Position numbers and translations under genes: made by a program. From a virus, in the IMG/VR virus record IMGVR_UViG_3300031141_000005, positions 1 to 64,000 of that record: 64,000 bases of DNA. One strand, 5' to 3'. Numbering within the stretch: the first letter of the stretch is position 1; every line of letters begins with the position of its first letter. The notes under the pieces were generated by a model that was given only the letters and a program-made list of their open reading frames with translations, searched no databases and had not been told where the DNA came from. Of the stretch, positions 1-64,000 are shown in pieces.

Positions 1-35
1 TTAATAAAAGGAGGAGGCGTTAGCCTCCGTCCTTA
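1..35 (-). terminator. Rho-independent terminator after the leftward 78-residue gene
   Basis: A perfect 6-bp stem, GGAGGC / GCCTCC with loop GTTA, is extended by flanking AGGA/TCCT-type pairing. On the minus strand it is followed by CTTTTATT. It lies directly after the stop codon of the leftward gene at 36-272. A-rich and T-rich flanks on both sides mean it could work in both directions. Confidence 0.7.
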
Positions 36-272
36 TTATACTATACGAGCTGTTAAGGCACGCATACCATTACTCCCAAGGAATCCTGCCATCTCGGCAA
101 GCTCCTCATTGAAGTCCTCAATACTTGTGAATCCAAATAACTGACACGGATTGTCTCCGTATGAGTCATCAAGTCCACAAATCTCCATAGTGATTGGGTA
201 CATTATGCGTGTAGCATCAACGTAGTCAACCATATCCACTAAGGGTATGTATCTCATCTCCATAACTACCAT
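36..272 (-). CDS. Hypothetical acidic protein (78 aa)
   Basis: I do not recognise this protein. It is small and acidic, begins with several possible Met starts (residues 1, 4 and 6), and has one CGLDD-type and one NPCQ-type cysteine but no clear domain. It is the only leftward gene at this end of the window and runs divergently from the structural block. It has its own hairpin terminator immediately downstream. It could be the last gene of a leftward unit or a single-gene transcription unit. Confidence 0.6.
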   Translation of the reverse strand: MVVMEMRYIPLVDMVDYVDATRIMYPITMEICGLDDSYGDNPCQLFGFTSIEDFNEELAEMAGFLGSNGMRALTARIV

Positions 273-492
273 TACCCTTAGATGGGCGCAGCCGTAGTCT
301 CCTGCTTGTTATACTAATTAAGTGAAGTAGGAGACGATAGTCTCTAAGGTTTGGGACACACAAAGGGTAGGGTATAAAAAGTTTCCTTTACAACGGGGTT
401 GTTAGCGTAATACCTCCCCTTTCATATACCTATAAATTATTTAAAATATTATAAATTTAATTTAGTTAACTTTGTAATTCACTTAAACATAT
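273..492. other. Divergent intergenic region with an inverted repeat
   Basis: This 220-base gap separates the leftward 78-residue gene from the rightward structural block. It holds an inverted repeat at 297-307 (GTCTCCTGCTT) and 325-335 (AAGTAGGAGAC), an 11-bp stem with one G-U pair and a loop of 17. A third partial copy, GTCTC, follows at about 340. It also holds an AT-rich tract (about 430-465) before the first rightward gene. An operator or an RNA leader hairpin is possible; no ORF fills it. Confidence 0.5.
467..474 (+). promoter_or_regulatory. Bacteroidota-type -7 box TAACTTTG
   Basis: TAACTTTG matches the TAnnTTTG consensus of Bacteroidota housekeeping promoters and lies 18 bases before the start of the first rightward gene, in an AT-rich tract. 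A clear TTG -33 box is not visible, so this is a weaker call than the promoters at 1584 and 44434. Confidence 0.4.
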
Positions 493-879
493 ATGGTTAT
501 GCCAAAGAAGACCAAACCACCAGTAAAGAAGAGTCAATCAAAGCTTATGACTAAGGCTGCTGCAGAAGATAGAAGTTTAATGCAGTCTGATAAGAAGCGT
601 TCTGGGACTCTTAAGAGACCTAAAGAGGCTACTGTAACATTAAAGAAGAAGACAGTGTCTAGTGTAACTCCTAAGAAGAAGGTTGCAAAAGCTAAACCTG
701 CTAAATCTAAGAAGAAGAAGTTATCTGGTACGTTAAGACCTAGCGATTACCACAATAAACCTGCTCATAAGGTTAGTTATATAGATCCTGATGGTAGTGG
801 AGGTGGACCTGGAAAACCTGCTAAGAAGTACAAGAGTTATATGGAGTATAAGAATGGAGGAACCATTCAGCATGACTAA
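493..879 (+). CDS. Lysine-rich histone H1-like protein (128 aa)
   Basis: About a quarter of the residues are lysine, in Ala-Pro-Lys-Ser runs resembling histone H1 tails or the C-terminal tails of some bacterial HU proteins; PKKK and SKKKK blocks lie near residues 60-76. The C-terminal 40 residues change to a Gly/Tyr-rich segment ending in NGGTIQHD. The next gene ends in DGGRIQHD, so the two share a C-terminal tag. The start could be Met3 (base 499). By inference it is a DNA-condensing or virion-packaged basic protein; no enzyme motif is seen. Confidence 0.75.
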   Translation: MVMPKKTKPPVKKSQSKLMTKAAAEDRSLMQSDKKRSGTLKRPKEATVTLKKKTVSSVTPKKKVAKAKPAKSKKKKLSGTLRPSDYHNKPAHKVSYIDPDGSGGGPGKPAKKYKSYMEYKNGGTIQHD

Positions 880-908
880 GTACAATAAAAGCAAATAAAA
901 TTTATTTG

Positions 909-916
909 TATGTTTG
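909..916 (+). promoter_or_regulatory. Possible -7 box TATGTTTG
   Basis: TATGTTTG fits TAnnTTTG and lies 19 bases before the ATG at 936. It is followed by AACTAAAAC, the A-rich element found before many starts in this genome. No convincing -33 TTG at the right distance. Confidence 0.35.
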
Positions 917-935
917 TATAAACTAAAACGAAATT

Positions 936-1520
936 ATGTTAGACAAAGACAAGCGTGTAGCTAGAAGGGCTGCAAATAAGGCGGGTAGAGCTTCTGCTGA
1001 GGGTAAGACTAAGTTAGGTAGAACAGTTGCCTGGAAAAAGACTAAGGCTGCTGCGAGAAAAGCAAAACGTAAGGGTACTACTCCAGTGGTTGCTAAGAAG
1101 AAGGTAGACACACCTAATTCAAAAGTGATGACTCAAGACTACAGTAAACCTGAAAAGAAAGTAGTTAAGCAGAAACATGCTTCACCAGGTGGTAAGTCAG
1201 GAGCTACTAAAAGAGGAACAGGTGTTACTTATCGTACTTCTTGGGATGCTAACAAGAGTGGTGTTCAGGCTAAGTATAAAGATAAGGGTGGTTACGACGC
1301 TTATAGGAAAGATGCTGTAGCATGGAATGATAAGAAAGATGCTAAGAAGGCTAAACCTAAAGCTAAAGTAGTCCCATTGAAGCTTAACAAGACTGACCCA
1401 TTAAAAGGGAAAGGAGCTGGTGGTGGATCTATAACCAAAAAGGTTAAGACTCTTAAGATGAAGCATGGTGGTACAGTTAAGAAGAAGTATAGCGATGGTG
1501 GACGTATACAACACGACTAA
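936..1520 (+). CDS. Lysine/alanine-rich basic protein (194 aa)
   Basis: This is a second highly basic, Lys/Ala-rich protein, with many AAxKA and AKKAK steps in the first 60 residues and between 130 and 180. The middle part (about residues 75-130) has Gly, Tyr and Asp and may fold. The C-terminus repeats a KHGGTV / SDGGRIQHD pattern, matching the end of the preceding gene. The pair probably arose from, or share, the same C-terminal module, and I infer DNA binding or virion packaging. A strong terminator follows at 1537-1565. Confidence 0.75.
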   Translation: MLDKDKRVARRAANKAGRASAEGKTKLGRTVAWKKTKAAARKAKRKGTTPVVAKKKVDTPNSKVMTQDYSKPEKKVVKQKHASPGGKSGATKRGTGVTYRTSWDANKSGVQAKYKDKGGYDAYRKDAVAWNDKKDAKKAKPKAKVVPLKLNKTDPLKGKGAGGGSITKKVKTLKMKHGGTVKKKYSDGGRIQHD

Positions 1521-1536
1521 ATTGATATAAAACAAT

Positions 1537-1565
1537 AAAGGCTCTCTTAATGGGGGCCTTTTTTG
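1537..1565 (+). terminator. Rho-independent terminator
   Basis: The stem AAGGCTCTC / GGGGGCCTT (with G-U pairs, loop TTAAT) is followed by six T residues. It closes the two-gene basic-protein unit just before the promoter at 1584. Confidence 0.8.
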
Positions 1566-1583
1566 TTTACATAAAAGTGTACC

Positions 1584-1613
1584 TTGTGTGTAACTAAATA
1601 ATTATTATCTTTG
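1584..1613 (+). promoter_or_regulatory. Bacteroidota promoter TTG-N19-TATCTTTG, leaderless geometry
   Basis: TTG at 1584-1586 and TATCTTTG at 1606-1613 are separated by 19 bases, the standard spacing for Bacteroidota promoters. The ATG at 1618 starts only four bases after the box, about where transcription should start. The mRNA for the packaging block would therefore be leaderless, or would use Met4 at 1627. Confidence 0.65.
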
Positions 1614-1617
1614 TTAA

Positions 1618-1932
1618 ATGACTACGATGGAGCGAATTAAAACATTGCACGGTGATATAGAGGTAATGCCTAATGGAAAGATTGTAGGAACCGCTATGGT
1701 TCAGTCAGTCGATCCAGATCTAGAAGTAGATATATTATCAGACTACATCGACATGGGATTCGTAATAGAATCTAATGAGTACGTACTTTCTGGTGGAGGT
1801 ATTAACATTATTATATTTAAGTACACAGATGAAGATGACCTACCAACCGAAGACATATGCGAAACGATAAATCACGGAATCTTTATAATGAATACACGAT
1901 TGACCAAGTATGTACCTACTCAAGATAAATAA
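1618..1932 (+). CDS. Hypothetical protein at head of packaging operon (104 aa)
   Basis: I do not recognise this gene. It is an acidic alpha/beta-looking protein with a Gly-rich SGGGINIIIF strand near residues 60-69. It is the first gene after the strong promoter, and its 3' end overlaps the next ORF by 23 bases. The start at 1618 sits almost on the predicted transcription start; Met4 at 1627 is the alternative. Confidence 0.65.
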   Translation: MTTMERIKTLHGDIEVMPNGKIVGTAMVQSVDPDLEVDILSDYIDMGFVIESNEYVLSGGGINIIIFKYTDEDDLPTEDICETINHGIFIMNTRLTKYVPTQDK

Positions 1933-2437
1933 GAAGGGTGATCTAATTGATGACGATGGTATATACGGTATACCAGAATTTTCTGACATAATCAAGGCGA
2001 AGAACTTAGGTATGCGAGCTTTGATGTTCGTTGCTTACATGGCTGATTACGATTCCCCTTATAGACATTACACCGAGGCTGAAAGAGTGAGAGTTATCAG
2101 TAAGGATATGTTTGGCGACTATGAATGGAAAGGGTCGAAGGATAAACGAATGCCATTAGCTATTCGTAAGTACATAGAACTAGAATACGATCCGTTGGAA
2201 GCACAACTTGCAGCGTTTAACGAGAAACTTGACGAGTATACTACACTCCTAGAAAATACTAAGATTAACATAGAGAATGCAGCCGACATACAGAAGGTCA
2301 TGATCGGTGTAGAAAAAATCTTAGGCACTCGACAAAAACTTTTAGATGCCATCGAGCGTCGTGGAGATAAGAAAACTATTGCTGGTAACAGAGAACTCAG
2401 TTACTTAGAGACACTTCAAAGCCAAGGTAATGCCTAA
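1910..2437 (+). CDS. Small terminase candidate upstream of TerL (175 aa)
   Basis: It sits directly upstream of TerL and overlaps it by eight bases. Residues 1-30 contain a DDDGIYGIPEFSDIIKAK segment and residues 35-60 an MFVAYMADYDSPYRHY segment. Short proteins with a similar pattern precede TerL in other crAss-like and Bacteroidota phages. A helical, coiled-coil-prone stretch spans about residues 95-145. Size, position and helix content fit a DNA-recognition terminase subunit, but I see no clear HTH, so the role is inferred. Confidence 0.7.
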   Translation: MYLLKINKKGDLIDDDGIYGIPEFSDIIKAKNLGMRALMFVAYMADYDSPYRHYTEAERVRVISKDMFGDYEWKGSKDKRMPLAIRKYIELEYDPLEAQLAAFNEKLDEYTTLLENTKINIENAADIQKVMIGVEKILGTRQKLLDAIERRGDKKTIAGNRELSYLETLQSQGNA

Positions 2438-4229
2438 TATAAAAAGTTACGCTCCTATAATTCATGGTGAAGTACCAGACTTAAGCCCAAATAGTATTGC
2501 GTTTAAGGAATTCTGGGACGAACAGATTAAAAGATGTAAAGAAGGATTCAAACCTAAAGGGATGGATCGTATTACGGGTAAGCACTATTATTATTTAAAT
2601 TTCTATAAAATTTTAGGTAGTACTGGAGAAAAAGGTAACTCCCGTAAAACTCTAATCTCTCCATGGTATCGAGATATGGATAAGTTGTACTTTGACTTAT
2701 TTGATAGATGCAAGAGTGAAGAGAAAGGGATGATTGTTATTAAGGCTAGGGATAAGGGGTTCTCTTACATGAACTCTGGTATCCTGGCACACGAATACAC
2801 ATTCTATCCATACAACCACGTAGGAGTCGCTGCGGGGCTACAAGTTACTGCTACATCATTCTTCGATAAGGTAAAAGCAGGATTAAACAATCAACAGAGT
2901 AGTTTCAGACATTCCGTACTTAAGGATGGTGATGAGATACTAAGATCTGGTTATAAGATAAAAGATAAAGAAGGTAAGTGGGGAACAGGAGGATTTCAGT
3001 CTGTTATACACTGCCGTACAATGAGTAACCCTGAAGTATATAAAGGTGAACGTTTAGCAGTAATGGTATTCGAGGAAGCTGGTGAGTTCAAGGAGTTACT
3101 TAATGCTTACATGTCTTCTAAAGCTTGTTTCATGGATGGGGATGACCAATATGGTGTACCTATCATTGGTGGAACGGGTGGAGATATTGAAGCAGCATCT
3201 AAAGATTTTATGGACATGTATTATAATGCAGAGGCTTATAACCTTATACCTCTGTTTATACCAGCATCTATGTGTTACCATGGCTTCTTTGACAAGGCTA
3301 CTGGAATATCTGACGACGAAGGTGCGACAAAAGCCCTCATGCTACGGCGAGAGCAACTTAGAGCCGCAGGAAACCAGAAAGGTTTCAATCTTGAACTTCA
3401 GAATTATCCATTATCCGTCGAAGAAGCTTTCTTACAAACTAAGAACTCTAAGTTTAACGTTGCGAACATAAACGCACAGAGAAGTGAGATACTTAGTAAT
3501 GAATCATTACAAGGTCAGATACAAGTAGGTGATCTTGACTGGGACGATTCTGGATATGGAGTTAAGTTTACGCTTAACAAACATGGAGCGTATAAAATAC
3601 TAGCTCACCCTCGCACGGACCTTAAAGGATTAGACATCGGAGGTATTGATAGTTATGATCAAGATGAATCAACTACAGACTCTTTAGGTAGTGCGCTGAT
3701 TTACAGACGTTTCTATAATACGGATATTGCAAGTGACTACGTCATAGCAGATTACACCGAAAGACCTAAGACTGCAGAAGAGTTTTGGGATGGTTGTTTA
3801 AAACTTGCTGTATATTATGAGGCTTCTATGTTAGTGGAATATACCAGGATAGGTATTATTGGTTACTTCCAAAGAGAAGGGATGACTAAGTACTTAAAAG
3901 AAAGACCCGCAACAGCTCACTCCCCTAAGACTAAAAACAAAAACAAGTATGGTATTCAAATGAATAAGCATACTAAGGCTGTTATGGAGCAATTTATGAA
4001 CAAATACATAGAAGAAGACTGTGAGGATATTTGGTTTATAGAATTATTAGACGAGCTGGCTAACTATGGGTTGAGAAACACGGATAGGGCTATAGCCTTC
4101 GGTTTGTGCTTGATTCATGATATAGATTTATACGATAAAGCAGTGAACAAAGACGTGAGTAAAAATGAATCGTTAGGTTTCGTATATTACAAGCGCGTAA
4201 ATGGACGTTTAATCCCATATAAAAACTAA
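2430..4229 (+). CDS. terL: Terminase large subunit (599 aa)
   Basis: This is the packaging motor ATPase plus nuclease. The ATPase part has an atypical Walker A at residues 105-112 (KARDKGFS), a Walker B at about 211-219 (AVMVFEEAG) and a coupling-type GGTGGD at 248-253. The nuclease half opens at residue 408 (GGIDSYDQDEST), an acidic metal-site strand, followed by SLGSALIYRRF and YTERPKTAEEF, a pattern typical of crAss-like TerL. Length is normal. The Walker A lysine/glycine pattern departs from GxxxxGK[ST], as in several terminase families. It follows the small-terminase candidate and precedes the portal. Confidence 0.93.
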   Translation: MPNIKSYAPIIHGEVPDLSPNSIAFKEFWDEQIKRCKEGFKPKGMDRITGKHYYYLNFYKILGSTGEKGNSRKTLISPWYRDMDKLYFDLFDRCKSEEKGMIVIKARDKGFSYMNSGILAHEYTFYPYNHVGVAAGLQVTATSFFDKVKAGLNNQQSSFRHSVLKDGDEILRSGYKIKDKEGKWGTGGFQSVIHCRTMSNPEVYKGERLAVMVFEEAGEFKELLNAYMSSKACFMDGDDQYGVPIIGGTGGDIEAASKDFMDMYYNAEAYNLIPLFIPASMCYHGFFDKATGISDDEGATKALMLRREQLRAAGNQKGFNLELQNYPLSVEEAFLQTKNSKFNVANINAQRSEILSNESLQGQIQVGDLDWDDSGYGVKFTLNKHGAYKILAHPRTDLKGLDIGGIDSYDQDESTTDSLGSALIYRRFYNTDIASDYVIADYTERPKTAEEFWDGCLKLAVYYEASMLVEYTRIGIIGYFQREGMTKYLKERPATAHSPKTKNKNKYGIQMNKHTKAVMEQFMNKYIEEDCEDIWFIELLDELANYGLRNTDRAIAFGLCLIHDIDLYDKAVNKDVSKNESLGFVYYKRVNGRLIPYKN

Positions 4230-4237
4230 GAAAAACG

Positions 4238-6490
4238 ATGAGTGGTTTCCCTAAACAATTCATACCCGATAGCGAGAAAACGCAAGAGTGGTGTGAGAAG
4301 AACATAAATGCTGTAACTAAATTTCTAGAAAACTCTAGCGGTGAAGGTCTTTCTATGTCAGATAAAGACACGCTTAACTACAAGACATATAACGGAGATT
4401 TAGAGTATGAGGACTACTCTTATATAACAGAGCAGTACAATCTTCCTTCTCCAGCTACTATGGCTAACTATCCTATCACTAGGAATAAGATTGACATACT
4501 AACCAATGAGGATTTAGAGAGACCTTTAGATAAAAACGTCTCAGCTATAAACCTAGAAGCTGCTCTTCGTAGAGAAAAGTTTAAGGTTTCTATTATAGCT
4601 AATAAATTACTTGCTGAAATAAATTCAGAAGTAGAGGGTCAGTTTGGTATGGAATTAGAGATGGATAACAAGGACTTTCCGATTCCTGATGACATCGACC
4701 TATTCATGCGTTACGAATATAAAGAGGTTATTGAAGAATGTGTAAACGACGGACTTGACTATATAGTTGAGAAACAGAGACTTAAGGGTTTATTTAAAGA
4801 AGGTTTTAGGGATCTATTAATTTCAGCAAAAGAATTCTACAGAATATACATCAAAGATGGTGACCCACATGTTCGTAGAGTTGATCCTAGAAACTTTATA
4901 TACGACAAATCTATATCTACAGATTTCTTAGACGATGCTCAATGGGCTGGTGAAGAGAGATGGCTTTCTGTAAATGAAGTACTTGATGAGTATAGAGATG
5001 AGTTAGATGAGGACGACGTTAGACAACTTGAGGATATGCGTCAAGCAACTACTGACGACTTAAGTAGATTTAATAGTAGTATTGATTGGGTTGATATAGA
5101 CGATAACAAATCTTCTAAGATTAGAGTGTTATCCGCTGAATGGAAATCCATCAAAGGAATAAACTTTAAGGTCTCAGAAAATAAACACGACCCAGCCAAT
5201 CCTTTTAAGAAGATGGTTAAGGATGGTTATAAGCCTAGAAAAAACGAAAAAGTTGAAACTAGATTCGTAGATGATATTTGGGAAGGTACTTGTATTGGAG
5301 GTAAGGTTTACGTTCAATGTCGTAGAAGACCTAATCAAGTTAGATCTGTAGATGATGCAGGTTCTACTCCATTATCTTACGTAGGTGTAGTTTACAATCA
5401 TACTACTGGTAAACCAACCAGTCTAGTTGACTTATTGAAGCATATACAAATGCTTTATAATATTACTATGTACCATATTGAACTTACCATGGCTCGTGCT
5501 GGTGGTAAAGCTGTAGTATATGATGTTGCACAAATGCCTACCAATCTTGGCATGGACATGCAAGAAGTTATGTACCACATCAAGAACGATGGTATAATCC
5601 CTATAAACTCTAAAGACGAAGAGGGTGAAGCTCACTCTTTTAATCAGTTCGGTCAAGTTGACTTTACCTTATCCGCTTCTGTTCAGCAGTTGATAAACTT
5701 AAAGGTTATGCTTGAGCAGACTGCAGGTCAAATATCTGGAGTATCTCCTCAACGAGAAGGTGCTGTAGGTCAATATGAATACGTTGGGAATGTGCAACGT
5801 TCTGTTGTGCAATCATCCTTATCTACCAAAGGATGGTTCTATGTCCATGGCGAGGTTAAAAAGCGTGTACTGGAGCGAGTAGCTAACCTTATGAAGGTTG
5901 CTTGGGCTGGTGGAAAGAAAGCTGCATTCATATTAGGCGATCAAGGGTATAGATTCCTTGAAGTTCTTCCTGACGTTGCTTTGAATGACTACGGTATATT
6001 CATTGGTGATTCTGGTAAAGACGATGCTCTTAAACAAGTTGTTCAACAGATGTCTCAATCTGCTTTACAGTCAGGTACTATTAGTTTACTAGATACTATT
6101 AAAGTTCTTAAGGCTGATACAATGACTGAAGCTCAACATGTCCTTGAACAAGGAATGGAGGCTATGCAGAAACAACAAGCCGAGATGCAACAACAGCAAC
6201 AGCAAATGCAACAAGCTGAGGCTGAAGGCAAACAAGCTGAGATGGAAGGTAAGATGAATCTTATGCAAATGGAGATTGATGGGAAGATTAAAGTTGCTGA
6301 GATAGCTGCAGAAGCTAGAGTAACATCTCAAGAGATAGCTTCAGATGCTGATAGAGACATAGAGGATGTTAGAGAGAAAAACAAAGTTTCTTTAGAGACT
6401 GTTAAGGCAGATCATAGTTCTCAACAAGCTAAAGATAAGGCTGTAACGGACAAAGAAATAGCGTCAGTAAAAGGTACGGTTAAAAAGTAA
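4238..6490 (+). CDS. Portal protein (750 aa)
   Basis: This is the dodecameric head-vertex channel. It lies between TerL and the scaffold/capsid genes. The central part shows the portal pattern of a helical wing and a strand-rich core: a CVNDGLDYIV region, then residues about 200-240 with FYRIYIKDGDPHVRRVDP and FIYD, as in crAss-like portals. The C-terminal 110 residues (from about 640) are a Gln/Glu/Met-rich coiled coil containing a run of six Gln, likely the barrel or a flexible tail. The AACTAAG leader of the start lies in the nine-base gap after TerL. Confidence 0.9.
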   Translation: MSGFPKQFIPDSEKTQEWCEKNINAVTKFLENSSGEGLSMSDKDTLNYKTYNGDLEYEDYSYITEQYNLPSPATMANYPITRNKIDILTNEDLERPLDKNVSAINLEAALRREKFKVSIIANKLLAEINSEVEGQFGMELEMDNKDFPIPDDIDLFMRYEYKEVIEECVNDGLDYIVEKQRLKGLFKEGFRDLLISAKEFYRIYIKDGDPHVRRVDPRNFIYDKSISTDFLDDAQWAGEERWLSVNEVLDEYRDELDEDDVRQLEDMRQATTDDLSRFNSSIDWVDIDDNKSSKIRVLSAEWKSIKGINFKVSENKHDPANPFKKMVKDGYKPRKNEKVETRFVDDIWEGTCIGGKVYVQCRRRPNQVRSVDDAGSTPLSYVGVVYNHTTGKPTSLVDLLKHIQMLYNITMYHIELTMARAGGKAVVYDVAQMPTNLGMDMQEVMYHIKNDGIIPINSKDEEGEAHSFNQFGQVDFTLSASVQQLINLKVMLEQTAGQISGVSPQREGAVGQYEYVGNVQRSVVQSSLSTKGWFYVHGEVKKRVLERVANLMKVAWAGGKKAAFILGDQGYRFLEVLPDVALNDYGIFIGDSGKDDALKQVVQQMSQSALQSGTISLLDTIKVLKADTMTEAQHVLEQGMEAMQKQQAEMQQQQQQMQQAEAEGKQAEMEGKMNLMQMEIDGKIKVAEIAAEARVTSQEIASDADRDIEDVREKNKVSLETVKADHSSQQAKDKAVTDKEIASVKGTVKK

Positions 6491-6498
6491 TATATTTG
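6491..6498 (+). promoter_or_regulatory. -7 box TATATTTG before the scaffold gene
   Basis: TATATTTG lies immediately after the portal stop codon and 25 bases before the ATG at 6523. It fits TAnnTTTG; the -33 element would fall in the end of the portal gene and is not obvious. It could boost expression of scaffold and capsid. Confidence 0.45.
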
Positions 6499-6522
6499 TA
6501 GCGGGAAATAAAAGCAAACATT

Positions 6523-7545
6523 ATGGCAAACGAAGGAAGTAGTATTATCGATGAGGTTGAAAACACCTCTACCGAATCACAAGAAGTTGGAACGTCAGCA
6601 TTTGACGCTTCCGCTTTTATGGATGGTGCGGAGATAGCAAAAGAAGAAGTAGAAGTAGAAGAAACCTCTAAGGAGGTAGTTTCAGAAACAACCAATACAG
6701 ATGATGACTCATCTGAGGACGTTGAAGAAGATGATGGATTCTCTTGGGATCAGATCGAAACAGCTAAAGAAGAGGAACCTGAAGAGGAGACTCCTGAAGC
6801 TGTAGTAGAAGATGATAACTGGGATGAAGCTAACGCTGAAACTGAAGCAGAAACTACTGACATCGATTGGGGTGAGATAGGAACTGAAATAGGTATTGAA
6901 GCTGCGACGAGAGAAGAGCTTATAGCTAAAGTAAAGGAAGCTGTCAAGCCTGCTGTAAATGATAACGATGTTATCACAAACCTTAAAGGGTTTCTAGAAA
7001 TGACCGACAAGGATTTAGTTATCGCTGATATGCGAGCAGCTAAATACGAGAAGGAATACATTGAAGATACTGTAGATAGGTTAGAAGACTCTGGGTTGAT
7101 GAAAAGAGAAGCTACGATGATTCGTCAGCAACTTAATAAGCACGTTCATTCTGAACAAGACAGAATAAGAACTGAAAACAAAGAGACTAAAGACAAAGAA
7201 ACTAATGAAGCTGCTCAGTCTAAGAAAGACTTACAGAAGTTCATAAAAGGTAAGGACGACTTCTTCGGAGGTAAGGTCACTACTTTAGAAAAGAAGACAT
7301 TATATAACTACATCACAAAAGGTGATTTCGCTGGAGATATATTTAAATCTCATGCCAATGTTGCGGAGGCTGCATTTCTTTGGCGAAACAAGGATAAGAT
7401 TTTCAAAATGGTTCGTTCGCAAGGCGTTGAACAAGGGAAATCTAAAGTTCTTGACTCTATTACATCACCTAGTAGTGGAAACAGAAGCTCTAAAAGCTTT
7501 AAGTCCTCAGATAAAGGATTTAATCCTAATAAGTTTATGTCGTAG
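6523..7545 (+). CDS. Scaffold candidate (340 aa)
   Basis: The first 130 residues are extremely Glu/Asp-rich (repeated EEVEVEET-like steps). A helical, charged middle follows, and a short basic Ser/Lys-rich tail ends in GFNPNKFMS. The position between portal and major capsid protein, the high charge and the helical content are what is expected of an internal scaffold that guides capsid assembly. There is no protease motif. I do not see a named family signature, so the call rests on position and composition. Confidence 0.65.
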   Translation: MANEGSSIIDEVENTSTESQEVGTSAFDASAFMDGAEIAKEEVEVEETSKEVVSETTNTDDDSSEDVEEDDGFSWDQIETAKEEEPEEETPEAVVEDDNWDEANAETEAETTDIDWGEIGTEIGIEAATREELIAKVKEAVKPAVNDNDVITNLKGFLEMTDKDLVIADMRAAKYEKEYIEDTVDRLEDSGLMKREATMIRQQLNKHVHSEQDRIRTENKETKDKETNEAAQSKKDLQKFIKGKDDFFGGKVTTLEKKTLYNYITKGDFAGDIFKSHANVAEAAFLWRNKDKIFKMVRSQGVEQGKSKVLDSITSPSSGNRSSKSFKSSDKGFNPNKFMS

Positions 7546-7594
7546 TGATATGATGAATTAATTAACTAATTTTTAACTAAAACACTCAGAAAAA

Positions 7595-9058
7595 ATGAGA
7601 GTATACAACGCTAAATACGATGCAGAGTACAACACTGTAGACAATTCTCTAACGGCTAACTTATTAAAGTACCCAGAGATTGCAAAAAAAGTAATCGAGC
7701 TTTATCCTCGATACACAACAACTTACCTATTAGAGAAGTTAGGCTTCGGTGCTGGTGAAAAAGTACTAGGAGACAACTCTTTTGAATGGAAGTCTATGGC
7801 TCGCTATAGAAGTAAGCAATTACTTGAGACTGCTGTAGATAACAGTAGTACAAATGTAGCTGTTGGTGATTCTGATACTGCTATCGAAATTACAGATACA
7901 GCAACTTCACCTTGTATGATTAACGCTAACGATATTATTCGTTTGTCTGATGGTTCTCAATACCATGTAACAGAGGTAGGTGCTTTAGCTTCAGCTAAAA
8001 GAGTTCTTACTACTAGAGCTTTAACTGTTTCTACTGCTTCATTATCTGCTGATTCTGTTGTTGCTGTAATTGGTAACGCATTTGCTGAAGGTTCTTTAGG
8101 TGGTACAGTTGGTGAAGGATATGCTTATCCTGAAACACGTAAGAACTGGTTAACAATTTCTCGTAAGAAATTAGTTATCGATGCTCGTGACTTAACTGAT
8201 GTTACTTGGGTAGAACACAATGGACACCGTCTATGGTTCTTTACTAAGGAACAACAAACTGAAGCTCAATTCATGTATGACTTAGAAGTTATGCGTTGGT
8301 TCGGTAAAGCTTCTGTTGCTCAATACACTGCCTCTTCTGTAGGTTCTAACGCTTCTTCTATTGATCCTTCTGTGCCTATTATTGGTGATGGTTTGTTAGC
8401 TCAAATCTCTTCATCTAACGTAATGACTTACGAAGAAGATGCAGATTTAACTGAAGATGCATTAGTAGAGTTTATTGGTCAGTTGTCGTTGAACGCTCAA
8501 AATGTTACTGGTAACGAATACGTAGTATTCACAGGAACACAAGGGAAGATTCAATTCCACAAAGCAATGAAGGATTTATTATTCTCTTCTGGAACAAACG
8601 CTTCTTCTGTATTGGTTGATAAAGCTGGTCAAGATGTGGCGGTTGGTGCTAACTTTAGTACTTACACATGCTTAGGTAATAAGATTACTTTAGCTCACTG
8701 TCCAGTATTTGATGATCCGAATATTGCTGCTGCTCCAGGTTATTCTGCAGGTTCTGAGATTGTATCTGCAGGCGGAGGATTCCGTGGTGCTAACTTATCA
8801 GGTCTTATGGTATTCTTAGATATGGGTGTAAACCAAGGTGTTGCAAACATTGAATTGATTGCTAAAGGTGCTGAGGGAATGAACCGTAACTGGGTTAAGA
8901 AATATGTACCAGGAATGATTAATCCTTACGACTCTAAGTCTATGCTTGCCGCTTCTGGTGATGATAGATTTGAATGTCACTGGTTAACTCAATCAGGTAT
9001 CATTGTTCGTAATCCACTTTCTTGTGGTATTTTCAAACCAACTGGATTGGTAATATAA
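7595..9058 (+). CDS. Major capsid protein (487 aa)
   Basis: This forms the icosahedral shell. It follows the scaffold gene, has an AACTAAAAC leader and is followed by a very stable UUCG hairpin, both expected of a highly expressed gene. Sequence features fit the crAss-like HK97-fold capsid group: an N-terminal region ending YLLEKLGFGAGEKVLGD, a GNAFAEGSLGG segment at about 160-170, and a KNWLTISRKKLVID beta segment followed by a long helix (TEAQFMYDLEVMRWFG). Codon use is regular. No N-terminal cleavage protease is present nearby. Confidence 0.9.
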   Translation: MRVYNAKYDAEYNTVDNSLTANLLKYPEIAKKVIELYPRYTTTYLLEKLGFGAGEKVLGDNSFEWKSMARYRSKQLLETAVDNSSTNVAVGDSDTAIEITDTATSPCMINANDIIRLSDGSQYHVTEVGALASAKRVLTTRALTVSTASLSADSVVAVIGNAFAEGSLGGTVGEGYAYPETRKNWLTISRKKLVIDARDLTDVTWVEHNGHRLWFFTKEQQTEAQFMYDLEVMRWFGKASVAQYTASSVGSNASSIDPSVPIIGDGLLAQISSSNVMTYEEDADLTEDALVEFIGQLSLNAQNVTGNEYVVFTGTQGKIQFHKAMKDLLFSSGTNASSVLVDKAGQDVAVGANFSTYTCLGNKITLAHCPVFDDPNIAAAPGYSAGSEIVSAGGGFRGANLSGLMVFLDMGVNQGVANIELIAKGAEGMNRNWVKKYVPGMINPYDSKSMLAASGDDRFECHWLTQSGIIVRNPLSCGIFKPTGLVI

Positions 9059-9063
9059 TTTAT

Positions 9064-9087
9064 ATGCGCCCCTTCGGGGGCGTATTT
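9064..9087 (+). terminator. UUCG tetraloop hairpin after the capsid gene
   Basis: A perfect 9-bp stem, ATGCGCCCC / GGGGCGTAT, closes a TTCG tetraloop. It lies six bases after the capsid stop codon. Only a short T stretch follows, so it may be a partial terminator or an mRNA-stabilising 3' hairpin that sets the capsid transcript level apart from the genes behind it. Confidence 0.7.
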
Positions 9088-9107
9088 AACCTTTAAATAA
9101 AAAAGAA

Positions 9108-9560
9108 ATGGCTGACGTAGTAGACGGCAATAGAGAATACTCAATCGGTAGAAGTGGAAACTACTTAACCCGAAGGTGTAAAACATTGCTAAATATAATT
9201 GAACCATCATTAGTTAGTAATGCTATAGTATTAACAGAAGAAATGACGGGTGCTATGGTATTCTTACCAGACTCTTCGGCTGATACTGATGTTATTACTT
9301 TACCTCCAGACTGCTTAAACGGTACGAGTTTTACTTTTATCTTCGCAGCAGATCTAACTAGCACATACGTTATGGCTGGTACATTTGTAGGACAAATCCA
9401 AGATGGGACTGGACTTCAAGACGTAACCGCTGGAGTCTCTGTAAGCTTCTTGAAGACTGCAGTAATGGCAGGGGATAGAATTGAGTGCATCCAACTTAAC
9501 GGTACTTGGTACTTGAATGGACAGTTTATTACAGCGGCAGCAATGTCTGCAGCATCGTAA
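9108..9560 (+). CDS. Capsid decoration or head-fibre candidate (150 aa)
   Basis: A small beta-rich protein directly behind the capsid gene, framed by two UUCG-loop hairpins, so probably made in large amounts. Its body reads as alternating strands (AMVFLP, VITLPPDC, SFTFIFAA) and ends with GDRIECIQLNGTWYLNG, a pattern seen in trimeric head-decoration or head-fibre modules of phages. It lacks a transmembrane segment or signal peptide. The structural role is inferred from position and fold pattern. Confidence 0.65.
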   Translation: MADVVDGNREYSIGRSGNYLTRRCKTLLNIIEPSLVSNAIVLTEEMTGAMVFLPDSSADTDVITLPPDCLNGTSFTFIFAADLTSTYVMAGTFVGQIQDGTGLQDVTAGVSVSFLKTAVMAGDRIECIQLNGTWYLNGQFITAAAMSAAS

Positions 9561-9571
9561 TAAAATTACTT

Positions 9572-9600
9572 AAACACACCTCTTCGGGGGTGTGTTTTTA
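9572..9600 (+). terminator. Rho-independent terminator with UUCG loop
   Basis: An 11-bp stem, AAACACACCTC / GGGGTGTGTTT (one T-G pair), closes a TTCG tetraloop and is followed by TTATT. It separates the capsid/decoration unit from the connector genes. Confidence 0.85.
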
Positions 9601-9629
9601 TTAAAAAGCAAACAATTAAAAGCAAGGAT

Positions 9630-10298
9630 ATGAAAAGTTACAATTTTGTAAAGTACGAGTTTCACGACTCAAAAACATTTGGATTTTACATCTTTTCCAA
9701 TTACAAGAAATCAAACGGAAAGAGAGTTAAATATTTAGATATTAACGGAGAGCCTGGTATTATCAAGTGGATAGACCCTGTTGCTATGTTAGATTTAGAT
9801 AATGAAGGTCATGCCTTAATGGATGAATTCTTAAAAGGTCACCCAGCAGTTAGGTCTAATGAATGGACTCGTGTAGACTTAAAAGCACAAGAGAGAAGAG
9901 AAACAACAGATACTCTAGATTCAGCAAGAGCTGTAATTCAAGCTGCTAAGATGACTGACAAGGAGGTTATTCAATTTGCTACATTAAAGCGAATGAATTT
10001 ACATTCTGACTTAGACGTTTTAAGAGCTAAGATTATAACTATAGCACAGAACGGTCCTGAATCTTTCATGGAGACATTCTTTGATCCAGAGAAAGACTTA
10101 AGAGTGTTTATTGTGGATGCTGTAAGAGAAAAGAAGCTAAATTACAAGAACAGTACTTATTACTACGGTAAAGAGGCTATCGGAACCAACGAGGAACAGG
10201 TACTAGTTTGGTTAAAAGATAACAAAGATATTTTAGCTATCTTGAAGCATGAATTGAGAGGCGATAAAGAGCCTACTAAAAAAACAAGTAAAGCTTAG
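9630..10298 (+). CDS. Hypothetical structural-region protein (222 aa)
   Basis: I do not recognise this protein. It begins with a beta-rich segment (YNFVKYEFHDSKTFGFYIF), then a helical middle, and ends in a Lys-rich tail (TKKTSKA). The AIGTNEEQVLVWLKDN segment near residue 180 looks like a small helical domain. It lies between the decoration candidate and the connector genes, two bases before the next start. A head-completion or chaperone role is possible but unsupported by motifs. Confidence 0.6.
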   Translation: MKSYNFVKYEFHDSKTFGFYIFSNYKKSNGKRVKYLDINGEPGIIKWIDPVAMLDLDNEGHALMDEFLKGHPAVRSNEWTRVDLKAQERRETTDTLDSARAVIQAAKMTDKEVIQFATLKRMNLHSDLDVLRAKIITIAQNGPESFMETFFDPEKDLRVFIVDAVREKKLNYKNSTYYYGKEAIGTNEEQVLVWLKDNKDILAILKHELRGDKEPTKKTSKA

Positions 10299-10300
10299 AA

Positions 10301-10903
10301 ATGACTGAAGGTACAGCAAGAAATAGAGTAAGGTTAATCACCGATAGAGAGGATGTTGCGTACTTTACAGACGCTGAGATGGATGGCTTTTTAGCTATGG
10401 CTGTTGATGAGTTTGTTAGTCAATACTACACTTCATTTGAGGTTGATCAGAATTCTAGAGATAAGTTACAGAAGATTGTATTTTCTCGTACTATTTCTGT
10501 GTCTGATACATCAGCTTATTCTGTTTCTAGTTTAGTAGATGATGCAAGCACTCCAGTAGCAAATTACTCTAAGATGCTTTCTATGGTTATGTCTAATTCT
10601 CCATTTAAAAGAGTTAAGATTGTTCAGTTATCAGACTTGTCTGCATATCTAGATGATCCTTTTAATAAAGCTGACGCAAACAACCCAGTAGCATACTTAT
10701 CAGGAGATAAGATATATACTAAAGGTTTATCAGCTTCAACATCAATAGATGTTAAGTATCTAAGCGATACTACCTTAATAACAGATTTAAGTAACCATAC
10801 ACACGAAGAAGTGTGTCAGGTTGCAGCTCGTAAGATTCTAGCGACTTTGGGAGACGTTAGATACCAGGCAATCCAATCGGAGATTGCTGAAAGACGAGTT
10901 TAA
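10301..10903 (+). CDS. Head-tail connector/ring protein candidate (200 aa)
   Basis: The N-terminus (TARNRVRLITDREDVAYFTDAEMDGFLAMAVDEF) has the helical pattern of head-to-tail adaptors, which start with a short helical DNA-channel domain. The rest is mixed strand and helix. It follows the capsid genes and precedes other ring-type proteins, as in crAss-like phages where several ring proteins stack below the portal. A terminator lies in the 80-base gap that follows. Confidence 0.6.
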   Translation: MTEGTARNRVRLITDREDVAYFTDAEMDGFLAMAVDEFVSQYYTSFEVDQNSRDKLQKIVFSRTISVSDTSAYSVSSLVDDASTPVANYSKMLSMVMSNSPFKRVKIVQLSDLSAYLDDPFNKADANNPVAYLSGDKIYTKGLSASTSIDVKYLSDTTLITDLSNHTHEEVCQVAARKILATLGDVRYQAIQSEIAERRV

Positions 10904-10933
10904 AGATGCTTTTTGCTCCCTGCTTTCTTAACC

Positions 10934-10972
10934 GAGGGGCGATGTAGCTTATGCTTACTTCGTCCCTCTTTT
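10934..10972 (+). terminator. Rho-independent terminator
   Basis: The stem GAGGGGCGA / TTCGTCCCTC (9 bp with one G-U, 17-base loop) is followed by TTTT. It lies in the gap between two ring-protein candidates. Confidence 0.75.
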
Positions 10973-10983
10973 AAATTAACACA

Positions 10984-11625
10984 ATGGCAACATTAAAAGA
11001 AATAGCGTACAACATTAAGAATTTAGTATCTGGAGGGGTTGGATCTGATGATTCGGATATAGACTTACGACAGATAAAGTTTATGATACATTATCATAGA
11101 GCTAATCTATTAATGCAGTATACTGATAACGGAAGGAAGACTTCTGACATCATATACCAAACAGACGTTTTAAGCAACAGTTCTAGTGGAGTTGAACTTA
11201 AGTCTGTTTTAGGATTTAATGAAGACAGAGCTATACGAGAAGTATCCCTAAAGGATAGTACGGCTATTGACTCAGACTACGAGATACTTCAGTTAGTTAA
11301 ACATGCAGATAGGTCGTTTGTAAGTCAAGCTAGGTTTGTTAAAAAGTCTAGTAGAAAGATAGCTACTAGAGAGAATGATAAGATGTATGTTTGGGAGGGA
11401 GATTCTCTAGTTTCAGATGGAATTCTTTCAGTTAAGGCTGCTTACTCAAACCCTACAGAGGTTACTGGATTCAATGAAGAAACTTCTACTTATCCTATTC
11501 CAGAAGAATTGATTAGTGTACTAGTTAAGCAGGTAGCTGAGTTAGAGTTTACTATAATCATAGGATCTCAAGGAGCGAGACCTAACAATCAGACAGATGA
11601 GCAAACTAAATCTAAGGAAATATAA
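10984..11625 (+). CDS. Ring protein candidate (213 aa)
   Basis: The N-terminal pattern (LKEIAYNIKNLVSGG, DDSDIDLRQIKFMI, HRANLLMQY) matches a recurring crAss-like structural protein whose start reads 'IAYNIKNL..GG...DDS.I...QI.F.I...RA'. These belong to the ring proteins between portal and tail. The C-terminal 30 residues are polar (NNQTDEQTKSKEI) and overlap the next gene by 29 bases. Function is inferred from this pattern and from gene order. Confidence 0.65.
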   Translation: MATLKEIAYNIKNLVSGGVGSDDSDIDLRQIKFMIHYHRANLLMQYTDNGRKTSDIIYQTDVLSNSSSGVELKSVLGFNEDRAIREVSLKDSTAIDSDYEILQLVKHADRSFVSQARFVKKSSRKIATRENDKMYVWEGDSLVSDGILSVKAAYSNPTEVTGFNEETSTYPIPEELISVLVKQVAELEFTIIIGSQGARPNNQTDEQTKSKEI

Positions 11626-12031
11626 ACACAAGTACACAAGTATAAAGGATATATTTCAATCTATAAAGAGGTCAGTAAGAGTTAAAAGCGAAAGAGGTAG
11701 TAGGATGTTGGAATACACAGAGTACTACTCCATCATTGAGGCGTACCTAATAGAGGTGTCTAAGGTTGTTGCTGAAGAAAGAGAGGTATATAAGCTTCCT
11801 AGGAAAATGGGAAAGCTATACGTCAAAAAAGAAAAGCACATAAGACCATTTCACGTTAGGTTAGATATGATAGAATCAGAAAGGACGGGTGTTAGAGTTT
11901 ACTATAAAGTCCCCATACTAGATGACTTCTACAATAAGCTTCTTTGGGAGAGGCCTAAGAAATACAAAAAGTATAAAGCCTTACCTTTGAGTAGGCTTAA
12001 AGAGCTTATAAACGAAACTAAAGAGTACTAG
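11597..12031 (+). CDS. Small basic structural-region protein (144 aa)
   Basis: It is strongly basic, with a KHKYTSIKDIF start and a central YKLPRKMGKLYVKK segment. Short proteins with a 'G...LP..LG...I.K' core occur among the ring genes of crAss-like and other Bacteroidota phages; their function is not established to my knowledge. It sits between two ring-protein candidates, overlapping the first by 29 bases and ending one base before the second. It may be a ring or internal accessory protein. Confidence 0.6.
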   Translation: MSKLNLRKYKHKYTSIKDIFQSIKRSVRVKSERGSRMLEYTEYYSIIEAYLIEVSKVVAEEREVYKLPRKMGKLYVKKEKHIRPFHVRLDMIESERTGVRVYYKVPILDDFYNKLLWERPKKYKKYKALPLSRLKELINETKEY

Positions 12032-12032
12032 A

Positions 12033-12614
12033 ATGAAAGGTCAATTAAGGATAAGTGTAAAACAAGTCGTGTCTTCTGTTATACGTAATTTAGGTATACA
12101 GGATGCAGCAATGAGGTTTCACGACTTCGTTGAATGGGCTTTTGAAGCAGAGAGAAAGATAGGTTCATACGTAACCTTCGATAAGAAGATTGCTAAACTA
12201 GCATTCAAAGATAAGAGAGCTTTACTGCCAGATGACTTTATTAACATGATACAAGTCAAAGGCTTGGACGGTGTAAACACCTATTCTTCAGGTGGTTATA
12301 TTAATGCTGACATATCAGACAAGGAATTAGATTTAGAGTACGAGGCTATATCAGTGGATGACGAAGGTTATCCTACTATAGCTTCTAGCCATGAAGACGC
12401 TGTATCTCATTATCTTATGTATAAGTATAAAGCTAAGGATTATTACAATGGTAAAATCCCTAGATATATATACAAAGACATGAAGAATGAATGGGGTAGG
12501 TTATGCGGGCAAGCTAGAGGTAATGACAATATGCCTACAAAGCAACAGTGGAATAGTATTTCTAAATACTGGAACACTCTTACTCCGACTAAGAACCAAC
12601 GTAACTTATTTTAA
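12033..12614 (+). CDS. Tail adaptor/ring protein candidate (193 aa)
   Basis: The first 60 residues are helical (VKQVVSSVIRNLGI, FHDFVEWAFEAERKIGS). They are followed by RALLPDDFINMIQVKGLDG and an EAISVDDEGYPTIASSHEDAVSHYLMYK segment. This 'LP.DF..i..v......DEEG.P.I...H..A...Y' pattern is shared by gp4/ring-type adaptor proteins of podoviruses. Three bases separate it from the muzzle gene. The call is by pattern and order. Confidence 0.68.
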   Translation: MKGQLRISVKQVVSSVIRNLGIQDAAMRFHDFVEWAFEAERKIGSYVTFDKKIAKLAFKDKRALLPDDFINMIQVKGLDGVNTYSSGGYINADISDKELDLEYEAISVDDEGYPTIASSHEDAVSHYLMYKYKAKDYYNGKIPRYIYKDMKNEWGRLCGQARGNDNMPTKQQWNSISKYWNTLTPTKNQRNLF

Positions 12615-12617
12615 AAG

Positions 12618-15600
12618 ATGGCTGAGCAAAAGAAACCAAATACCTTTACTAAAGGTATGCAGGCTGATGTAGACGCAAACCTACTACTTAGCGACTCGTA
12701 TAGAAAAGGCCATAACGTTAGGAATATATCTAAATCTGATAACGCTTTTACATTAAAGAATGTTGCAGGCCATCAGGTTGCTTCATCTATGTCTGTAAAT
12801 ACTAAGACTTACACGGTAACTCAAGCTAATTTAGACAATACTTTAATTGCAGCATCTGTAGCTGATACTTACCCTGGTTCTCTTAGGTATAGAGTGACTA
12901 TAAAGGATGATAATGTGGTTCTTTATGATTACACTGATACAACTTCAGGTACTAATACACCCGCAAGACTTAAGGCTGTTGTAGATGGGGCTTCTGCTTT
13001 ATTAACGGAAGCTGATGGCTTATTTATTACAGCAATAGCATCCGCTAGTAGTCTTATTATTTTAGTGACTTCTACGGACATTCTTACATTAAAGAAAATA
13101 GAAATTAGAGCTTTAACTGAAGGAGCTAGTAGTGATGATTATTACGACATGGTTATTGCTCCTGTCGATACTGCAGACTCTCACTCTATAGTGGGGATGA
13201 CTTCATTCAGTAATTACATATGCTTGCTAACTATTAGTGGTTCCACTAATTACGTATGGAAAGCTGTGGTTGGTGCTGATGGATCATTTACTGGGGCTAA
13301 GCTCATACTTATTGGTAATTTCGGGTTTTTAGCTGGAAGAATTATTAAGATAGAATCTTCTGAGGAGAACGAACACTACCATAGAATATACTGGATAGAT
13401 GGAAACGAACCTTTAAGGTCTGTTAACTTAAAAGAATCTATGACTTACTACTTAAGTCTTTCTGCTGGGGATTTAGATGTCTTTAAAGCCTCTCCATTAT
13501 CTCCAGCTGAAATTACTTCCGTTAGTGATGGAGGAGCTTTAGCCTGTGGGTCATATAGATATTGTTATAGATTAACAACTAAAGGAGGTAATAGTTCTTT
13601 AATTTCCCCTATAACTAATCCAGTATCTGTATATAAAACAGCAAAGTCATCTCAATACCACGATATAGAAGGTGGTGGCGAATCAGAGAGTTCTGGTAAG
13701 TATATTTCTTTTAGTGTTTCAATACCAGACGAAACTTATGAGAATATACAAGTAATAGCATTAAGAACTATTTCTACAGAAGGAGCTATTGATGCTAATA
13801 TAATAATCGACTCTAAGTTATATGGATCTGTTTTTAATGGCCAACATACTGGAGCTGAAACTAAAATAGCAATACCACTTAGTCAGATTTTATCAAGCTC
13901 AATATCTTGGACTACAGGTAAGGATTTAAAAACGAAAGACAATAGGTTGTTTGTGTCTAACTTATCCAACACATCTAATTCTATAGACGCAGACTTCAGG
14001 GCTGTTTCTTATAATTCTGGTGGGGTTGCTTTTAGTACAGCTACAGATTATAATAACCCAGATTTAAGAGATCCTAATTTATACTTCTCAGGATCCGAGG
14101 GTAATAATAAATATAAGTTTTCTGACTCTAATGCTACTCATTTCGGGGCATCTTCTGTAGACTTTGCAGACCCCACTAAGAATGGTGTTAGGGTTTCATT
14201 TAGATTGAAGTCGTTTACATTAGATTCTAAAGGTATAGACGATCAAGCTGGATCAGAGAAAGAAAATAGTGGTAACGATTATTTAGCTGCTCAGTCTCCT
14301 TTTTACGGATTGGATTCTAAGACTGGAGATGATGGATTTTATGATAACTATAAGAATCCTGTATTCGCTAATAAGTACACAGGATACCAAAGGAATGAAG
14401 TTTATAGATTTGCTATATTGTTTTACGACTTATCGGGTCAAGCTACATTTTCCTATCCTATAGGTGATATTAGATTCCCTAAAGCAACTGACGCTTATAG
14501 CTCTATAGATGCGCACGGATTAGTTAACTACATACCTCTTCAATGCGTAACATCTTCACATGACCAGGTTCTTGGTCATTATAGGGGTTATATTATGCAT
14601 CCTCGCTTTGAGGTTAACCTTTCAGCTGATTTAAGGTCTAAGATTTCTGGGTACTCTATAGTTAGGGCTGAGAGAGAAGATAAAGATAAAATGGTTTTAT
14701 TTAATGGCTTATTAAGTAGCGTTATTAGGTACACTAATGACACTGAGAATAGGAGTATGAGAAATAAGCTTGGAGCTCACCCTGTATCTATATTTCATTC
14801 TAACACTAGTCCAGACCCTATTTATAATGACATGTTTACAATAGACTCTCCAGAATCTATAATTGGTGGTGTTGAGTATAATAATCTTAGTGGTGATAAG
14901 TTGGCTAGGTCTTATATCGCAGCAGCTTGGGAGAATGACTCTACAAGCTTTGGTGCTGGCGCTGGCTACTTTTGCCCTAAAACTTTCAGACAGAATGCTG
15001 ATACCAATAAAGGTCATGCAATAAGATTCGATCCTAAAACTAATAGTCAGTATGATTCATGGTATCCTACTGCGTTTACTAAATTATTTCAAGTTCTTGA
15101 CCACGAAGGTTTCGCTGCTGAAGAGAAATCAATCCATTTCGGTACAAATGTAAAGTCTTGGGGGACTATAGGACCCAACAACACAACCTCTGGTCTTACA
15201 TTTAAAAACGGAGGAAGAACTAGGATAGACGATAATTCATACATAAAGCCTGTTGGGGCTGGTGGGTGGCAATCAGAAACTGGATCTACTAATGCAGCTT
15301 TTTCTTTTGCTGCTAACGATACTACATTTATAAATCTTGCAGCTGGTAATGACTTATTATTCACTGCACCAATGACTGATAATCAAGGAGCGAAACTTCT
15401 TAGTAATTCATACATATCGATAAAGCATATGGCTCAGGTATTGAGAGATGTGACGGAATCGGCATATGGAGGTGACAGCGTATCAGCATTCAAATTTACT
15501 AGATATATATCTACAGGTTCTTACGTGGGTGATGTAAGTCAAGCAACTACATCAGTAGATGTTTTTGGTGGAGATACTTATATAAATATGTTTGGTTTAA

Positions 15601-16919
15601 AAAAGATGCACACACCTTGGTCTGGGTATCTATCTTCTGATTCTTATATAATGCCTCACCAAGCTCTTGCAGTCCCTATAGAGTCCTCAATAAATCTAGA
15701 CTTAAGGTCTGGAGTTTATTTTGGTAAGGGGGATATTCAAGCAGGATTTCAAGACGACTACTTGTATAATGATTCTTACTCTGCTACGAACAATTCTAAG
15801 CTGTTTCTAGAGAAGCCTGAAAATTTCTTAGAAATATCTAATTATGAAAACATGGTGGCGGCATCAAACTTAAAGTTAAACGGCTCTAAGTTAGACGCTT
15901 ATACTAATTTTGACGCTAATGAGTTTTATGAGTTAGATAATGCATACGGCCCTATATATAATTTAATAAAGCTGAGAAATGAATTGTTTACAGTTCAATC
16001 TACTGGTGTTGCTAAATTATCTATAAACCCTAGAGTTGTTGTTTCTAATGACGATGTTGCTGCAATAACTATAGCAACAGGTACTGGTAGCGTAATAGAG
16101 AGGGCTGATTATGTCGACACTAGATATGGTAGTCAGCATTTCAATAACACTATAGCTACAAACACTTCAGCCTATTGGTATGACGACGCTAACTCGTCTT
16201 TATGTAAGCTTGTTTTCGGTCAGGGTGTTGCTGTTCAAGACTTAGGCTTGACTACGCAAAACTCTAGCCTTTTAGATGCATATAAAGATACAGTAATAGG
16301 TGATAATCCTTTATCTGGTGATGGAGTTTCTTTCCATTGGAATCAGAGACACGACGAAGTTGTTTGCTGTATACATAGCTCAACTAAGACTAGCATAGTT
16401 TACAGTGAACTTATGGATATTATAGTAGGGACTAGAGATGAATCTTCTTGCATGTCTGTGAACTTGTCAGGGGAAACTTACTCAGTTGGTTATAAGGTTT
16501 TTAACGGTTTAGATGACTCTAAAGTATATAAACATGATGGTGAGTCTGTGAATCAAAACGCCTTCTATGAGGTTGCTGGTTCTGCAGATATGGAGGTTAC
16601 TTTTGTAGTAAACGAAAACGTTTATACATCTAAGGTGTTTGATAAATTGGTTCTATATTTATCTGGCAATGCTAACGCAGAGAAATTCACTACCTTTGAA
16701 TTTGTAGATTCGTTAGGTAATACAATATCAAATACTGGATCTAACTTAGGTAAGATGAGAGCTGGAAAGCACATACTACCAATAAGGGACTTGACTGGAG
16801 ATCCAGCAGCTACTACGAAAATGAAAGGTAACTACTTGATAGTTACAATTAAATCTAGTGCCACTGAAGAGGTTGAACTTTTCTCAGCATTAGTTCACCA
16901 TAGAACTACAAATATATAG
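12618..16919 (+). CDS. Tail muzzle/nozzle protein candidate (1433 aa)
   Basis: This very large beta-rich protein starts with NTFTKGMQADVDANLLL and SYRKGHNVRN, the opening seen in podovirus tail-nozzle (T7 gp12-like) proteins and the crAss-like muzzle. Repeated strand-turn units such as HYHRIYWIDGNEPLRSVN and SYRYCYRLTTKGGNSSLISP suggest a beta-propeller followed by Ig-like domains. It follows the ring proteins and precedes the cargo genes, the same place as in crAss-like genomes. It would form the distal tube through which cargo and DNA leave. Confidence 0.72.
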   Translation: MAEQKKPNTFTKGMQADVDANLLLSDSYRKGHNVRNISKSDNAFTLKNVAGHQVASSMSVNTKTYTVTQANLDNTLIAASVADTYPGSLRYRVTIKDDNVVLYDYTDTTSGTNTPARLKAVVDGASALLTEADGLFITAIASASSLIILVTSTDILTLKKIEIRALTEGASSDDYYDMVIAPVDTADSHSIVGMTSFSNYICLLTISGSTNYVWKAVVGADGSFTGAKLILIGNFGFLAGRIIKIESSEENEHYHRIYWIDGNEPLRSVNLKESMTYYLSLSAGDLDVFKASPLSPAEITSVSDGGALACGSYRYCYRLTTKGGNSSLISPITNPVSVYKTAKSSQYHDIEGGGESESSGKYISFSVSIPDETYENIQVIALRTISTEGAIDANIIIDSKLYGSVFNGQHTGAETKIAIPLSQILSSSISWTTGKDLKTKDNRLFVSNLSNTSNSIDADFRAVSYNSGGVAFSTATDYNNPDLRDPNLYFSGSEGNNKYKFSDSNATHFGASSVDFADPTKNGVRVSFRLKSFTLDSKGIDDQAGSEKENSGNDYLAAQSPFYGLDSKTGDDGFYDNYKNPVFANKYTGYQRNEVYRFAILFYDLSGQATFSYPIGDIRFPKATDAYSSIDAHGLVNYIPLQCVTSSHDQVLGHYRGYIMHPRFEVNLSADLRSKISGYSIVRAEREDKDKMVLFNGLLSSVIRYTNDTENRSMRNKLGAHPVSIFHSNTSPDPIYNDMFTIDSPESIIGGVEYNNLSGDKLARSYIAAAWENDSTSFGAGAGYFCPKTFRQNADTNKGHAIRFDPKTNSQYDSWYPTAFTKLFQVLDHEGFAAEEKSIHFGTNVKSWGTIGPNNTTSGLTFKNGGRTRIDDNSYIKPVGAGGWQSETGSTNAAFSFAANDTTFINLAAGNDLLFTAPMTDNQGAKLLSNSYISIKHMAQVLRDVTESAYGGDSVSAFKFTRYISTGSYVGDVSQATTSVDVFGGDTYINMFGLKKMHTPWSGYLSSDSYIMPHQALAVPIESSINLDLRSGVYFGKGDIQAGFQDDYLYNDSYSATNNSKLFLEKPENFLEISNYENMVAASNLKLNGSKLDAYTNFDANEFYELDNAYGPIYNLIKLRNELFTVQSTGVAKLSINPRVVVSNDDVAAITIATGTGSVIERADYVDTRYGSQHFNNTIATNTSAYWYDDANSSLCKLVFGQGVAVQDLGLTTQNSSLLDAYKDTVIGDNPLSGDGVSFHWNQRHDEVVCCIHSSTKTSIVYSELMDIIVGTRDESSCMSVNLSGETYSVGYKVFNGLDDSKVYKHDGESVNQNAFYEVAGSADMEVTFVVNENVYTSKVFDKLVLYLSGNANAEKFTTFEFVDSLGNTISNTGSNLGKMRAGKHILPIRDLTGDPAATTKMKGNYLIVTIKSSATEEVELFSALVHHRTTNI

Positions 16920-16920
16920 T

Positions 16921-18180
16921 ATGTTAAACTTTGAACAAGAAAAGAGGTCTGAGCTGCAGAAGTTCTATGGCAACAGACAGATGGCTAAGTATGCTGGAGG
17001 TGGAGTCACTGACGCTATAGCTGGAAGTTCTGCTAGGCAAGATAGAAGAGCTGCAAGGCAAGACATGAGGGCTAACGAAACTTCTGGAGAGAAAGCAACT
17101 AGAAAGGGTAATCAAAACGCCATCATGGGTGCTGGATTAGGTATAGCATCTACAGCCGTAACTGAATTAGATAAGACTCCTGACAAATATGACGGAGCTG
17201 ATGTTGCTGGTTCTGCTTTAAAATACGCATCTATGGGCGCTGCTCTAGGTCCTTGGGGAGCTTTAGCAGGTGCGGCAGTTGGTGCTGGAGTTGGTTTAGT
17301 AAAGAAGGGTCAAGCTGAAAAGGCAGCAGAACAAGCTGATAGACTTGAATCTACAGAGGAAGAATTAGAATCTACATCTATAGCTAAAGGAGAACGTTCT
17401 GCTATGTTTGCAGAAGGTGGTGTGGTAGATCCATACAAACCTAACAGCACAATATCTCAAGCAAAAGAACCTTGGTATGGCGATAACGATTTTCTTGATG
17501 GAGTTTCCAATAAAATGAATAGTTATATAGCTAATGGCGAAAGGACTTTAGATAACACTCAAGTAGGGTTAACTGCTTTAGGCATGGCTCCTGTTTATGG
17601 AGCTGTAGCTGATGGGGTTAATACTGCAATATCTGCAGGTAGAGCAGGATATGCTTATGCTACTGGAGATACTGAAGGAGTTAAAGAGCATTCAACTAAT
17701 GCAGTCGCTAATGCTGCAATGATGATTCCTGTTGAAGGTCAAGGGTTGGCGTTAGCCAAGTTAGGACTTTCTGGTGCTAAATATGCTAAACATGTTAAAG
17801 GAGCAACTAAAATACTCCAAGCTGTTGATACCGTGAAGGACGGTGTGAATGTGGCTATGGCTACAGATACTGTTGTAAGTGGTGCTGGCGTAGCTAGTCA
17901 ATTAGCAGCCAATACATCATCTACTAAAAACCCTTATAGCTTTGTATCTGGAAATAAGTTTAAGAATGGTGGCGAAACTAAAGGTAGTTATAGTCACTCT
18001 AAAAATCCTTTGACCGTTGTGGATAAGCAAGGTAAGCCTGTAGGTATGGAACTTACAGGAGGTGAAGGAGTGTTTGACAAACCTGCAATGAATCGCATAA
18101 AGAAAATGGCTATGACTGGTGATTACGCTAAGTTAGGTCAGTACGTTGAAAAAGAAATGAATACTTGGAAACATAAATAG
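16921..18180 (+). CDS. Ejected cargo protein with glycine zippers (419 aa)
   Basis: Two Gly/Ala-zipper segments (about residues 68-80 and 101-127) and a third hydrophobic stretch near 260-285 could insert into host membranes. Short GG-containing loops (YAGGGV, FAEGGVV, FKNGGE) recur. The C-terminal 60 residues hold VGMELTGGEGVFDKPAMNRI and LGQYVEKEM, a tail found on many internal or ejection proteins of phages. It begins one base after the muzzle gene. I infer a cargo protein that helps genome or polymerase passage across the envelope. Confidence 0.6.
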   Translation: MLNFEQEKRSELQKFYGNRQMAKYAGGGVTDAIAGSSARQDRRAARQDMRANETSGEKATRKGNQNAIMGAGLGIASTAVTELDKTPDKYDGADVAGSALKYASMGAALGPWGALAGAAVGAGVGLVKKGQAEKAAEQADRLESTEEELESTSIAKGERSAMFAEGGVVDPYKPNSTISQAKEPWYGDNDFLDGVSNKMNSYIANGERTLDNTQVGLTALGMAPVYGAVADGVNTAISAGRAGYAYATGDTEGVKEHSTNAVANAAMMIPVEGQGLALAKLGLSGAKYAKHVKGATKILQAVDTVKDGVNVAMATDTVVSGAGVASQLAANTSSTKNPYSFVSGNKFKNGGETKGSYSHSKNPLTVVDKQGKPVGMELTGGEGVFDKPAMNRIKKMAMTGDYAKLGQYVEKEMNTWKHK

Positions 18181-18182
18181 AC

Positions 18183-20303
18183 ATGGCTGTAACTAAACCA
18201 AAAGGGGTAACCCACGGAACTTTTAACAAAAACCCTGGTAACATAAAGGGTTATCATAAAGGTGGGTCTAAAACAGACTTCACTAAATGGCTTGACAAAC
18301 AAGGTATAAAATACAGCCAAGGAAGTCAGGCTAGTGATGGTGGCTATTTTATACATTTCGAGAGCGATGAAGACGGATTAAAGGCTGCTGATAACTTCTG
18401 GAATGTAACTAAGACTTGGGCTGCTTATGAGAATAAGGATGGTTCATCTATGACTGTAGAAGATGCTTTATCTAAGTATTCTAATGGAGGTTATGATAAA
18501 AAGTTTCTAAAAGGATTAGAAGCTAAGGGTATAGATATGACAGCTAGTTTAGATTCGTTAAGCGATGACGATTTAGCTATGATGTCTCACACTCAAATGC
18601 AGACAGAGGATCCTAATCAATATGCTGCTTTACAAACTCAAGGACTTATAAGTAAGTCTGGTGTTTCTTCGTATAAGACTAATCCTCCTGTGGGAGTGTC
18701 TGCTGCAAGCAAGAATACTAATGTTCCTACTCAAGCACAGTCAAACGCTTCTTCTACAGGTCAATCTCCAAGAAGCGCAGCTCAAGAAGAGGGGGCTCGC
18801 CTTGTTAAACTAAAGAATGACTTTGAGACCTCTAAAACTATAAAAACAGTTCCTTCTGAAGATAAAAAGAAAGAAATATTACTAGCTGTAACGAAGATAG
18901 GGAAAGAGCTAAATGACGAAATGAATGAATCATCATCTGTAATGTTTGATGATGACGCATTAAGAGGAGAGTTCTTAAAAAGAATATCTACAGAACTTGG
19001 ATTAGATGATTTAGATCAATCGGACATAGAAGCTTTAGGTGAGGCTCGTGGTATTATTGAGCATGTTACTAATATCGCAAATGAGGAGTTAGGGCAAACG
19101 ATTGGAGGTAAGAAAGGTTTATTTGAGATTGAGTCTCCAATAGAGAATGTGTTTGAAGATTCTGCTAATCTGTTAGATACAAATTTAGGAATGCTTGGTA
19201 TTGCTCCAGAAGGTAGAGCAAGTCAGGTTTTACTTGAATCGTATAATGAAGATTTTTATGATAATGGTGAAAGGTTAGAAAAAGGTGGGGCAGATAGAAC
19301 TATTGATGACTTAGTAAATCAAGATGAAGATTTATTAAATTTAAAGGTTTCTGAAGGGTTAACATCAGAAGAGGCTATACTAAAGATTGAAGAGCAAAGG
19401 AAAAAGCAAAAAGAAGAATCTGAATATGTAGATAAAGTTAAAGAAGGTTCGGCAACCCAAGAAGAACAAGACGCAGCTGTTACTGGTCACGAAACTAGAT
19501 TAGCTGATGCTATATCTGAATATACCCCCGAAGAGGTTGTTGTAGAAGATACTATCGAAGAAGACGCAGCTACTGAATTAAAAGACAAGAGAACTCGTCA
19601 GATGGCGATGGCAGAAAAAGCTCTTACAGGGTTGAAGGCTGCTGCTGGTTTAACTTCATTATCTAAGGCGTTACAAGAACCTGATGTAAAGACTCCACAG
19701 GTTTCTAACTTAATGTTGGAAGCTTTAGGTAAGCAGAAGAAATTATCTACAATGGGATTGAATGCTGCAGAGAAAGCTAGTGCAATGCAAGGGATTAACG
19801 AAGCTTATTCTGGTGCTATCAAGAATGTTCTTGGCGCTTCAGGAGGGCAGAGAGGTTCTTTCTTAGCTAATCAAGGTGTAGCTGACGCTAACAGAGTTAA
19901 AGGTTTGTTACAGTTATCAGCTCAGGATGCTGCAATTAGAAGACAAAACGTAGGTCAATACAATCAATTAGCTTCTTCGGTTGGTCAAATGCAGTTATCT
20001 GCAGATATGTCTGCTGAACAAATGAAGCAACAAGCTATAGCACAGAATAAGCAAATGCTTGGAGGTATTGGTACTAACTTATTATCTGACGCTATTAGTG
20101 ATGCAACTTATTATCTTAATCCTAACAGAGAACACATGGACGAGATGATGAAGCAATATATGGAATCCACTACAGGTAATAATGGTTATACGCCACCTAC
20201 AGGGACTGATGTCATAGGAATGAATGACCCGTCAAAAACGGATAAAGAAAGAAAAGTAGAGGCAGATGCCTTGGCTGCTAAAGCTAAAGCTAACGGACAA
20301 TAA
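18183..20303 (+). CDS. Ejected cargo protein with N-terminal NPxNI domain (706 aa)
   Basis: Residues about 10-120 carry NPGNIKGYHKGG and then GGYFIHFESDEDGLKAADNFW, ending with a YSNGGY loop. This matches the 'NPxNIR ... F.vF.s...G..A' pattern of small virion proteins with lysozyme-like relations. I cannot point to a catalytic Glu, so muralytic activity is not shown. The remainder is long, helical and acidic, and residues about 480-640 resemble a coiled coil. Located between two other cargo genes before the giant polymerase. Confidence 0.6.
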   Translation: MAVTKPKGVTHGTFNKNPGNIKGYHKGGSKTDFTKWLDKQGIKYSQGSQASDGGYFIHFESDEDGLKAADNFWNVTKTWAAYENKDGSSMTVEDALSKYSNGGYDKKFLKGLEAKGIDMTASLDSLSDDDLAMMSHTQMQTEDPNQYAALQTQGLISKSGVSSYKTNPPVGVSAASKNTNVPTQAQSNASSTGQSPRSAAQEEGARLVKLKNDFETSKTIKTVPSEDKKKEILLAVTKIGKELNDEMNESSSVMFDDDALRGEFLKRISTELGLDDLDQSDIEALGEARGIIEHVTNIANEELGQTIGGKKGLFEIESPIENVFEDSANLLDTNLGMLGIAPEGRASQVLLESYNEDFYDNGERLEKGGADRTIDDLVNQDEDLLNLKVSEGLTSEEAILKIEEQRKKQKEESEYVDKVKEGSATQEEQDAAVTGHETRLADAISEYTPEEVVVEDTIEEDAATELKDKRTRQMAMAEKALTGLKAAAGLTSLSKALQEPDVKTPQVSNLMLEALGKQKKLSTMGLNAAEKASAMQGINEAYSGAIKNVLGASGGQRGSFLANQGVADANRVKGLLQLSAQDAAIRRQNVGQYNQLASSVGQMQLSADMSAEQMKQQAIAQNKQMLGGIGTNLLSDAISDATYYLNPNREHMDEMMKQYMESTTGNNGYTPPTGTDVIGMNDPSKTDKERKVEADALAAKAKANGQ

Positions 20304-20314
20304 AAGACAACGAC

Positions 20315-22045
20315 ATGGATTACAGTAAAGCTAATAATGTCCTATCTGGTTGGGTAGGTTCAGGAGACAGAAGAGCAAAAGCACAAGCACAACTTGGGGA
20401 AGTTATGCAACTACATCAAGCTCAGCAACAACTCAATGCAGAGAAGCAGCAGAGTGAAGAACAAATGGAGAACTATCTTGACTCTATAAAGAGTAGAGCT
20501 AGCGAACTTGCTGTAAGGAATGAGGATAGGGAAGTTATACAAGGTTTGTATGATGACCAGAAAAGTATATTTCTCTCTGAATTAGAGAAACACGGAAACG
20601 ATCCATCTAGGTTTATGAACTCAGGTGGGCGTAGAGTATTAAAAGACTTCGCTTCTAGCGTGTTACAGTCTGATGAAGCTGGAAGAATCTCTGGTAACAC
20701 TAAGGCTATACAAGAGTATTTTGATACGAGTGAAAGAGAAGGCGGTAAGTTTGCTAAACTTATCCCACACTCTACAAGAAGAGAGTTTCAGAACTTCATG
20801 GATGGAGACGCTGATGTGTTTAGAATGAAGCAGATAGTAGAGCTTAAAACTCCAGACAATGATGAGTATGAATTCTCTAGCAATAAAGCCGAGGCTTATT
20901 ACTTTGCTGGAGATAACGCTATGCTTGCTGAGCAGAATTATATAATAGAATATGATCTACCAGTTGACGCTAAAGTTAGTAAAGAAGTTCTTATTGATTA
21001 CATAGGTCAATACACAGGGACTGTTAATCCTCATTCTGCCGCACCTTCTTCAGATGGAAGTGGTTCTATGGTTGGTAAGCAATCTAAATCTTGGAGTGCT
21101 AGAATGGGTAATCAAATGAGTCACATGAATAGCGATGGAGGAGTTAGTACTGCCGTTATAGGATCAGGAAGTGAGTCTTATGCTAGAAGTTTGAGTGATT
21201 TTGATTCATTCAGTGTTAACTCTAACTCTGGATCGGCTCCAGCCAATACAGATGTGTTTGGTCATAGAGTGGATGAGGGTAGTGAGTTTATGTACGCTAA
21301 AGCAATCTTCGGAGATGAAATTGAAGAAGGCGATAACATAGAAGGTAGACAATGGAATGGTAACTGGTTTAATGAAGACGGTACTTCGTTTGATCACGGT
21401 GCTGGAGATGCTCCTGACTTAACTATTGGTGGTGTTTGGCTTGGTTATAAAGTTAAAGAAAACGGAAAAACTAGATTAGTTAGAGCTGAAGATTTAGAAG
21501 GAGAACCTAAGAACGCTGAAGTTGTTCTTATGCAGGAATTTGAAGATGACGGAATCTTTACTAGTGATTACTACTACAGAGAGATAGCTACAAAAAGAAG
21601 TGCAGCTGAAGGAATTAAACTAGGTCAACTTAAGAATGTTGATGGAAATTTAGGTAGACATACTAAAGAAGCTCAAGGGAATATACCTGGAGCTCAAAAC
21701 ACTCCAGCTAATAATGAATTAAGCAGTTTCCTTAATATATCTAGCGCTCCATTAAGTCAAGAGATGAACAAAATGGAACTACCTGCTGGTAGTTTGAAGG
21801 CTCGTAGTATTTTGCTATCTTTATCAAGAATTCAAAATGCTGAAGTAGGAACGTTGTCTGAGTTTATAAATACAAGGAACACTCCAATACTTCAACAAGC
21901 TTTAATGTCGGGTAACACTAACATGTTCTTCGATAGGTATACAGAGATCATGATAGAGCAAGGTAAGACGAAAGAAGAAGCTAGTAAAGAAGCAACATTA
22001 ATTTTTAGAGAAAGTGAAAACATTCTCTCAACACTTAATAGATAG
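20315..22045 (+). CDS. Cargo/ejection protein candidate (576 aa)
   Basis: I do not recognise a domain. Residues 25-75 are Gln/Glu-rich coiled coil, the middle is mixed with a Ser/Gly-rich stretch (about 225-310), and the C-terminus is helical, with a KTKEEASKEATLIFRE helix. It lies two bases before the giant RNA polymerase gene and behind two other cargo candidates, so it is probably packaged with the polymerase. No signal peptide. Confidence 0.55.
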   Translation: MDYSKANNVLSGWVGSGDRRAKAQAQLGEVMQLHQAQQQLNAEKQQSEEQMENYLDSIKSRASELAVRNEDREVIQGLYDDQKSIFLSELEKHGNDPSRFMNSGGRRVLKDFASSVLQSDEAGRISGNTKAIQEYFDTSEREGGKFAKLIPHSTRREFQNFMDGDADVFRMKQIVELKTPDNDEYEFSSNKAEAYYFAGDNAMLAEQNYIIEYDLPVDAKVSKEVLIDYIGQYTGTVNPHSAAPSSDGSGSMVGKQSKSWSARMGNQMSHMNSDGGVSTAVIGSGSESYARSLSDFDSFSVNSNSGSAPANTDVFGHRVDEGSEFMYAKAIFGDEIEEGDNIEGRQWNGNWFNEDGTSFDHGAGDAPDLTIGGVWLGYKVKENGKTRLVRAEDLEGEPKNAEVVLMQEFEDDGIFTSDYYYREIATKRSAAEGIKLGQLKNVDGNLGRHTKEAQGNIPGAQNTPANNELSSFLNISSAPLSQEMNKMELPAGSLKARSILLSLSRIQNAEVGTLSEFINTRNTPILQQALMSGNTNMFFDRYTEIMIEQGKTKEEASKEATLIFRESENILSTLNR

Positions 22046-22047
22046 TT

Positions 22048-25000
22048 ATGTCAAACGGTTTAGGTAACGGAGTAAATGCACCAGGAGAAGATATTGAAAA
22101 CTACGATTCTTCTTTAGATAGTTCAGCAAGTCAACCAGATATACAATCTAACTTAGAGGTTCCTCAACAGAGGAGCTCTTTTAGTTTAGCGAACATCAAC
22201 CAACAACAAGCTCCAATGGAGCAGATGGATGCTTGGGGTGGTGCTGTAGATTTAGCTGAACAACAACAAAACCTTCCTGATATACCAGAAGTTGGTACTC
22301 CAGGTATAGATTACGACATGGGTCATGTTGAGACTATAGGTAGGAGTGTTATGGCTGGGTTTGGAGATATGTTTAATAGTATGGGTGATATGGTTGACTT
22401 CTTAAGTTTTACCCCATCATCTATAGTTTCTAAGCATGTTCTTGGTATAGATACTAATAAGCCTATCTCTGATGCGTTCCATAATTTTGGTGACTACCTA
22501 GACTCTTATGGTGATACCGTTCCTGGATTAAAAGACATGAGCGAGATTACTTGGGATGATATGTCTGATCCTAAGTTTTGGGAGACTGGAGTTGCTCGTA
22601 TGCTTCCGTTCGCTTTATCATTAATGATCCCTTCTACTTTGGCTGCCAAAGGAGCGCAAGCTGCTATGGGTAGTATGAACTTCCTTAAATCATCTGCGGC
22701 TATTGCTAAGGGTGCATCTTCTGTTGGTATTAGATTATCTCAAGCTGCTGCTACAGGATTAATTAAGAAAGGTATTGCTACTATCGCTGCAGGTTCTACG
22801 GCAAACATGCTTGAGGGTGCTGCGCTAGCAGGTGGAGCTATGAATCAAGCCATAGAAGAAGGTGTAGATCCTAGACTAGCTCATGCAGTTGGTCGTAGAG
22901 TCTTTGTAGATAACTTAGCTTCAATGGGTGCTGATATTGTTCAGTATGGATTGTTTACAGGTCAAGCAAAGATTGGTTCTGCTATCATGAAGACCGTTCC
23001 TGGAGCAGCAAAGACTGCTGGTTTGAAGGCTATGAAAGCTGCTGGTATTGGTCCTGTAGTTAAGCAAGCTTTTAAAGCTATAGGTATGGGTGCTGCCAAT
23101 GGTATAACTGATGGTGTTGTTGAACAATTCCAAGAGGTTTATCAAGATTGGTCTGTGAACAAGAATATAGCTGAAGCTAAAGGAGAAGACTTCCCTACTT
23201 ACATGGAGTTCTTTATGGCTGACGAACAGAGACCTACAAGGATTATGTCGTTCGCTACTAGTTTACTTATGTCTGGTGGTAGTAACTTCATGCAGACAGC
23301 TACAGAGAACAAGAGAAAACAAAATACAACTAATCAAGAAAACGCAGATGTACATGATCTTATAGGGGTCTTTTCAGATAAGGTAGATCAAGAAAGAACG
23401 TACAAAGTAAATAAGAAAGTATTTAAAGGTCTCGATAAGAATGGTGTTGCTATCACAGAGGATGAGGTTATTGAAATCTCTGGTGAGGATATGCAAAATG
23501 AGATTCAAGATTCTGCCGCTAGAAAGTTAGCAATGCAAGCTGTAACCAACGGACAAAAAGATTTGGTTATGGAGGCTTTAGCTATGGAGTTAGAGGATGG
23601 TAATATAACTCAAGATAGATACGATTCTTACGTTAGTACTATAGCTGAGGTTGAATCTCAGATGTCAAAATACCCTGATGGTTCATTTAATAGAATGGAG
23701 AAGGCTAATTTAGTTACTGCTGTATGGGCAAAGACTTCTGTAGATAGATCACTTAAGATAGGTGAGGACGCTAAGAATGCTGAGATTGAGAAGATAAATC
23801 TTAATAATATTTTAAGCGAGGAAAATAAGAAGTCTCAGATTGATGCTTTAAATGAGTCGTATAATGAAGGGGCTAAATCAAAACAAGCCGCAGCTGATAT
23901 AATGAAGGATACGGTTAATAGTATCTATGAGTTTAGTAAGAAAAGGGTTGCTGCTGAGAAGTTTAATAAAACCGACAGACCAAAACTTAATAAACTTGCT
24001 GAAAAGGTAAACAACAACGAAGAGTTAACAAAAGAAGAGAACGAATACGTTGCTAGTAATAAAGACTTTAGTGGTCATATTAAGAAAGAGTCTTCTAGAT
24101 TAAGAAGATCAGAAGCTAACAGTAAAGCTCCGAAAGGATTTGCTTATAGTGAAACTCTTGAAGATGGTACTCTTATATATGAAGAGGCTGTAGCGAAAGG
24201 AGAGCCTGGGAAGGTGTTTAAGTTTAAGGCAGACAAGACTACCGAAATAATAAACAACGACCTAGGAGATGCTTTAAATAATATAGATAAAGACATTAAG
24301 GATGGTGATGTTGTTGGTGACGCTGTTGGTGATAAAGCAGACACTAAAGACTCTAATGATAAAGACACCGACAAGGTTGATGATAAAGATAAAGTCGATG
24401 GCGACGCTAATGATAAAGCTGATGATAAGGTTGACGACAAAGACCCTACTCCTGACAAACCAAAAGTTAACGCAACGCCTAGAGCTGCCGAGGTAGCCGA
24501 GGAGGAGGGTGTTGATTTATCTAAGGTTGTTGGTACTGGGACTGGTGGAAAGATACGTGTTGGTGATGTTAGGGCTTATAAATTAAAGAACCCTAACGGT
24601 CAATCAAAGCTATTCATGAGACTTGATAGTGCTAAAGTTATGGCTGGATTAGCTCGTGACGCTGCTAAGAGAATCGCAGGGGATACTGCTTCTGATTTAT
24701 TTGACATAGCGACAAAGTACTTAAATAACAGAGAGCTAAGAAGGTCTCATACTTTAGACTCAAACTCTCACATGGTTCTGTCTGACTATTACAGACGTAA
24801 GGTTGTAGATGGAGTTGTGTCTATGGGCTTCATGCCTGAGATATTTACTGCTGCTGGGGTAAGAGCTGCAGGTATGGCATCTGGTTTAGGTATATTCTTA
24901 AACACGGAACTATACAACGAGGAAGCTGTATTCCACGAGAACTTCCACATATTTAGAATGCTTTATGGACACCGTCCTGAAGTAATGGAGATGATGAAAA

Positions 25001-28000
25001 ACATCATAGACCAGCCTATATATGAAGAAATAAAACTTAAGTATTCTAACTTATTGTTAGTACAGTCTAGCGGTGATGCTCTAAATCTTACCCTAGCGTT
25101 AAAACACGCTTCTAGATTAAATAAGGGTGTTATTACAAACATTAGAGACTTCGTAGCAAAGAACGGAGGTAGCATGGAGTCTGAGCAGACTATGAAAGAT
25201 TTCTTAGCGTATGCTATGGAACAAGTAGAAGCTATCGGATATAAGGCATTAGAATCTAAAGATCAAACAGGAATTCAAGATGAAGCTCTTACTCACTTAG
25301 CTGGTAAGTATGGTGCCCTTAATCCTGATCTGTTCTTTAGCGACAAGAAGAAAGCCGACACCCATAAGGAAACTTTTGGTAAGTGGTTAGGATTTATTAA
25401 AGAGAACTCTACAATAGAAGAGTCTGAAGCTTTGTTTGAAGAAGCTACTGAAGGTCTTTATAAGAAGACTAATGATTTCTCTTTCTTTGAGAAATTCTCT
25501 AAGGTAAAAGAAATTATAGAAAATAATCAAGCTGATTACTCTGGGCTTAGTAAAAACTCCCCATCTCAGTCTAAGTATATGACTGCCGAAAGAAAGGCAA
25601 TCAACGATAGTATAAGAGTTAGTTTAGATAGTAAGCTTAACGTAGCTTACGAAATGGCTGTAGCTTTCCATGATGAAATACTTGGAGAGGCTAAGAAATC
25701 TTCTGAGGATTTAGGAACTAAAGAACTTATAAAGGCTGTAAAAGAAAGAAGAATCTTTCAAGACCAAACTCAAGAGGCATTTATTTCATTCGCTAGAGCC
25801 GTCCTTTCAGAGATAGCTAAAGATCCTGCTCACGGAAAGAACTCTGAGAAGTACGATAAAACATTCAAGATATTGAATGCTAACAAGCACGGAATAATGA
25901 ACACCATAAAGACTATGTTCTTGTCTGGTTTAAATGTTCAAGAACAGAAAGCTTTAAAGGGTGAGGAATCAGCAGCAAGTGAAGATGTAGAATCTGAAGA
26001 CGGAGCATTCGCTGCCGTTATAGATGGTGGTAGTTTAAGATTATCTAGTAAGTTTGGGGGTATTATAAAGAACTTCCTTACTTCAGGTAGAGCTGTAAAC
26101 GGAGAACTAGGAGCTACTAAGAACAACGTATTGAAGCAGATCATAATGGACATAAATTCTGTGTCTAACCCTGAAGAAATGCAAGCATTAGTAGAGGCTA
26201 GAATTGGTTTATTGAAAGGAAACCCAGATAGCTTAACATTCAACGAAGCTATAGCTGCGGAGTTCTATACATACCTAGATGAGACGCAAGATATAGTTCC
26301 AGGAGAATCTATTAAGAGTGCTTATCATGAGCTTTCTGGATTTAAGATAGATAAGCCTTTCGTGTTTGTTGTAGGTGGGTCTAAAGACTTACTATCTAAC
26401 ACTGACAGGAACTACCAAAAGAGAGCTCTAGACTTTATTAAGTTTGATAAGACTGACTTGATTGGAATAACTGGAGGTAAGCCTCTGTCTTTGAGTGCTA
26501 TAAGGGCTCAGGTAGCAAAGAAAATTCATGTATTAAAAAGGTTTGAGAATGCTGACGTGTCTCAGTTCTCTGTAGTTGATGCTTTCAATAAGAGGATAGA
26601 ATTCTCTGCAGCCTTATACGGTTTGATGTCTAAAGAAAATGTAACCAAAAGCGATGTAGCTGCGTTTATTAAAAGACACATACTACCTGAAGGTACTGGT
26701 GTTGATGTGTCTTTAAATGAGATTGAAGCTCTTATGATTTTTGATGAGGTTTCTGGACAGAGTTTAAGCATTGGAGCTTACTTTAGTCAAGAGCGTATCA
26801 GTGAAATGTTCTACGACTCTTTATCTTTAAGGACTAGTAGGAATAAGGATAACAAAGTGGAGTTTGGTTATGAGGCAGCTCAAGATATTATTATAGGAGA
26901 GGTTATTAATCCTATGAAAAAGATCACAGGAGACCTTGATAAAAGCGTTGTTAGAGAATTAATAAAAAGATGGAAAGCTTCTCACGATTCAACAGAATCA
27001 GTTAGAGGTTCTATAAGTGTGTATAAAACATCACACGAAAACAAGGGTAGTATTATAGAAGGGGTAGCTGGTAGTATGGATAACATGCAAGGTGTTAATG
27101 ACATCTTTAAAGCTGTTGTTACTTCTTACATAGTTTCATCTCAACAGAACCCTGCTGGACAGGTTAGAATGCCTGAAGGCGATCAAGTGTCTGTACTCGT
27201 AAAGAAGTCGGCTCTTGATTACAATGTAGAGTCGTTAGAGAAATTAAAGAAGGATGACCTTCCAAGATTTAAAAAGCTTTATGGAACTAACCGATATGCC
27301 CTTAAAATGGCGGAAGGTAATTGGAAGCTTAATTATAACATACTTGCTGGATTCGATGGAGAGAATTCTATAGATTCAAAGAACATGACAGGAACTCAGG
27401 TAATGTATTCTGACCTTAGAATGATTCTTTCAGCTTTAGAAACTGGTTCAGATTCTTACAAGCAAAATATAGGAGATCACTCTGATAAAACAAGAAGATA
27501 TTACGCTGATGTAGACGCTCTAGGAGCTAGTATTTCTTTTAATGAGTTCTTAGGAAAGACAGACCATAACGATGTTACTGTCGAATCATTAGAGGAATAT
27601 GTTAAGGATTACGCTCCAGGTCTTTATAAAGAACTTGAAGCTATAAAATCTAAGCAAGTTGCGGAGATGAAGTCTCTAATCAACAAACATAATGATGGTG
27701 TTGATAATTTCGATCTTCATTTAGTTATGTCCCCTAGCGTTATCAAGAGTCTTAGAGATTCTGGGAAGGATATAAAGACTACAGACAACGAAGGAGCTGT
27801 AGAAGAAGGTGAAGGTGAATTAGATTTAGCTGGAGATGAAGTACTTAAAGGTTCTTTCAGTGTAGAATCTATGATGGAAGGCGCTGAAAGAACGCATGAA
27901 AAGTTAGGTTCTAATATGGCTGATGTTGTTGTTGCTGGTCTTAATTATGCAGTAAACAAGTATTACCTACAAGACCTTACGGGTGTAGTATCTCAAGACG

Positions 28001-31000
28001 CTTCATTTACTATGAAGAATAAGAGAGCTACATTACTGATAGCACCTCAAGTGTCTGCATTTCCAGAACACAGAATGGATGTTATTATGTTTAACGATGT
28101 AAAGTTACTAACTCTAGATGGTCTTTCTACTATAAAAACTATAGACGGAACAGTTGTAGAGGTTACTGCTGATTTACTAGATTCAGCTTCTTACGTTACG
28201 CAAGATATGGCTGACGAGATAACTAACGCATACGGGAATACCGTAGACGTAACGGGATCGTTTAAGTTTGTTGGTGCAGGGCAGAACACAGACAATGCTG
28301 CTATATCATCTTCATTCGGATCTGAACGAAGTAAGTTCTACTTTAAAGGTCATACTGTAGTATTAGATGAATCATCTATAGGAACTCCACTAGAAGGAGT
28401 GTACAAAGCCTTACTAGCAAGAGAAAGGTTATTTAAATCTAAAGGAATTAAAGCTAAGGTTATAGCCTATGCTGATTCTGGTGTTAAGAAAGGTCACATT
28501 AAGGGAATCAACTCTAAGAGTCTTGCTGAATGGGATGCCATGAAGGACGATGACGTTGCTATCAATGAGTTTCAAGATAGCTGGTCTTACGACTTGAAGA
28601 AAGATACTTACGGATATGATGGTAAATACTTCGGTGTTCAAAATGAACTAGATAAGAATGCAACTAGTGCGACTGTAGCTAAACAAGCTGTATCCGCAAC
28701 TAATATATTCGCTGATCATGAGAATACTGAACTTGCTGCGATGTCTCAAGACTTCTTGTCTTTATATGCTCAAGCCTTAGACCAACAATATCAAGAAGGT
28801 TCTGGAGGTAAGACGATAGAAGAGTCTGGTTTAGAGAGCGCTAGTTCGGGATCTACATTCCCTACCATGACTAGAGCTATGAATGAATTAGCGACCTCGC
28901 TTCCATTCGTTACAGATTCTTTAAGTAAGACCGCTACAGCTAAAGTTAAGAAAGACGCTCACAGACTTAGAACTACAGGTTCTTTATCTCTTCAAATATC
29001 AGATGCCTTATATGGCTATGAGTTTGATGGAGATAATGTAATAGAGACTGACAAATCTTTAAAACCTATTAGAATAGAGAACGGTAAAGTACTTCCTGCT
29101 GAGGTTGCTATATCTAGTCACATGGCTAGTATGCTTGGCGTTACAGAGAAGGAGCTTGAAGGAGGTAAAGAAGTTTTCTTCTTTGCTACTAGAATACCAG
29201 CTTCATCTGTAGGTTCTACTATATTATTAAAGGTTGCTAGAATATCCCCAACTCAAGGTAACACTATAGCTATAAACGCTAAGATGTCTGCCATAATGGG
29301 GGCTGATTTAGATGGTGATATGCTTCACCTTAACGCTTGGACTAAGAAGCCTAAAGCTGGTTCTGTTGATGCAATCAAGAACAAGATGCTTGACAAGCTT
29401 AAGCAAATGCACGAACACCCAGAGGTGTTTAAGACATTAATTAAAGAGCTTGAATTTAAGACAGTAACTAAAGCCACCAACCTAGCCTTATATGGTAACG
29501 AGAAAGGTTCTACTGCAGTATACAATGACTTCAATGTATTTGATACTGCTGAGATGTACGAACAAACTAAGGGTAACGCTCCTATGATTGGTCTTATAGC
29601 TTCCACTTCTAATCAATTCAACTACCTAGCTCAAGGAAGTCCTTCTGTTAATTATGGAGGATTACCTTTAGTGTTAGTTAAAGGAAGAGAAGAGAAATCT
29701 GAAAGATATGATAGGTTAGATTCTAAACTATCCGAAGACGGGGGAGGTACTTACTACGCTTACGCTAACTACTTGAACCTTATCTTAGATGATGGGAAGT
29801 ATGGTAACAGAGCTAAGTTTGGATTCAATAAAGGTAGTGGTGCTTCTTTTGGTTTAATGATAAAGATGGGTATTCATCCAAAGGATATTGCATTATTAAT
29901 GACGAAAGGTAAGTTAGGTGAGTTACTTAGCATGGATAAGTTACAAGACTACGCTAGAGAGCAACTTGGTGTAGAGAAAAGCTTAGCTGGTCATATAAAA
30001 ACTAACTTCCTAAGTAAAGGAATAGATATAGAGGCTATTATAAAAGGAGACTTAGAGTCTGCTATAGCTTTAGCTGTTGTGTTAAAGAGCATATCTAACG
30101 ATATGTATAGTCTAGGTTCTTATGTTGGGCTTGATAGTAATCTACCTGAGTCTCTAGTAGAGGTTAAGGAAAGAATAAGAGCAGGTAAGAAAGCTTTAGC
30201 TAACCAACCTGAGATAGCTCAGAATGCATTCACAAACAACCCACTAATACTTAGTAAGGTTAAATTCTTATCTGACTATGCGGTGAAGTTAGCGTCTGAA
30301 GATGTTACAATATCTAACGGCTATAGTGATACTGTAGGTGAGTACATGTTACCTGTAGATGAGAATGACTTTGATTCTGTTCAGTTTACTGACGCAGCTA
30401 AATTACTTAAAGCCCTTAACTTATCTAGGGTTGCCGCAGAAATGCCTATCAGTATTCGTGATATGTTATTTGAGTCAGCGGTATCTGGAGTTTCTAAGAC
30501 AGCTAATAACGTAGAGTCTAAGAACTTCCTATCTATATTAAATAAACTAGACAATCAAGATTCTTATTCTGGTGTTACTCAGTTAATAGCTAACTACATC
30601 AAGAATAACGAAGACTTTGATAATAACTTATTCATACAACATTTAAGTATGAGAAACTCTACCAGGTTCTTTACAGGAGGTACTGATATTATTCAGGATT
30701 CGTCTGTTGTAGAGTTCGGAATGGATAGAGAGATGTTGTTTGAACTACAAGAGGTTGAACAGATAGAAGCTTTAGGTAAGGACTTTGAGAAGTTGCCTTC
30801 ATGGCTTAAGGATTGGTTTATAGCTAATGACTTTATAGTTTCTGGTTGGGGTTCTAACGAGAAGCAGTCACTACTACCTTACATGGATAGTGCTTCTATA
30901 TCGAAAGTGAATGGATACTTTAAGTCTGCGTTCTCAAACGGTAAAGATTTCATAGAACAAACAAACGAAAAAACATCTAATGGCGCTGGAGTTTTAAGCA

Positions 31001-34000
31001 TCAATGAATTGATTGGTGTTGATAGTTCTTCAGGTCATGAGGAAGCTTCTTTCTCTTTAGCTAAGTTAGTTTACGCTGCTCTTCACGGAGCTAAAGGTCT
31101 TAACGCTCACGAGCAAACTCACGAAAACGTTAATTCATTTTCTACTAGCTCTCAAATGGAAAACGATACTACTCTTGTTTTTGATGAGCAATTTAGAGAG
31201 TTAGGTATGTTGTCTGTAGTTTCTAAACTATCTGACCAACATTCAGAAAACTCTAGAGATGATGTTAAGTACTTAGCTATATACGGAAACGGTATAGACA
31301 TGACTCAAGGTCTTAGAGTTACATTAAGTAAAGACGCTTACCTTAACGAGAAGCTTCCTTCTGGAGTTTCTATAGATTCTTTTGATGATGAAGGTAGAGC
31401 TAAATGGGATGAGAAGTACTCTAACTACTTAAGGTCTTTGGATATAGTCAACGAGAAGTTGGATCACTTAAATGAAGCTAACATAGAAGACCACGACTAC
31501 ACAATGAACAGGTCTGCTTCTGATAAGAGGTTTGATTACGTATCTAATTTATTCGCCAACATACAGAATGAATTATCTTATGAGACTGTAGGATTAACTA
31601 AAGAACACTTAGATGAGTTAGCTACCACTCCACTTAGACGATATGTAGAATACAACTATGGATTACATATATCTAATAAGCAAATCAAGGATTGGGAGTT
31701 AGATCAAGGTAAGAGTTTCGTAGAAGAGATTACAATTAAAGGATTAAATAAAGATATATCTACATTGGATTTATGGATGTCTCCAGGGGATTACGGTAAG
31801 AACAAACCAACCATGGCTTACATTAATAAAGAAATGAAGATGGAGCATATGGACTTCACTAGAAACCTTCACCTTGTAACTAAGGAAATGAATAAGAGGT
31901 TAGATGCTTTATATAAAAGTAAAGCTACTGAGACTGGTTTCTTAGGAACTAAAGCTGGTCGTATATTTAATCAGTATTTCGCAGTAGGTAATAGAAAGGT
32001 GTCTGAGATACTATACGAAAACCTATTCGTAAGCGAGCACGCAACAAGAAGAAAGGTAGATACGAAAACGAACAAAGTTACTTATACAGATGCTAGTTCA
32101 TTACGACTTAATCCTTTATTCTTTAAGAGCGCTAGCATCGTAGGAGATCAAAGTGTTATAGATTCAGATTCTCAAGCGTTTAAAGACTTATCCGTAGCAG
32201 AACAAGAGTACTTAAAGATGTACGTTAAGTACACTTCATTCTATAGAAACTTAATACACGCTAAGGGATTACTTAAAGGTGGCTCTGATAGAGGTACTAG
32301 TTATATTCCAGCATCTACTTCATCTAAGTTTGAAACGATGAGTAGAAGAGGTTTATTTGGATTGTACTACCAAATGCACAGAGGAGACGAAACTCTTTAT
32401 GATGTAGTAATTGAGGCTGTAAATCCTTTAACTGGAGACCTTGAGAAGTTAGATTACTTTAGTTGGAAAGCTTTATATATGCACTCTCCTGAAGATGCTT
32501 TATTTACTACAGACTCAGACAACTTAAGAGTTGACTTAGGTCACGGTAATACATTGTCTGGAGCTCAAAGAATTAAAGCGTTCAGAGATATTACAGCTAA
32601 GGCTAAGAAGTTAATGACTAAAGGTAAGGATGATGGTGGTAACACTGTTAGTATATCTTCTCCTATTAATGATGTTCTAGGTAATGAGGAATTTGTAAAC
32701 AGATTTACATCTCACAGATCATCAAAGGCTGGGTACTTAGCGACTCACAACCTTCACCAGTCACTTAGGTCTTACATACAAACGTTCATGTTCCAACATG
32801 GTAACGCTTACTTAGATGTTAAAGCGAATAAAATTAAGAAGCTTTCTTGGAATATAGATGATAATAAAGATGAGTTTGGTGTTGAGTCTATGACTCTTCA
32901 GGACGCTACTAAAAACAAGTTTATATTTAAAGGATTTGATAGTAAGAACCTTATGGTTGATGCTGCTATGTCTCAACTTAGGTTGAGTGGTAGCGAGAAT
33001 GCTTTAAAGTATATGGACAAAGTTGTTAAGGGTGGTTTAATTAATAAGCAGAGAGGTTTGTCTTTTAGTGAGTCAAAGAACGAAGCTAGTATAATTAAGT
33101 TCTTTACTAACTGGACTATGTATATAGCTTTAGGTTTCAACTTCCCAGCAGCTGTTGGTAACGTCTTGATAGGTAAGTACAATACTTACAGAGCTCAAGG
33201 TGGTGCTGGAGTTATTACTGGAGAGAAAAGATACTTAGGTATAGGTTCTAACGGTATGTTCGACAAGAGCATTATGAAGAAATCTAGATTGATGATTGAA
33301 GAATTTGGTATCTTAACTTACCGAGCTGAAGAGATTGCTGAAGGTACTAGTGGTTCTGCCATTGATGCTTTAATTTTCTCTCCTATGGTACTTGCAGAGA
33401 ACTGGATTCAACAAGCAGCATTCTTAGGCTCTTTAACTCAAGAGCAGTGGGATAGCTATGAGGTTCACGAAGGTGAGCTTATGTTTAAGGGAGACATCAA
33501 GAAAGAAGATGGTACTCTTAAATATCCTGACGCAAAGAGAGAGTCTCAGCTTTCTAAGATTGAAATAGCAAAACTAGAGAGAGATGTAATCAACCTTCAA
33601 GGTAGAGGTTACTCAGAGACTGATCAGAGATTCATTCAGATATATGCTCTTAGTAATTCATTCATGCAATTCAAGAGGTGGTTCCCTACGTTCTTAGCTG
33701 ATAGATTTAAATCAGAACACATAGATGACTTAGGTACTATGAGAATAGGTTCAGTGAAAGCTGCTTCTGACTTTATTTCAGAGATGAGAGCTAATGATAT
33801 TCCTGTAACGGAATGGAGAGAGCACCTTAAAGATAAGCCTAAACACCTTAAAGATGGTGTTAGTAGATTATGGAGAGGTACTAAAGGTATCGCTATGCTG
33901 TCTATGATTCTATTAGCTATCTCTCATAATAGAGACGATGATGCGCCAGAGGATGAGACTTTAAAATTAATGGAGAAACTACTTGGTGATATGCTATTAG

Positions 34001-34236
34001 TCTTTAACGTTCCTAAGCTTACTTACATGGCTAACATACCAGCCTTAAGTACTGCAGATAACTTAGCTAAGACAGTGTATCATCTTATCGCTCAAACTGA
34101 GTACAAACGTAAAAGTAAGTACGGAGATAAGGGAGATAAGAGATTTGTTTCTAACTTCGCTCAACTACTACCTTCTTCATCTAGATTCGTTCTAGAGGAG
34201 AATGGTAAGAAGAGTAAGAAAAGATCTATACGATAA
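22048..34236 (+). CDS. Giant single-chain virion RNA polymerase with fused N-terminal domains (4062 aa)
   Basis: The catalytic call rests on MGADLDGDMLHL, with Asp2420, Asp2422 and Asp2424 matching the metal-binding NADFDGD loop of beta-prime-type polymerases. It is preceded by TRIPASSVGS and GNTIAINAK, as in crAss-like virion polymerases such as phi14:2 gp66. A beta-like barrel may lie near DSGVKKG (Lys2147/2148). The N-terminus adds Gln-rich and Ala/Gly-rich membrane-active segments (about 150-410). A Lys/Asp linker (about 745-808) leads to a peripheral-subunit-binding-like domain (810-845) and HENFH (963-967). C-terminal segments include LGFNFPAAVGNVLIGKYN and a hydrophobic helix. By homology it would be injected to transcribe early genes. 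Confidence 0.85.
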   Translation: MSNGLGNGVNAPGEDIENYDSSLDSSASQPDIQSNLEVPQQRSSFSLANINQQQAPMEQMDAWGGAVDLAEQQQNLPDIPEVGTPGIDYDMGHVETIGRSVMAGFGDMFNSMGDMVDFLSFTPSSIVSKHVLGIDTNKPISDAFHNFGDYLDSYGDTVPGLKDMSEITWDDMSDPKFWETGVARMLPFALSLMIPSTLAAKGAQAAMGSMNFLKSSAAIAKGASSVGIRLSQAAATGLIKKGIATIAAGSTANMLEGAALAGGAMNQAIEEGVDPRLAHAVGRRVFVDNLASMGADIVQYGLFTGQAKIGSAIMKTVPGAAKTAGLKAMKAAGIGPVVKQAFKAIGMGAANGITDGVVEQFQEVYQDWSVNKNIAEAKGEDFPTYMEFFMADEQRPTRIMSFATSLLMSGGSNFMQTATENKRKQNTTNQENADVHDLIGVFSDKVDQERTYKVNKKVFKGLDKNGVAITEDEVIEISGEDMQNEIQDSAARKLAMQAVTNGQKDLVMEALAMELEDGNITQDRYDSYVSTIAEVESQMSKYPDGSFNRMEKANLVTAVWAKTSVDRSLKIGEDAKNAEIEKINLNNILSEENKKSQIDALNESYNEGAKSKQAAADIMKDTVNSIYEFSKKRVAAEKFNKTDRPKLNKLAEKVNNNEELTKEENEYVASNKDFSGHIKKESSRLRRSEANSKAPKGFAYSETLEDGTLIYEEAVAKGEPGKVFKFKADKTTEIINNDLGDALNNIDKDIKDGDVVGDAVGDKADTKDSNDKDTDKVDDKDKVDGDANDKADDKVDDKDPTPDKPKVNATPRAAEVAEEEGVDLSKVVGTGTGGKIRVGDVRAYKLKNPNGQSKLFMRLDSAKVMAGLARDAAKRIAGDTASDLFDIATKYLNNRELRRSHTLDSNSHMVLSDYYRRKVVDGVVSMGFMPEIFTAAGVRAAGMASGLGIFLNTELYNEEAVFHENFHIFRMLYGHRPEVMEMMKNIIDQPIYEEIKLKYSNLLLVQSSGDALNLTLALKHASRLNKGVITNIRDFVAKNGGSMESEQTMKDFLAYAMEQVEAIGYKALESKDQTGIQDEALTHLAGKYGALNPDLFFSDKKKADTHKETFGKWLGFIKENSTIEESEALFEEATEGLYKKTNDFSFFEKFSKVKEIIENNQADYSGLSKNSPSQSKYMTAERKAINDSIRVSLDSKLNVAYEMAVAFHDEILGEAKKSSEDLGTKELIKAVKERRIFQDQTQEAFISFARAVLSEIAKDPAHGKNSEKYDKTFKILNANKHGIMNTIKTMFLSGLNVQEQKALKGEESAASEDVESEDGAFAAVIDGGSLRLSSKFGGIIKNFLTSGRAVNGELGATKNNVLKQIIMDINSVSNPEEMQALVEARIGLLKGNPDSLTFNEAIAAEFYTYLDETQDIVPGESIKSAYHELSGFKIDKPFVFVVGGSKDLLSNTDRNYQKRALDFIKFDKTDLIGITGGKPLSLSAIRAQVAKKIHVLKRFENADVSQFSVVDAFNKRIEFSAALYGLMSKENVTKSDVAAFIKRHILPEGTGVDVSLNEIEALMIFDEVSGQSLSIGAYFSQERISEMFYDSLSLRTSRNKDNKVEFGYEAAQDIIIGEVINPMKKITGDLDKSVVRELIKRWKASHDSTESVRGSISVYKTSHENKGSIIEGVAGSMDNMQGVNDIFKAVVTSYIVSSQQNPAGQVRMPEGDQVSVLVKKSALDYNVESLEKLKKDDLPRFKKLYGTNRYALKMAEGNWKLNYNILAGFDGENSIDSKNMTGTQVMYSDLRMILSALETGSDSYKQNIGDHSDKTRRYYADVDALGASISFNEFLGKTDHNDVTVESLEEYVKDYAPGLYKELEAIKSKQVAEMKSLINKHNDGVDNFDLHLVMSPSVIKSLRDSGKDIKTTDNEGAVEEGEGELDLAGDEVLKGSFSVESMMEGAERTHEKLGSNMADVVVAGLNYAVNKYYLQDLTGVVSQDASFTMKNKRATLLIAPQVSAFPEHRMDVIMFNDVKLLTLDGLSTIKTIDGTVVEVTADLLDSASYVTQDMADEITNAYGNTVDVTGSFKFVGAGQNTDNAAISSSFGSERSKFYFKGHTVVLDESSIGTPLEGVYKALLARERLFKSKGIKAKVIAYADSGVKKGHIKGINSKSLAEWDAMKDDDVAINEFQDSWSYDLKKDTYGYDGKYFGVQNELDKNATSATVAKQAVSATNIFADHENTELAAMSQDFLSLYAQALDQQYQEGSGGKTIEESGLESASSGSTFPTMTRAMNELATSLPFVTDSLSKTATAKVKKDAHRLRTTGSLSLQISDALYGYEFDGDNVIETDKSLKPIRIENGKVLPAEVAISSHMASMLGVTEKELEGGKEVFFFATRIPASSVGSTILLKVARISPTQGNTIAINAKMSAIMGADLDGDMLHLNAWTKKPKAGSVDAIKNKMLDKLKQMHEHPEVFKTLIKELEFKTVTKATNLALYGNEKGSTAVYNDFNVFDTAEMYEQTKGNAPMIGLIASTSNQFNYLAQGSPSVNYGGLPLVLVKGREEKSERYDRLDSKLSEDGGGTYYAYANYLNLILDDGKYGNRAKFGFNKGSGASFGLMIKMGIHPKDIALLMTKGKLGELLSMDKLQDYAREQLGVEKSLAGHIKTNFLSKGIDIEAIIKGDLESAIALAVVLKSISNDMYSLGSYVGLDSNLPESLVEVKERIRAGKKALANQPEIAQNAFTNNPLILSKVKFLSDYAVKLASEDVTISNGYSDTVGEYMLPVDENDFDSVQFTDAAKLLKALNLSRVAAEMPISIRDMLFESAVSGVSKTANNVESKNFLSILNKLDNQDSYSGVTQLIANYIKNNEDFDNNLFIQHLSMRNSTRFFTGGTDIIQDSSVVEFGMDREMLFELQEVEQIEALGKDFEKLPSWLKDWFIANDFIVSGWGSNEKQSLLPYMDSASISKVNGYFKSAFSNGKDFIEQTNEKTSNGAGVLSINELIGVDSSSGHEEASFSLAKLVYAALHGAKGLNAHEQTHENVNSFSTSSQMENDTTLVFDEQFRELGMLSVVSKLSDQHSENSRDDVKYLAIYGNGIDMTQGLRVTLSKDAYLNEKLPSGVSIDSFDDEGRAKWDEKYSNYLRSLDIVNEKLDHLNEANIEDHDYTMNRSASDKRFDYVSNLFANIQNELSYETVGLTKEHLDELATTPLRRYVEYNYGLHISNKQIKDWELDQGKSFVEEITIKGLNKDISTLDLWMSPGDYGKNKPTMAYINKEMKMEHMDFTRNLHLVTKEMNKRLDALYKSKATETGFLGTKAGRIFNQYFAVGNRKVSEILYENLFVSEHATRRKVDTKTNKVTYTDASSLRLNPLFFKSASIVGDQSVIDSDSQAFKDLSVAEQEYLKMYVKYTSFYRNLIHAKGLLKGGSDRGTSYIPASTSSKFETMSRRGLFGLYYQMHRGDETLYDVVIEAVNPLTGDLEKLDYFSWKALYMHSPEDALFTTDSDNLRVDLGHGNTLSGAQRIKAFRDITAKAKKLMTKGKDDGGNTVSISSPINDVLGNEEFVNRFTSHRSSKAGYLATHNLHQSLRSYIQTFMFQHGNAYLDVKANKIKKLSWNIDDNKDEFGVESMTLQDATKNKFIFKGFDSKNLMVDAAMSQLRLSGSENALKYMDKVVKGGLINKQRGLSFSESKNEASIIKFFTNWTMYIALGFNFPAAVGNVLIGKYNTYRAQGGAGVITGEKRYLGIGSNGMFDKSIMKKSRLMIEEFGILTYRAEEIAEGTSGSAIDALIFSPMVLAENWIQQAAFLGSLTQEQWDSYEVHEGELMFKGDIKKEDGTLKYPDAKRESQLSKIEIAKLERDVINLQGRGYSETDQRFIQIYALSNSFMQFKRWFPTFLADRFKSEHIDDLGTMRIGSVKAASDFISEMRANDIPVTEWREHLKDKPKHLKDGVSRLWRGTKGIAMLSMILLAISHNRDDDAPEDETLKLMEKLLGDMLLVFNVPKLTYMANIPALSTADNLAKTVYHLIAQTEYKRKSKYGDKGDKRFVSNFAQLLPSSSRFVLEENGKKSKKRSIR

Positions 34237-34242
34237 TTAATG

Positions 34243-34250
34243 TATATTTG
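34243..34250 (+). promoter_or_regulatory. -7 box TATATTTG before the appendage block
   Basis: TATATTTG lies in the 31-base gap after the giant polymerase gene and 17 bases before the ATG at 34268. The leader contains AACTAAACTAAG, the A-rich start element of this genome. It probably starts transcription of the appendage block; no clear -33 box. Confidence 0.5.
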
Positions 34251-34267
34251 TATTAAACTAAACTAAG

Positions 34268-34798
34268 ATGGCAAGCACACTAAATACAGACGTTGCAGCA
34301 GAGGTAAATATCACAGCAAGAAGGAATGATACCTTTAAGTTGTTGTTAGAAGTTAAGGATTCATCAGGTAATACTATGGATTTAAATAACGACAACGCAG
34401 CAACAGGCCTCCCTGAATACCAAGGCAAGATGACTATAATGTCTCAAGGAGGCGAAGAGGTTCTTAGTATTTTTAGCCATACTTGGAGTGATTTAGGGGA
34501 GAGTGGTAGCTTGTATACTACAGCACACCCTAAAGATAGGGTTGCAACATCCACTGCTGCAGGGTTTTACACAGGAGCTGACAGCATAATTAAGGCTGGT
34601 ATTAATCTTTCTGCTCAGACTGGTGTTGCGGGAGAGAAGGTTGTTGTTATCGTGCCTTACAACTATATGGCTTTTCAGTCTGGGGTTTATAAGTATGACT
34701 TACAGATAAGATACAACCCTACAGCAACTAATGACTTAGAATACATAACTTGGTTATACGGAACGTTTACTTTAAAAGCTGATATTACTCAATCTTAA
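34268..34798 (+). CDS. Ig-like appendage adaptor, paralogue 1 (176 aa)
   Basis: The start (LNTDVAAEVNITARRNDTFKLLLEV) and end (GVYKYDLQIRY, WLYGTFTL) match the genes at 40942-41334 and 43939-44313: DIA, then a strand with TARRND, a G-turn, and a closing YKYKL strand followed by GKF. This looks like an immunoglobulin-type domain similar in pattern to the N-terminal domains of phage baseplate/appendage adaptors. This copy has an extra 45-residue insert. The next gene starts on its stop codon (TAATG). Confidence 0.6.
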   Translation: MASTLNTDVAAEVNITARRNDTFKLLLEVKDSSGNTMDLNNDNAATGLPEYQGKMTIMSQGGEEVLSIFSHTWSDLGESGSLYTTAHPKDRVATSTAAGFYTGADSIIKAGINLSAQTGVAGEKVVVIVPYNYMAFQSGVYKYDLQIRYNPTATNDLEYITWLYGTFTLKADITQS

Positions 34799-35496
34799 TG
34801 GCTGAAAATATAAGCATATCAATATCGCAACCTGAGTCAATGACCATTAATGGTTATCCTGACGGGTTTGCAATAATACCAACGGCAGGGCATACGACGT
34901 TCTTCAACCCCGAGCCAAGTAATAACTATGCTTTCTCGACTACGGATCCTGAAATTTTAAACGTAACTAATAGCGTTTCAAGTTTTAGTGTTGGTAGTTT
35001 TGATATATCTGGAGCTATGAACGTTACTTTAGGGACTTTACCTTATAGTACTTTAGCTTCAGAGTTAGATGGGTTTAAATATAAGTTTGATAACTTTGTT
35101 ATGACTGAGAGTGATGTAGCTTTATTTTCTGTTGGTGATATAGTTTACTTTAAAGATCAAATTGATTATAATACATACAACACAAAACTTAAGAAAGCTC
35201 TAACATCTGAAATAGATGGAGCTAGGTCTGGTCTTTTGATCTTTCTAGGTTACTCTGCTAGCAACAGCCTTATGGTGATGTCTAAGGGGTACTTTGATTA
35301 TGAGCAAGAAGATGACAGATGCGTTAACTGGTCTTCAGGAAGGACTATATATTTAAATGACTTAAGTAATATTGATATAACCCCTTCTAGTTTAAGTACT
35401 TACTGGGTTAAGTCTTTAGGAACATGCATACCTAACACAGCTAATAAAAACAGAATCTGGTTTGACCCCGATTCTACATACTTAAAAATAAGATAA
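34798..35496 (+). CDS. Appendage protein, partner of the Ig-like adaptor (232 aa)
   Basis: It overlaps the preceding gene as TAATG. Its N-terminus (ENISISISQPESMTINGYP) resembles the first residues of the tail fibre at 41334 (DVNISLQAKTNATINL), so the adaptor-plus-partner pair occurs twice in this block. The rest is beta-rich, with YKFDNFVMTESDVALFSVGDIVYF near residue 100, a common motif in phage surface proteins. No enzyme motif seen. Confidence 0.55.
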   Translation: MAENISISISQPESMTINGYPDGFAIIPTAGHTTFFNPEPSNNYAFSTTDPEILNVTNSVSSFSVGSFDISGAMNVTLGTLPYSTLASELDGFKYKFDNFVMTESDVALFSVGDIVYFKDQIDYNTYNTKLKKALTSEIDGARSGLLIFLGYSASNSLMVMSKGYFDYEQEDDRCVNWSSGRTIYLNDLSNIDITPSSLSTYWVKSLGTCIPNTANKNRIWFDPDSTYLKIR

Positions 35497-35497
35497 A

Positions 35498-38400
35498 ATG
35501 GCAAAGTACCCTAGATTATTCGGAAACGATACGGAGGAATACAACATACACGGATCTAATGGGCTCCCGTTAGCGACTGAAGATGCGGTGTTCGATGTTT
35601 ATGTATATACTAACGCAGGGCTTGAGGATAACACTCAAAGAGCTAGTGCTGTAGTTGTAATAAAGAACGAGCAGATTGCTGGAACAGTAACATCACTTAC
35701 GGTTAATACGATTGCCTTACACACTACTTCTAGTGGTTCTGTATCGTATACAGGTAGTAATGTATCATTAAACCCTATGATTTCTGGAGTCCCTTTTATA
35801 GGTTCTGAGGAGTCTTACGAAGGAGCTACGGGAAATAAGATAATAGCTAAAGATGCTAATAATAAACCTGGAGTTTCTGCAGATACGGATAATGGTTTAG
35901 AGGTAGGTCAAATAAAAATAGCCTCTACCTTTACTTCTGGGGTTCCTGATCCTGGTTCTGAAATATCATCAACCGATATAGACCCAGATTTAGCTGCGGG
36001 TACTTACAGATCAATCTTAGTCCATAACCCAGAGGATCTAACTATCAACCAGGGACTGGATAATCCTATACCTTCAGACTCTTACGCGTCTTTCGTTGTT
36101 GGATTCCATCCCACCGAAGACATCCCAAACAATACTACAGAGTGTTACCTAAAGATACAAACCAACGTAGGGAATATATCATACCCTTTGGTTGTTAATT
36201 CGTTTAACGAAATAATAATGGTGGCTAAAAAGGGCTCAAGCTCTTATGGTGGTACTCAAGATTTAGACCTAACTATAGGTTCTTCAATAACTTACGATGA
36301 TGGTACTGTTCATTTAGGTTACCACCCTAGAACTAATAACACAACTAAACTTCAAGATGATCTTCTTGCTGACGGAATAAAGATTGTAGACATATCTCCT
36401 AACGCAACTGATGCTTCGTATAAATGGATTAATAGTGCGTCAAATGCAACATCTATAACTGGAGACGGAACCACTCTTAGCCTACCAACTAACCACACTT
36501 CAGGTAGTTTTGATCACTTCTATAATGACGCTTTCGCTTCTATAAACAACTACTACACTGACGAGACATACTTTGACACTTTAGCTCTTAGTGGAACTAC
36601 TTCTGTGGCAGACGGAGCTACACTTTATAATGTAGCTGGTAACGCTCCTTTATTTCAATTCTTTGACACCGTGCACGCTGACACCTCTATAATAGATGGT
36701 ACACATGGTGGTGGCTATACCACTAATTATACTTTAGGGGATTTCGCTAAAGCCTTAACGTTTAGAGTCAACTACCACTCTGTACAATACAATAACACCA
36801 GCTCTGCTAGCGCTGCCTTTCCTGATGACGGCGATGGATTTAACAGCCAATTCTTTAAGTATGCTGTAACTTATGGTGTGTATCAAAAAGTTACAATACC
36901 TAGCGGTCAGGCTTCTGGTCAGCAAAACGAAATAGACGCTTCCACTGAAGCTGTTAGTCCTTTCAATAAAAAGTACGACGTAACTAGCGCTGCTTCAGGA
37001 CCTAACGGTAATATAGCTCAGACTGGAAGTCGATACGACATGTCTCACGATGTTAGGTGGAATAACTTTGCGGGGCTTGATGTTAATGGCAAGTATAGTT
37101 TAGCTGACTTTACCTTCAGTACGAACACAAACAACTTTAAATACTTAGGAACAAACACAAATAACTGTGTACCTACTAGCTTTACTATTGGGGTTACAAC
37201 CTCTACTACAGGTACGTTTAATCACTTTGGTTGGAATGATCCTTCTGTTGAGTATAGAGACGTAACTATACTATCTCCATTCTTATTTACACTTACTCCA
37301 TCTGTTTATTTTGGTTCTAGTTTTGTTTTGGAATTTGAAAGTGAGGTAGGTACTAGTTACTTAATGAATCCTATAACTAAGTCAGGAGGAACGGTAGAAG
37401 CTTCTTTAGTCCCTAACCCAACAGATGCAGTATGGAATTTTGCTGATGGCGCTGAATACCCAGGCCTTCATGGTGATAATAATATATCTTACAAAACAAG
37501 ATTCTATCCTAGAAGTCCTTACTTAAAGATAGGTATGCTTACCGAAACTAGTAGGTTTGATCATGATAGCGCGTCTCCAGGTTACCCTTCTGGTACTGGT
37601 CTTTTATCTAACTCTGTTTCAACCACAAACGTAATTGATGTTACTACATGGTATAACGACTCAAGTCAGGTTATAAATAACACTACAGCTGCATTTGGCA
37701 CAAACCAACCTTCTAATAAGATGTATAGTGGGTTTGGTGGGGTTGTGTTTGATAACAATACGTTCGCTACCAACCTACAATGCCTTATAGCTGATGCTAG
37801 CTATAATCAAAATAAGGTAGGTATAAAGGACAAGACTGGCTCTAGTATAAAAGAGTTTTTCCCTTTTAATAAAACTTTAAATTGCCCTATACCTATCAAG
37901 CATCCTAGTACTGATAAGTACACGTCGTTCCAATCTTTCCTTCCATTCAACGAAGGGGATAGTAACATATACCTACACAGTATAGACGTACTTACTGGTG
38001 CTGATGGCGTTGGTACTGATCAATTATTAGACTTCGACGTAAGTGCTGCTGCTGTTAACCTTGCAGGAACAGCCACTTATGGTTACAAGCCAGGATTTAA
38101 TACAAATAACGCTAATGCTGGTTCAAGTAATGATCCTGTTCTTTCTTTCTTAGTTGAAGGTATGGATACTACATTCCAGAGTAGTGAAAGAAAGTACCAC
38201 AACACATCTGGTTCGTTTACAAATGGTAATCCAGCTAAATTTTATAGAGATAATGCTGCTGGCTCAGCTTATTATCCACCTAAATTCATGCAAGGATATG
38301 ATAATATTGATTCTGATATTAATGATTATTTGTATTCTGTAAATGAAACTGGAATTGAGGATGAAATGGACTGTAATAAGATAGCAAAATGGATTCCTGC

Positions 38401-38755
38401 TTCAGGAATTTCATGGCCTGAAGCTTCTTCTAGTGCTGCTGGAGCTGCTGCCCCTAAAGGTAACCTTCCAATCCATTTAAGAATGGAGGTCGATGCTAAA
38501 GGAACGACTATTGATTTTGGTGAATACTACACTACGCTTAAGATAAGATACTTTAAGCATGATTACTTCTCAATGAAGAAGGCTAGTGCTGTCACATCTG
38601 CTAATACTACAGCTACAGATTTCAGGATACATGAGATGAGAGTTGTTGTAAAAATGAATCTACAACCTACTCCTTTATTAGTTGTAGCAGATGCTGAAGG
38701 TCAAGAGTTTACAAGCGCTGCGGAAATAAACTTAGGTAACGTAAATATAGGTTAA
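35498..38755 (+). CDS. Large surface/appendage protein (1085 aa)
   Basis: This is a Ser/Thr/Asn-rich, beta-rich protein of the type used for receptor binding. The first 40 residues (FGNDTEEYNIHGSNGLPLATEDAVFDV) may attach it to the virion. It ends with EFTSAAEINLGNVNIG, which reads like the first strand of a choice-of-anchor or HYDIN-type Ig domain. The following gene starts on its stop codon and continues that pattern. I infer a tail spike or fibre; no catalytic motif could be identified. Confidence 0.6.
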   Translation: MAKYPRLFGNDTEEYNIHGSNGLPLATEDAVFDVYVYTNAGLEDNTQRASAVVVIKNEQIAGTVTSLTVNTIALHTTSSGSVSYTGSNVSLNPMISGVPFIGSEESYEGATGNKIIAKDANNKPGVSADTDNGLEVGQIKIASTFTSGVPDPGSEISSTDIDPDLAAGTYRSILVHNPEDLTINQGLDNPIPSDSYASFVVGFHPTEDIPNNTTECYLKIQTNVGNISYPLVVNSFNEIIMVAKKGSSSYGGTQDLDLTIGSSITYDDGTVHLGYHPRTNNTTKLQDDLLADGIKIVDISPNATDASYKWINSASNATSITGDGTTLSLPTNHTSGSFDHFYNDAFASINNYYTDETYFDTLALSGTTSVADGATLYNVAGNAPLFQFFDTVHADTSIIDGTHGGGYTTNYTLGDFAKALTFRVNYHSVQYNNTSSASAAFPDDGDGFNSQFFKYAVTYGVYQKVTIPSGQASGQQNEIDASTEAVSPFNKKYDVTSAASGPNGNIAQTGSRYDMSHDVRWNNFAGLDVNGKYSLADFTFSTNTNNFKYLGTNTNNCVPTSFTIGVTTSTTGTFNHFGWNDPSVEYRDVTILSPFLFTLTPSVYFGSSFVLEFESEVGTSYLMNPITKSGGTVEASLVPNPTDAVWNFADGAEYPGLHGDNNISYKTRFYPRSPYLKIGMLTETSRFDHDSASPGYPSGTGLLSNSVSTTNVIDVTTWYNDSSQVINNTTAAFGTNQPSNKMYSGFGGVVFDNNTFATNLQCLIADASYNQNKVGIKDKTGSSIKEFFPFNKTLNCPIPIKHPSTDKYTSFQSFLPFNEGDSNIYLHSIDVLTGADGVGTDQLLDFDVSAAAVNLAGTATYGYKPGFNTNNANAGSSNDPVLSFLVEGMDTTFQSSERKYHNTSGSFTNGNPAKFYRDNAAGSAYYPPKFMQGYDNIDSDINDYLYSVNETGIEDEMDCNKIAKWIPASGISWPEASSSAAGAAAPKGNLPIHLRMEVDAKGTTIDFGEYYTTLKIRYFKHDYFSMKKASAVTSANTTATDFRIHEMRVVVKMNLQPTPLLVVADAEGQEFTSAAEINLGNVNIG

Positions 38756-39357
38756 TGCCTTACCCTACCTCTTTCGATGTAAGTTCATCAGACCATGGAA
38801 TGCCCTTCACCCTACCAGGTAAGGGCATTCGTCTGGTGGTTAAAAATAGAGGTACTCTAGGTTTTTTAACCGTTAAATCGGGAGAGTTAATTAATAGTAA
38901 CTTACCTTATAATCAATCGGATCAAGACGAAGGGTCTCTGCATCTTCCGTTTTACATGTTCTCCGTAGATCAGGATTACTCCAATACTGTAAACTCTCAA
39001 TACAAAGACTGGAACCTGTTCACTTACGCATCTAATGTGGCTTCATTGAATATAGATGTACAGACTTATGTTTATAATTCTTCATTTACTCATAAATTTA
39101 ACCTTTCGGCTCACGAGTTAAGTGGAGAGGAGCTTGTTTTTTACGTGTATTTCTTTCCTTATTACTTAGGGGAATATAGCGCTGAGCTAAAGGTTATGTG
39201 GAATGATAACGTATCTTACGGAGATAAAGAATATACCTTAAACTTTACAGGCTCTATGCTTGGTAGGGTTTCTGAAATAGATCAGACAGAATATCCAGAG
39301 GTGGTTTTCGAGGTAGACCAAACTTATGGGGGTAACTTTTTTGAAATAGAAGGATAG
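38755..39357 (+). CDS. Ig-like (choice-of-anchor type) appendage protein (200 aa)
   Basis: Residues 20-160 follow the pattern of HYDIN/ASPM-type Ig domains: IRLVVKNRGTLGFLTV, then LVFYVYFFPYYLGEYSAELKV and YTLNFTG. In such proteins the first strand normally reads 'lnfGnv.iG', which is exactly the end of the upstream gene. The two ORFs are joined by TAATG. They may be one domain translated in two pieces, or two interacting chains. A perfect 10-bp hairpin lies 44 bases into the gene. Confidence 0.55.
   Translation: MPYPTSFDVSSSDHGMPFTLPGKGIRLVVKNRGTLGFLTVKSGELINSNLPYNQSDQDEGSLHLPFYMFSVDQDYSNTVNSQYKDWNLFTYASNVASLNIDVQTYVYNSSFTHKFNLSAHELSGEELVFYVYFFPYYLGEYSAELKVMWNDNVSYGDKEYTLNFTGSMLGRVSEIDQTEYPEVVFEVDQTYGGNFFEIEG
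38798..38830 (+). other. Perfect 10-bp hairpin within the start of the Ig-like gene
   Basis: GAATGCCCTT at 38798-38807 pairs perfectly with AAGGGCATTC at 38821-38830 across a 13-base loop. It lies 44 bases after the ATG at 38755, close to the TAATG junction with the upstream gene, and could influence re-initiation. Confidence 0.5.
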
Positions 39358-40077
39358 ATGCCAAACGCAATACTTAAAGTATCAGATTTAGATGGAGCCG
39401 ACTACCCTAGTGGGTTGGATTTATCAGTTAACATGTTTTCTCAAGACATTGAAATGAGTACCTTAGAAGCTTCTCAAACCCTGTCAATACCTGCTGGTTG
39501 GAGTATTATAGGTATATATATAGATGCTCAGCTTAGTTATGCGGACAACTTCGGGACCTTTGCTTCAAGCGCTGGTATATCAACCATGCTTAGTGAGCTA
39601 AATGTAGACGGTAATTTAATTATAGCAAAGGATAATTTTGGTGCAGCCTACTTACCTGAATGGAATTTTGATGGTATTGGTGATATGGTAAATGGTCAAG
39701 GGTATCAAATAAAACTAAACAACCCTCAAACTATTACAATAACAGGTAGACCTATAACAACTTCTACTATTATATCCCTAGGTACTATTACCTCTTTTGG
39801 TATGGAGGAGTTTGACTTACTTAATGGTTGGAACATCATTACACCCCCTTATGATTTAGGTAATGGTAGTTTTGATATAGCTACTTTTTTTGAGTCTGCA
39901 TTGTCGGACTTCCCAGGACCTGTAAGTGATTATGTTACCATATTTAAAGATTATCTAGGCTCTGCGTACTTACCTGAATGGAGTTTTAATGGGATAGGAA
40001 ATATGTATTCTGGTCAAGCTTATCAGTTAAAAACAACTCAAGCCTTTACTTTAAATTTTAGTGGAGATTCAACTTAA
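39358..40077 (+). CDS. Adhesin-like protein with two tandem repeats (239 aa)
   Basis: Two copies of one domain are visible, residues 47-130 and 157-237. Each starts with GW[SN]I, continues with a Phe/Ser-rich helix and then I.KD..G.AYLPEW[NS]F[DN]GIG, and closes with GQ[GA]YQ[IL]K. This 'GWN...YLPEW.FNGIGDM..GQGYQIK' module is common in secreted and surface proteins of Bacteroidota. In this phage it probably binds a host surface structure, or is mimicry of a host adhesin. The start follows directly on the stop of the preceding gene. Confidence 0.65.
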   Translation: MPNAILKVSDLDGADYPSGLDLSVNMFSQDIEMSTLEASQTLSIPAGWSIIGIYIDAQLSYADNFGTFASSAGISTMLSELNVDGNLIIAKDNFGAAYLPEWNFDGIGDMVNGQGYQIKLNNPQTITITGRPITTSTIISLGTITSFGMEEFDLLNGWNIITPPYDLGNGSFDIATFFESALSDFPGPVSDYVTIFKDYLGSAYLPEWSFNGIGNMYSGQAYQLKTTQAFTLNFSGDST

Positions 40078-40082
40078 TTGAT

Positions 40083-40823
40083 ATGGCAAGTAAACGAGTT
40101 AAAGGATTCTTACCACGAGGAGGGTTCTCTTTCAAACAATCTAACAGTGCCTACAAAAAGCAAGGCATTAGCAACAAACGCCTAATAAATAAAACTAAGG
40201 ATGACAAAGAGACTCAGGTAGTAATTGCTGCTACTGGTAGTAGCTTTAATGTTGTATTCACTAGGGGTTCTATTGAAGATTTCTTATTAGAATTAGGGGA
40301 TAGCGCTTACATAAGAGAAGAGAAGGAGAAGTTAGAGATTGAACTAAAGGAGAAGTACTCAAAGAGTACTATGATTAAGAACGCTATAATCTCACCTCCA
40401 TCTATTGGATTTTCGCCTTTACCTGATTTATTAAACTCTACTTTAGGTGGTGTAATTAAGCCCAATGAAGACTACGTAAAAGACTGGACTGAAGGTGTTA
40501 ATTATATACTTTCCAGGATTTATATATCTTTTGAATTAAAAGACCTTTCTGGAAACTTGTTTGGATTATCATCTAAAAGACCTAGATTTATATATGAGGG
40601 TCATACTAATGATGTTGCTTCAGCTCAAATGGATGACTCTTTAATCTTAGGTAAGGATGGGTTCTACACTAATGATGAAGTTTATTTAACCTTTATAGAG
40701 TCAACTCCTATAAGCGACAGAACACATAAATGCACATATAATAGCGCTTTATTTCAAGCTACAACTGAAAGCATTTTCACTATAACAACCATTAAGTATG
40801 CAGGTAATTCTGCGTACTCTTAA
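40083..40823 (+). CDS. Hypothetical appendage-region protein (246 aa)
   Basis: I do not recognise this protein. The first 45 residues are basic and Ser/Lys/Asn-rich (KRVKGFLPRGGFSFKQ); a charged helix follows at about 85-110 (EEKEKLEIELKEKYSK). The C-terminal half is mixed. It sits among receptor-binding genes and uses the same direction and close spacing. A structural linker is possible. Confidence 0.5.
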   Translation: MASKRVKGFLPRGGFSFKQSNSAYKKQGISNKRLINKTKDDKETQVVIAATGSSFNVVFTRGSIEDFLLELGDSAYIREEKEKLEIELKEKYSKSTMIKNAIISPPSIGFSPLPDLLNSTLGGVIKPNEDYVKDWTEGVNYILSRIYISFELKDLSGNLFGLSSKRPRFIYEGHTNDVASAQMDDSLILGKDGFYTNDEVYLTFIESTPISDRTHKCTYNSALFQATTESIFTITTIKYAGNSAYS

Positions 40824-40832
40824 CTTGACTAC

Positions 40833-40940
40833 ATGATAATAACAACTAAAAATATTACTGTATCTTTGGCTTACAGCCTAGTCAATAAAGCTGTAACATC
40901 AAAACCTAAAGTTAAAGTCACGGTATCTAAAACAATTTAA
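40833..40940 (+). CDS. Possible microprotein (35 aa)
   Basis: A 35-codon ORF (MIITTKNITVSLAYSLVNKA, then a Lys/Val-rich tail) fills most of the 118-base gap between two appendage genes. It ends one base before the next ATG, the spacing seen between real genes here. The sequence resembles the short strand-forming N-termini of neighbouring appendage proteins. A TATCTTTG box lies inside it (40861-40868), which could instead be a promoter for the next gene. Confidence 0.4.
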   Translation: MIITTKNITVSLAYSLVNKAVTSKPKVKVTVSKTI

Positions 40941-40941
40941 A

Positions 40942-41334
40942 ATGGCTAAAATATCTGCAGACATAGCAAAGACAGTAGACCTTACTGTACGAAGGGGTGA
41001 CTCATTCTACTTAAAAATCGTCTTAACAAACGATGATGGAACTGCTTACGACATAATGGAGGTTGTAGATAATATTAACTACCAGGCTGACTTAAAGGTT
41101 TACAATAACGATGAGTTAGTTTTAGGATTTTCTTCTGCTGCTGATCAAGCTACTCCAATTATTAGTAGTTCTATTTCCGTTACAGGAAGTACAGCTACCC
41201 TTGTTGTGTCTACTTCATCTACCAATATGGGACTATACACTGGAACGTATAAATACAAACTATATGTTAGTAGTGATACTGACAGCGAGACTAACACAGT
41301 TTTAGTTGGTAAGTTTAAGGTTGTAGATATATAA
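40942..41334 (+). CDS. Ig-like appendage adaptor, paralogue 2 (130 aa)
   Basis: ISADIAKTVDLTVRRGDSFYLKIVL at the start and YTGTYKYKLYV ... VGKFKVVD at the end match paralogues 1 and 3 (34268 and 43939). Its length, 130 residues, is the compact form of the domain. It is followed with a TAATG overlap by the tail fibre at 41334, repeating the adaptor-plus-partner order seen at 34268-35496. It probably docks the fibre to the tail. Confidence 0.6.
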   Translation: MAKISADIAKTVDLTVRRGDSFYLKIVLTNDDGTAYDIMEVVDNINYQADLKVYNNDELVLGFSSAADQATPIISSSISVTGSTATLVVSTSSTNMGLYTGTYKYKLYVSSDTDSETNTVLVGKFKVVDI

Positions 41335-43508
41335 TGGCTAACACAGATGTAAATATATCGTTACAAGCTAAAACCAACGCTACCATAAATCTAACAACTT
41401 TAGATGGCGGTATAGTTAGTGGCGCTTCAACCGTAACTCCTTTAATCTCCTTTATAGCTACAGGTCCTCAAGGACCTTCAGGCCCTCAAGGTATTGATGG
41501 GGTTGCTGCTATTTCAGTAGGGTCTATAACATCTGACCATTTAGGTGTAGACTCTGTAGGTTCTAGCGAAATAATAGACGAATCTGTTAGATATGAAGAA
41601 TTAGCTGTAGCTTCCGTTAGAGGTAATAGAATTATGCCTGGAGCTATAACAACAGTTAGGTTAGCTAATGAGTCTGTGACTCAGGTTAAGTTGGCTGACA
41701 ACTCTGTAGGCGCTGCTCAAATAATAAACGGTACTATAACTCAAGAGCTATTACAAGACCTTGCTGTTCATGGAGATAAGTTAGATGACTTGTCCGTTAC
41801 TGCTGGTAAATTACAGGATTTATCTATCATTACCACTAAGATTAGGGATAGAAATGTTACTGGAGCTAAGATTGTATCTAATCCAGATCTTGATGGTGAG
41901 GTTAAAGCTAATAACTTAAAACTTAAAGGCTCTTCTCCTGCTACTATTACAGGTCCAGATGCTTTCTCTTTACAATTAAAAACAAATACTACCTTAGATG
42001 TTCTAGATACTTCAGGAGTAACTAAAGCTTCTATAGATCAAAGCGGTAACTTAACTATTGAAGGTACTGTAGACGGAAGGGATGTTGCAGTTGATGGAGC
42101 GAAGCTTGATACTATATCAGCTAACGATGCTATAGATTGGACTACAGACCAGGTAGCTACAAACATACATTCAGGTAATTACACAGATACAGATACAGTA
42201 TACGCACACCCTACCAACCACGCTATCTCAGTTACGACTGGACTACAAGCTGCGCTCGATTCTAAAGTAGATGACAGCCAAGTACTTACGGATGTACCTT
42301 CAGGTGCATTATTTACAGACACAGACACTGTATATACCCACCCTACAAATCATGCAATTTCTGTTACAACAGGACTTCAGGCAGCGTTGGATGGGAAAGT
42401 AGACGATAGTCAAATACTTACGGACGTTCCTAGTGGAGCCCTCTTTACAGACACCGATACAGTGTATACACACCCCGCTAATCATGCTATCTCAGTAATC
42501 ACTGGGTTGCAATCTGCATTAGATGGTAAGGTTGATGACAGTCAGGTTCTTACAGACGTGCCTAGTGGTGCTTTATTCACCGATACAGACACTATATACT
42601 CTCACCCATCCAATCATGCTATTTCTGTAACTACAGGGCTACAATCAGCTCTAGACGGAAAGGTAGATGACGGGCAAGTATTAACAGATGTACCTTCGGG
42701 AGCTCTGTTTACTGATACGAATACTGTATATGACGATACGACTATACAAGCAGAGGTTGATTTAAACACAGCCAAAACTTCTAACATAGTACAGACCACT
42801 ATAACAGGTAACGCTGGAACGGCTACAGCATTAACTAGTGGTAGTAAGACTATAGCTGGAACTCTAGACCTTTCAGGAGCTACTGATAAGTTTGTAATTA
42901 ACAATACTGAAGTAGCTCAAGTAGCTTCTGGGGTTGTAACTATAGGTCAAACGAATAGGGTTTTAAAGCTAGACTCCTCAGAAACGCAAATACTTTCATC
43001 TACAGGGATACAATTAGGCCACGCAACTGACACTACTATTGCTAGGGTTTCAGCAGGGGTTGTATCAATAGAAGGTGTTAACATACAGAAAGAAAATGCT
43101 CACCATCACTTTATACATGCAGGTTTCTTTATGAGTTATCCATACTCAAGATACATACCCTTAAATGGTAGTTTGAATGAGCAGAATACCGCAACATCAT
43201 CTCCAGAGTATGTAAACTTCACATTTCCGTATGACGGGTTTGTAAAGAAAATGATTCTTAGGACTGAGACAGATATGGGAAGTACTAACTTAAAGCTATA
43301 CAAAGGAGCTAGTGGCTCTACTGTTACTACTGCATTAGGAAATCTTAGTGCTACCGTAGATGCTAACGATGCAATTACTTTTGATTTTACTTCAGTAAGT
43401 AATGCTTATAGTAAAGGCGACACCATGGCTATAAAGATAGATCCTACAGATGATCCTGACGGAGGGCAAAATATTACTATTGAATTGGTGTTTGATTTAA
43501 CGACATAA
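41334..43508 (+). CDS. Tail fibre with collagen-like and 44-residue repeats (724 aa)
   Basis: Residues 1-40 are a strand-rich docking segment. A short collagen-like GPQGPSGPQGIDG follows at about 44-57, then repeated VRLANESVTQVKLADNSV-like helical-trimer units. Residues 290-465 hold four near-identical 44-residue repeats (HPTNHAISVTTGLQAALDGK core). The C-terminal 130 residues (from HHHFIHAGF) look like a separate receptor-binding domain with a beta-sandwich pattern. Typical trimeric fibre architecture. Confidence 0.8.
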   Translation: MANTDVNISLQAKTNATINLTTLDGGIVSGASTVTPLISFIATGPQGPSGPQGIDGVAAISVGSITSDHLGVDSVGSSEIIDESVRYEELAVASVRGNRIMPGAITTVRLANESVTQVKLADNSVGAAQIINGTITQELLQDLAVHGDKLDDLSVTAGKLQDLSIITTKIRDRNVTGAKIVSNPDLDGEVKANNLKLKGSSPATITGPDAFSLQLKTNTTLDVLDTSGVTKASIDQSGNLTIEGTVDGRDVAVDGAKLDTISANDAIDWTTDQVATNIHSGNYTDTDTVYAHPTNHAISVTTGLQAALDSKVDDSQVLTDVPSGALFTDTDTVYTHPTNHAISVTTGLQAALDGKVDDSQILTDVPSGALFTDTDTVYTHPANHAISVITGLQSALDGKVDDSQVLTDVPSGALFTDTDTIYSHPSNHAISVTTGLQSALDGKVDDGQVLTDVPSGALFTDTNTVYDDTTIQAEVDLNTAKTSNIVQTTITGNAGTATALTSGSKTIAGTLDLSGATDKFVINNTEVAQVASGVVTIGQTNRVLKLDSSETQILSSTGIQLGHATDTTIARVSAGVVSIEGVNIQKENAHHHFIHAGFFMSYPYSRYIPLNGSLNEQNTATSSPEYVNFTFPYDGFVKKMILRTETDMGSTNLKLYKGASGSTVTTALGNLSATVDANDAITFDFTSVSNAYSKGDTMAIKIDPTDDPDGGQNITIELVFDLTT
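42201..42728 (+). repeat. Four tandem 132-bp repeats in the tail fibre gene
   Basis: Each unit encodes the same 44 residues with few changes (core HAISVTTGLQ, ALDGKVDDSQ, LTDVPSGALFTDTDT). The DNA copies differ at many synonymous positions: the ALDGK and HAIS codons change from copy to copy. The protein repeat is therefore kept while the DNA repeat has drifted. Confidence 0.85.
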
Positions 43509-43511
43509 GAT

Positions 43512-43937
43512 ATGAGCTTAGATACTAGAAAATTTGTAGCAATACACGACAAGACTGGAGACGCTAAAGAGAAACTTAAGGTTGAGTTTGATACAGGACA
43601 CATGAGCAGGATTGCTAATGACCCTGATAAAGAACCTATGGTTGCTAGTATAATATATCAAATAGGTTTACTACAAGAAGATATAGACGAACTCCGCAGA
43701 TACTTAACAGCAGAAGTTGGTGATGGAGCTAAAGGTGATGCAGGAAATGCAGGAGCTGCGGGAAGTACTGGAGCAAGAGGTGCAACAGGAGCGACAGGAA
43801 GTAAAGGATCTACAGGAAGTAGAGGAGCAGACGGTACAACACCAGACATAACAAGTCTTGATGGAGCTAGACTACCAACAAGGAAACCCTCAAGAGGTAA
43901 GCTTTGGAACGATAGAGGAATAGTTAAAATAGCATAA
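43512..43937 (+). CDS. Collagen-like appendage protein (141 aa)
   Basis: Residues 1-70 are mixed (an FDTGHMSRI segment and a helix around 45-65). Residues 72-108 form a run of about 12 Gly-X-Y triplets (GAKGDAGNAGAAGSTG and so on), which should trimerise. The C-terminus (LPTRKPSRGKLWNDRGIVKIA) is basic. It lies between the fibre and the third Ig-like adaptor and ends one base before it. Likely a fibre accessory or a linker between trimeric parts. Confidence 0.65.
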   Translation: MSLDTRKFVAIHDKTGDAKEKLKVEFDTGHMSRIANDPDKEPMVASIIYQIGLLQEDIDELRRYLTAEVGDGAKGDAGNAGAAGSTGARGATGATGSKGSTGSRGADGTTPDITSLDGARLPTRKPSRGKLWNDRGIVKIA

Positions 43938-43938
43938 T

Positions 43939-44313
43939 ATGGCAACGATAAACACAGATATAGCACAAAAGATAGACATAACAGCTAGAGAGAATAATAG
44001 CTCTACTATTAACCTTACTATAGCAGACGCTGCTGGAACTGCGTTTAGCTTAGTGGGTTACAATATAACTTTCTATGTATACGATAATGATAGTGAAGTA
44101 TTATTCGTTAAATCTAGCATGTCTGCTCTTGGTGGTATTGTGAATACCCTTGATGGTAACTACGTTTTAGATTCTTCGGGTAAGATAACAATGGCTATAA
44201 GCGATGAAGATAATAGTATATCTCCTGGTTCTTATAAATATAAATTAAGTATATACAAAGAGGGAGAGACTCGAACTTGGATGTACGGTAAATACAAGTT
44301 GAATGAAGATTAA
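43939..44313 (+). CDS. Ig-like appendage adaptor, paralogue 3 (124 aa)
   Basis: INTDIAQKIDITARENNSSTINLTI at the start and SPGSYKYKLSIY, TWMYGKYKL at the end match the adaptors at 34268 and 40942. The WMYGKYKL ending parallels the WLYGTFTL of paralogue 1. Unlike the other two, it is followed by a 47-residue cysteine-containing microprotein rather than a fibre. It overlaps that gene by 11 bases. Confidence 0.6.
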   Translation: MATINTDIAQKIDITARENNSSTINLTIADAAGTAFSLVGYNITFYVYDNDSEVLFVKSSMSALGGIVNTLDGNYVLDSSGKITMAISDEDNSISPGSYKYKLSIYKEGETRTWMYGKYKLNED

Positions 44314-44446
44314 AGAAGAAGACAAGGCAAAGAACGAAGAGGTTGCTAGAAAGCAATGGGATAGTTGGTTAACTAACTTAGAGGAAGGGGATCAACCAGA
44401 GGCTTGTTCTATAGACGACCCTGACTGTGAAGCTTGTGGCTCGTAA
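44303..44446 (+). CDS. Acidic microprotein with C-terminal cysteine cluster (47 aa)
   Basis: A helical, charged N-terminus (EEDKAKNEEVARKQWDSW) leads to a C-terminal ACSIDDPDCEACGS, with three cysteines in 11 residues. It overlaps the preceding adaptor gene by 11 bases, a common junction in this genome. The -33 element of the next promoter lies inside its end. Metal binding or disulphide formation is possible; I do not recognise a family. Confidence 0.6.
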   Translation: MKIKEEDKAKNEEVARKQWDSWLTNLEEGDQPEACSIDDPDCEACGS

Positions 44447-44462
44447 AAAAGAATTATATTTG
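44434..44462 (+). promoter_or_regulatory. Bacteroidota promoter TTG-N18-TATATTTG for the lysis block, leaderless geometry
   Basis: TTG at 44434-44436 and TATATTTG at 44455-44462 are separated by 18 bases. The ATG of the first lysis gene (44466) begins three bases after the box, about where the transcript should start. This argues that the earlier in-frame ATG at 44427 is not used and that the lysis mRNA is leaderless. Confidence 0.65.
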
Positions 44463-44465
44463 ACT

Positions 44466-44678
44466 ATGGAAATATTTAAAAACGACAACAACTGGAATGA
44501 GAAGTCTATTGTAGGATTTATAGCTTTTGCTGTTATGTGTCTTATAATGGTAGCTGACCTTGTTACGGGTTGGCTTGGTGCTGAACTAATAGTAAACGAG
44601 TTTGTTTATCAAGCCTTCGTTTGGGTTGTCTTAGGTTGCTTCGGTATATCGGGTGTAGAGAAATTCGCAAAGAAATGA
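44466..44678 (+). CDS. Small membrane protein, holin candidate (70 aa)
   Basis: Start chosen at 44466 because of the promoter just upstream; an in-frame ATG 39 bases earlier lies upstream of that promoter's start point. After a short polar N-terminus (MEIFKNDNNWNEKSI) there are two hydrophobic segments, about residues 16-42 and 47-66, and a Lys-rich tail (EKFAKK). Size and topology fit a small holin. It shares ATGA with the next gene, which encodes an outer-membrane-type protein. Confidence 0.6.
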   Translation: MEIFKNDNNWNEKSIVGFIAFAVMCLIMVADLVTGWLGAELIVNEFVYQAFVWVVLGCFGISGVEKFAKK

Positions 44679-45691
44679 GAAAACTAATATATATACTACT
44701 ACTATGTCCAGTAATTGCAAGTGCACAAATTCTAAGGTTCGCAACTTTCTACGCAAGCTTTTCAACTGGTGCTCCTTTCACGGAGAACCAACAATTTCAA
44801 GTGAATGGTGTTGCTGGTTCAGGCCAGCTGATAGAAATGACACAAGTAAGTCAACCAAACTACAACTTAAGTATTGGATTAAGAAAGGTCGCTAGGTTTG
44901 ACTATCAAGTAAAGAGAGGTAACTTCTATACTGGAGCAGAGAATGAGATAAGCGACTACGCTACAATCTCTAACGCTCCTGGATTAGAGTACCTGTTTGA
45001 GTACTCCTCTATACGTAACAGGGGAATGCTATTTCGCCAGCATGAATATAAGATTAGATACATATCAGATAGATACACTGCAAAGGTTTCTTATGTAGAT
45101 AATGGTCTCATTGATCTTAAATACACTCTGGGCGAGGTTAGGTTACGCAAAAGCTTTGGGAATTTAGACCTTACTTTTGGCGTAGCCCATCGTTCTCATC
45201 CCGTGTATGGACATTCTCCAATAACTGAATGGTTCTCTAAACCTGAGAATAAACACTGGTGGCAGCTAGCTAATGAGTTTGGTGCTTCTAGTAATGACTT
45301 GGAAGAGTGGACTGTAGGTGATGAAGTTATCGCTGAGTCTGATAGAGAGTTCTATACATACCATTTCGGTGACTTAGTTGATAGGTATAACGAAGAGCAA
45401 CTCGACCTTTTAGGACTACAACAAGAGGTGTCTGCAGTCTTAGGCGCTGACTACTATCTATACTCTTCTAATACTTGGGTTCATTCGTGGGCTTCTGTAT
45501 ATCCTATACACAAAGGGTTGAGCGATTATTCTTACTCATATCCTAATAAAAATATAGAGTGGGATATTGGTTTTATTGCGGGCGCTAAAGTTAACAGACA
45601 TTTTAGTATATTTGTAGAAGGCCGTCATTTAAGATACTGGGACATACTGTCTTATAAGATGCAGGTCGGAATAAACTACATTATATTTTAA
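44675..45691 (+). CDS. Exported outer-membrane beta-barrel candidate (338 aa)
   Basis: The start at 44675 gives a textbook signal peptide (RKLIYILLLCPVIASA, cleavage before QILRF). The mature protein shows alternating hydrophobic strands (YNLSIGLRKVARFDYQV, YKIRYISDRYTAKVSYV, LRKSFGNLDLTFGVAHR). It ends in MQVGINYIIF with a C-terminal Phe, the signature of outer-membrane barrels recognised by BAM. A phage-encoded barrel next to a holin candidate could disrupt the outer membrane at lysis or block superinfection. The function is inferred. Confidence 0.65.
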   Translation: MRKLIYILLLCPVIASAQILRFATFYASFSTGAPFTENQQFQVNGVAGSGQLIEMTQVSQPNYNLSIGLRKVARFDYQVKRGNFYTGAENEISDYATISNAPGLEYLFEYSSIRNRGMLFRQHEYKIRYISDRYTAKVSYVDNGLIDLKYTLGEVRLRKSFGNLDLTFGVAHRSHPVYGHSPITEWFSKPENKHWWQLANEFGASSNDLEEWTVGDEVIAESDREFYTYHFGDLVDRYNEEQLDLLGLQQEVSAVLGADYYLYSSNTWVHSWASVYPIHKGLSDYSYSYPNKNIEWDIGFIAGAKVNRHFSIFVEGRHLRYWDILSYKMQVGINYIIF

Positions 45692-45695
45692 CGTT

Positions 45696-45977
45696 ATGGC
45701 AAAAGAATTGAATGAAGATACTTCTGTACAGATAAGCGTAAAAGCTTTAGGAGGTTTGGCTTTTGGAATATTCTCACTAGTAGGTATGTGGTTTGTTCTT
45801 CAGGGAGATATAGCAGAAGCAAAGCTATTACCTATACCACCAGACCCAGAGGTTACCAGAATGGAGTTCGACATGAAAGATAAGCTTATACGTCAAACGA
45901 TCATGACTACCCAAGAAGATGTCACCGAGATTAAGGATGACCTCAAAGCTATTAAAGCAAAGCTTTATGAAGACTAG
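45696..45977 (+). CDS. Single-pass membrane coiled-coil protein, i-spanin-like (93 aa)
   Basis: One membrane segment at about residues 17-36 (ALGGLAFGIFSLVGMWFVL) is followed by a charged, helical periplasmic-type tail (MTTQEDVTEIKDDLKAIKAKL). This topology is that of inner-membrane spanins, which bridge to an outer-membrane partner during lysis. No lipobox o-spanin gene is visible in an overlapping frame; the neighbouring outer-membrane barrel could be its partner. It overlaps the thioredoxin-like gene by 11 bases. Confidence 0.55.
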   Translation: MAKELNEDTSVQISVKALGGLAFGIFSLVGMWFVLQGDIAEAKLLPIPPDPEVTRMEFDMKDKLIRQTIMTTQEDVTEIKDDLKAIKAKLYED

Positions 45978-46341
45978 ACTCCTATATATATTACTATTAT
46001 CCCCCCTCTCATTATTCGCTCAAGAGTTCGTTAACTCTAATACGTTCGACGCTAAAGTATCTAAAGGTATTGTGGTAGTTGAATTCTGGGCTGAATGGAA
46101 CAAATCAAACGAAGTACCCTTCTTAGGAGAATTAAAGGACTGTGTTAGTTATAAACTAAGCATTGTTGGTAACTCTTCTATACAAAAGCAATTTAACGTT
46201 ACTTCTGTGCCTACCTTGATCATATTAAATAATGGCATTGAAGAAAAGCGATTTAACTCTAACATAATGATGCAGTTAAACGCTACGAAGAAGGATGTAC
46301 AATCTACCGTGGACGAAATAACATTTAATAAATTTCAGTAA
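45967..46341 (+). CDS. Exported thioredoxin-like protein lacking both catalytic cysteines (124 aa)
   Basis: The start at 45967 gives a signal peptide (TRLLYILLLSPLSLFA, then QEF). The mature part follows the thioredoxin fold: GIVVVEFWAEW strand-helix, a cis-Pro loop TSVPTLIIL (Pro81) and a final helix. Where thioredoxins have WCGPC, this protein has WNKSN: Asn44 and Asn47 replace both catalytic cysteines. It can therefore not do thiol-disulphide exchange in the usual way, and only one Cys (58) remains. A binding or scaffold role in the periplasm is likely. Confidence 0.75.
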   Translation: MKTRLLYILLLSPLSLFAQEFVNSNTFDAKVSKGIVVVEFWAEWNKSNEVPFLGELKDCVSYKLSIVGNSSIQKQFNVTSVPTLIILNNGIEEKRFNSNIMMQLNATKKDVQSTVDEITFNKFQ

Positions 46342-46889
46342 TGAATAAAGAAAGACTCGAAAAGTTATGCTGGTCAGTGCTTTGTATAGCCCTATTATTT
46401 TTCATCATAATAGGCATTAGTACTGCAGCTAAAGCTCAACAACAACAAGTATTTGTGGAGTGTACAACAGGAGACTATCCTGATGAGATCACCTGGCAGA
46501 TACTTACATGTAACGGAGGAGTCTTATTAGAAGGTGCAGCCCCGTATTTAGGTGCTGTAGTTTTACCAGAGTACTACCAGATAAACATGATGGACTCTTA
46601 TGGAGACGGATGGAACGGTGCATACTTGTATGTAGGACAAACAGAGTATGATTTCTTATCTGATGTAGATTGGATAGATTCTCTTGGTACTTGGCCTCAA
46701 GACTTTAAAGAACAACTAGTAGACGTAGGTTGTCTTACTATAGGAATAGAAGAGGTAGGTAATACAAAATTCATTCCAACACACTACTACGATATTTTAG
46801 GTAGAGAAGTAAAGCCTACAAGAGGTTTCTATATAGCAAGCGATGGCATACTAACTAGAAAGGTTTACATAGATGAGATTAAGCGATAA
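46341..46889 (+). CDS. Exported surface protein with T9SS-like C-terminal signal (182 aa)
   Basis: Residues 10-32 are a hydrophobic signal/anchor ending KAQQQQ. The mature domain has EITWQI, LPEYYQINMMDSYGDGWNG (residues 85-93 being DSYGDGWNG), a module widespread in Bacteroidota and some algal secreted proteins. The C-terminus, residues 139-179, reads as a type A sorting domain: YYDILGREVKPTRGFYI, DGILTRKVYI. In Bacteroidota this signal sends proteins through the type IX secretion system. The gene starts inside the stop codon of the thioredoxin-like gene. Confidence 0.65.
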   Translation: MNKERLEKLCWSVLCIALLFFIIIGISTAAKAQQQQVFVECTTGDYPDEITWQILTCNGGVLLEGAAPYLGAVVLPEYYQINMMDSYGDGWNGAYLYVGQTEYDFLSDVDWIDSLGTWPQDFKEQLVDVGCLTIGIEEVGNTKFIPTHYYDILGREVKPTRGFYIASDGILTRKVYIDEIKR

Positions 46890-47331
46890 TTTTGTACTGT
46901 CTGAGATTACTCGAAGCAATGCAGCTAAACGATTAGGTATAGATAATGGACCTAGTAAAGAACACCTACGAAGTATTCAAAGGATTGTTACTAAACTCTT
47001 ACAACCTATGCGTGAAGCTCTTGGTCCTATCAGGATCAGCAGTGGTTATAGGAACCCATCAGTCAACAGGGCTATCGGTGGAAGTTCTAAAAGTCAGCAC
47101 TGTAAAGGCGAGGCTTTGGATATTCAATTCTGGAAAGATGGTCAAATATCTAACAAAGAAATATACGACTGGGTATTAGCTAGTGGTATAGAGTTCGACC
47201 AAATGATTAATGAGTTTGACTTCGCTTGGATTCATATATCATTAAAGAAAGAAGACAACAGAAAACAAGTGTTGGAAGCCTACAAGGACGAAGACAACGA
47301 TACTAAATATAAATACGCCGACCTATCATGA
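46873..47331 (+). CDS. Endolysin, peptidase M15 family (152 aa)
   Basis: This is a D-Ala-D-Ala-type carboxypeptidase/L-Ala-D-Glu peptidase that would cut peptidoglycan cross-links. Zinc-site residues are visible: SSKSQHCKGEALDI supplies His76 and Asp83, and WIHIS supplies His121. The substrate-side SSGYRNPSVN motif is at about 56-65. Length and order fit the single-domain M15_3 group common in phages. No signal peptide, so it needs a holin; one follows immediately, overlapping as ATGA. It overlaps the upstream surface-protein gene by 17 bases. Confidence 0.88.
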   Translation: MRLSDNFVLSEITRSNAAKRLGIDNGPSKEHLRSIQRIVTKLLQPMREALGPIRISSGYRNPSVNRAIGGSSKSQHCKGEALDIQFWKDGQISNKEIYDWVLASGIEFDQMINEFDFAWIHISLKKEDNRKQVLEAYKDEDNDTKYKYADLS

Positions 47332-47711
47332 GCAAACTGTTAGACATATTAGGAGGTAATATTTTAAGTAGTGTAGGTAACATAGTAGACAACCTTACCA
47401 CATCTGATGAGGAGAGACTGTCTGCTAAACAAGCTATAGAAGAAGTTCTTATGAAAGCCGAAGCACAGGCTCAACAGGAAGTCACAAAGCGATGGGAAGC
47501 TGACATGAAGTCTGACAACTGGCTTAGTAAGAATATACGACCACTGATATGCATTTTTCTAACTGCTATATTTGTGGTTGTTTCTATTTTCGACGGTAAC
47601 GCTGGTGGCTTTACTATATCACCAGGCTATGTACCTATATATCAAACACTTCTTATAACTGTATATGGCGCTTACTTTGCTGGAAGAACCATAGAAAAGA
47701 TAAAGAAATAA
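47328..47711 (+). CDS. Holin, 3TM-type superfamily (127 aa)
   Basis: An N-terminal amphipathic region (LLDILGGNILSSVGNIVDNL) and a helical stretch with AEAQAQQEVTKRWEADMKSDNWLSK lead into the conserved entry IRPL. Two hydrophobic segments follow (about 70-88 and 102-120), and a basic TIEKIKK tail. This matches the phage/GTA 3TM holin family (NWLSKNIRPL...). It overlaps the endolysin by ATGA and the next gene by TAATG, so it should be translated with the endolysin. Confidence 0.8.
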   Translation: MSKLLDILGGNILSSVGNIVDNLTTSDEERLSAKQAIEEVLMKAEAQAQQEVTKRWEADMKSDNWLSKNIRPLICIFLTAIFVVVSIFDGNAGGFTISPGYVPIYQTLLITVYGAYFAGRTIEKIKK

Positions 47712-48094
47712 TGATTGAGTACTTAATAATACATTCTACTGGTACAGAAAAAGATTACGTACCTGAGAAGAAAGAATATAATTTATCTGTATCTTGTGAT
47801 ATAGTACATTTCAATGGGCAGCTGTCTACTTTTATGAAAGAGTCAGAGCATCCAGCTAGCGAGGAAACCTACAAGCATATAGCTTACATAGGCGGTACAC
47901 TAGATGGTAAGCCAGCGGACACTGCTACATGGAAACAATATGACACGTTAGAGATTATAGTTATGCATCATTTACTATACAATCAACGATTAAGAATAGG
48001 GACTTCGTCTGCATTCTTTGAATTAGAAAGTCCTGGAATCAATCTTAAGAGATGGTTAAAGGATATAGGTGTTAACGATAAAAACTTGATGTAA
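47711..48094 (+). CDS. Degenerate N-acetylmuramoyl-L-alanine amidase-like protein (127 aa)
   Basis: Three landmarks of type-2 phage amidases are present: IIHSTGT (residues 6-12), AYIGGTLDGKPADTAT (58-73; the usual YIGG...GKP.DTRT), and SPGINLKRWLKDIG (107-120; the usual CPxFDVxxWL). The zinc ligands that should follow and the catalytic Cys/His are missing or altered (Ser for Cys before Pro). The protein probably keeps the fold as a cell-wall binder or regulator of lysis but should be inactive as an amidase. Starts on the holin stop codon. Confidence 0.6.
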   Translation: MIEYLIIHSTGTEKDYVPEKKEYNLSVSCDIVHFNGQLSTFMKESEHPASEETYKHIAYIGGTLDGKPADTATWKQYDTLEIIVMHHLLYNQRLRIGTSSAFFELESPGINLKRWLKDIGVNDKNLM

Positions 48095-48237
48095 TGACTA
48101 TTGATATAGGTTTATATACTGGTCTTCTTTTTGGTATTAGAAGCTTTGAGCCCTCAGAGAGCCATCCCTATTGGGAGTTTCATGTTTATGTTCCTCTTTT
48201 CTATATAGCTTATATGTCTGTAAACATAAGAGAGTAA
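48094..48237 (+). CDS. Microprotein between amidase-like and basic genes (47 aa)
   Basis: It starts at the TAATG junction with the amidase-like gene and ends two bases before the next start. It is aromatic-rich (HPYWEFHVYVPLFYIAYM), with one hydrophobic stretch near residues 29-43 that could touch or cross a membrane. The good packing between neighbours supports a real gene. I do not recognise a family. Confidence 0.6.
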   Translation: MTIDIGLYTGLLFGIRSFEPSESHPYWEFHVYVPLFYIAYMSVNIRE

Positions 48238-48239
48238 TT

Positions 48240-48518
48240 ATGGCTAGAAATACATTAGCTGGAAAGGGTAGTGGTTCAAGTCGTAGTTCTAAGTACTACG
48301 CAGCTAACCCTGAAGCAAAGAAGAAGAAGCAAGCGTATGATACAAGCTATCATGCAACCCCAGGAAGAAAGAAATACAGAGCAGCCTTAAACAAGGCAAA
48401 TAAGAAAGCTAAAACTTACGGGAATAAGGATAAGAAAGACATGTCTCATAAACGGGGCGGTGGATTAATCAGTGAAGCCCAGTCTAAGAATAGAGCTAGG
48501 AACAGAAGCAAAAAGTAA
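48240..48518 (+). CDS. Small basic protein of a common phage family (92 aa)
   Basis: The start at 48240 was chosen because an upstream in-frame ATG (48171) lies within the 47-residue gene. The sequence is strongly basic, with SSRSSKYYAANPEAKKKKQA, YHATPGRKKYRAALN and YGNKDKKDMSHKRGGG. This 'KYY..NPEA..KK..Y...YH.T..RKKYR..L....R..G..G..DGKD.SH' pattern recurs in small proteins of many marine phages. Its function is not established to my knowledge; nucleic-acid binding is likely from the charge. The next gene starts at the TAATG overlap. Confidence 0.65.
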   Translation: MARNTLAGKGSGSSRSSKYYAANPEAKKKKQAYDTSYHATPGRKKYRAALNKANKKAKTYGNKDKKDMSHKRGGGLISEAQSKNRARNRSKK

Positions 48519-49819
48519 TGGACAATATACTAAAGAGGATTGAGAATTATCTCATTGAAAATCCTGAGAAGATGCGGTCAGGATATAGTGCTACCGCTAA
48601 GAAGTTTGACTCTGACTATGAAAGAGTTAGAGGTGTCGCTAGAAGATTACGTAAGAGATTACAAATACCAACCAACGAAGAAACAAAGAAGGAAAAGATA
48701 GAGACTCACGAGAACAAGGAATCTCTTTCCATTAATGTTACTGACTCTACCAGAGTAAGATCACTTGATGACCTATTAACGGCATGTAAAGTTGATTTAG
48801 ATAAGTGGGATGTCGATTCATACGACGTAGGTACTTACGAAGTGACAGGGTTTGATGCTAAGCGAAAACCAGTTACGGTTACTATGTACCGAACTAAAGC
48901 TAAGTTTAAACTAAAACCATTCACACTCAATGTTAAACAGATTAGGGAAGACCTTAAGCAAGATATTTCTTCTTTTATTGATAATCTTCCTAGCCTTGAG
49001 CTTCCGATACATAATATTTCCAGTAACGAAGGTTTCTTACTTGAGATTGCGGCATACGACTTACACCTCAATAAATTGGGTGTTGAGGGAGATGAGTACT
49101 CTCTTGAAATTGCCAAAGGTCGTTTGCTTGCTGCTATTGATAATCTATTGTCTAGGTCTTCTGGATTTCGTATTGACAAAATACTATTTACAGTCGGTAA
49201 TGACTTCTTCAATAGTGATGGAGATAGGCCATTCATGTCCACTACAAGAGGAACACCTCAACTAGGACACACAGACTCATATACTGCGTATAGATACGGT
49301 AGACTGCTTATAATGGAGGCTATCAACATACTATCTCAGTTCGCTCCTGTTCATGTTAATATTATACCAGGTAATCACGACGAAACTTCTATGCTACACT
49401 TAGGTGATGCCCTTGAAGTTTACTACGATAAATACGATAGCGTTACTGTGGATAATTCTAGACCACTAATGAAAGGATTCGTATATGGTAACTCACTGAT
49501 CGTATGTGATCATGGTGATAAGACTAAAGCTAAAGACTTAGGTACTATAATCCCTGTAAGATTCAGAGATATATGGAGCTCAGTTAAGTACGTAGAGGTT
49601 CATAGAGGACATTTCCATGGTGTTAAGACTATATCTGTAGGACAAACTGAAGAAGTCAACGGAATGATCGTTAGACACCTATCTTCTATGTCTGCTACAG
49701 ACCAATGGCATGATGAAAAGAATTACATAGGTAACATTAAAAGAGCTCACGCTTTCGTTTGGTCTAAGACTAATGGAATGCAATGTGAATACTACTACAA
49801 TGTACCTATAAGCGAATGA
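48518..49819 (+). CDS. Metallophosphoesterase with N-terminal HTH (433 aa)
   Basis: The calcineurin-like metal site is visible in order: DLHLNK (Asp181, His183), VGNDFF (Asp229), GNHDE (285-289), DHGD (331-334) and GHFHG (364-368). Residues 1-50 look like a small winged or homeodomain-like helical domain (SGYSATAKKFDSDYERVRGVARRLRKR). Phages of many groups carry this HTH-plus-phosphoesterase pair, often annotated as DNA repair exonuclease or Ser/Thr phosphatase; I infer a nuclease or phosphodiesterase acting on nucleic acid. Last gene of the rightward block. Confidence 0.8.
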   Translation: MDNILKRIENYLIENPEKMRSGYSATAKKFDSDYERVRGVARRLRKRLQIPTNEETKKEKIETHENKESLSINVTDSTRVRSLDDLLTACKVDLDKWDVDSYDVGTYEVTGFDAKRKPVTVTMYRTKAKFKLKPFTLNVKQIREDLKQDISSFIDNLPSLELPIHNISSNEGFLLEIAAYDLHLNKLGVEGDEYSLEIAKGRLLAAIDNLLSRSSGFRIDKILFTVGNDFFNSDGDRPFMSTTRGTPQLGHTDSYTAYRYGRLLIMEAINILSQFAPVHVNIIPGNHDETSMLHLGDALEVYYDKYDSVTVDNSRPLMKGFVYGNSLIVCDHGDKTKAKDLGTIIPVRFRDIWSSVKYVEVHRGHFHGVKTISVGQTEEVNGMIVRHLSSMSATDQWHDEKNYIGNIKRAHAFVWSKTNGMQCEYYYNVPISE

Positions 49820-49851
49820 TAGTGAACACTACGGTGCATACTATATAGGAT

Positions 49852-49880
49852 AAAAAAGGGGGCGCATGCCCCTTTCTTTA
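49852..49880. terminator. Bidirectional terminator between convergent blocks
   Basis: AAAAAAGGGGGC - GCAT - GCCCCTTTCTTT forms a GC-rich hairpin with A-run before and T-rich run after. It is positioned 30 bases after the last rightward gene and directly at the stop of the last leftward gene, so it should stop both transcripts. Confidence 0.8.
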
Positions 49881-50021
49881 ATTTTCATCTAATCGTTCTA
49901 TCCTTCTTTTCAGAACCCTATCACTTAATTTTATTTTAAGTTTAGTTTTTATAAACCGTTGTAGGGCTTTCAAGTCTCTAGACCTGTACTTTAGTAGTAG
50001 TTGTTTTAAAGCGTCTTTCAT
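49878..50021 (-). CDS. Basic microprotein, last gene of the leftward operon (47 aa)
   Basis: A 47-codon ORF (MKDALKQLLLKYRSRDLKAL, ending RRIERLDEN) with a high Lys/Arg/Leu content, probably one or two basic helices. Its ATG lies one base beyond the stop of the upstream gene and its stop is inside the bidirectional terminator, the expected place for a last gene. I do not recognise it. Confidence 0.55.
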   Translation of the reverse strand: MKDALKQLLLKYRSRDLKALQRFIKTKLKIKLSDRVLKRRIERLDEN

Positions 50022-50022
50022 T

Positions 50023-50295
50023 TTAAAATCTATCGTTAGTTAATCCTAATTTAATTAGCTCTGTAACTTTCGTTATAACTATCTTACTTCCTAATGTACC
50101 TGAATGGCTTGTTCCTAACCTACCCATAAGGTATTGATTGTACCTTGGATCGTTAAGTAACTCTATCGTGTTTCCTATACAGACTTCTTCGCTATGAGAT
50201 TTCTGTGTCTTATTGTTTAAGACAACCTCCTTAGCTGCTCTCCTGTATTTCTGGTATGTATAGTCAACACGACAAAGGTACATATTCATTTTCAC
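50023..50295 (-). CDS. Hypothetical protein (90 aa)
   Basis: I do not recognise this protein. It is basic with two cysteines. The start is either GTG at 50295, which makes a GTGA overlap with the DnaA-like gene, or ATG at 50289. A YLMGRLGTSHSGTLGSKIVITKV segment may be a Gly-rich loop. By position it belongs to the replication operon. Confidence 0.55.
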   Translation of the reverse strand: MKMNMYLCRVDYTYQKYRRAAKEVVLNNKTQKSHSEEVCIGNTIELLNDPRYNQYLMGRLGTSHSGTLGSKIVITKVTELIKLGLTNDRF

Positions 50296-50819
50296 CTAAC
50301 TATATTTGCTATTGAGCGTTTCAGCTTGGTGATGTTTCCTTTTAGTTGCATAATCTCTAACTGCTGTAACCTTAGAGCGTTATCATATAGAGACTTACTT
50401 TCCATACCTCTCTTCTGAGCTTCAAACAATTCTATATTGTTTAGTATAACCCTAAAGGCATTATCAACCTTAGTCTCTGTTGCCCCGCTCTGGTTGTAGC
50501 ATTCAAACATCTTACCTCTAAGGCTATAGATAGGTGGTACTACCTTCCTGTCTACAGCTTCCTTCAGGTCTTTCACATACGGGTCGTACTCTGAATCAGA
50601 GCTAACCTTATTGATGGAATGTAATACTGTAGCGTGATCTTTCTTTATAGCTATACCTATATCAGCTAAGCTGAGTCTTGTATGCTTTCTTAAGCAATAA
50701 GCTACCAGTTGTCTGGCAAACATAGGCTGTCTACGTCTAGTCTTAGACATAATCTCTTCCTTACTGAGGCTTGTTAATTTCATTACAATACCAAAAGCTT
50801 CTTCTATTTCTTCGTTCAT
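50292..50819 (-). CDS. DnaA domain IV-like DNA-binding protein (175 aa)
   Basis: Residues 20-72 match the DNA-binding domain IV of DnaA: SKTRRRQPMFARQLVAYCL, then LSLADIGIAIKKDHATVLHSINKV, where DnaA has the signature DHTTVLHA. There is no AAA+ domain, so it is a stand-alone origin-binding module. The C-terminal 100 residues are helical and different. It may bind DnaA-box-like sites in the phage origin or compete with host DnaA. It starts two bases after the upstream gene. Confidence 0.78.
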   Translation of the reverse strand: MNEEIEEAFGIVMKLTSLSKEEIMSKTRRRQPMFARQLVAYCLRKHTRLSLADIGIAIKKDHATVLHSINKVSSDSEYDPYVKDLKEAVDRKVVPPIYSLRGKMFECYNQSGATETKVDNAFRVILNNIELFEAQKRGMESKSLYDNALRLQQLEIMQLKGNITKLKRSIANIVR

Positions 50820-50821
50820 CT

Positions 50822-51043
50822 TTATACTTCTAAGAAGATAGAGTTAGCGAACTCTTTATCGAGCTCTCCAATCTTCCCCTTGATTACTTTTTCCTTTTCC
50901 TTTGCTTCTAGTCTTTCAGCCTTTGTGCTGTCCGTTCCTAGATTAGATTGTACTACTGAGTTGTCGTGTAGTAGTACATCAATTTGCTTCCGTATCAGTT
51001 TGTTCGTGTTGTATCGGAATTCTCCGTGCGTTTTCTTTGCCAT
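50822..51043 (-). CDS. Hypothetical small charged protein (73 aa)
   Basis: A Lys/Glu-rich, helical small protein (KAERLEAKEKEKVIKGKIG) without a known motif. It overlaps the end of the cyclotransferase gene by 65 bases, which is longer than other overlaps here. It leads directly into the DnaA-like gene. Either both proteins are made, or the end of the cyclotransferase frame is only a read-out extension. Confidence 0.55.
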   Translation of the reverse strand: MAKKTHGEFRYNTNKLIRKQIDVLLHDNSVVQSNLGTDSTKAERLEAKEKEKVIKGKIGELDKEFANSIFLEV

Positions 51044-51410
51044 AATCTCCTTCTTGATTGATTAGTGTACCCATTGAGCGTTCATTAAAATATAACCAGC
51101 AATCGAAATCTATCCCATCCTCTGTGTTAATCTTAACCATCTTCCTTTCGTACCATGTAGGGTGACTCTCTAACATATCTAACATATCCATAGACTCTTG
51201 AGACACTAGGTATATCTCACCTTTTATCTTAGAGTATGGTATATTACTAGATACATACGGTATCCCTGACTCTGTCATTAAATACTCTTCATCGGTCTCA
51301 CCCTTAGATATGAATACATCATCTTCTAGTAAGGCGTGATTATGAAACCCATATTTCAGGGTTCCATAAACAAATACCAACTTATCTTGAATTTCTAAAT
51401 CGTTGCCCAT
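50979..51410 (-). CDS. Gamma-glutamylcyclotransferase (AIG2/GGCT-like) (143 aa)
   Basis: FVYGTLKYGFHNHALL at residues 13-28 is the signature nucleotide-like loop of GGCT/AIG2 proteins (YGTL). It is followed by the second conserved block KIKGEIYLV and the ending LDMLESHPTWYERKMVKI. Enzymes of this fold cyclise gamma-glutamyl amines to 5-oxoproline and release the amine. Together with the amidoligase and amidotransferase genes of this operon it suggests removal of a gamma-glutamyl or similar tag. It starts on the stop of the exonuclease gene (TAATG). Confidence 0.85.
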   Translation of the reverse strand: MGNDLEIQDKLVFVYGTLKYGFHNHALLEDDVFISKGETDEEYLMTESGIPYVSSNIPYSKIKGEIYLVSQESMDMLDMLESHPTWYERKMVKINTEDGIDFDCWLYFNERSMGTLINQEGDYGKENARRIPIQHEQTDTEAN

Positions 51411-52195
51411 TATACTTCTAGTGCTTCGTTATTGTTATAGAATGTACATACCTCATCGTTGATGTATGTCTTGTAATCGTATAGTTGTCTTCTGTATGCT
51501 GACCTACCGCTATCTATGGAACTCCTACTCAACCTGTATACACCTACATTATGAGGAGCTTTAAGCTCTACCATAATAAAGTAGAAGTCTTTCTTCTGAG
51601 TACCATCTAAGTAGAATGCTCCCTGCTGGTTAGTATTCCAGGACTGTCGGAACTCTTCAAACTTCCATGGACTAGCACCCTGTCTCTCTGACGTAGTCTT
51701 TAAGTCTGCAAGCATGTCATCTTTTTCTATATCAACCTTACCTTTACATAAGACTCCAGTCTCTTCATCTTTCCAGAAGTGTATGGTCTCCGTCTTAGCC
51801 CCGTCCATAATGCTACGCACTACTGGATGGTTCATTAGGTTCTCTGCCATTATCTCGAACTTAATCTTATAGGTCTCGCATACAGGTTCTAATCCTTCAG
51901 CGTTAGCTACAAACTCTTTGTATATAGCTTGACCTATCTTAGTCCTCTTGTCTACTTTTGGCATCCATATGTACCTCTTAGAGAACTCATCTGGCTCCAA
52001 GAAATAGCAATGAAACGCAGAACCAAGGACTAAGGCAAGAGAGGAAGGGAAGATACTATTGATATAGTGCTCTAAATTATGTGCTGACCCTCCTTTAATA
52101 TTCTTAAGCATACTATTAGTTACGTACTTATAGTCTGCGAAATACGATTCATCATCGTATATGTACTCATCGTTGAGTTTCTCTACCTTAATCAT
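51410..52195 (-). CDS. PD-(D/E)XK exonuclease, RecE/DUF3799-like (261 aa)
   Basis: The pattern of this nuclease group is visible in order: YVTNSMLKNIKGGSAHNLEHY (helical start), LGSAFHCYFLEP (motif I region), VLCKGKVDI ... MLADLKTT (the Asp and Asp-Leu-Lys catalytic core) and NQQGAFYLDG (motif IV). The family processes DNA ends for recombination together with an annealing protein. The SSB-like protein and Sak4-like ATPase of this operon would be the partners. The start overlaps the upstream gene by eight bases. Confidence 0.82.
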   Translation of the reverse strand: MIKVEKLNDEYIYDDESYFADYKYVTNSMLKNIKGGSAHNLEHYINSIFPSSLALVLGSAFHCYFLEPDEFSKRYIWMPKVDKRTKIGQAIYKEFVANAEGLEPVCETYKIKFEIMAENLMNHPVVRSIMDGAKTETIHFWKDEETGVLCKGKVDIEKDDMLADLKTTSERQGASPWKFEEFRQSWNTNQQGAFYLDGTQKKDFYFIMVELKAPHNVGVYRLSRSSIDSGRSAYRRQLYDYKTYINDEVCTFYNNNEALEV

Positions 52196-52397
52196 CTGTG
52201 TTTTCTTTTTCTAGTTTAGCTTCTTCCCTCTTTTCTTCCTGGGCTTTCTTCATCTTAGTTAGCTTCTTTAAGCTAATAGTTATATTAAACTTCTTTCTAA
52301 GCTCACGTCTAACCTTCTTGAGGTCTATGTCGTTTACAGAGAACATATCTATAAGCATGTTTATTAAGTTTGCTTGTTCTTTCTCTTCTTGTTTCAT
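52188..52397 (-). CDS. Small coiled-coil protein (69 aa)
   Basis: It is rich in Lys and Glu, with helices (KVRRELRKKFNITISLKKLT and a KAQEEKREEAKLEKEN tail). It shares ATGA with the upstream 30-residue membrane peptide, so it is likely translated with it. It could be a small helical regulator; no family recognised. Confidence 0.55.
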   Translation of the reverse strand: MKQEEKEQANLINMLIDMFSVNDIDLKKVRRELRKKFNITISLKKLTKMKKAQEEKREEAKLEKENTDD

Positions 52398-52486
52398 TTC
52401 CCTTTCGTTTTGTTTACTGACTTGTCGTATAGTATAAATACAACAACGAATACAGCTACTGCTGTTACAAATAATGCTTGTGTCAT
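52394..52486 (-). CDS. Single-pass membrane microprotein (30 aa)
   Basis: The sequence MTQALFVTAVAVFVVVFILY with tail DKSVNKTKGK is one hydrophobic helix and a basic cytoplasmic end. Its TGA overlaps the ATG of the following gene, and the start carries the leader AACTAAAAAGAAACTAAG. Peptides of this type often act on membrane proteins or as early host-takeover factors. Confidence 0.6.
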   Translation of the reverse strand: MTQALFVTAVAVFVVVFILYDKSVNKTKGK

Positions 52487-52487
52487 C

Positions 52488-52673
52488 TTAGTTTCTTTTT
52501 AGTTTATCTTGCTCCCAGTAGTATTCACACTCTGAGTTTCCGTCTTCGTCTACACCCTTGAATGGTGGGTTACCGAAGTACGACTGCATATATTCACTAG
52601 GTTCAACCTTAAACCTATGGCATGTTTCTTTTATAGTGCACATACCTCCTTCGCACATTGATATATCTGGCAT
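52488..52673 (-). CDS. Cysteine-rich small protein (61 aa)
   Basis: Four cysteines: Cys7, Cys12 and Cys18 within CEGGMCTIKETCHRF, and a further one in SECEYYW. This is a likely zinc site. Short proteins with 'C....C.....C.R' are frequent in phage early regions and often annotated as hypothetical. It ends one base before the membrane peptide and begins one base after the AP2-like gene. Confidence 0.6.
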   Translation of the reverse strand: MPDISMCEGGMCTIKETCHRFKVEPSEYMQSYFGNPPFKGVDEDGNSECEYYWEQDKLKRN

Positions 52674-52674
52674 A

Positions 52675-52875
52675 TTATTTAGCTCTCGTTAATATATTGA
52701 CGGGTTCTTTGCCTCGCCCTATTAGCAACTTATCTACTGCGATAGCTGCCTCTCTCTCTGTATCGAACTTAGTCCTACTAACTCCTCTCATGTTTACGAA
52801 CCAACGCTGATCATTGCTTGTTTTAATGCTAGCAACATGTTTGTATTCGCTAGGAGCGTAATTCATTTTGTTCAT
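52675..52875 (-). CDS. Stand-alone AP2-like DNA-binding protein (66 aa)
   Basis: The whole protein fits the AP2/ERF-type fold: YKHVASIKTSNDQRWFVNMR gives the three strands with the Trp, and FDTEREAAIAVDKLLIGRG the helix, closing with PVNIL. In phages this domain is usually fused to HNH endonucleases; here it is free. It may be a small DNA-binding regulator. Met1 (52875) or Met4 could be the start; the leader AACTAAAACAAGACTAAG precedes Met1. Confidence 0.68.
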   Translation of the reverse strand: MNKMNYAPSEYKHVASIKTSNDQRWFVNMRGVSRTKFDTEREAAIAVDKLLIGRGKEPVNILTRAK

Positions 52876-52876
52876 C

Positions 52877-53041
52877 TTAGTCTTGTTTTAGTTCGTTAGG
52901 GATTTCCATCCATCTAATTATTTCTCCTTTTAATGTAGTTTCCCACATATCTAACCATTCTGTACTTGTGTAATAGCACAACTTGATGTAGCCGTTACTC
53001 ATTCTACACACATAACTTCCTTCTTTTTTTGGTTGTTCCAT
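52877..53041 (-). CDS. Microprotein with aromatic/Trp-rich body (54 aa)
   Basis: MEQPKKEGSYVCRMSNGYIK and TSTEWLDMWETTLKGEIIRW are the recognisable parts; it ends in LKQD. The end of the gene and the leader of the next gene overlap in the repeated element. No known domain. Confidence 0.6.
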   Translation of the reverse strand: MEQPKKEGSYVCRMSNGYIKLCYYTSTEWLDMWETTLKGEIIRWMEIPNELKQD

Positions 53042-53053
53042 CTTAGTCTTGTT

Positions 53054-53146
53054 TTAGTTGTTTAAAAATAGTATCGCCAAATAAAACACCCAAGTTGCCA
53101 ATATTGAAGCTACGCACCATTCAAACAAGTTATTTTTCTTCTTCAT
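53054..53146 (-). CDS. Single-pass membrane microprotein (30 aa)
   Basis: Three N-terminal lysines (MKKKNNLFEW) are followed by one hydrophobic helix (VASILATWVFYLAILFL). Topology is N-in with a short outside end. Leader element perfect. Similar in size and place to the 30-residue membrane peptide at 52394-52486, but with a different sequence. Confidence 0.6.
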   Translation of the reverse strand: MKKKNNLFEWCVASILATWVFYLAILFLNN

Positions 53147-53147
53147 C

Positions 53148-53267
53148 TTAGTCTTGTTTTAGTTGTTTAGCTTTTAGTTTAGCTAGCTTAGAATAGTAGT
53201 TAAACTTCTTTTTATCTTTTTGTTTGTAGAATTTCTTCTTACCAATCAATTCCTTAATGTCTGGCAT
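53148..53267 (-). CDS. Basic microprotein (39 aa)
   Basis: MPDIKELIGKKKFYKQKDKK, then further Lys-rich residues to the end LKQD: over a third of the residues are Lys. Probably binds nucleic acid or acidic protein. Its leader is the variant copy of the repeated element, lying just after a strong RNA hairpin (53294-53321). Confidence 0.55.
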   Translation of the reverse strand: MPDIKELIGKKKFYKQKDKKKFNYYSKLAKLKAKQLKQD

Positions 53268-53280
53268 ATTAGTCTTGTTT

Positions 53281-53608
53281 TAGTTAGTCCATAGTTGGGA
53301 AGGAATCCCGCCCTCCCCAACGCTGACTTTCAAATCCATTTCAAGATTTCTTTAGTAACACTCACGCAGTCACCTCTCGTAATAGTCAAGGATGATGGAA
53401 TCGAACCACCTTACTACTAACTGCATCTATGTATAGCCTTGTTCAGAACTTCGTGGGCATCAATAGCAGAGCCTTTTATGTAGTACCTCCTCGATAGAGG
53501 CTCACAGCTCCAACTGTGACAATCCTTGGGGTTGCCTAGCTCCGTTCACTCAAGCAGTTTAGTAGCTAGGACTTTAGTTTGCAGCGTTCAAGTGGCTTGC
53601 TCTCTTTA
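53281..53608 (-). ncRNA. Gene-free structured RNA region containing a tRNA-like RNA
   Basis: This 328-base stretch between two microprotein genes has no ORF of convincing length. On the minus strand it contains, 5' to 3', a hairpin with a CCTAGCT / AGCTAGG stem (53535-53570), the tRNA-like RNA (53386-53528) and a perfect 10-bp GTTGGGGAGG / CCTTCCCAAC hairpin (53294-53321). It may be processed from the operon transcript. I cannot tell whether the parts work together. Confidence 0.6.
53386..53528 (-). tRNA. tRNA-like RNA with an unusually long variable region
   Basis: Reading 5' to 3': a 7-bp acceptor stem CAAGGAT / ATCCTTG, T8, then a D-arm TCAC-AGTTGGAGCT-GTGA with A14 and GG. A 17-base arm GCCTC-TATCGAG-GAGGT follows in the anticodon position. 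About 74 further bases are closed by ACTAC / GTAGT. Then come the T-arm GGTGG-TTCGATT-CCATC and discriminator A. The D and T arms are canonical. Position 33 is A instead of T, so decoding as Arg (loop TCG) is doubtful. No CCA is encoded. Confidence 0.5.
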
Positions 53609-53785
53609 CTATTGTCCGTACTGTCTACCATTTAAGGTAGCACCTTGTTGACGGAAGTTTCTGGGGGATACTTTTCTTGGGTGATATGTCACACCTCGAT
53701 GTTCGACGCCCATTATTAATTGATATGCATTCCTTGTTACAGCCTTACCTGTAGTGTCTTTAGTAATTGGTTTAATCCTTGCCAT
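53609..53785 (-). CDS. Microprotein downstream of RusA (58 aa)
   Basis: A basic 58-residue ORF starting in the stop codon of rusA (TAATG junction). It has MARIKPITKDTTGKAV and a GVEHRGVTYHPRKVSPRNF segment, ending RQYGQ. The strong coupling to rusA supports it. No recognised family. Confidence 0.6.
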   Translation of the reverse strand: MARIKPITKDTTGKAVTRNAYQLIMGVEHRGVTYHPRKVSPRNFRQQGATLNGRQYGQ

Positions 53786-54183
53786 TATATGTGCTTTCCT
53801 TTAATCTTTTGGTTATCAGGTACGATGTCTATCACCACGCCTGCAGTTTCTTTGTCTACTTCGTAGCCTGTGAAGTATGGAACGATGTTAGTTATATCAT
53901 CATCTTCTATCCAGAAATTCTTAACCATAAGGTCTTGAACAGTTTGAGCTGGGTTTATGTAGTCAAACTTTCTTCTTGTGCTTCTTATAAAATAGAACGA
54001 TACATGGTATGGTGGCGATAGGTCCTTAGTTAATTCCTTGAACTTAGCCTTACCTTCTCTGTATTCTGTTCTTGTATTCTTTATGTACTCTCTTGTTGTC
54101 TTACCGTTAATCAGATACTTGCCTGTCCATTGCTTGCTGTTCTTGCTAGACGAAACATTACCGTGTATATATATTCCTTTCAT
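53785..54183 (-). CDS. rusA: RusA-like Holliday junction resolvase (132 aa)
   Basis: Typical RusA features: FDYINPAQTVQDLMV (the conserved Asp/Asn motif), NFWIEDDDITNI (the acidic DDD metal site, where E. coli RusA has IxDD) and a final EVDKETAGVVIDI strand. It would resolve branched DNA before packaging. It lies downstream of the SSB-like gene behind a 9-bp stem-loop (54206-54236). Confidence 0.82.
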   Translation of the reverse strand: MKGIYIHGNVSSSKNSKQWTGKYLINGKTTREYIKNTRTEYREGKAKFKELTKDLSPPYHVSFYFIRSTRRKFDYINPAQTVQDLMVKNFWIEDDDITNIVPYFTGYEVDKETAGVVIDIVPDNQKIKGKHI

Positions 54184-54205
54184 ATTTGTGTGTTAAATAT
54201 TCATT

Positions 54206-54236
54206 AACAGCAAGCCTCATCAAGAGACCTGCCGTT
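54206..54236 (-). other. Stem-loop upstream of rusA
   Basis: On the minus strand AACGGCAGG pairs with CTTGCTGTT (9 bp, two G-U) across a 13-base loop. It lies between the SSB-like gene and rusA; no T run, so a processing or attenuation hairpin is more likely than a terminator. Confidence 0.45.
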
Positions 54237-54256
54237 AAGAATACTATAGTTAGATA

Positions 54257-54808
54257 CTAAAATGGAGACCCAGTTGTCTGAGCTTCCCCTCCACTCAAGG
54301 CTGTAACATGTGCTTCATGCGCTGCTCTATATGCTGCTTGATCAGCTGGAGTTAAAGCTTTATTATAGCTATCCTTCCATGTTATAGTGCGATCCATAGT
54401 TCCTGAGAACTTATAGTCTACTGAGGTACGAACGGTTGGTTCACCCGTATCCTTGTCGTTAGTCCAGTACTCTCTAGAGGCTAGACATACATTAACTTTA
54501 TTACCTAAAGTTTCTTTACACGCTGTAGGGAATACATCAAAGTTCTTAGCCCCTGCGTTCTGTAAGAATCCCTTGAAGATTTCTGTACGTACTCTTGCGG
54601 CAGCTTCTGACGTTGACTCATCGATACCTTGGAATCTTAACTGTTGAATTCCTTTCTCATTGGAAACCTTAAACTCCACGTAAGGCTTACCTGTATATCC
54701 ATCAATGGAATTTGAACTCTTCACCTCGTCCACTGTTACTGTGTGAACACCTGCTTGTAGGTAGTTGGTGGTTTCTTTTACTTCTGCTTTCTTTAAATCT
54801 GGAAACAT
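54257..54808 (-). CDS. Single-strand DNA-binding-like protein (183 aa)
   Basis: The core has the strand order expected for an OB-fold (HTVTVDEVKSSNSID, PYVEFKVSN, QLRFQGID, KVNVCLASREYW, TSVDYKFSG). The C-terminus is Glu/Ala-rich and ends GSPF, like the PF-ended tail SSB proteins use to bind partners. It sits between a Sak4-like ATPase and RusA, as phage SSBs often do. No homologous family is certain from sequence alone. Confidence 0.65.
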   Translation of the reverse strand: MFPDLKKAEVKETTNYLQAGVHTVTVDEVKSSNSIDGYTGKPYVEFKVSNEKGIQQLRFQGIDESTSEAAARVRTEIFKGFLQNAGAKNFDVFPTACKETLGNKVNVCLASREYWTNDKDTGEPTVRTSVDYKFSGTMDRTITWKDSYNKALTPADQAAYRAAHEAHVTALSGGEAQTTGSPF

Positions 54809-54830
54809 AATCGTTTTCTTTTAGTGTTAA

Positions 54831-55466
54831 TTAATTGTAATACTCTTCGCATTTCTCAATGACATACTGTAGGTCATTATCTATATGTAGCTCATCGAAC
54901 ATCTCCATTGGGCTCTTTGCAGAGTCCTTACCTAGAGACTGTGTTCTAAATCTGTGCTTCATTCCGTCTTCGGCTAGATGATTGTCAGTGAATAGACATA
55001 GAACGAATTCCTTCTCTACTCTCTTCTTCCATCTGTTACCATCGACAGCAACATAACGCTCTTCTACACCCTCTCCGCTGTCGTATGCAGCGTCTATAGC
55101 TATATATACAACGTACTTGTCAGTGTTCTTGCTTATGTTTAATATCCTATCGATTTCCTTGTTGTAGAATGACCACACATCAAATCCTTTGAATCTTATA
55201 TCAGCCTCTCTGTATATCATTTCGATAAGAGATGTGAATGATTCAATAACGATAACATCAATCTTGTCTGAGGCTAATGCTTGCGTTAAGGTCTTGTTGA
55301 ATGTAGCCAGATCGGCAACAGGTACATTCTGGAAAGCCTTAGCTCCCTTGAATGGTAGTTGTTTTCTCTCTGTGTTTATGACCGCCGTTCTTGTGGGGTC
55401 AAGGTTCCGTAGTGATGTGCTCTTTCCTGAGCCACTCTTCCCTACGACAATGATGTTTGGTTTCAT
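54831..55466 (-). CDS. Sak4-like RecA-fold ATPase (211 aa)
   Basis: The start at 55466 is preferred because its ATG overlaps the stop of the HU gene (ATGA) and puts Walker A (GKSGSGKST, residues 9-17) near the N-terminus as usual; an upstream in-frame start (55544) is less likely. TAVINTERKQLPF and a Walker B IDVIVIESFTSL follow. The Sak4 / AAA_24 group acts in phage recombination with SSB, both present here. The next gene downstream is the SSB-like protein. Confidence 0.8.
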   Translation of the reverse strand: MKPNIIVVGKSGSGKSTSLRNLDPTRTAVINTERKQLPFKGAKAFQNVPVADLATFNKTLTQALASDKIDVIVIESFTSLIEMIYREADIRFKGFDVWSFYNKEIDRILNISKNTDKYVVYIAIDAAYDSGEGVEERYVAVDGNRWKKRVEKEFVLCLFTDNHLAEDGMKHRFRTQSLGKDSAKSPMEMFDELHIDNDLQYVIEKCEEYYN

Positions 55467-55699
55467 TTGTCTTTGGTTTTTAACTTTAAATAATCTTCCA
55501 TGTTTAGCTTGTCGTCTTTCCTCCAAGTCTCTCTCGATGAACAAACAAACTTCATAAAGCCTCTAAGCATAACCTTCTCGTCCTTAGCGAATCTCTCCTC
55601 TAAGCTCTCGAAGGTTTTACTTATAGCTAGCTTGATTGTTTTCTTTGAATAAGGTAGCTGTTCTGCTATCCTATTTACTATGTCGTCTGTAGTTTTCAT
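55463..55699 (-). CDS. HU/IHF-family DNA-binding protein (78 aa)
   Basis: The N-terminal two-helix body (DDIVNRIAEQLPYSKKTIKLAISKTFESLEE) and the strand start KVMLRGFMKFVCSSRETW match HU/IHF proteins, whose pattern is 'V.L.GFGkF'. The length is slightly short and the DNA arm is reduced. crAss-like phages carry IHF-type genes near their replication genes. The start ATG at 55699 is five bases after a -7 box, so the mRNA may be leaderless; a GTG at 55705 lies inside the box. Confidence 0.75.
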   Translation of the reverse strand: MKTTDDIVNRIAEQLPYSKKTIKLAISKTFESLEERFAKDEKVMLRGFMKFVCSSRETWRKDDKLNMEDYLKLKTKDK

Positions 55700-55704
55700 T
55701 ACCA

Positions 55705-55736
55705 CAAATATAGTGAATTAACCTGAATTGTGCAAA
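55705..55736 (-). promoter_or_regulatory. Bacteroidota promoter TTTG-N20-TATATTTG, leaderless geometry
   Basis: On the minus strand TTTG (55736-55733) and TATATTTG (55712-55705) are 20 bases apart. The ATG of the HU gene comes five bases after the box. It lies in the 48-base gap behind DnaB and should drive the recombination genes (HU, Sak4, SSB, RusA and microproteins). Confidence 0.65.
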
Positions 55737-55747
55737 GTTTTCAACAG

Positions 55748-57049
55748 CTAAAACTTCTCTTCTATCTCTACGAACTTGGTTAAGTAACCAATAAACTTCA
55801 GCCATTTGCTACCTATACCTATGTTCCTTCCCTTTGCGAATATAATCTCTGCCAGTCCTTCGGTGTTGTTACCGTTCTGGTCTTCAGTAAATCCGTAATA
55901 CTCTGGTCTATAGACTAGTATAACTGCGTCTGCAGCTTGCTCTATCTCTCCTGACTCTCTAAGATTAGAGAGCATAGGTCTAGAAGCTTCATTGCGTTCC
56001 ACTCCCCTAGATAGTTGCGACAGGGCTAGTATAGTAATATCCAATTCCTTGGCTATGTTCTTCAAACCCCTAGCTATTTTAGCTATCTCTTGCTCTCTAG
56101 ATGTTCCCTTAGCAGGACTAGAAACCAACTGTAGATAGTCTACCATAACCAGCTTAACTTTCTTAGTTACTACATACTGACGAATACGATTCAGTAAATA
56201 CCTCAACGAAGTATTAGCACATTCATCTATATACAAATCAGTACGCTCAATAACACCCGTAGAGGTATGTATCTTAGCCCATTCGTCAGCAGTTAACGTA
56301 CCCTTTAAGATGTACTTGTTATCAACCTCGGACTCAGCGCTCACAAGCCTAGCCATAAGCTGATTGACAGACATCTCATAAGAGAATATAACTGTAGGAT
56401 AATTCATAGCAGATGCGTTATACGCCAATGATAGTGAAAACGATGTCTTACCCATAGATGATGCACCACCAATAATAATTAAATCTTGTGGTTGCCACCC
56501 ACCTGTAAACTTATCTATGTTAGCGAACCCACTAGGGATTCCTGATAAGCCTTCGGTTGCGGCATTCTTTTCAATCATCTTGATTACATCTCGTAATCTA
56601 TCTGTCATCTCTACTATGCCTTCCTTAGACTCCGAGGTTATAGCGGTCATGCTAGTCTCTATCTTAGATACTGTAGAGTCAATCTCCTTACTATCTATAT
56701 TCATCAAGACTTCTTCACATAATACTTTTATGTTCTTCTTCTTGTATAGGTTTGTAAGGTATTCGATGAGAGTCTCTATGTTTTGTGTGTATGCATCACC
56801 GTGTGATATACATAGACCTAGTTCATAGTCTAGTCCTTTCATTTTAAGGACACCTAACTCGGTCATACACTTAAGCATGTCGAACTTATCACCCTTCTGA
56901 TACTTGTCGTCTATCCACCCGAATATAGCTATCCTGTGCACTGACGAGAACAACTCCTTCTTTAGTAGTTGGTGTTGGTCGTAGTATGAGTTTGGTTTGT
57001 TCATTAGCCACCATAGTAGCGCTCTCTCTATGTCTTCATTATCGCTCAT
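55748..57049 (-). CDS. dnaB: Replicative DNA helicase, DnaB family (433 aa)
   Basis: The hexameric helicase that unwinds phage DNA. Residues 1-110 are the DnaB N-terminal helical domain (ERALLWWLMNKPN), 165-410 the RecA-like C-terminal domain with GIPSGFANIDKFTGGW, Walker A GGASSMGKTS (194-203), Walker B VMVDYLQLV (301-309) and the helicase loop SQLSRGVERN ... LRESGEIEQAAD. Complete length. It overlaps the upstream gene (loader candidate) by 11 bases. Confidence 0.95.
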   Translation of the reverse strand: MSDNEDIERALLWWLMNKPNSYYDQHQLLKKELFSSVHRIAIFGWIDDKYQKGDKFDMLKCMTELGVLKMKGLDYELGLCISHGDAYTQNIETLIEYLTNLYKKKNIKVLCEEVLMNIDSKEIDSTVSKIETSMTAITSESKEGIVEMTDRLRDVIKMIEKNAATEGLSGIPSGFANIDKFTGGWQPQDLIIIGGASSMGKTSFSLSLAYNASAMNYPTVIFSYEMSVNQLMARLVSAESEVDNKYILKGTLTADEWAKIHTSTGVIERTDLYIDECANTSLRYLLNRIRQYVVTKKVKLVMVDYLQLVSSPAKGTSREQEIAKIARGLKNIAKELDITILALSQLSRGVERNEASRPMLSNLRESGEIEQAADAVILVYRPEYYGFTEDQNGNNTEGLAEIIFAKGRNIGIGSKWLKFIGYLTKFVEIEEKF

Positions 57050-57641
57050 CTCTACCCTTTATTTCTCGTTTAATAGTTAAGACATTGGGTAGGCTTATCT
57101 TCTCTAGTTCATCTGTCCATCTCTCGTTCTTTATCCATCTCTCAGGATTCTGTAGGTCGGGAACAAACTTACCTAGAGCCGTCATTCTAACACCGTAGTC
57201 TATCTGATCTTTAAGAGAGCTTATGATAACTTCATACAGTTCATCGTTAGGTTTAAGTTTCATCCACTCATATAGAGCCTTCTTCTTACCTATCTTTGTT
57301 GGCACTATATGCCAGTATGTATTAAACTTAAGCTCTTGCTTAACTCTATCGGCTGGGGTTATCTTAGTTTTATTAACACTAAACAACCTTCTAGCCTTGG
57401 GCGTAAAGCTAAGGAAATCATATTTCAACAGCAAGTATCCATCAAATTCTAACTCTGTATAGCACCTTTCTAATTGATCGTGCGTATACCCGTAGTACTC
57501 TTTTAGTACCTTGTGCCAGGTCTCGTGGTTGTCTGTATTGACATGCCAGTCTAAGACTAGGTATGATAATAAACTCATACCCAAGTCATTAGCCTCGAAC
57601 TCTCCTAAGAAATCATCGCATACCTTAGTTAGTTTAACCAT
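57039..57641 (-). CDS. Replication initiator or helicase-loader candidate (200 aa)
   Basis: Overlapping dnaB, it shows a helical first half with a winged-helix-like section (YTHDQLERCYTELEFDGYLLLKYDFLSF). It ends with the PERWIKNERWTDE segment seen at the C-terminus of many phage replisome organisers, where 'P..Wl....W.d' is usual. Position next to dnaB supports a helicase-loading role. No Walker A, so not a DnaC-type ATPase. Confidence 0.62.
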   Translation of the reverse strand: MVKLTKVCDDFLGEFEANDLGMSLLSYLVLDWHVNTDNHETWHKVLKEYYGYTHDQLERCYTELEFDGYLLLKYDFLSFTPKARRLFSVNKTKITPADRVKQELKFNTYWHIVPTKIGKKKALYEWMKLKPNDELYEVIISSLKDQIDYGVRMTALGKFVPDLQNPERWIKNERWTDELEKISLPNVLTIKREIKGRDER

Positions 57642-58522
57642 AGCCCGTCCTTCTTCATCTGGCTTACACTTAACTTTAAAGCTGTTGATACTATGTCTGA
57701 ACCTTTACCGTTAAGGTTAAAGTCAAACCATTCATCGGTGTTAGATTCCTTAACCTTGTGTGTAAGGTAGTGAGTAACTCCATTAAATAATCCATAGTAA
57801 CTAGAACCCTTCATCGCCATTTCACCTACGATACTTGCGTTTAGTTTCTCTCTCTTGTCTTTGGTTTCTTGTAGCACTCTCTTTCCGTCTACTCTTCCTA
57901 CTAAGTTTAGTATCTCATCTACAAACTCTTGGCTTGGTGATGTCGTACCTAACTTCTTCATTACTACACTTAATCCTGTAGTATTACGGTGTATCAACTC
58001 ATCGAGCTTGTTGTGCTCAGTGATACCCTCCATTCTTTTGGTGTGCTTAATTATGTGCTGGTTGTCTTTGTCAGCCATAAGCAATCCAAACATGTTAGAA
58101 CAGCTATGTAGCTTAGTTGTAATACCAAACGCTAACCTAGCTGATCCATCGTGAGATGATACTGCATATACATATGTATCTGCCATCTCTGAACCGAAGT
58201 CTACCTGCTTGTCTATCTTGATGAAGAAGAATACTTTTCTACCTCCTCTAAACATACCGCACTTAGACTTACTCAAATCGTACCGTTCATCGCCTATCTT
58301 TTCTAATATAACATCTAGTAGGTCGTTGTTCTGTTTGACCACGTATCTATCCGTCACGCAACCTAGTGGGGTTCTCGTGTCGTTTCTTAGTGTTGTGTAG
58401 AATGGTGTGTCGTCGTATCCTTGTAGGTCTGACGCTTCTGTAAACATTTTCTGCTTACTTACGGTAAAGTTAAGCCCTCCTCTTTCGAGAAAGGCTACTT
58501 TGTTTATTTCTGTACTATTCAT
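57629..58522 (-). CDS. DUF932 family protein (297 aa)
   Basis: Matches the phage/plasmid DUF932 group: VTDRYVVKQNNDLLDVI, MFRGGRKVFFFIKI, then TYVYAVSSHDGSARLAFGIT and the LHSCSNMFG block, with the Cys-x-Asn common to the family. The function is not established; members sit in phage and plasmid early regions. Its 3' end overlaps the loader candidate by 13 bases. Confidence 0.82.
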   Translation of the reverse strand: MNSTEINKVAFLERGGLNFTVSKQKMFTEASDLQGYDDTPFYTTLRNDTRTPLGCVTDRYVVKQNNDLLDVILEKIGDERYDLSKSKCGMFRGGRKVFFFIKIDKQVDFGSEMADTYVYAVSSHDGSARLAFGITTKLHSCSNMFGLLMADKDNQHIIKHTKRMEGITEHNKLDELIHRNTTGLSVVMKKLGTTSPSQEFVDEILNLVGRVDGKRVLQETKDKREKLNASIVGEMAMKGSSYYGLFNGVTHYLTHKVKESNTDEWFDFNLNGKGSDIVSTALKLSVSQMKKDGLWLN

Positions 58523-58667
58523 CTGCGTTATCTTTAACTAGTTGTATTTTATACTCCTCGTATAATGCTTCTTCTTTAAGCATGTTCTGTTCCATAGCGC
58601 TATCGCTATACAGTTCCTCTAACTCTTGGTTAGCTTGCCTAATGGCAAGGTCTTTCATGTGTCCCAT
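58515..58667 (-). CDS. Acidic helical microprotein (50 aa)
   Basis: MGHMKDLAIRQANQELEELY then an Asp/Glu-rich helix to the end (LVKDNADE). It overlaps the DUF932 start by eight bases, the usual tight coupling of this operon. No known family; possibly a small protein mimic of nucleic acid by its acidity. Confidence 0.55.
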   Translation of the reverse strand: MGHMKDLAIRQANQELEELYSDSAMEQNMLKEEALYEEYKIQLVKDNADE

Positions 58668-58672
58668 GATGA

Positions 58673-58909
58673 TTATTTTAATGTTAACTTCTTGGTTACT
58701 ACTATATCCAACACCTCGTAGTTAGTTGATGAATTTACTATGTAACCTCTATCTCTTAGAGCGTCCATGATTTGATGACGATAGTTCCATAGGTCTTTGT
58801 CCCATCCTCTAGCATCGCATACAGATAGCTTAGCTGTACCGTCGTTTTCTACACGGTTAGCCATTCCATCTATAAGGTTCTGAATCTCTCCTTCTATTCT
58901 ACTACTCAT
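58673..58909 (-). CDS. Hypothetical small protein (78 aa)
   Basis: Unrecognised. The VCDARGWDKDLWNYRHQIMDALRDRGYIV segment looks like a helix-turn-strand, and two strands follow (YEVLDIVVTKKL). It overlaps the preceding gene by eight bases. Its size suggests a single small domain, perhaps with a winged-helix-like fold. Confidence 0.5.
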   Translation of the reverse strand: MSSRIEGEIQNLIDGMANRVENDGTAKLSVCDARGWDKDLWNYRHQIMDALRDRGYIVNSSTNYEVLDIVVTKKLTLK

Positions 58910-59108
58910 TAGTTACCTTTTTACGTAGTTTGATGATCGATTGTAGAAGTTCATTATCTTCTTCGGCCATGTATTCGCCTTCGTAGTTTATGTAATCTTC
59001 TGTTAACTCTTTAGTGAGTCTTTCTATCTCAGCTAAATCTTCCTTAATCTCGTCTAAGTTCTTGAGCAAAGCTCCTATCCTTAGTTCATTGAATTCTCCT
59101 AGGCTCAT
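58902..59108 (-). CDS. Acidic coiled-coil protein (68 aa)
   Basis: It has two charged helices (RIGALLKNLDEIKEDLAEIE and EEDNELLQSIIKLRKKV) forming a likely coiled coil. The start shares ATGA with the upstream 57-residue gene. Not recognised. Confidence 0.55.
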   Translation of the reverse strand: MSLGEFNELRIGALLKNLDEIKEDLAEIERLTKELTEDYINYEGEYMAEEDNELLQSIIKLRKKVTNE

Positions 59109-59278
59109 TTCTTTTCATTTACTTGAATACCAAATTTATCCTTAAACGCTATGTCTAATTCTAACTGCTCATCTAATGGTAGCTTATTATGCAACCATTC
59201 TATCTCACCTACAGGTGCGTCGCATTCTGTTAGCAACCACTCTGCATAGAGTTGAGAAAACTTCTTAGGTTCTGCCAT
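59105..59278 (-). CDS. Acidic microprotein (57 aa)
   Basis: A 57-residue ORF: MAEPKKFSQLYAEWLLTECD, then EWLHNKLPLDEQLELDIAFK. Helical and acidic, it lies after a terminator-like hairpin at the end of the amidoligase gene and overlaps the following gene by ATGA. Not recognised. Confidence 0.55.
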   Translation of the reverse strand: MAEPKKFSQLYAEWLLTECDAPVGEIEWLHNKLPLDEQLELDIAFKDKFGIQVNEKK

Positions 59279-59288
59279 GTGTTTTAAA

Positions 59289-59308
59289 TAATGGGGCTAA
59301 ATCGCCCC
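59289..59308 (-). terminator. Hairpin at the end of the amidoligase gene
   Basis: On the minus strand GGGGC - GATTTA - GCCCC is followed by ATTATTT. It overlaps the stop codon of the amidoligase gene and could attenuate transcription into the downstream microprotein and replication genes. Confidence 0.6.
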
Positions 59309-60697
59309 GTTAAATTTATCCTTCCTACTATTAACATACCTAGATACTTGACCTCCCAGATTATCTCCGAGAGCTGAATGTAATACCTCGTCTAAGGTTA
59401 TACCTCCAGGTAAGTTTCTAGCTTCCCAAATTCTTCGCTGGTTATTCTCAACGAAGTTTACAAATGCCATACATATCAACGTCCAATTACGGATCTTCTC
59501 ATAGTTCATGGACGCTCCATGATTTCTGAACTCAATAGTGTTATGACCATTAGCTTGGCTATACCCAACCATATTTAACCATGTATACCTCTTTGAAGGA
59601 TACCTACCTAATCTGGTTTTCTTGTTGTTATCCGCATCCAATGTGCATGAAGAATAAATCAAGTCTGCTAAATGTTCTTTGTAATTCTTGAAAGTCATCT
59701 CCTTATGTTTAGTAGGGATAGGCTTACAATACGTACTACGCTTTCTAGATGGTGGCATCATTTCAAAGACCTCATCTTGAAGCATTAAGCCTAAGTGAGT
59801 AGCCATGATAGTGAACCTTCTATTAAATGTAGCTCCACCTATGTGTACATGTATACCACATTGAGAATCAATCTCGCAGTTTTCTTGTACGGTATCACAA
59901 ACTTTCTTGAGCATGCTTAACCCTGAATCTCCTACAAGAACTCCAGTTACATATTCCTTACCGCTTATACTACCATCATTTACTGCAGATACATTTAAAT
60001 CATTACCTTCACTAGTCGGTACATAACCTCCTGATGTCTCTACTTCAACACCGAATGTATATCTCATACCGTTAGTGTTGGTGAATGTCGTAGACATTGT
60101 ACCACGATCCCTAGCATACTTAGACATCTTTTGGCCTTCGCTAGCTACAGACGAGTTATCGAACGTACTTCCTCCATTACCTTCATCCCCTCCGTTCTCG
60201 CAGTTGTCAAAGTTGTGGTTGTTTGAATGTCTATACTCTTCACATCCATCGCAATAGTATACATCATTGTTGTCTGCTGCGCAGCTATCTATATACGTTT
60301 CGTCGTCGTCTGAACAGAATATAAGGTCATCAGAGTCTTCATGTACTTGAATCATATCTCCGCTACCGTCTATAACGCTTCTAGAGACTTCTTCAGAATA
60401 TCTATCTTCATTAAGAATACACCAAAAGGTGTCGTCATAATTCATAAGCTCTCCGTCGTATATACGTACTACGTCGTATTCCTCTTGAAGTAATTCAAAA
60501 GCGTCATCACGCTTAGGGCTGTTGTGTAACTCTTCCGATGAGCGTATGTCATAAACACTTAGGTCTACGACAACAGGACTGCTCATGCAAGGTTCGTATA
60601 ACTCGAACTCGTCGCTTATCTCCTCCTCCTCTTCTATGAGTAATACGTCAACGCTTTCCTCTTCCTCTAATATTGAGTCGATTGTTTCTCTTGGCAT
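59297..60697 (-). CDS. Amidoligase with acidic, zinc-ribbon-like N-terminus (466 aa)
   Basis: Residues 210-430 fit the glutamine-synthetase/GCS-fold COOH-NH2 ligase (Amidoligase_2) pattern: YTFGVEVETSG (213-223), NDGSI (240-244), CGIHVHIGG (280-288), RYTWLNMVGY (370-379) and NTIEFRNHGA (387-396). These supply the acidic and His residues of the ATP/metal site. Residues 1-130 are very acidic and 128-166 hold cysteines (YYCDGCEEYRHSNNH), perhaps a zinc ribbon. Amidoligases join an amine to a carboxylate using ATP. The class II amidotransferase gene is two genes upstream in the operon. Confidence 0.85.
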   Translation of the reverse strand: MPRETIDSILEEEESVDVLLIEEEEEISDEFELYEPCMSSPVVVDLSVYDIRSSEELHNSPKRDDAFELLQEEYDVVRIYDGELMNYDDTFWCILNEDRYSEEVSRSVIDGSGDMIQVHEDSDDLIFCSDDDETYIDSCAADNNDVYYCDGCEEYRHSNNHNFDNCENGGDEGNGGSTFDNSSVASEGQKMSKYARDRGTMSTTFTNTNGMRYTFGVEVETSGGYVPTSEGNDLNVSAVNDGSISGKEYVTGVLVGDSGLSMLKKVCDTVQENCEIDSQCGIHVHIGGATFNRRFTIMATHLGLMLQDEVFEMMPPSRKRSTYCKPIPTKHKEMTFKNYKEHLADLIYSSCTLDADNNKKTRLGRYPSKRYTWLNMVGYSQANGHNTIEFRNHGASMNYEKIRNWTLICMAFVNFVENNQRRIWEARNLPGGITLDEVLHSALGDNLGGQVSRYVNSRKDKFNGAI

Positions 60698-60852
60698 AAT
60701 TTCTTAATGTTTTTAAGCTTACGCTTCACAGACGCTATATCAGCGTTGTTGTTATTATTAGAACGAAGAGATAAGCCCTCTAAAGAGCTTATAACTTCAT
60801 TCGTAAACTGTTCGTCTGATATGAATATCAGTAATTTCTCTAGATTATTCAT
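60667..60852 (-). CDS. Small protein between amidotransferase and amidoligase (61 aa)
   Basis: Helical, with an Asn run (RSNNNNNADIASVKRKLKNI) and a Lys-rich end. It overlaps the amidotransferase by eight bases and the amidoligase by 31. Embedded between two enzyme genes of one pathway, it could be a substrate peptide, an adaptor, or just a linker ORF; no evidence distinguishes these. Confidence 0.5.
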   Translation of the reverse strand: MNNLEKLLIFISDEQFTNEVISSLEGLSLRSNNNNNADIASVKRKLKNIKKLCQEKQSTQY

Positions 60853-61831
60853 AGATTTTTTCCTCTACATTGTTAACACCATAAGACTTATCATATAGCT
60901 CATCAAGCAACTTCTCTAAAGCAGTCTCTTGTGTCTCGTCTATGATTCCGTTGTACATTAAATCTTGCAGTGCTTGACACTGAATCTCTTCTGTGCTCTG
61001 TCCTATGTAGTACTCTTCCTTCTCTGTTTTAGAGACATACGATGCATTGTATTTAGCGGTTGCATAAGGGTCTTCGTTCTCATTAACGTCCCACTTATTC
61101 CATATCTCCTGCTGTTCCTTAGTCACTGTATATTCGTTAGTCTTGTAGTCTGTCCAGTTCTTAACCTTAGTACCAACCTCTTGAACATACGTGGTAGGAA
61201 TATCCTTAGTGTACTCAAGCTTACCATCGTTATAGATGAATAGCTTTTCCTTTTCCACTTCCTCAATCTTACCACCATCAGGACATATATCTTGCAACCC
61301 TTCCTTCAATGAAGAGAAATAGATACCACCCTCAACCTCAAGCATATACAACGGATTGTTACGTCTGTATATATATAGCTTGTTGTCTGACTCAGTCCAT
61401 ACAGCGTTGATAGTACCACCATGCTCACCTAATGTTAAGTGATCATTGGTGGCTACCATCGCTTCGTAAATAGCTTTACTATCTACGTCGGGGGAATCGA
61501 AACTATACTTCTTAGCAGTGTCTTTGTAATTGGATAACACACCATTATGACACCCAATGTAGGAGCCTATAATATAAGGGTGTGTGTTCTCAGCAGTCTT
61601 TGTACCGTGAGTTGCATACCGTGTATGCCCAATCGCTAGATTTACCTCGCTTACATCAATGAATCTATTTAAAAATCCTGATGTTTCTAATGTCTTATAT
61701 AATCTAGAACCTTCAGGTCCTTCTGTATATAATCCAGTTGAATGTCCACCTCTACTATCGTTATCGTTTAGTAGGTGCATTATCTTTGCAATGTTTACAC
61801 TCTTGCCAGAGTATGCAGTTATACCACACAT
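60845..61831 (-). CDS. Class II glutamine amidotransferase (328 aa)
   Basis: This is an Ntn-type glutaminase. Met is followed by the catalytic Cys2 (MCGITAYSG), then SRGGHSTG, GHTRYATHG (68-76) and CHNGVLSNY (94-102), all landmarks of the GlmS/PurF amidotransferase domain. The synthase part of GlmS is missing; after residue 215 there is an unrelated acidic helical tail of about 110 residues. It should release ammonia from glutamine for a partner, most simply the amidoligase two genes downstream. Confidence 0.88.
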   Translation of the reverse strand: MCGITAYSGKSVNIAKIMHLLNDNDSRGGHSTGLYTEGPEGSRLYKTLETSGFLNRFIDVSEVNLAIGHTRYATHGTKTAENTHPYIIGSYIGCHNGVLSNYKDTAKKYSFDSPDVDSKAIYEAMVATNDHLTLGEHGGTINAVWTESDNKLYIYRRNNPLYMLEVEGGIYFSSLKEGLQDICPDGGKIEEVEKEKLFIYNDGKLEYTKDIPTTYVQEVGTKVKNWTDYKTNEYTVTKEQQEIWNKWDVNENEDPYATAKYNASYVSKTEKEEYYIGQSTEEIQCQALQDLMYNGIIDETQETALEKLLDELYDKSYGVNNVEEKIYE

Positions 61832-61843
61832 ATCGTTTCTTAT

Positions 61844-62080
61844 TTAAGTTAGTTGTCTGTTGCTGTAGAATATTCTACTAGCTGGCTGTGCTCTTCCCTC
61901 TCTTGGGGTGAGCATAATCTTGTCGTCTTCTTCTGTTACCGTGTATCGCTTTAAACTCAAGAAGAGGTACAGTTTCCCGTCCTCTATCTTGGTTGTAAGC
62001 GTCTTAGGCTTCAGTCTCAAAGACTTCAACAAGACCTTGAATCTTTCTTTGTTCATTACAAATGAATTGAATGTCATCAT
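61844..62080 (-). CDS. Hypothetical small basic protein (78 aa)
   Basis: A basic, strand-rich small protein (KIEDGKLYLFLSLKRYTVTEEDDKIMLTPREG). The long form starts at 62080 and overlaps the upstream gene by 77 bases; Met9 at 62056 would still overlap by 53. Located directly before the amidotransferase. Not recognised. Confidence 0.5.
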   Translation of the reverse strand: MMTFNSFVMNKERFKVLLKSLRLKPKTLTTKIEDGKLYLFLSLKRYTVTEEDDKIMLTPREGRAQPASRIFYSNRQLT

Positions 62081-62993
62081 AACTTAGCAATGGATACTTC
62101 TCTTTAAAAGAGTTCTCATACACTGCTTTCTCGTATTCCTGTCTCAAACCTTTAATGTTATAAACAGCTCCCATAAGGATGTCTAAATCATTACACTTAA
62201 TAGTAAGTGGTGTGAATTGAAAACAATCTAAATCTAAATGGTCTATTAAATCACGCTCTAACAACAACCGTAGTATATGTGTAGCGTCAGCTCCATTTTT
62301 AGTATTGATAGCCTTAAGCTGATACCATGCATCATCATCTCGTGGTAACACAAGTCTCTTAGGTATCTCGTAAGTCTCTCCGTTATCTCCATCTACAAAG
62401 TATACAACATCATCACTAGACTCCTTGGGAGCTTGCATGATAGTGATTTGTATTACTCCTCTGTGTATAGAGAGTTCGTTCATACTAATACATGACTTTC
62501 TACTAGGTGTAACTACCTTAACTACAGTTGTGTCGTTAGGATTTATACTAGTAAACCAATTCAACTTCCAACTCCATCCGAAGGATGATGCTGATGACTC
62601 TATTGAATCAATATATTGAACCATGAACATACGAAGGTTTGATTCATCTATCTTCCGACCACAGTATTGAACCATGTCCTCGGTAGCAATACAGCCATAC
62701 TCTTCCCAGAATTCTGTATTGTTAAACTCTTGGATAAACCATTCCTTAGACTTAATGTATATATCTCTTGCTAGTACAATATCCTTAGTCTTAATCCACC
62801 AATCACAACTAGCTAACTTAAAGTTACCTCTATCGCTAGCTATAGCATTGTCGAATAGCGTTACATCTTCATCTGATAATTCATATCCGAATAGGTAGTC
62901 CATGTCTGCCTCATGCCAGGACATAACAGAACGGTAGTCCGATCCATGCTCGGATCGGGCTTCCTCTTCTGTTTTTATTCTAAACCTTAACAT
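62004..62993 (-). CDS. Hypothetical protein in the amidoligase neighbourhood (329 aa)
   Basis: Unrecognised 329-residue protein. N-terminal 35 residues hold an EARSEHGSDYRSVMSWHEADMDYL segment; the body is mixed alpha/beta with several Cys and Trp (LASCDWWIK, SSFGWSWKLNWF). Its direct neighbours are a regulatory HTH gene and the amidotransferase, so a role with that system is conceivable, but no motif proves it. Confidence 0.55.
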   Translation of the reverse strand: MLRFRIKTEEEARSEHGSDYRSVMSWHEADMDYLFGYELSDEDVTLFDNAIASDRGNFKLASCDWWIKTKDIVLARDIYIKSKEWFIQEFNNTEFWEEYGCIATEDMVQYCGRKIDESNLRMFMVQYIDSIESSASSFGWSWKLNWFTSINPNDTTVVKVVTPSRKSCISMNELSIHRGVIQITIMQAPKESSDDVVYFVDGDNGETYEIPKRLVLPRDDDAWYQLKAINTKNGADATHILRLLLERDLIDHLDLDCFQFTPLTIKCNDLDILMGAVYNIKGLRQEYEKAVYENSFKEKYPLLSYDDIQFICNEQRKIQGLVEVFETEA

Positions 62994-63457
62994 TCTTTAA
63001 ACCTTACAGATATTCTCTGAGTCTTACCGTTGATGGTAATATCCATTGTATCTAAGTCTATAGTGAATCCTTCAGGTGGAGTCTCAAGCTCTTCAATACC
63101 TTTCTCTTCAACTACAGTATCTTCTACTATAGTCTTAGCTTCCACTACTTCATGGTTACGAGGTCTCATATCGAACATCTTATCAACAGCTGTAGCATCT
63201 ACTTGAATAGGTGATGCAACCTTGTTGTTTATAATATCCTGTAAAGGATCTTTACTGAAATGAAACGTTGCTTGCTTTGCGGCTTGCTTACGCTTAATTC
63301 TAGTACCAGCTGGTGTTAATTTGCTAATCTTTTGCAAGATTGCCTTGTCAGTTCTACCTAACGCTTCGCTTAACTTACTTGTTGGTAAGTGCATGTTCTG
63401 TAACAGGAATTTCTTCTCTGTCTGTGACCATTGCTTGTGGTGTGCTTCTCCTTTCAT
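62987..63457 (-). CDS. Putative regulator with Myb/GcrA-like helix-turn-helix (156 aa)
   Basis: Residues 8-50 (QWSQTEKKFLLQNMHLPTSKLSEALGRTDKAILQKISKL) have the Myb/SANT or GcrA-like spacing: an initial Trp, Glu/Lys helix, then 'L...LGRT..AI..K...L'. The rest is acidic and Val-rich, ending in two strands (ITINGKTQRISVRF). It lies near the head of the visible operon, as early regulators often do. Its stop overlaps the next gene's start. Confidence 0.6.
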   Translation of the reverse strand: MKGEAHHKQWSQTEKKFLLQNMHLPTSKLSEALGRTDKAILQKISKLTPAGTRIKRKQAAKQATFHFSKDPLQDIINNKVASPIQVDATAVDKMFDMRPRNHEVVEAKTIVEDTVVEEKGIEELETPPEGFTIDLDTMDITINGKTQRISVRFKEC

Positions 63458-63458
63458 C

Positions 63459-63638
63459 TTACTTTAGTTTAAGTAATTTCTTTTCGAGCTTAGCGCGTTG
63501 CTTTGCTCCACATGTCTCCATCACTTGACGGATACCTGCTTCTGTGCTTACAAGATTATCGTAATAGTCTTGTCTTTCTTGTGCTTCTTCTCTAAGCACT
63601 TCTTTGCGCTCTTTGCGAGCATTTACTAATCCAGCCAT
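63459..63638 (-). CDS. Charged helical microprotein (59 aa)
   Basis: MAGLVNARKERKEVLREEAQ then a helix to KAKLEKKLLKLK-like ending, mostly Lys/Glu/Arg. Preceded by a leader of the AACTAAAT type. The ORF ends one base before the HTH gene. Not recognised. Confidence 0.55.
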   Translation of the reverse strand: MAGLVNARKERKEVLREEAQERQDYYDNLVSTEAGIRQVMETCGAKQRAKLEKKLLKLK

Positions 63639-63891
63639 AGCTTTCTATTTAGTTTGGTTAGTGAAACAGAGAGGAATCGAACCTCTCTATAGACCATCTG
63701 TTTCGTGTGCTATCCTACTTCTTTTGACGGCGATAGCTTTCCGACATGCTTGGGGTTTTAGGTGCAGAGAACCTAAGCCTATCCATGAAATAGGGCTTGC
63801 AATATTAAAAGTTATGTTCTTCGTCAAGAACTCCATCTACAGCTTCTTTTGCTAACTGCAGTCTGCTACTAACCTTTACAGGTGAGGGCAA
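63639..63891 (-). ncRNA. Gene-free structured RNA region with T-arm minihelix
   Basis: This 253-base stretch holds no convincing gene. On the minus strand GAAACAG (63704-63698) and CTGTTTC (63669-63663) form a 7-bp acceptor-like stem around a canonical T-arm AGAGG-TTCGATT-CCTCT with discriminator A, but only 11 bases take the place of the D and anticodon arms. Upstream hairpins: TTAGGT / ACCTAA, GTTCTT / AAGAAC and CTGCAG / CTGTAG. AGCCTATCC and GGATAGGCT (63915 and 63774 regions) can pair at long range. Confidence 0.5.
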
Positions 63892-63963
63892 TCATAGATG
63901 TTTTAACTTTAAGGGATAGGCTGAGAGGTTTGGTTTTGCAGGCTCGCACTCTGTAGCTCTCAT
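63892..63963 (-). CDS. Possible 23-residue ORF at a TAATG junction
   Basis: ATG at 63963 overlaps the stop of the partial upstream gene (TAATG), the junction type used by real genes here, and 23 codons follow to TGA. It lies inside the structured-RNA region, so it may be a leader peptide or chance. Confidence 0.25.
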   Translation of the reverse strand: MRATECEPAKPNLSAYPLKLKHL

Positions 63964-64000
63964 TATTTGGGTTTAACAGCATCACCCACGCCTAATATTA
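63963..64000 (-). CDS. 3' end of an upstream leftward gene (partial)
   Basis: The last codons ILGVGDAVKPK and stop TAA run off the window end. The short frame continues the leftward operon beyond base 64000; nothing can be said about its identity. Confidence 0.35.
   Translation of the reverse strand, partial: ILGVGDAVKPK

Follow-up and report, generated by a model that had tools for sequence, protein, structure and literature searches.

The window, a 64,000-nucleotide stretch of a 65,964-base IMG/VR virus record, carries a crAss-like set of structural genes, with the terminase at 2430, the portal at 4238, the Crass_capsid protein at 7595 and the muzzle protein at 12618. Markers of the order Crassvirales are clearly recognized among them (Crass_capsid, 1e-27; crAss_MUZ, 2e-124; PHROG portal, 6e-113; terminase, 1e-85). 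Relatives of the portal with 65–75% identity are common in IMG/VR. Among named phages, even the nearest reach no more than about 32% in the portal, which indicates a lineage without a close relative in GenBank. A tblastn search with the N-terminal, core and C-terminal regions of the giant open reading frame (ORF) described below returned zero matches in 50,697 phage records, placing the lineage outside the GenBank phages searched, and a scan of genome contigs found no relative. The giant ORF lies downstream of the muzzle and cargo genes, and the corresponding gene likewise follows the muzzle gene in phi14:2, crAss001, cr118_1 and cr1_1. The features of the locus are as follows.

12618..16919, plus strand: muzzle protein, a marker of the Crassvirales structural block (crAss_MUZ, E 2e-124)
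16921..22045, plus strand: three cysteine-free genes (419, 706 and 576 aa) in the muzzle-to-polymerase interval, at the Crassvirales cargo C1/C2 position
22048..34236, plus strand: single ORF of 4062 aa, interpreted as a fused virion RNA polymerase with gp67-gp66-gp65-type modules in one chain
22333..23148, plus strand: N-terminal module, residues about 96–367, a homolog of the N-terminal region of phi14:2 gp67 and crAss001 gp47
24466..24573, plus strand: E3_binding (peripheral subunit-binding) domain, residues 807–842 (PF02817, 1.4e-8)
24934..24948, plus strand: HENFH (HExxH), putative zincin motif, residues 963–967, invariant and aligned with HEAFH of the Suoliviridae giants
27226..30444, plus strand: polymerase core, residues about 1727–2799, the model of which aligns with gp66 residues 553–1832
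28474..28494, plus strand: DSGVKKG, residues 2143–2149, β-like active-site lysine motif, aligned with ESAVKVG, K2147 and K2148 invariant
28969..29454, plus strand: β′-type double-psi β-barrel with metal loop, residues 2308–2469, from a structural match
29305..29319, plus strand: DLDGD metal-binding triad, residues 2420–2424, from profile alignment and family conservation
33088..33984, plus strand: C-terminal module, residues 3681–3979, a homolog of the C-terminal region of phi14:2 gp65 and crAss001 gp49

The three genes between the muzzle gene and the giant ORF presumably encode ejection proteins; their scores against C1/C2 are weak and only weakly hint at homology. Further along the window, genes for an amidoligase (PF12224) and a glutamine amidotransferase are adjacent on the minus strand (59297–61831) and possibly form a peptide-modifying pair. 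A DUF932 protein adjoins the DnaB-type helicase in the replication block (57629–58522).

The giant ORF starts with ATG and contains zero internal stops over its 4062 codons, in agreement with the single uninterrupted frame reported in the first-pass annotation. A comparison with its nearest relative (L096) yields 345, 211 and 869 differences at codon positions 1, 2 and 3, respectively, and third-position (synonymous) change prevails in each 500-codon block, which indicates coding selection over the entire frame and its translation as one protein. Pattern scans and record searches provided 11 further copies of the gene, giving a family of 12 with the window protein. Their identity to the window protein is 33–38%, with one exception at 88%, and the complete copies comprise 4048–4701 codons, in one frame in every case. 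The neighbourhood is conserved as well: a gene of about 580 aa precedes the giant ORF in the relatives, and a gene of about 1085–1187 aa follows it at equal spacing wherever both flanks are covered. Across the family, the N- and C-terminal modules are conserved no less than the core, with the N-terminal module being 49–55% identical.

The motifs ATRIPASSVGS, GNTIAINAK and MGADLDGDMLHL are all present in the ORF, with the aspartates at D2420, D2422 and D2424. The pattern D-x-D-G-D, expected 0.12 times from composition, is by itself only mildly unlikely, and the security of the assignment comes from conservation: all three aspartates are invariant in every relative long enough to reach the site, which bears out the GADLDGD triad initially proposed. 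In a profile alignment with gp66 of the Cellulophaga phage phi14:2, GADLDGD falls on GSDFDID. One continuous alignment with the giant proteins of the Suoliviridae places DLDGD on DFDID and DSGVKKG on ESAVKVG, and K2147 and K2148 are invariant in 12/12 family members. The ORF, its motifs and their positions hold as first described.

When the whole protein was compared by sequence with PHROGs, Pfam and the PDB, no polymerase was found, and profile searches with four regions against the PDB returned nothing meaningful. The fold of the core was modelled for residues 1700–2890 from an alignment of 12 rows, with only moderate confidence (mean pLDDT 53). A Foldseek search of all PDB entries with this model ranked phi14:2 gp66 (PDB code 6VR4) first (E 4e-8, probability 1.00), with all others far behind. 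Alignment of the model onto 6VR4 using VIA-align yielded Z = 14.5 over 674 residues; the poor r.m.s.d. of 12.3 Å is as expected for a loose multi-domain model. The best structural match outside the crAss-like phages reached Z = 8.3, and the AR9 non-virion polymerase was among the matches. Segment 2308–2469 independently matches the large subunits of AR9, Pol I–V and bacterial polymerases at about 3 Å, with Z values of about 8 to the AR9, Pol IV and Pol II large subunits over 105–125 residues. A T7-like single-subunit polymerase, the type to which the catalytic domain of the coliphage N4 virion polymerase belongs, did not appear among the Pfam, PHROG, PDB-sequence or fold matches.

These results bear out the first proposal of a Crassvirales-type double-psi-barrel polymerase, since gp66 is the best PDB match and profile alignment superimposes both motifs. 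Of the two barrels expected around these motifs, the β′ barrel is recovered, whereas the β-like barrel is modelled at low confidence. The isolated β-like region (residues 1955–2300) gave a poor model and structure searches with it produced no informative match; its mean pLDDT is 53 in both models, and the whole-core alignment to gp66 spans both barrel regions. The proposed β-like site thus stands at the level of sequence, through its alignment and invariant lysines, while the model of the isolated fragment is uninformative; on the same sequence grounds, a second barrel is predicted here. The DLDGD strings in the upstream 576-aa gene, found in four relatives, were considered as a second active site and rejected, as their position is not conserved.

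The regions on either side of the core, initially described as unexplained, are largely accounted for by profile alignments as gp67-like and gp65-like modules. The alignments, made with shallow profiles, gave scores of 61.6 for the N-terminal part with gp67, 68.9 for the core with gp66 and 102.4 (E 5.5e-10) for the C-terminal part with gp65. Reversed-target controls scored 25.5, 24.6 and 22.5 for gp67, gp66 and gp65, respectively, and the best of the shuffled controls (12 column shuffles per target) reached 34.2 overall, for the gp67 target, and 28.4 for the gp65 target. The gp67 match covers only the N-terminal part of that protein and the gp65 match only its last third; residues about 370–920 and 2700–3680 have no assigned homolog. 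Since the three profiles match in gene order, the window ORF is a gp67-gp66-gp65 fusion, with the gp67- and gp65-type modules flanking the core. Three matches to the Suoliviridae giants are also collinear: one in the N-terminal module, a weak one (35.9) over the HExxH stretch and one in the core.

In 8/8 other Crassvirales examined (phi14:2, crAss001, cr111_1, cr118_1, cr1_1, cr113_1, cr272_1 and cr130_1), this block is divided between two or three genes. The complete fusion in a compact, cysteine-free chain is the specific novelty of the window relative to these eight. With all three in one chain, gp67, gp66 and gp65 have a fixed order from N- to C-terminus, which is informative about how the separate proteins of other members may fit together. 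A compact, natural single-ORF version is also a candidate for expressing the whole complex from one gene. A 4287-aa ORF of Flavobacterium phage FpV4 (L130:33880-46743), annotated as ‘putative structural protein’, contains DYDID at 3116, HEVIH at 4065 and one cysteine. It is probably the polymerase of that phage, with the block split differently; it showed no match to the window family and is not alignable with it.

The length of the protein had been given as about 1.9 times that of gp66, and the ratio (4062/2180 = 1.86) is borne out. The accompanying suggestion that it would be one of the longest polymerases of its class is wrong. Crassvirales ORFs at the equivalent locus span 4328–6386 codons, and single ORFs with the same motif include those of cr118_1 (4946), cr1_1 (4551), cr130_1 (5801 codons) and cr272_1 (6386 codons), the last two of which require stop-codon reassignment. 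A review puts crAss polymerases at up to ~6000 aa (PMC10136315), and gp96 of phage P23-45 is a polymerase fusion of 5002 residues (PMC10770324). The window protein looks long against gp66 alone because the phi14:2 block is spread over three neighbouring ORFs, of which gp66 is one. When the block is summed, the 4062 aa of the window are the shortest measured, compared to 5212 for cr111_1, 5398 for phi14:2, 5709 for cr113_1, 6102 for crAss001, 6558 for cr1_1, 6613 for cr118_1, 7875 for cr130_1 and 8667 for cr272_1. A length of 4062 residues is ordinary for this virus group; what is notable is the fusion in one short chain.

Two further elements lie between the N-terminal module and the core. The E3_binding domain is present in 8/12 family members and in 0/6 of the Crassvirales block proteins scanned; it is of the 2-oxoacid dehydrogenase type, here within a phage virion polymerase. 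The HENFH motif is invariant across the family (n = 12) wherever the sequence reaches, as is E1079, a candidate third ligand. HEAFH of the Suoliviridae giants likewise lies upstream of the polymerase, and the spacing from HExxH to DxDxD is 1457 residues here and 1444–1619 in five of these giants. Searches with the HExxH region gave no Pfam match and no PDB sequence match, and the putative zincin assignment is based on the motif and a third ligand yet to be placed. A second HExxH-like string, HEQTH near residue 3000, is absent from the nearest relative and was rejected.

Relatives carry additional inserts. One has an AlkB-like 2OG-Fe(II) oxygenase (L099:12568-13464; PF13532, E 2e-13) directly after the polymerase core, and another a DUF7831 domain within the C-terminal half of its chain (L097:13814-14338). 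A 244-aa insert inside the core, at window residue about 2538, is shared by L101 (positions 11951–12697) and L105, has no Pfam match and is missing from L097, which is otherwise 89% identical; it resembles an ADP-ribosyltransferase by eye only.

The giant ORF encodes 0 cysteines in 4062 residues, where about 27 would be expected if cysteine were as frequent as in the other window genes (Poisson probability 3e-12). The upstream 419-, 706- and 576-aa genes also encode none; the muzzle, portal and terminase proteins contain 9, 4 and 8, respectively. In total, five consecutive genes (16921–34798, 5939 aa), the giant ORF included, are free of cysteine, compared to a mean of 6.5 per 1000 elsewhere in the phage proteome, and the relatives of the giant ORF have 0–1 cysteines each. 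Depletion extends to phi14:2 gp65–gp68, to crAss001 gp46, gp47, gp49 and gp50, and to cargo-position genes of other members. Most Crassvirales cargo genes show it, but it is not universal, being absent from the polymerase genes of cr272_1 and cr130_1. N4-type virion polymerases have been reported to be cysteine-free, with hindrance of injection by disulfides as the proposed reason (PMC3915230), and crAss001 cargo proteins must partly unfold at constrictions under 50 Å (PMC10172136). Our literature search found no statement on cysteine depletion in crAss-like phages, which is no proof of novelty. The absence of cysteine supports, without proving, injection of the window protein. Such a cargo block, nearly devoid of cysteine, points to a simple sequence signature by which phage proteins threaded into the host might be recognized. 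The signature was known for N4 polymerases and is seen here in an unrelated polymerase fold.

We conclude that the ORF most likely encodes the DNA-dependent RNA polymerase that a marine crAss-like phage packages in its virion. Along the chain, a gp67-like module at the N-terminus is followed by a predicted zincin domain, a gp66-like polymerase for which two barrels are predicted and, at the C-terminus, a gp65-like module; for this statement as a whole we estimate a probability of about 0.87. In phi14:2, transcription of early genes by the virion polymerase has been demonstrated experimentally (summarised in PMC7886860, PMC10136315), and gp65, gp66 and gp67 are virion proteins by mass spectrometry according to the record annotation. 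Likewise, crAss001 gp47, gp49 and gp50 have been detected in virions by mass spectrometry (PMC10172136). Observed directly are the uninterrupted frame and how it is conserved, three homologous modules in collinear order, the β′ barrel and the absence of cysteine. We infer a life cycle in which the chain would be synthesized late, packaged near the portal alongside the cysteine-free proteins encoded just upstream, and threaded, at least partly unfolded, through the portal, tail barrel and muzzle. It would then refold in the host and transcribe early genes from the incoming DNA without the host polymerase. The absence of cysteine would prevent disulfide trapping during passage through the periplasm, an idea put forward earlier for the N4 polymerase.

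The chain might instead be a polyprotein that is processed once made or inside the virion, perhaps by the HExxH domain it carries, into gp67-, gp66- and gp65-like pieces, so that the working polymerase would not be one 4062-residue chain. The motif lies between the gp67-like and gp66-like modules and does not vary within the family; in phi14:2, crAss001 and cr111_1, each module is a protein of its own. We nevertheless consider such cleavage unlikely: no cleavage site is evident in the chain, phi14:2 gp67 and gp66 have no HExxH, the long gp67-gp66-type fusions of the Suoliviridae have no known processing step, and the zincin call itself depends on a motif together with a third ligand of uncertain position. 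A broader proposal, in which the marine lineage carries the whole Crassvirales transcription cargo as one self-contained, injected chain with swappable accessory domains (E3-binding, AlkB-like dioxygenase, DUF7831 and the unnamed insert, distributed across different relatives) and in which self-processing by the internal zincin may occur, is likewise unlikely.

A non-virion polymerase synthesized in the infected cell, of the kind represented by P23-45 gp64 and the AR9 non-virion polymerase, is very improbable given that the gene lies within the late structural block beside the muzzle gene, that the fused gp67- and gp65-like parts are virion proteins in relatives (PMC10172136) and that the chain is cysteine-free; it has to be taken into account, however, that a double-psi-barrel fold alone is not proof of packaging and that the AR9 non-virion enzyme appears among the structural matches. 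The N- and C-terminal modules are conserved at least as well as the core, as might be seen in a structural or ejection protein whose polymerase module has lost its activity. Every relative, even at 33% overall identity, retains the triad, the lysine motif and the surrounding residues, which makes this reading very improbable.

Compared to known systems, the virion polymerase reading places the window protein closest to phi14:2 (Crassvirales, Steigviridae), in which gene 66 is flanked by genes 67 and 65, after the muzzle gene, with homologous modules collinear in the two phages. Both share the DxDxD motif, and a core of the two-barrel type is predicted for the window protein as well. In contrast to the window, phi14:2 distributes the block over three genes (1797 + 2180 + 1421 aa), has no HExxH in gp67 or gp66 and a different one in gp65, and is without the E3-binding domain. 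The Suoliviridae giants (cr118_1, cr1_1, cr113_1 with 4328 codons, cr130_1 and cr272_1) resemble the window in combining gp67-like, HExxH and gp66-like parts in one ORF with the same motif spacing. They differ in that the gp65-like protein is encoded by a separate downstream gene (1381–2281 aa), in that several need stop-codon reassignment and in being much longer overall; the cr118_1 giant also has a C-terminal helicase. Outside the Crassvirales, gp96 of Thermus phage P23-45 is a two-barrel virion polymerase that, like the window protein, joins the enzyme to large non-polymerase regions in a single chain; in gp96 these include a metallopeptidase (PMC10770324). It belongs to a long-tailed phage, however, has its polymerase at the N-terminus, is fused to the tail tape measure and lies outside the Crassvirales block. 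The virion RNA polymerase of coliphage N4 (Schitoviridae) is also giant (about 3500 aa) and cysteine-free, and it is injected, as proposed for the window protein (PMC3915230, PMC12633501). Its catalytic fold is unrelated and not a double-psi barrel, the two enzymes being alike in their presumed use.
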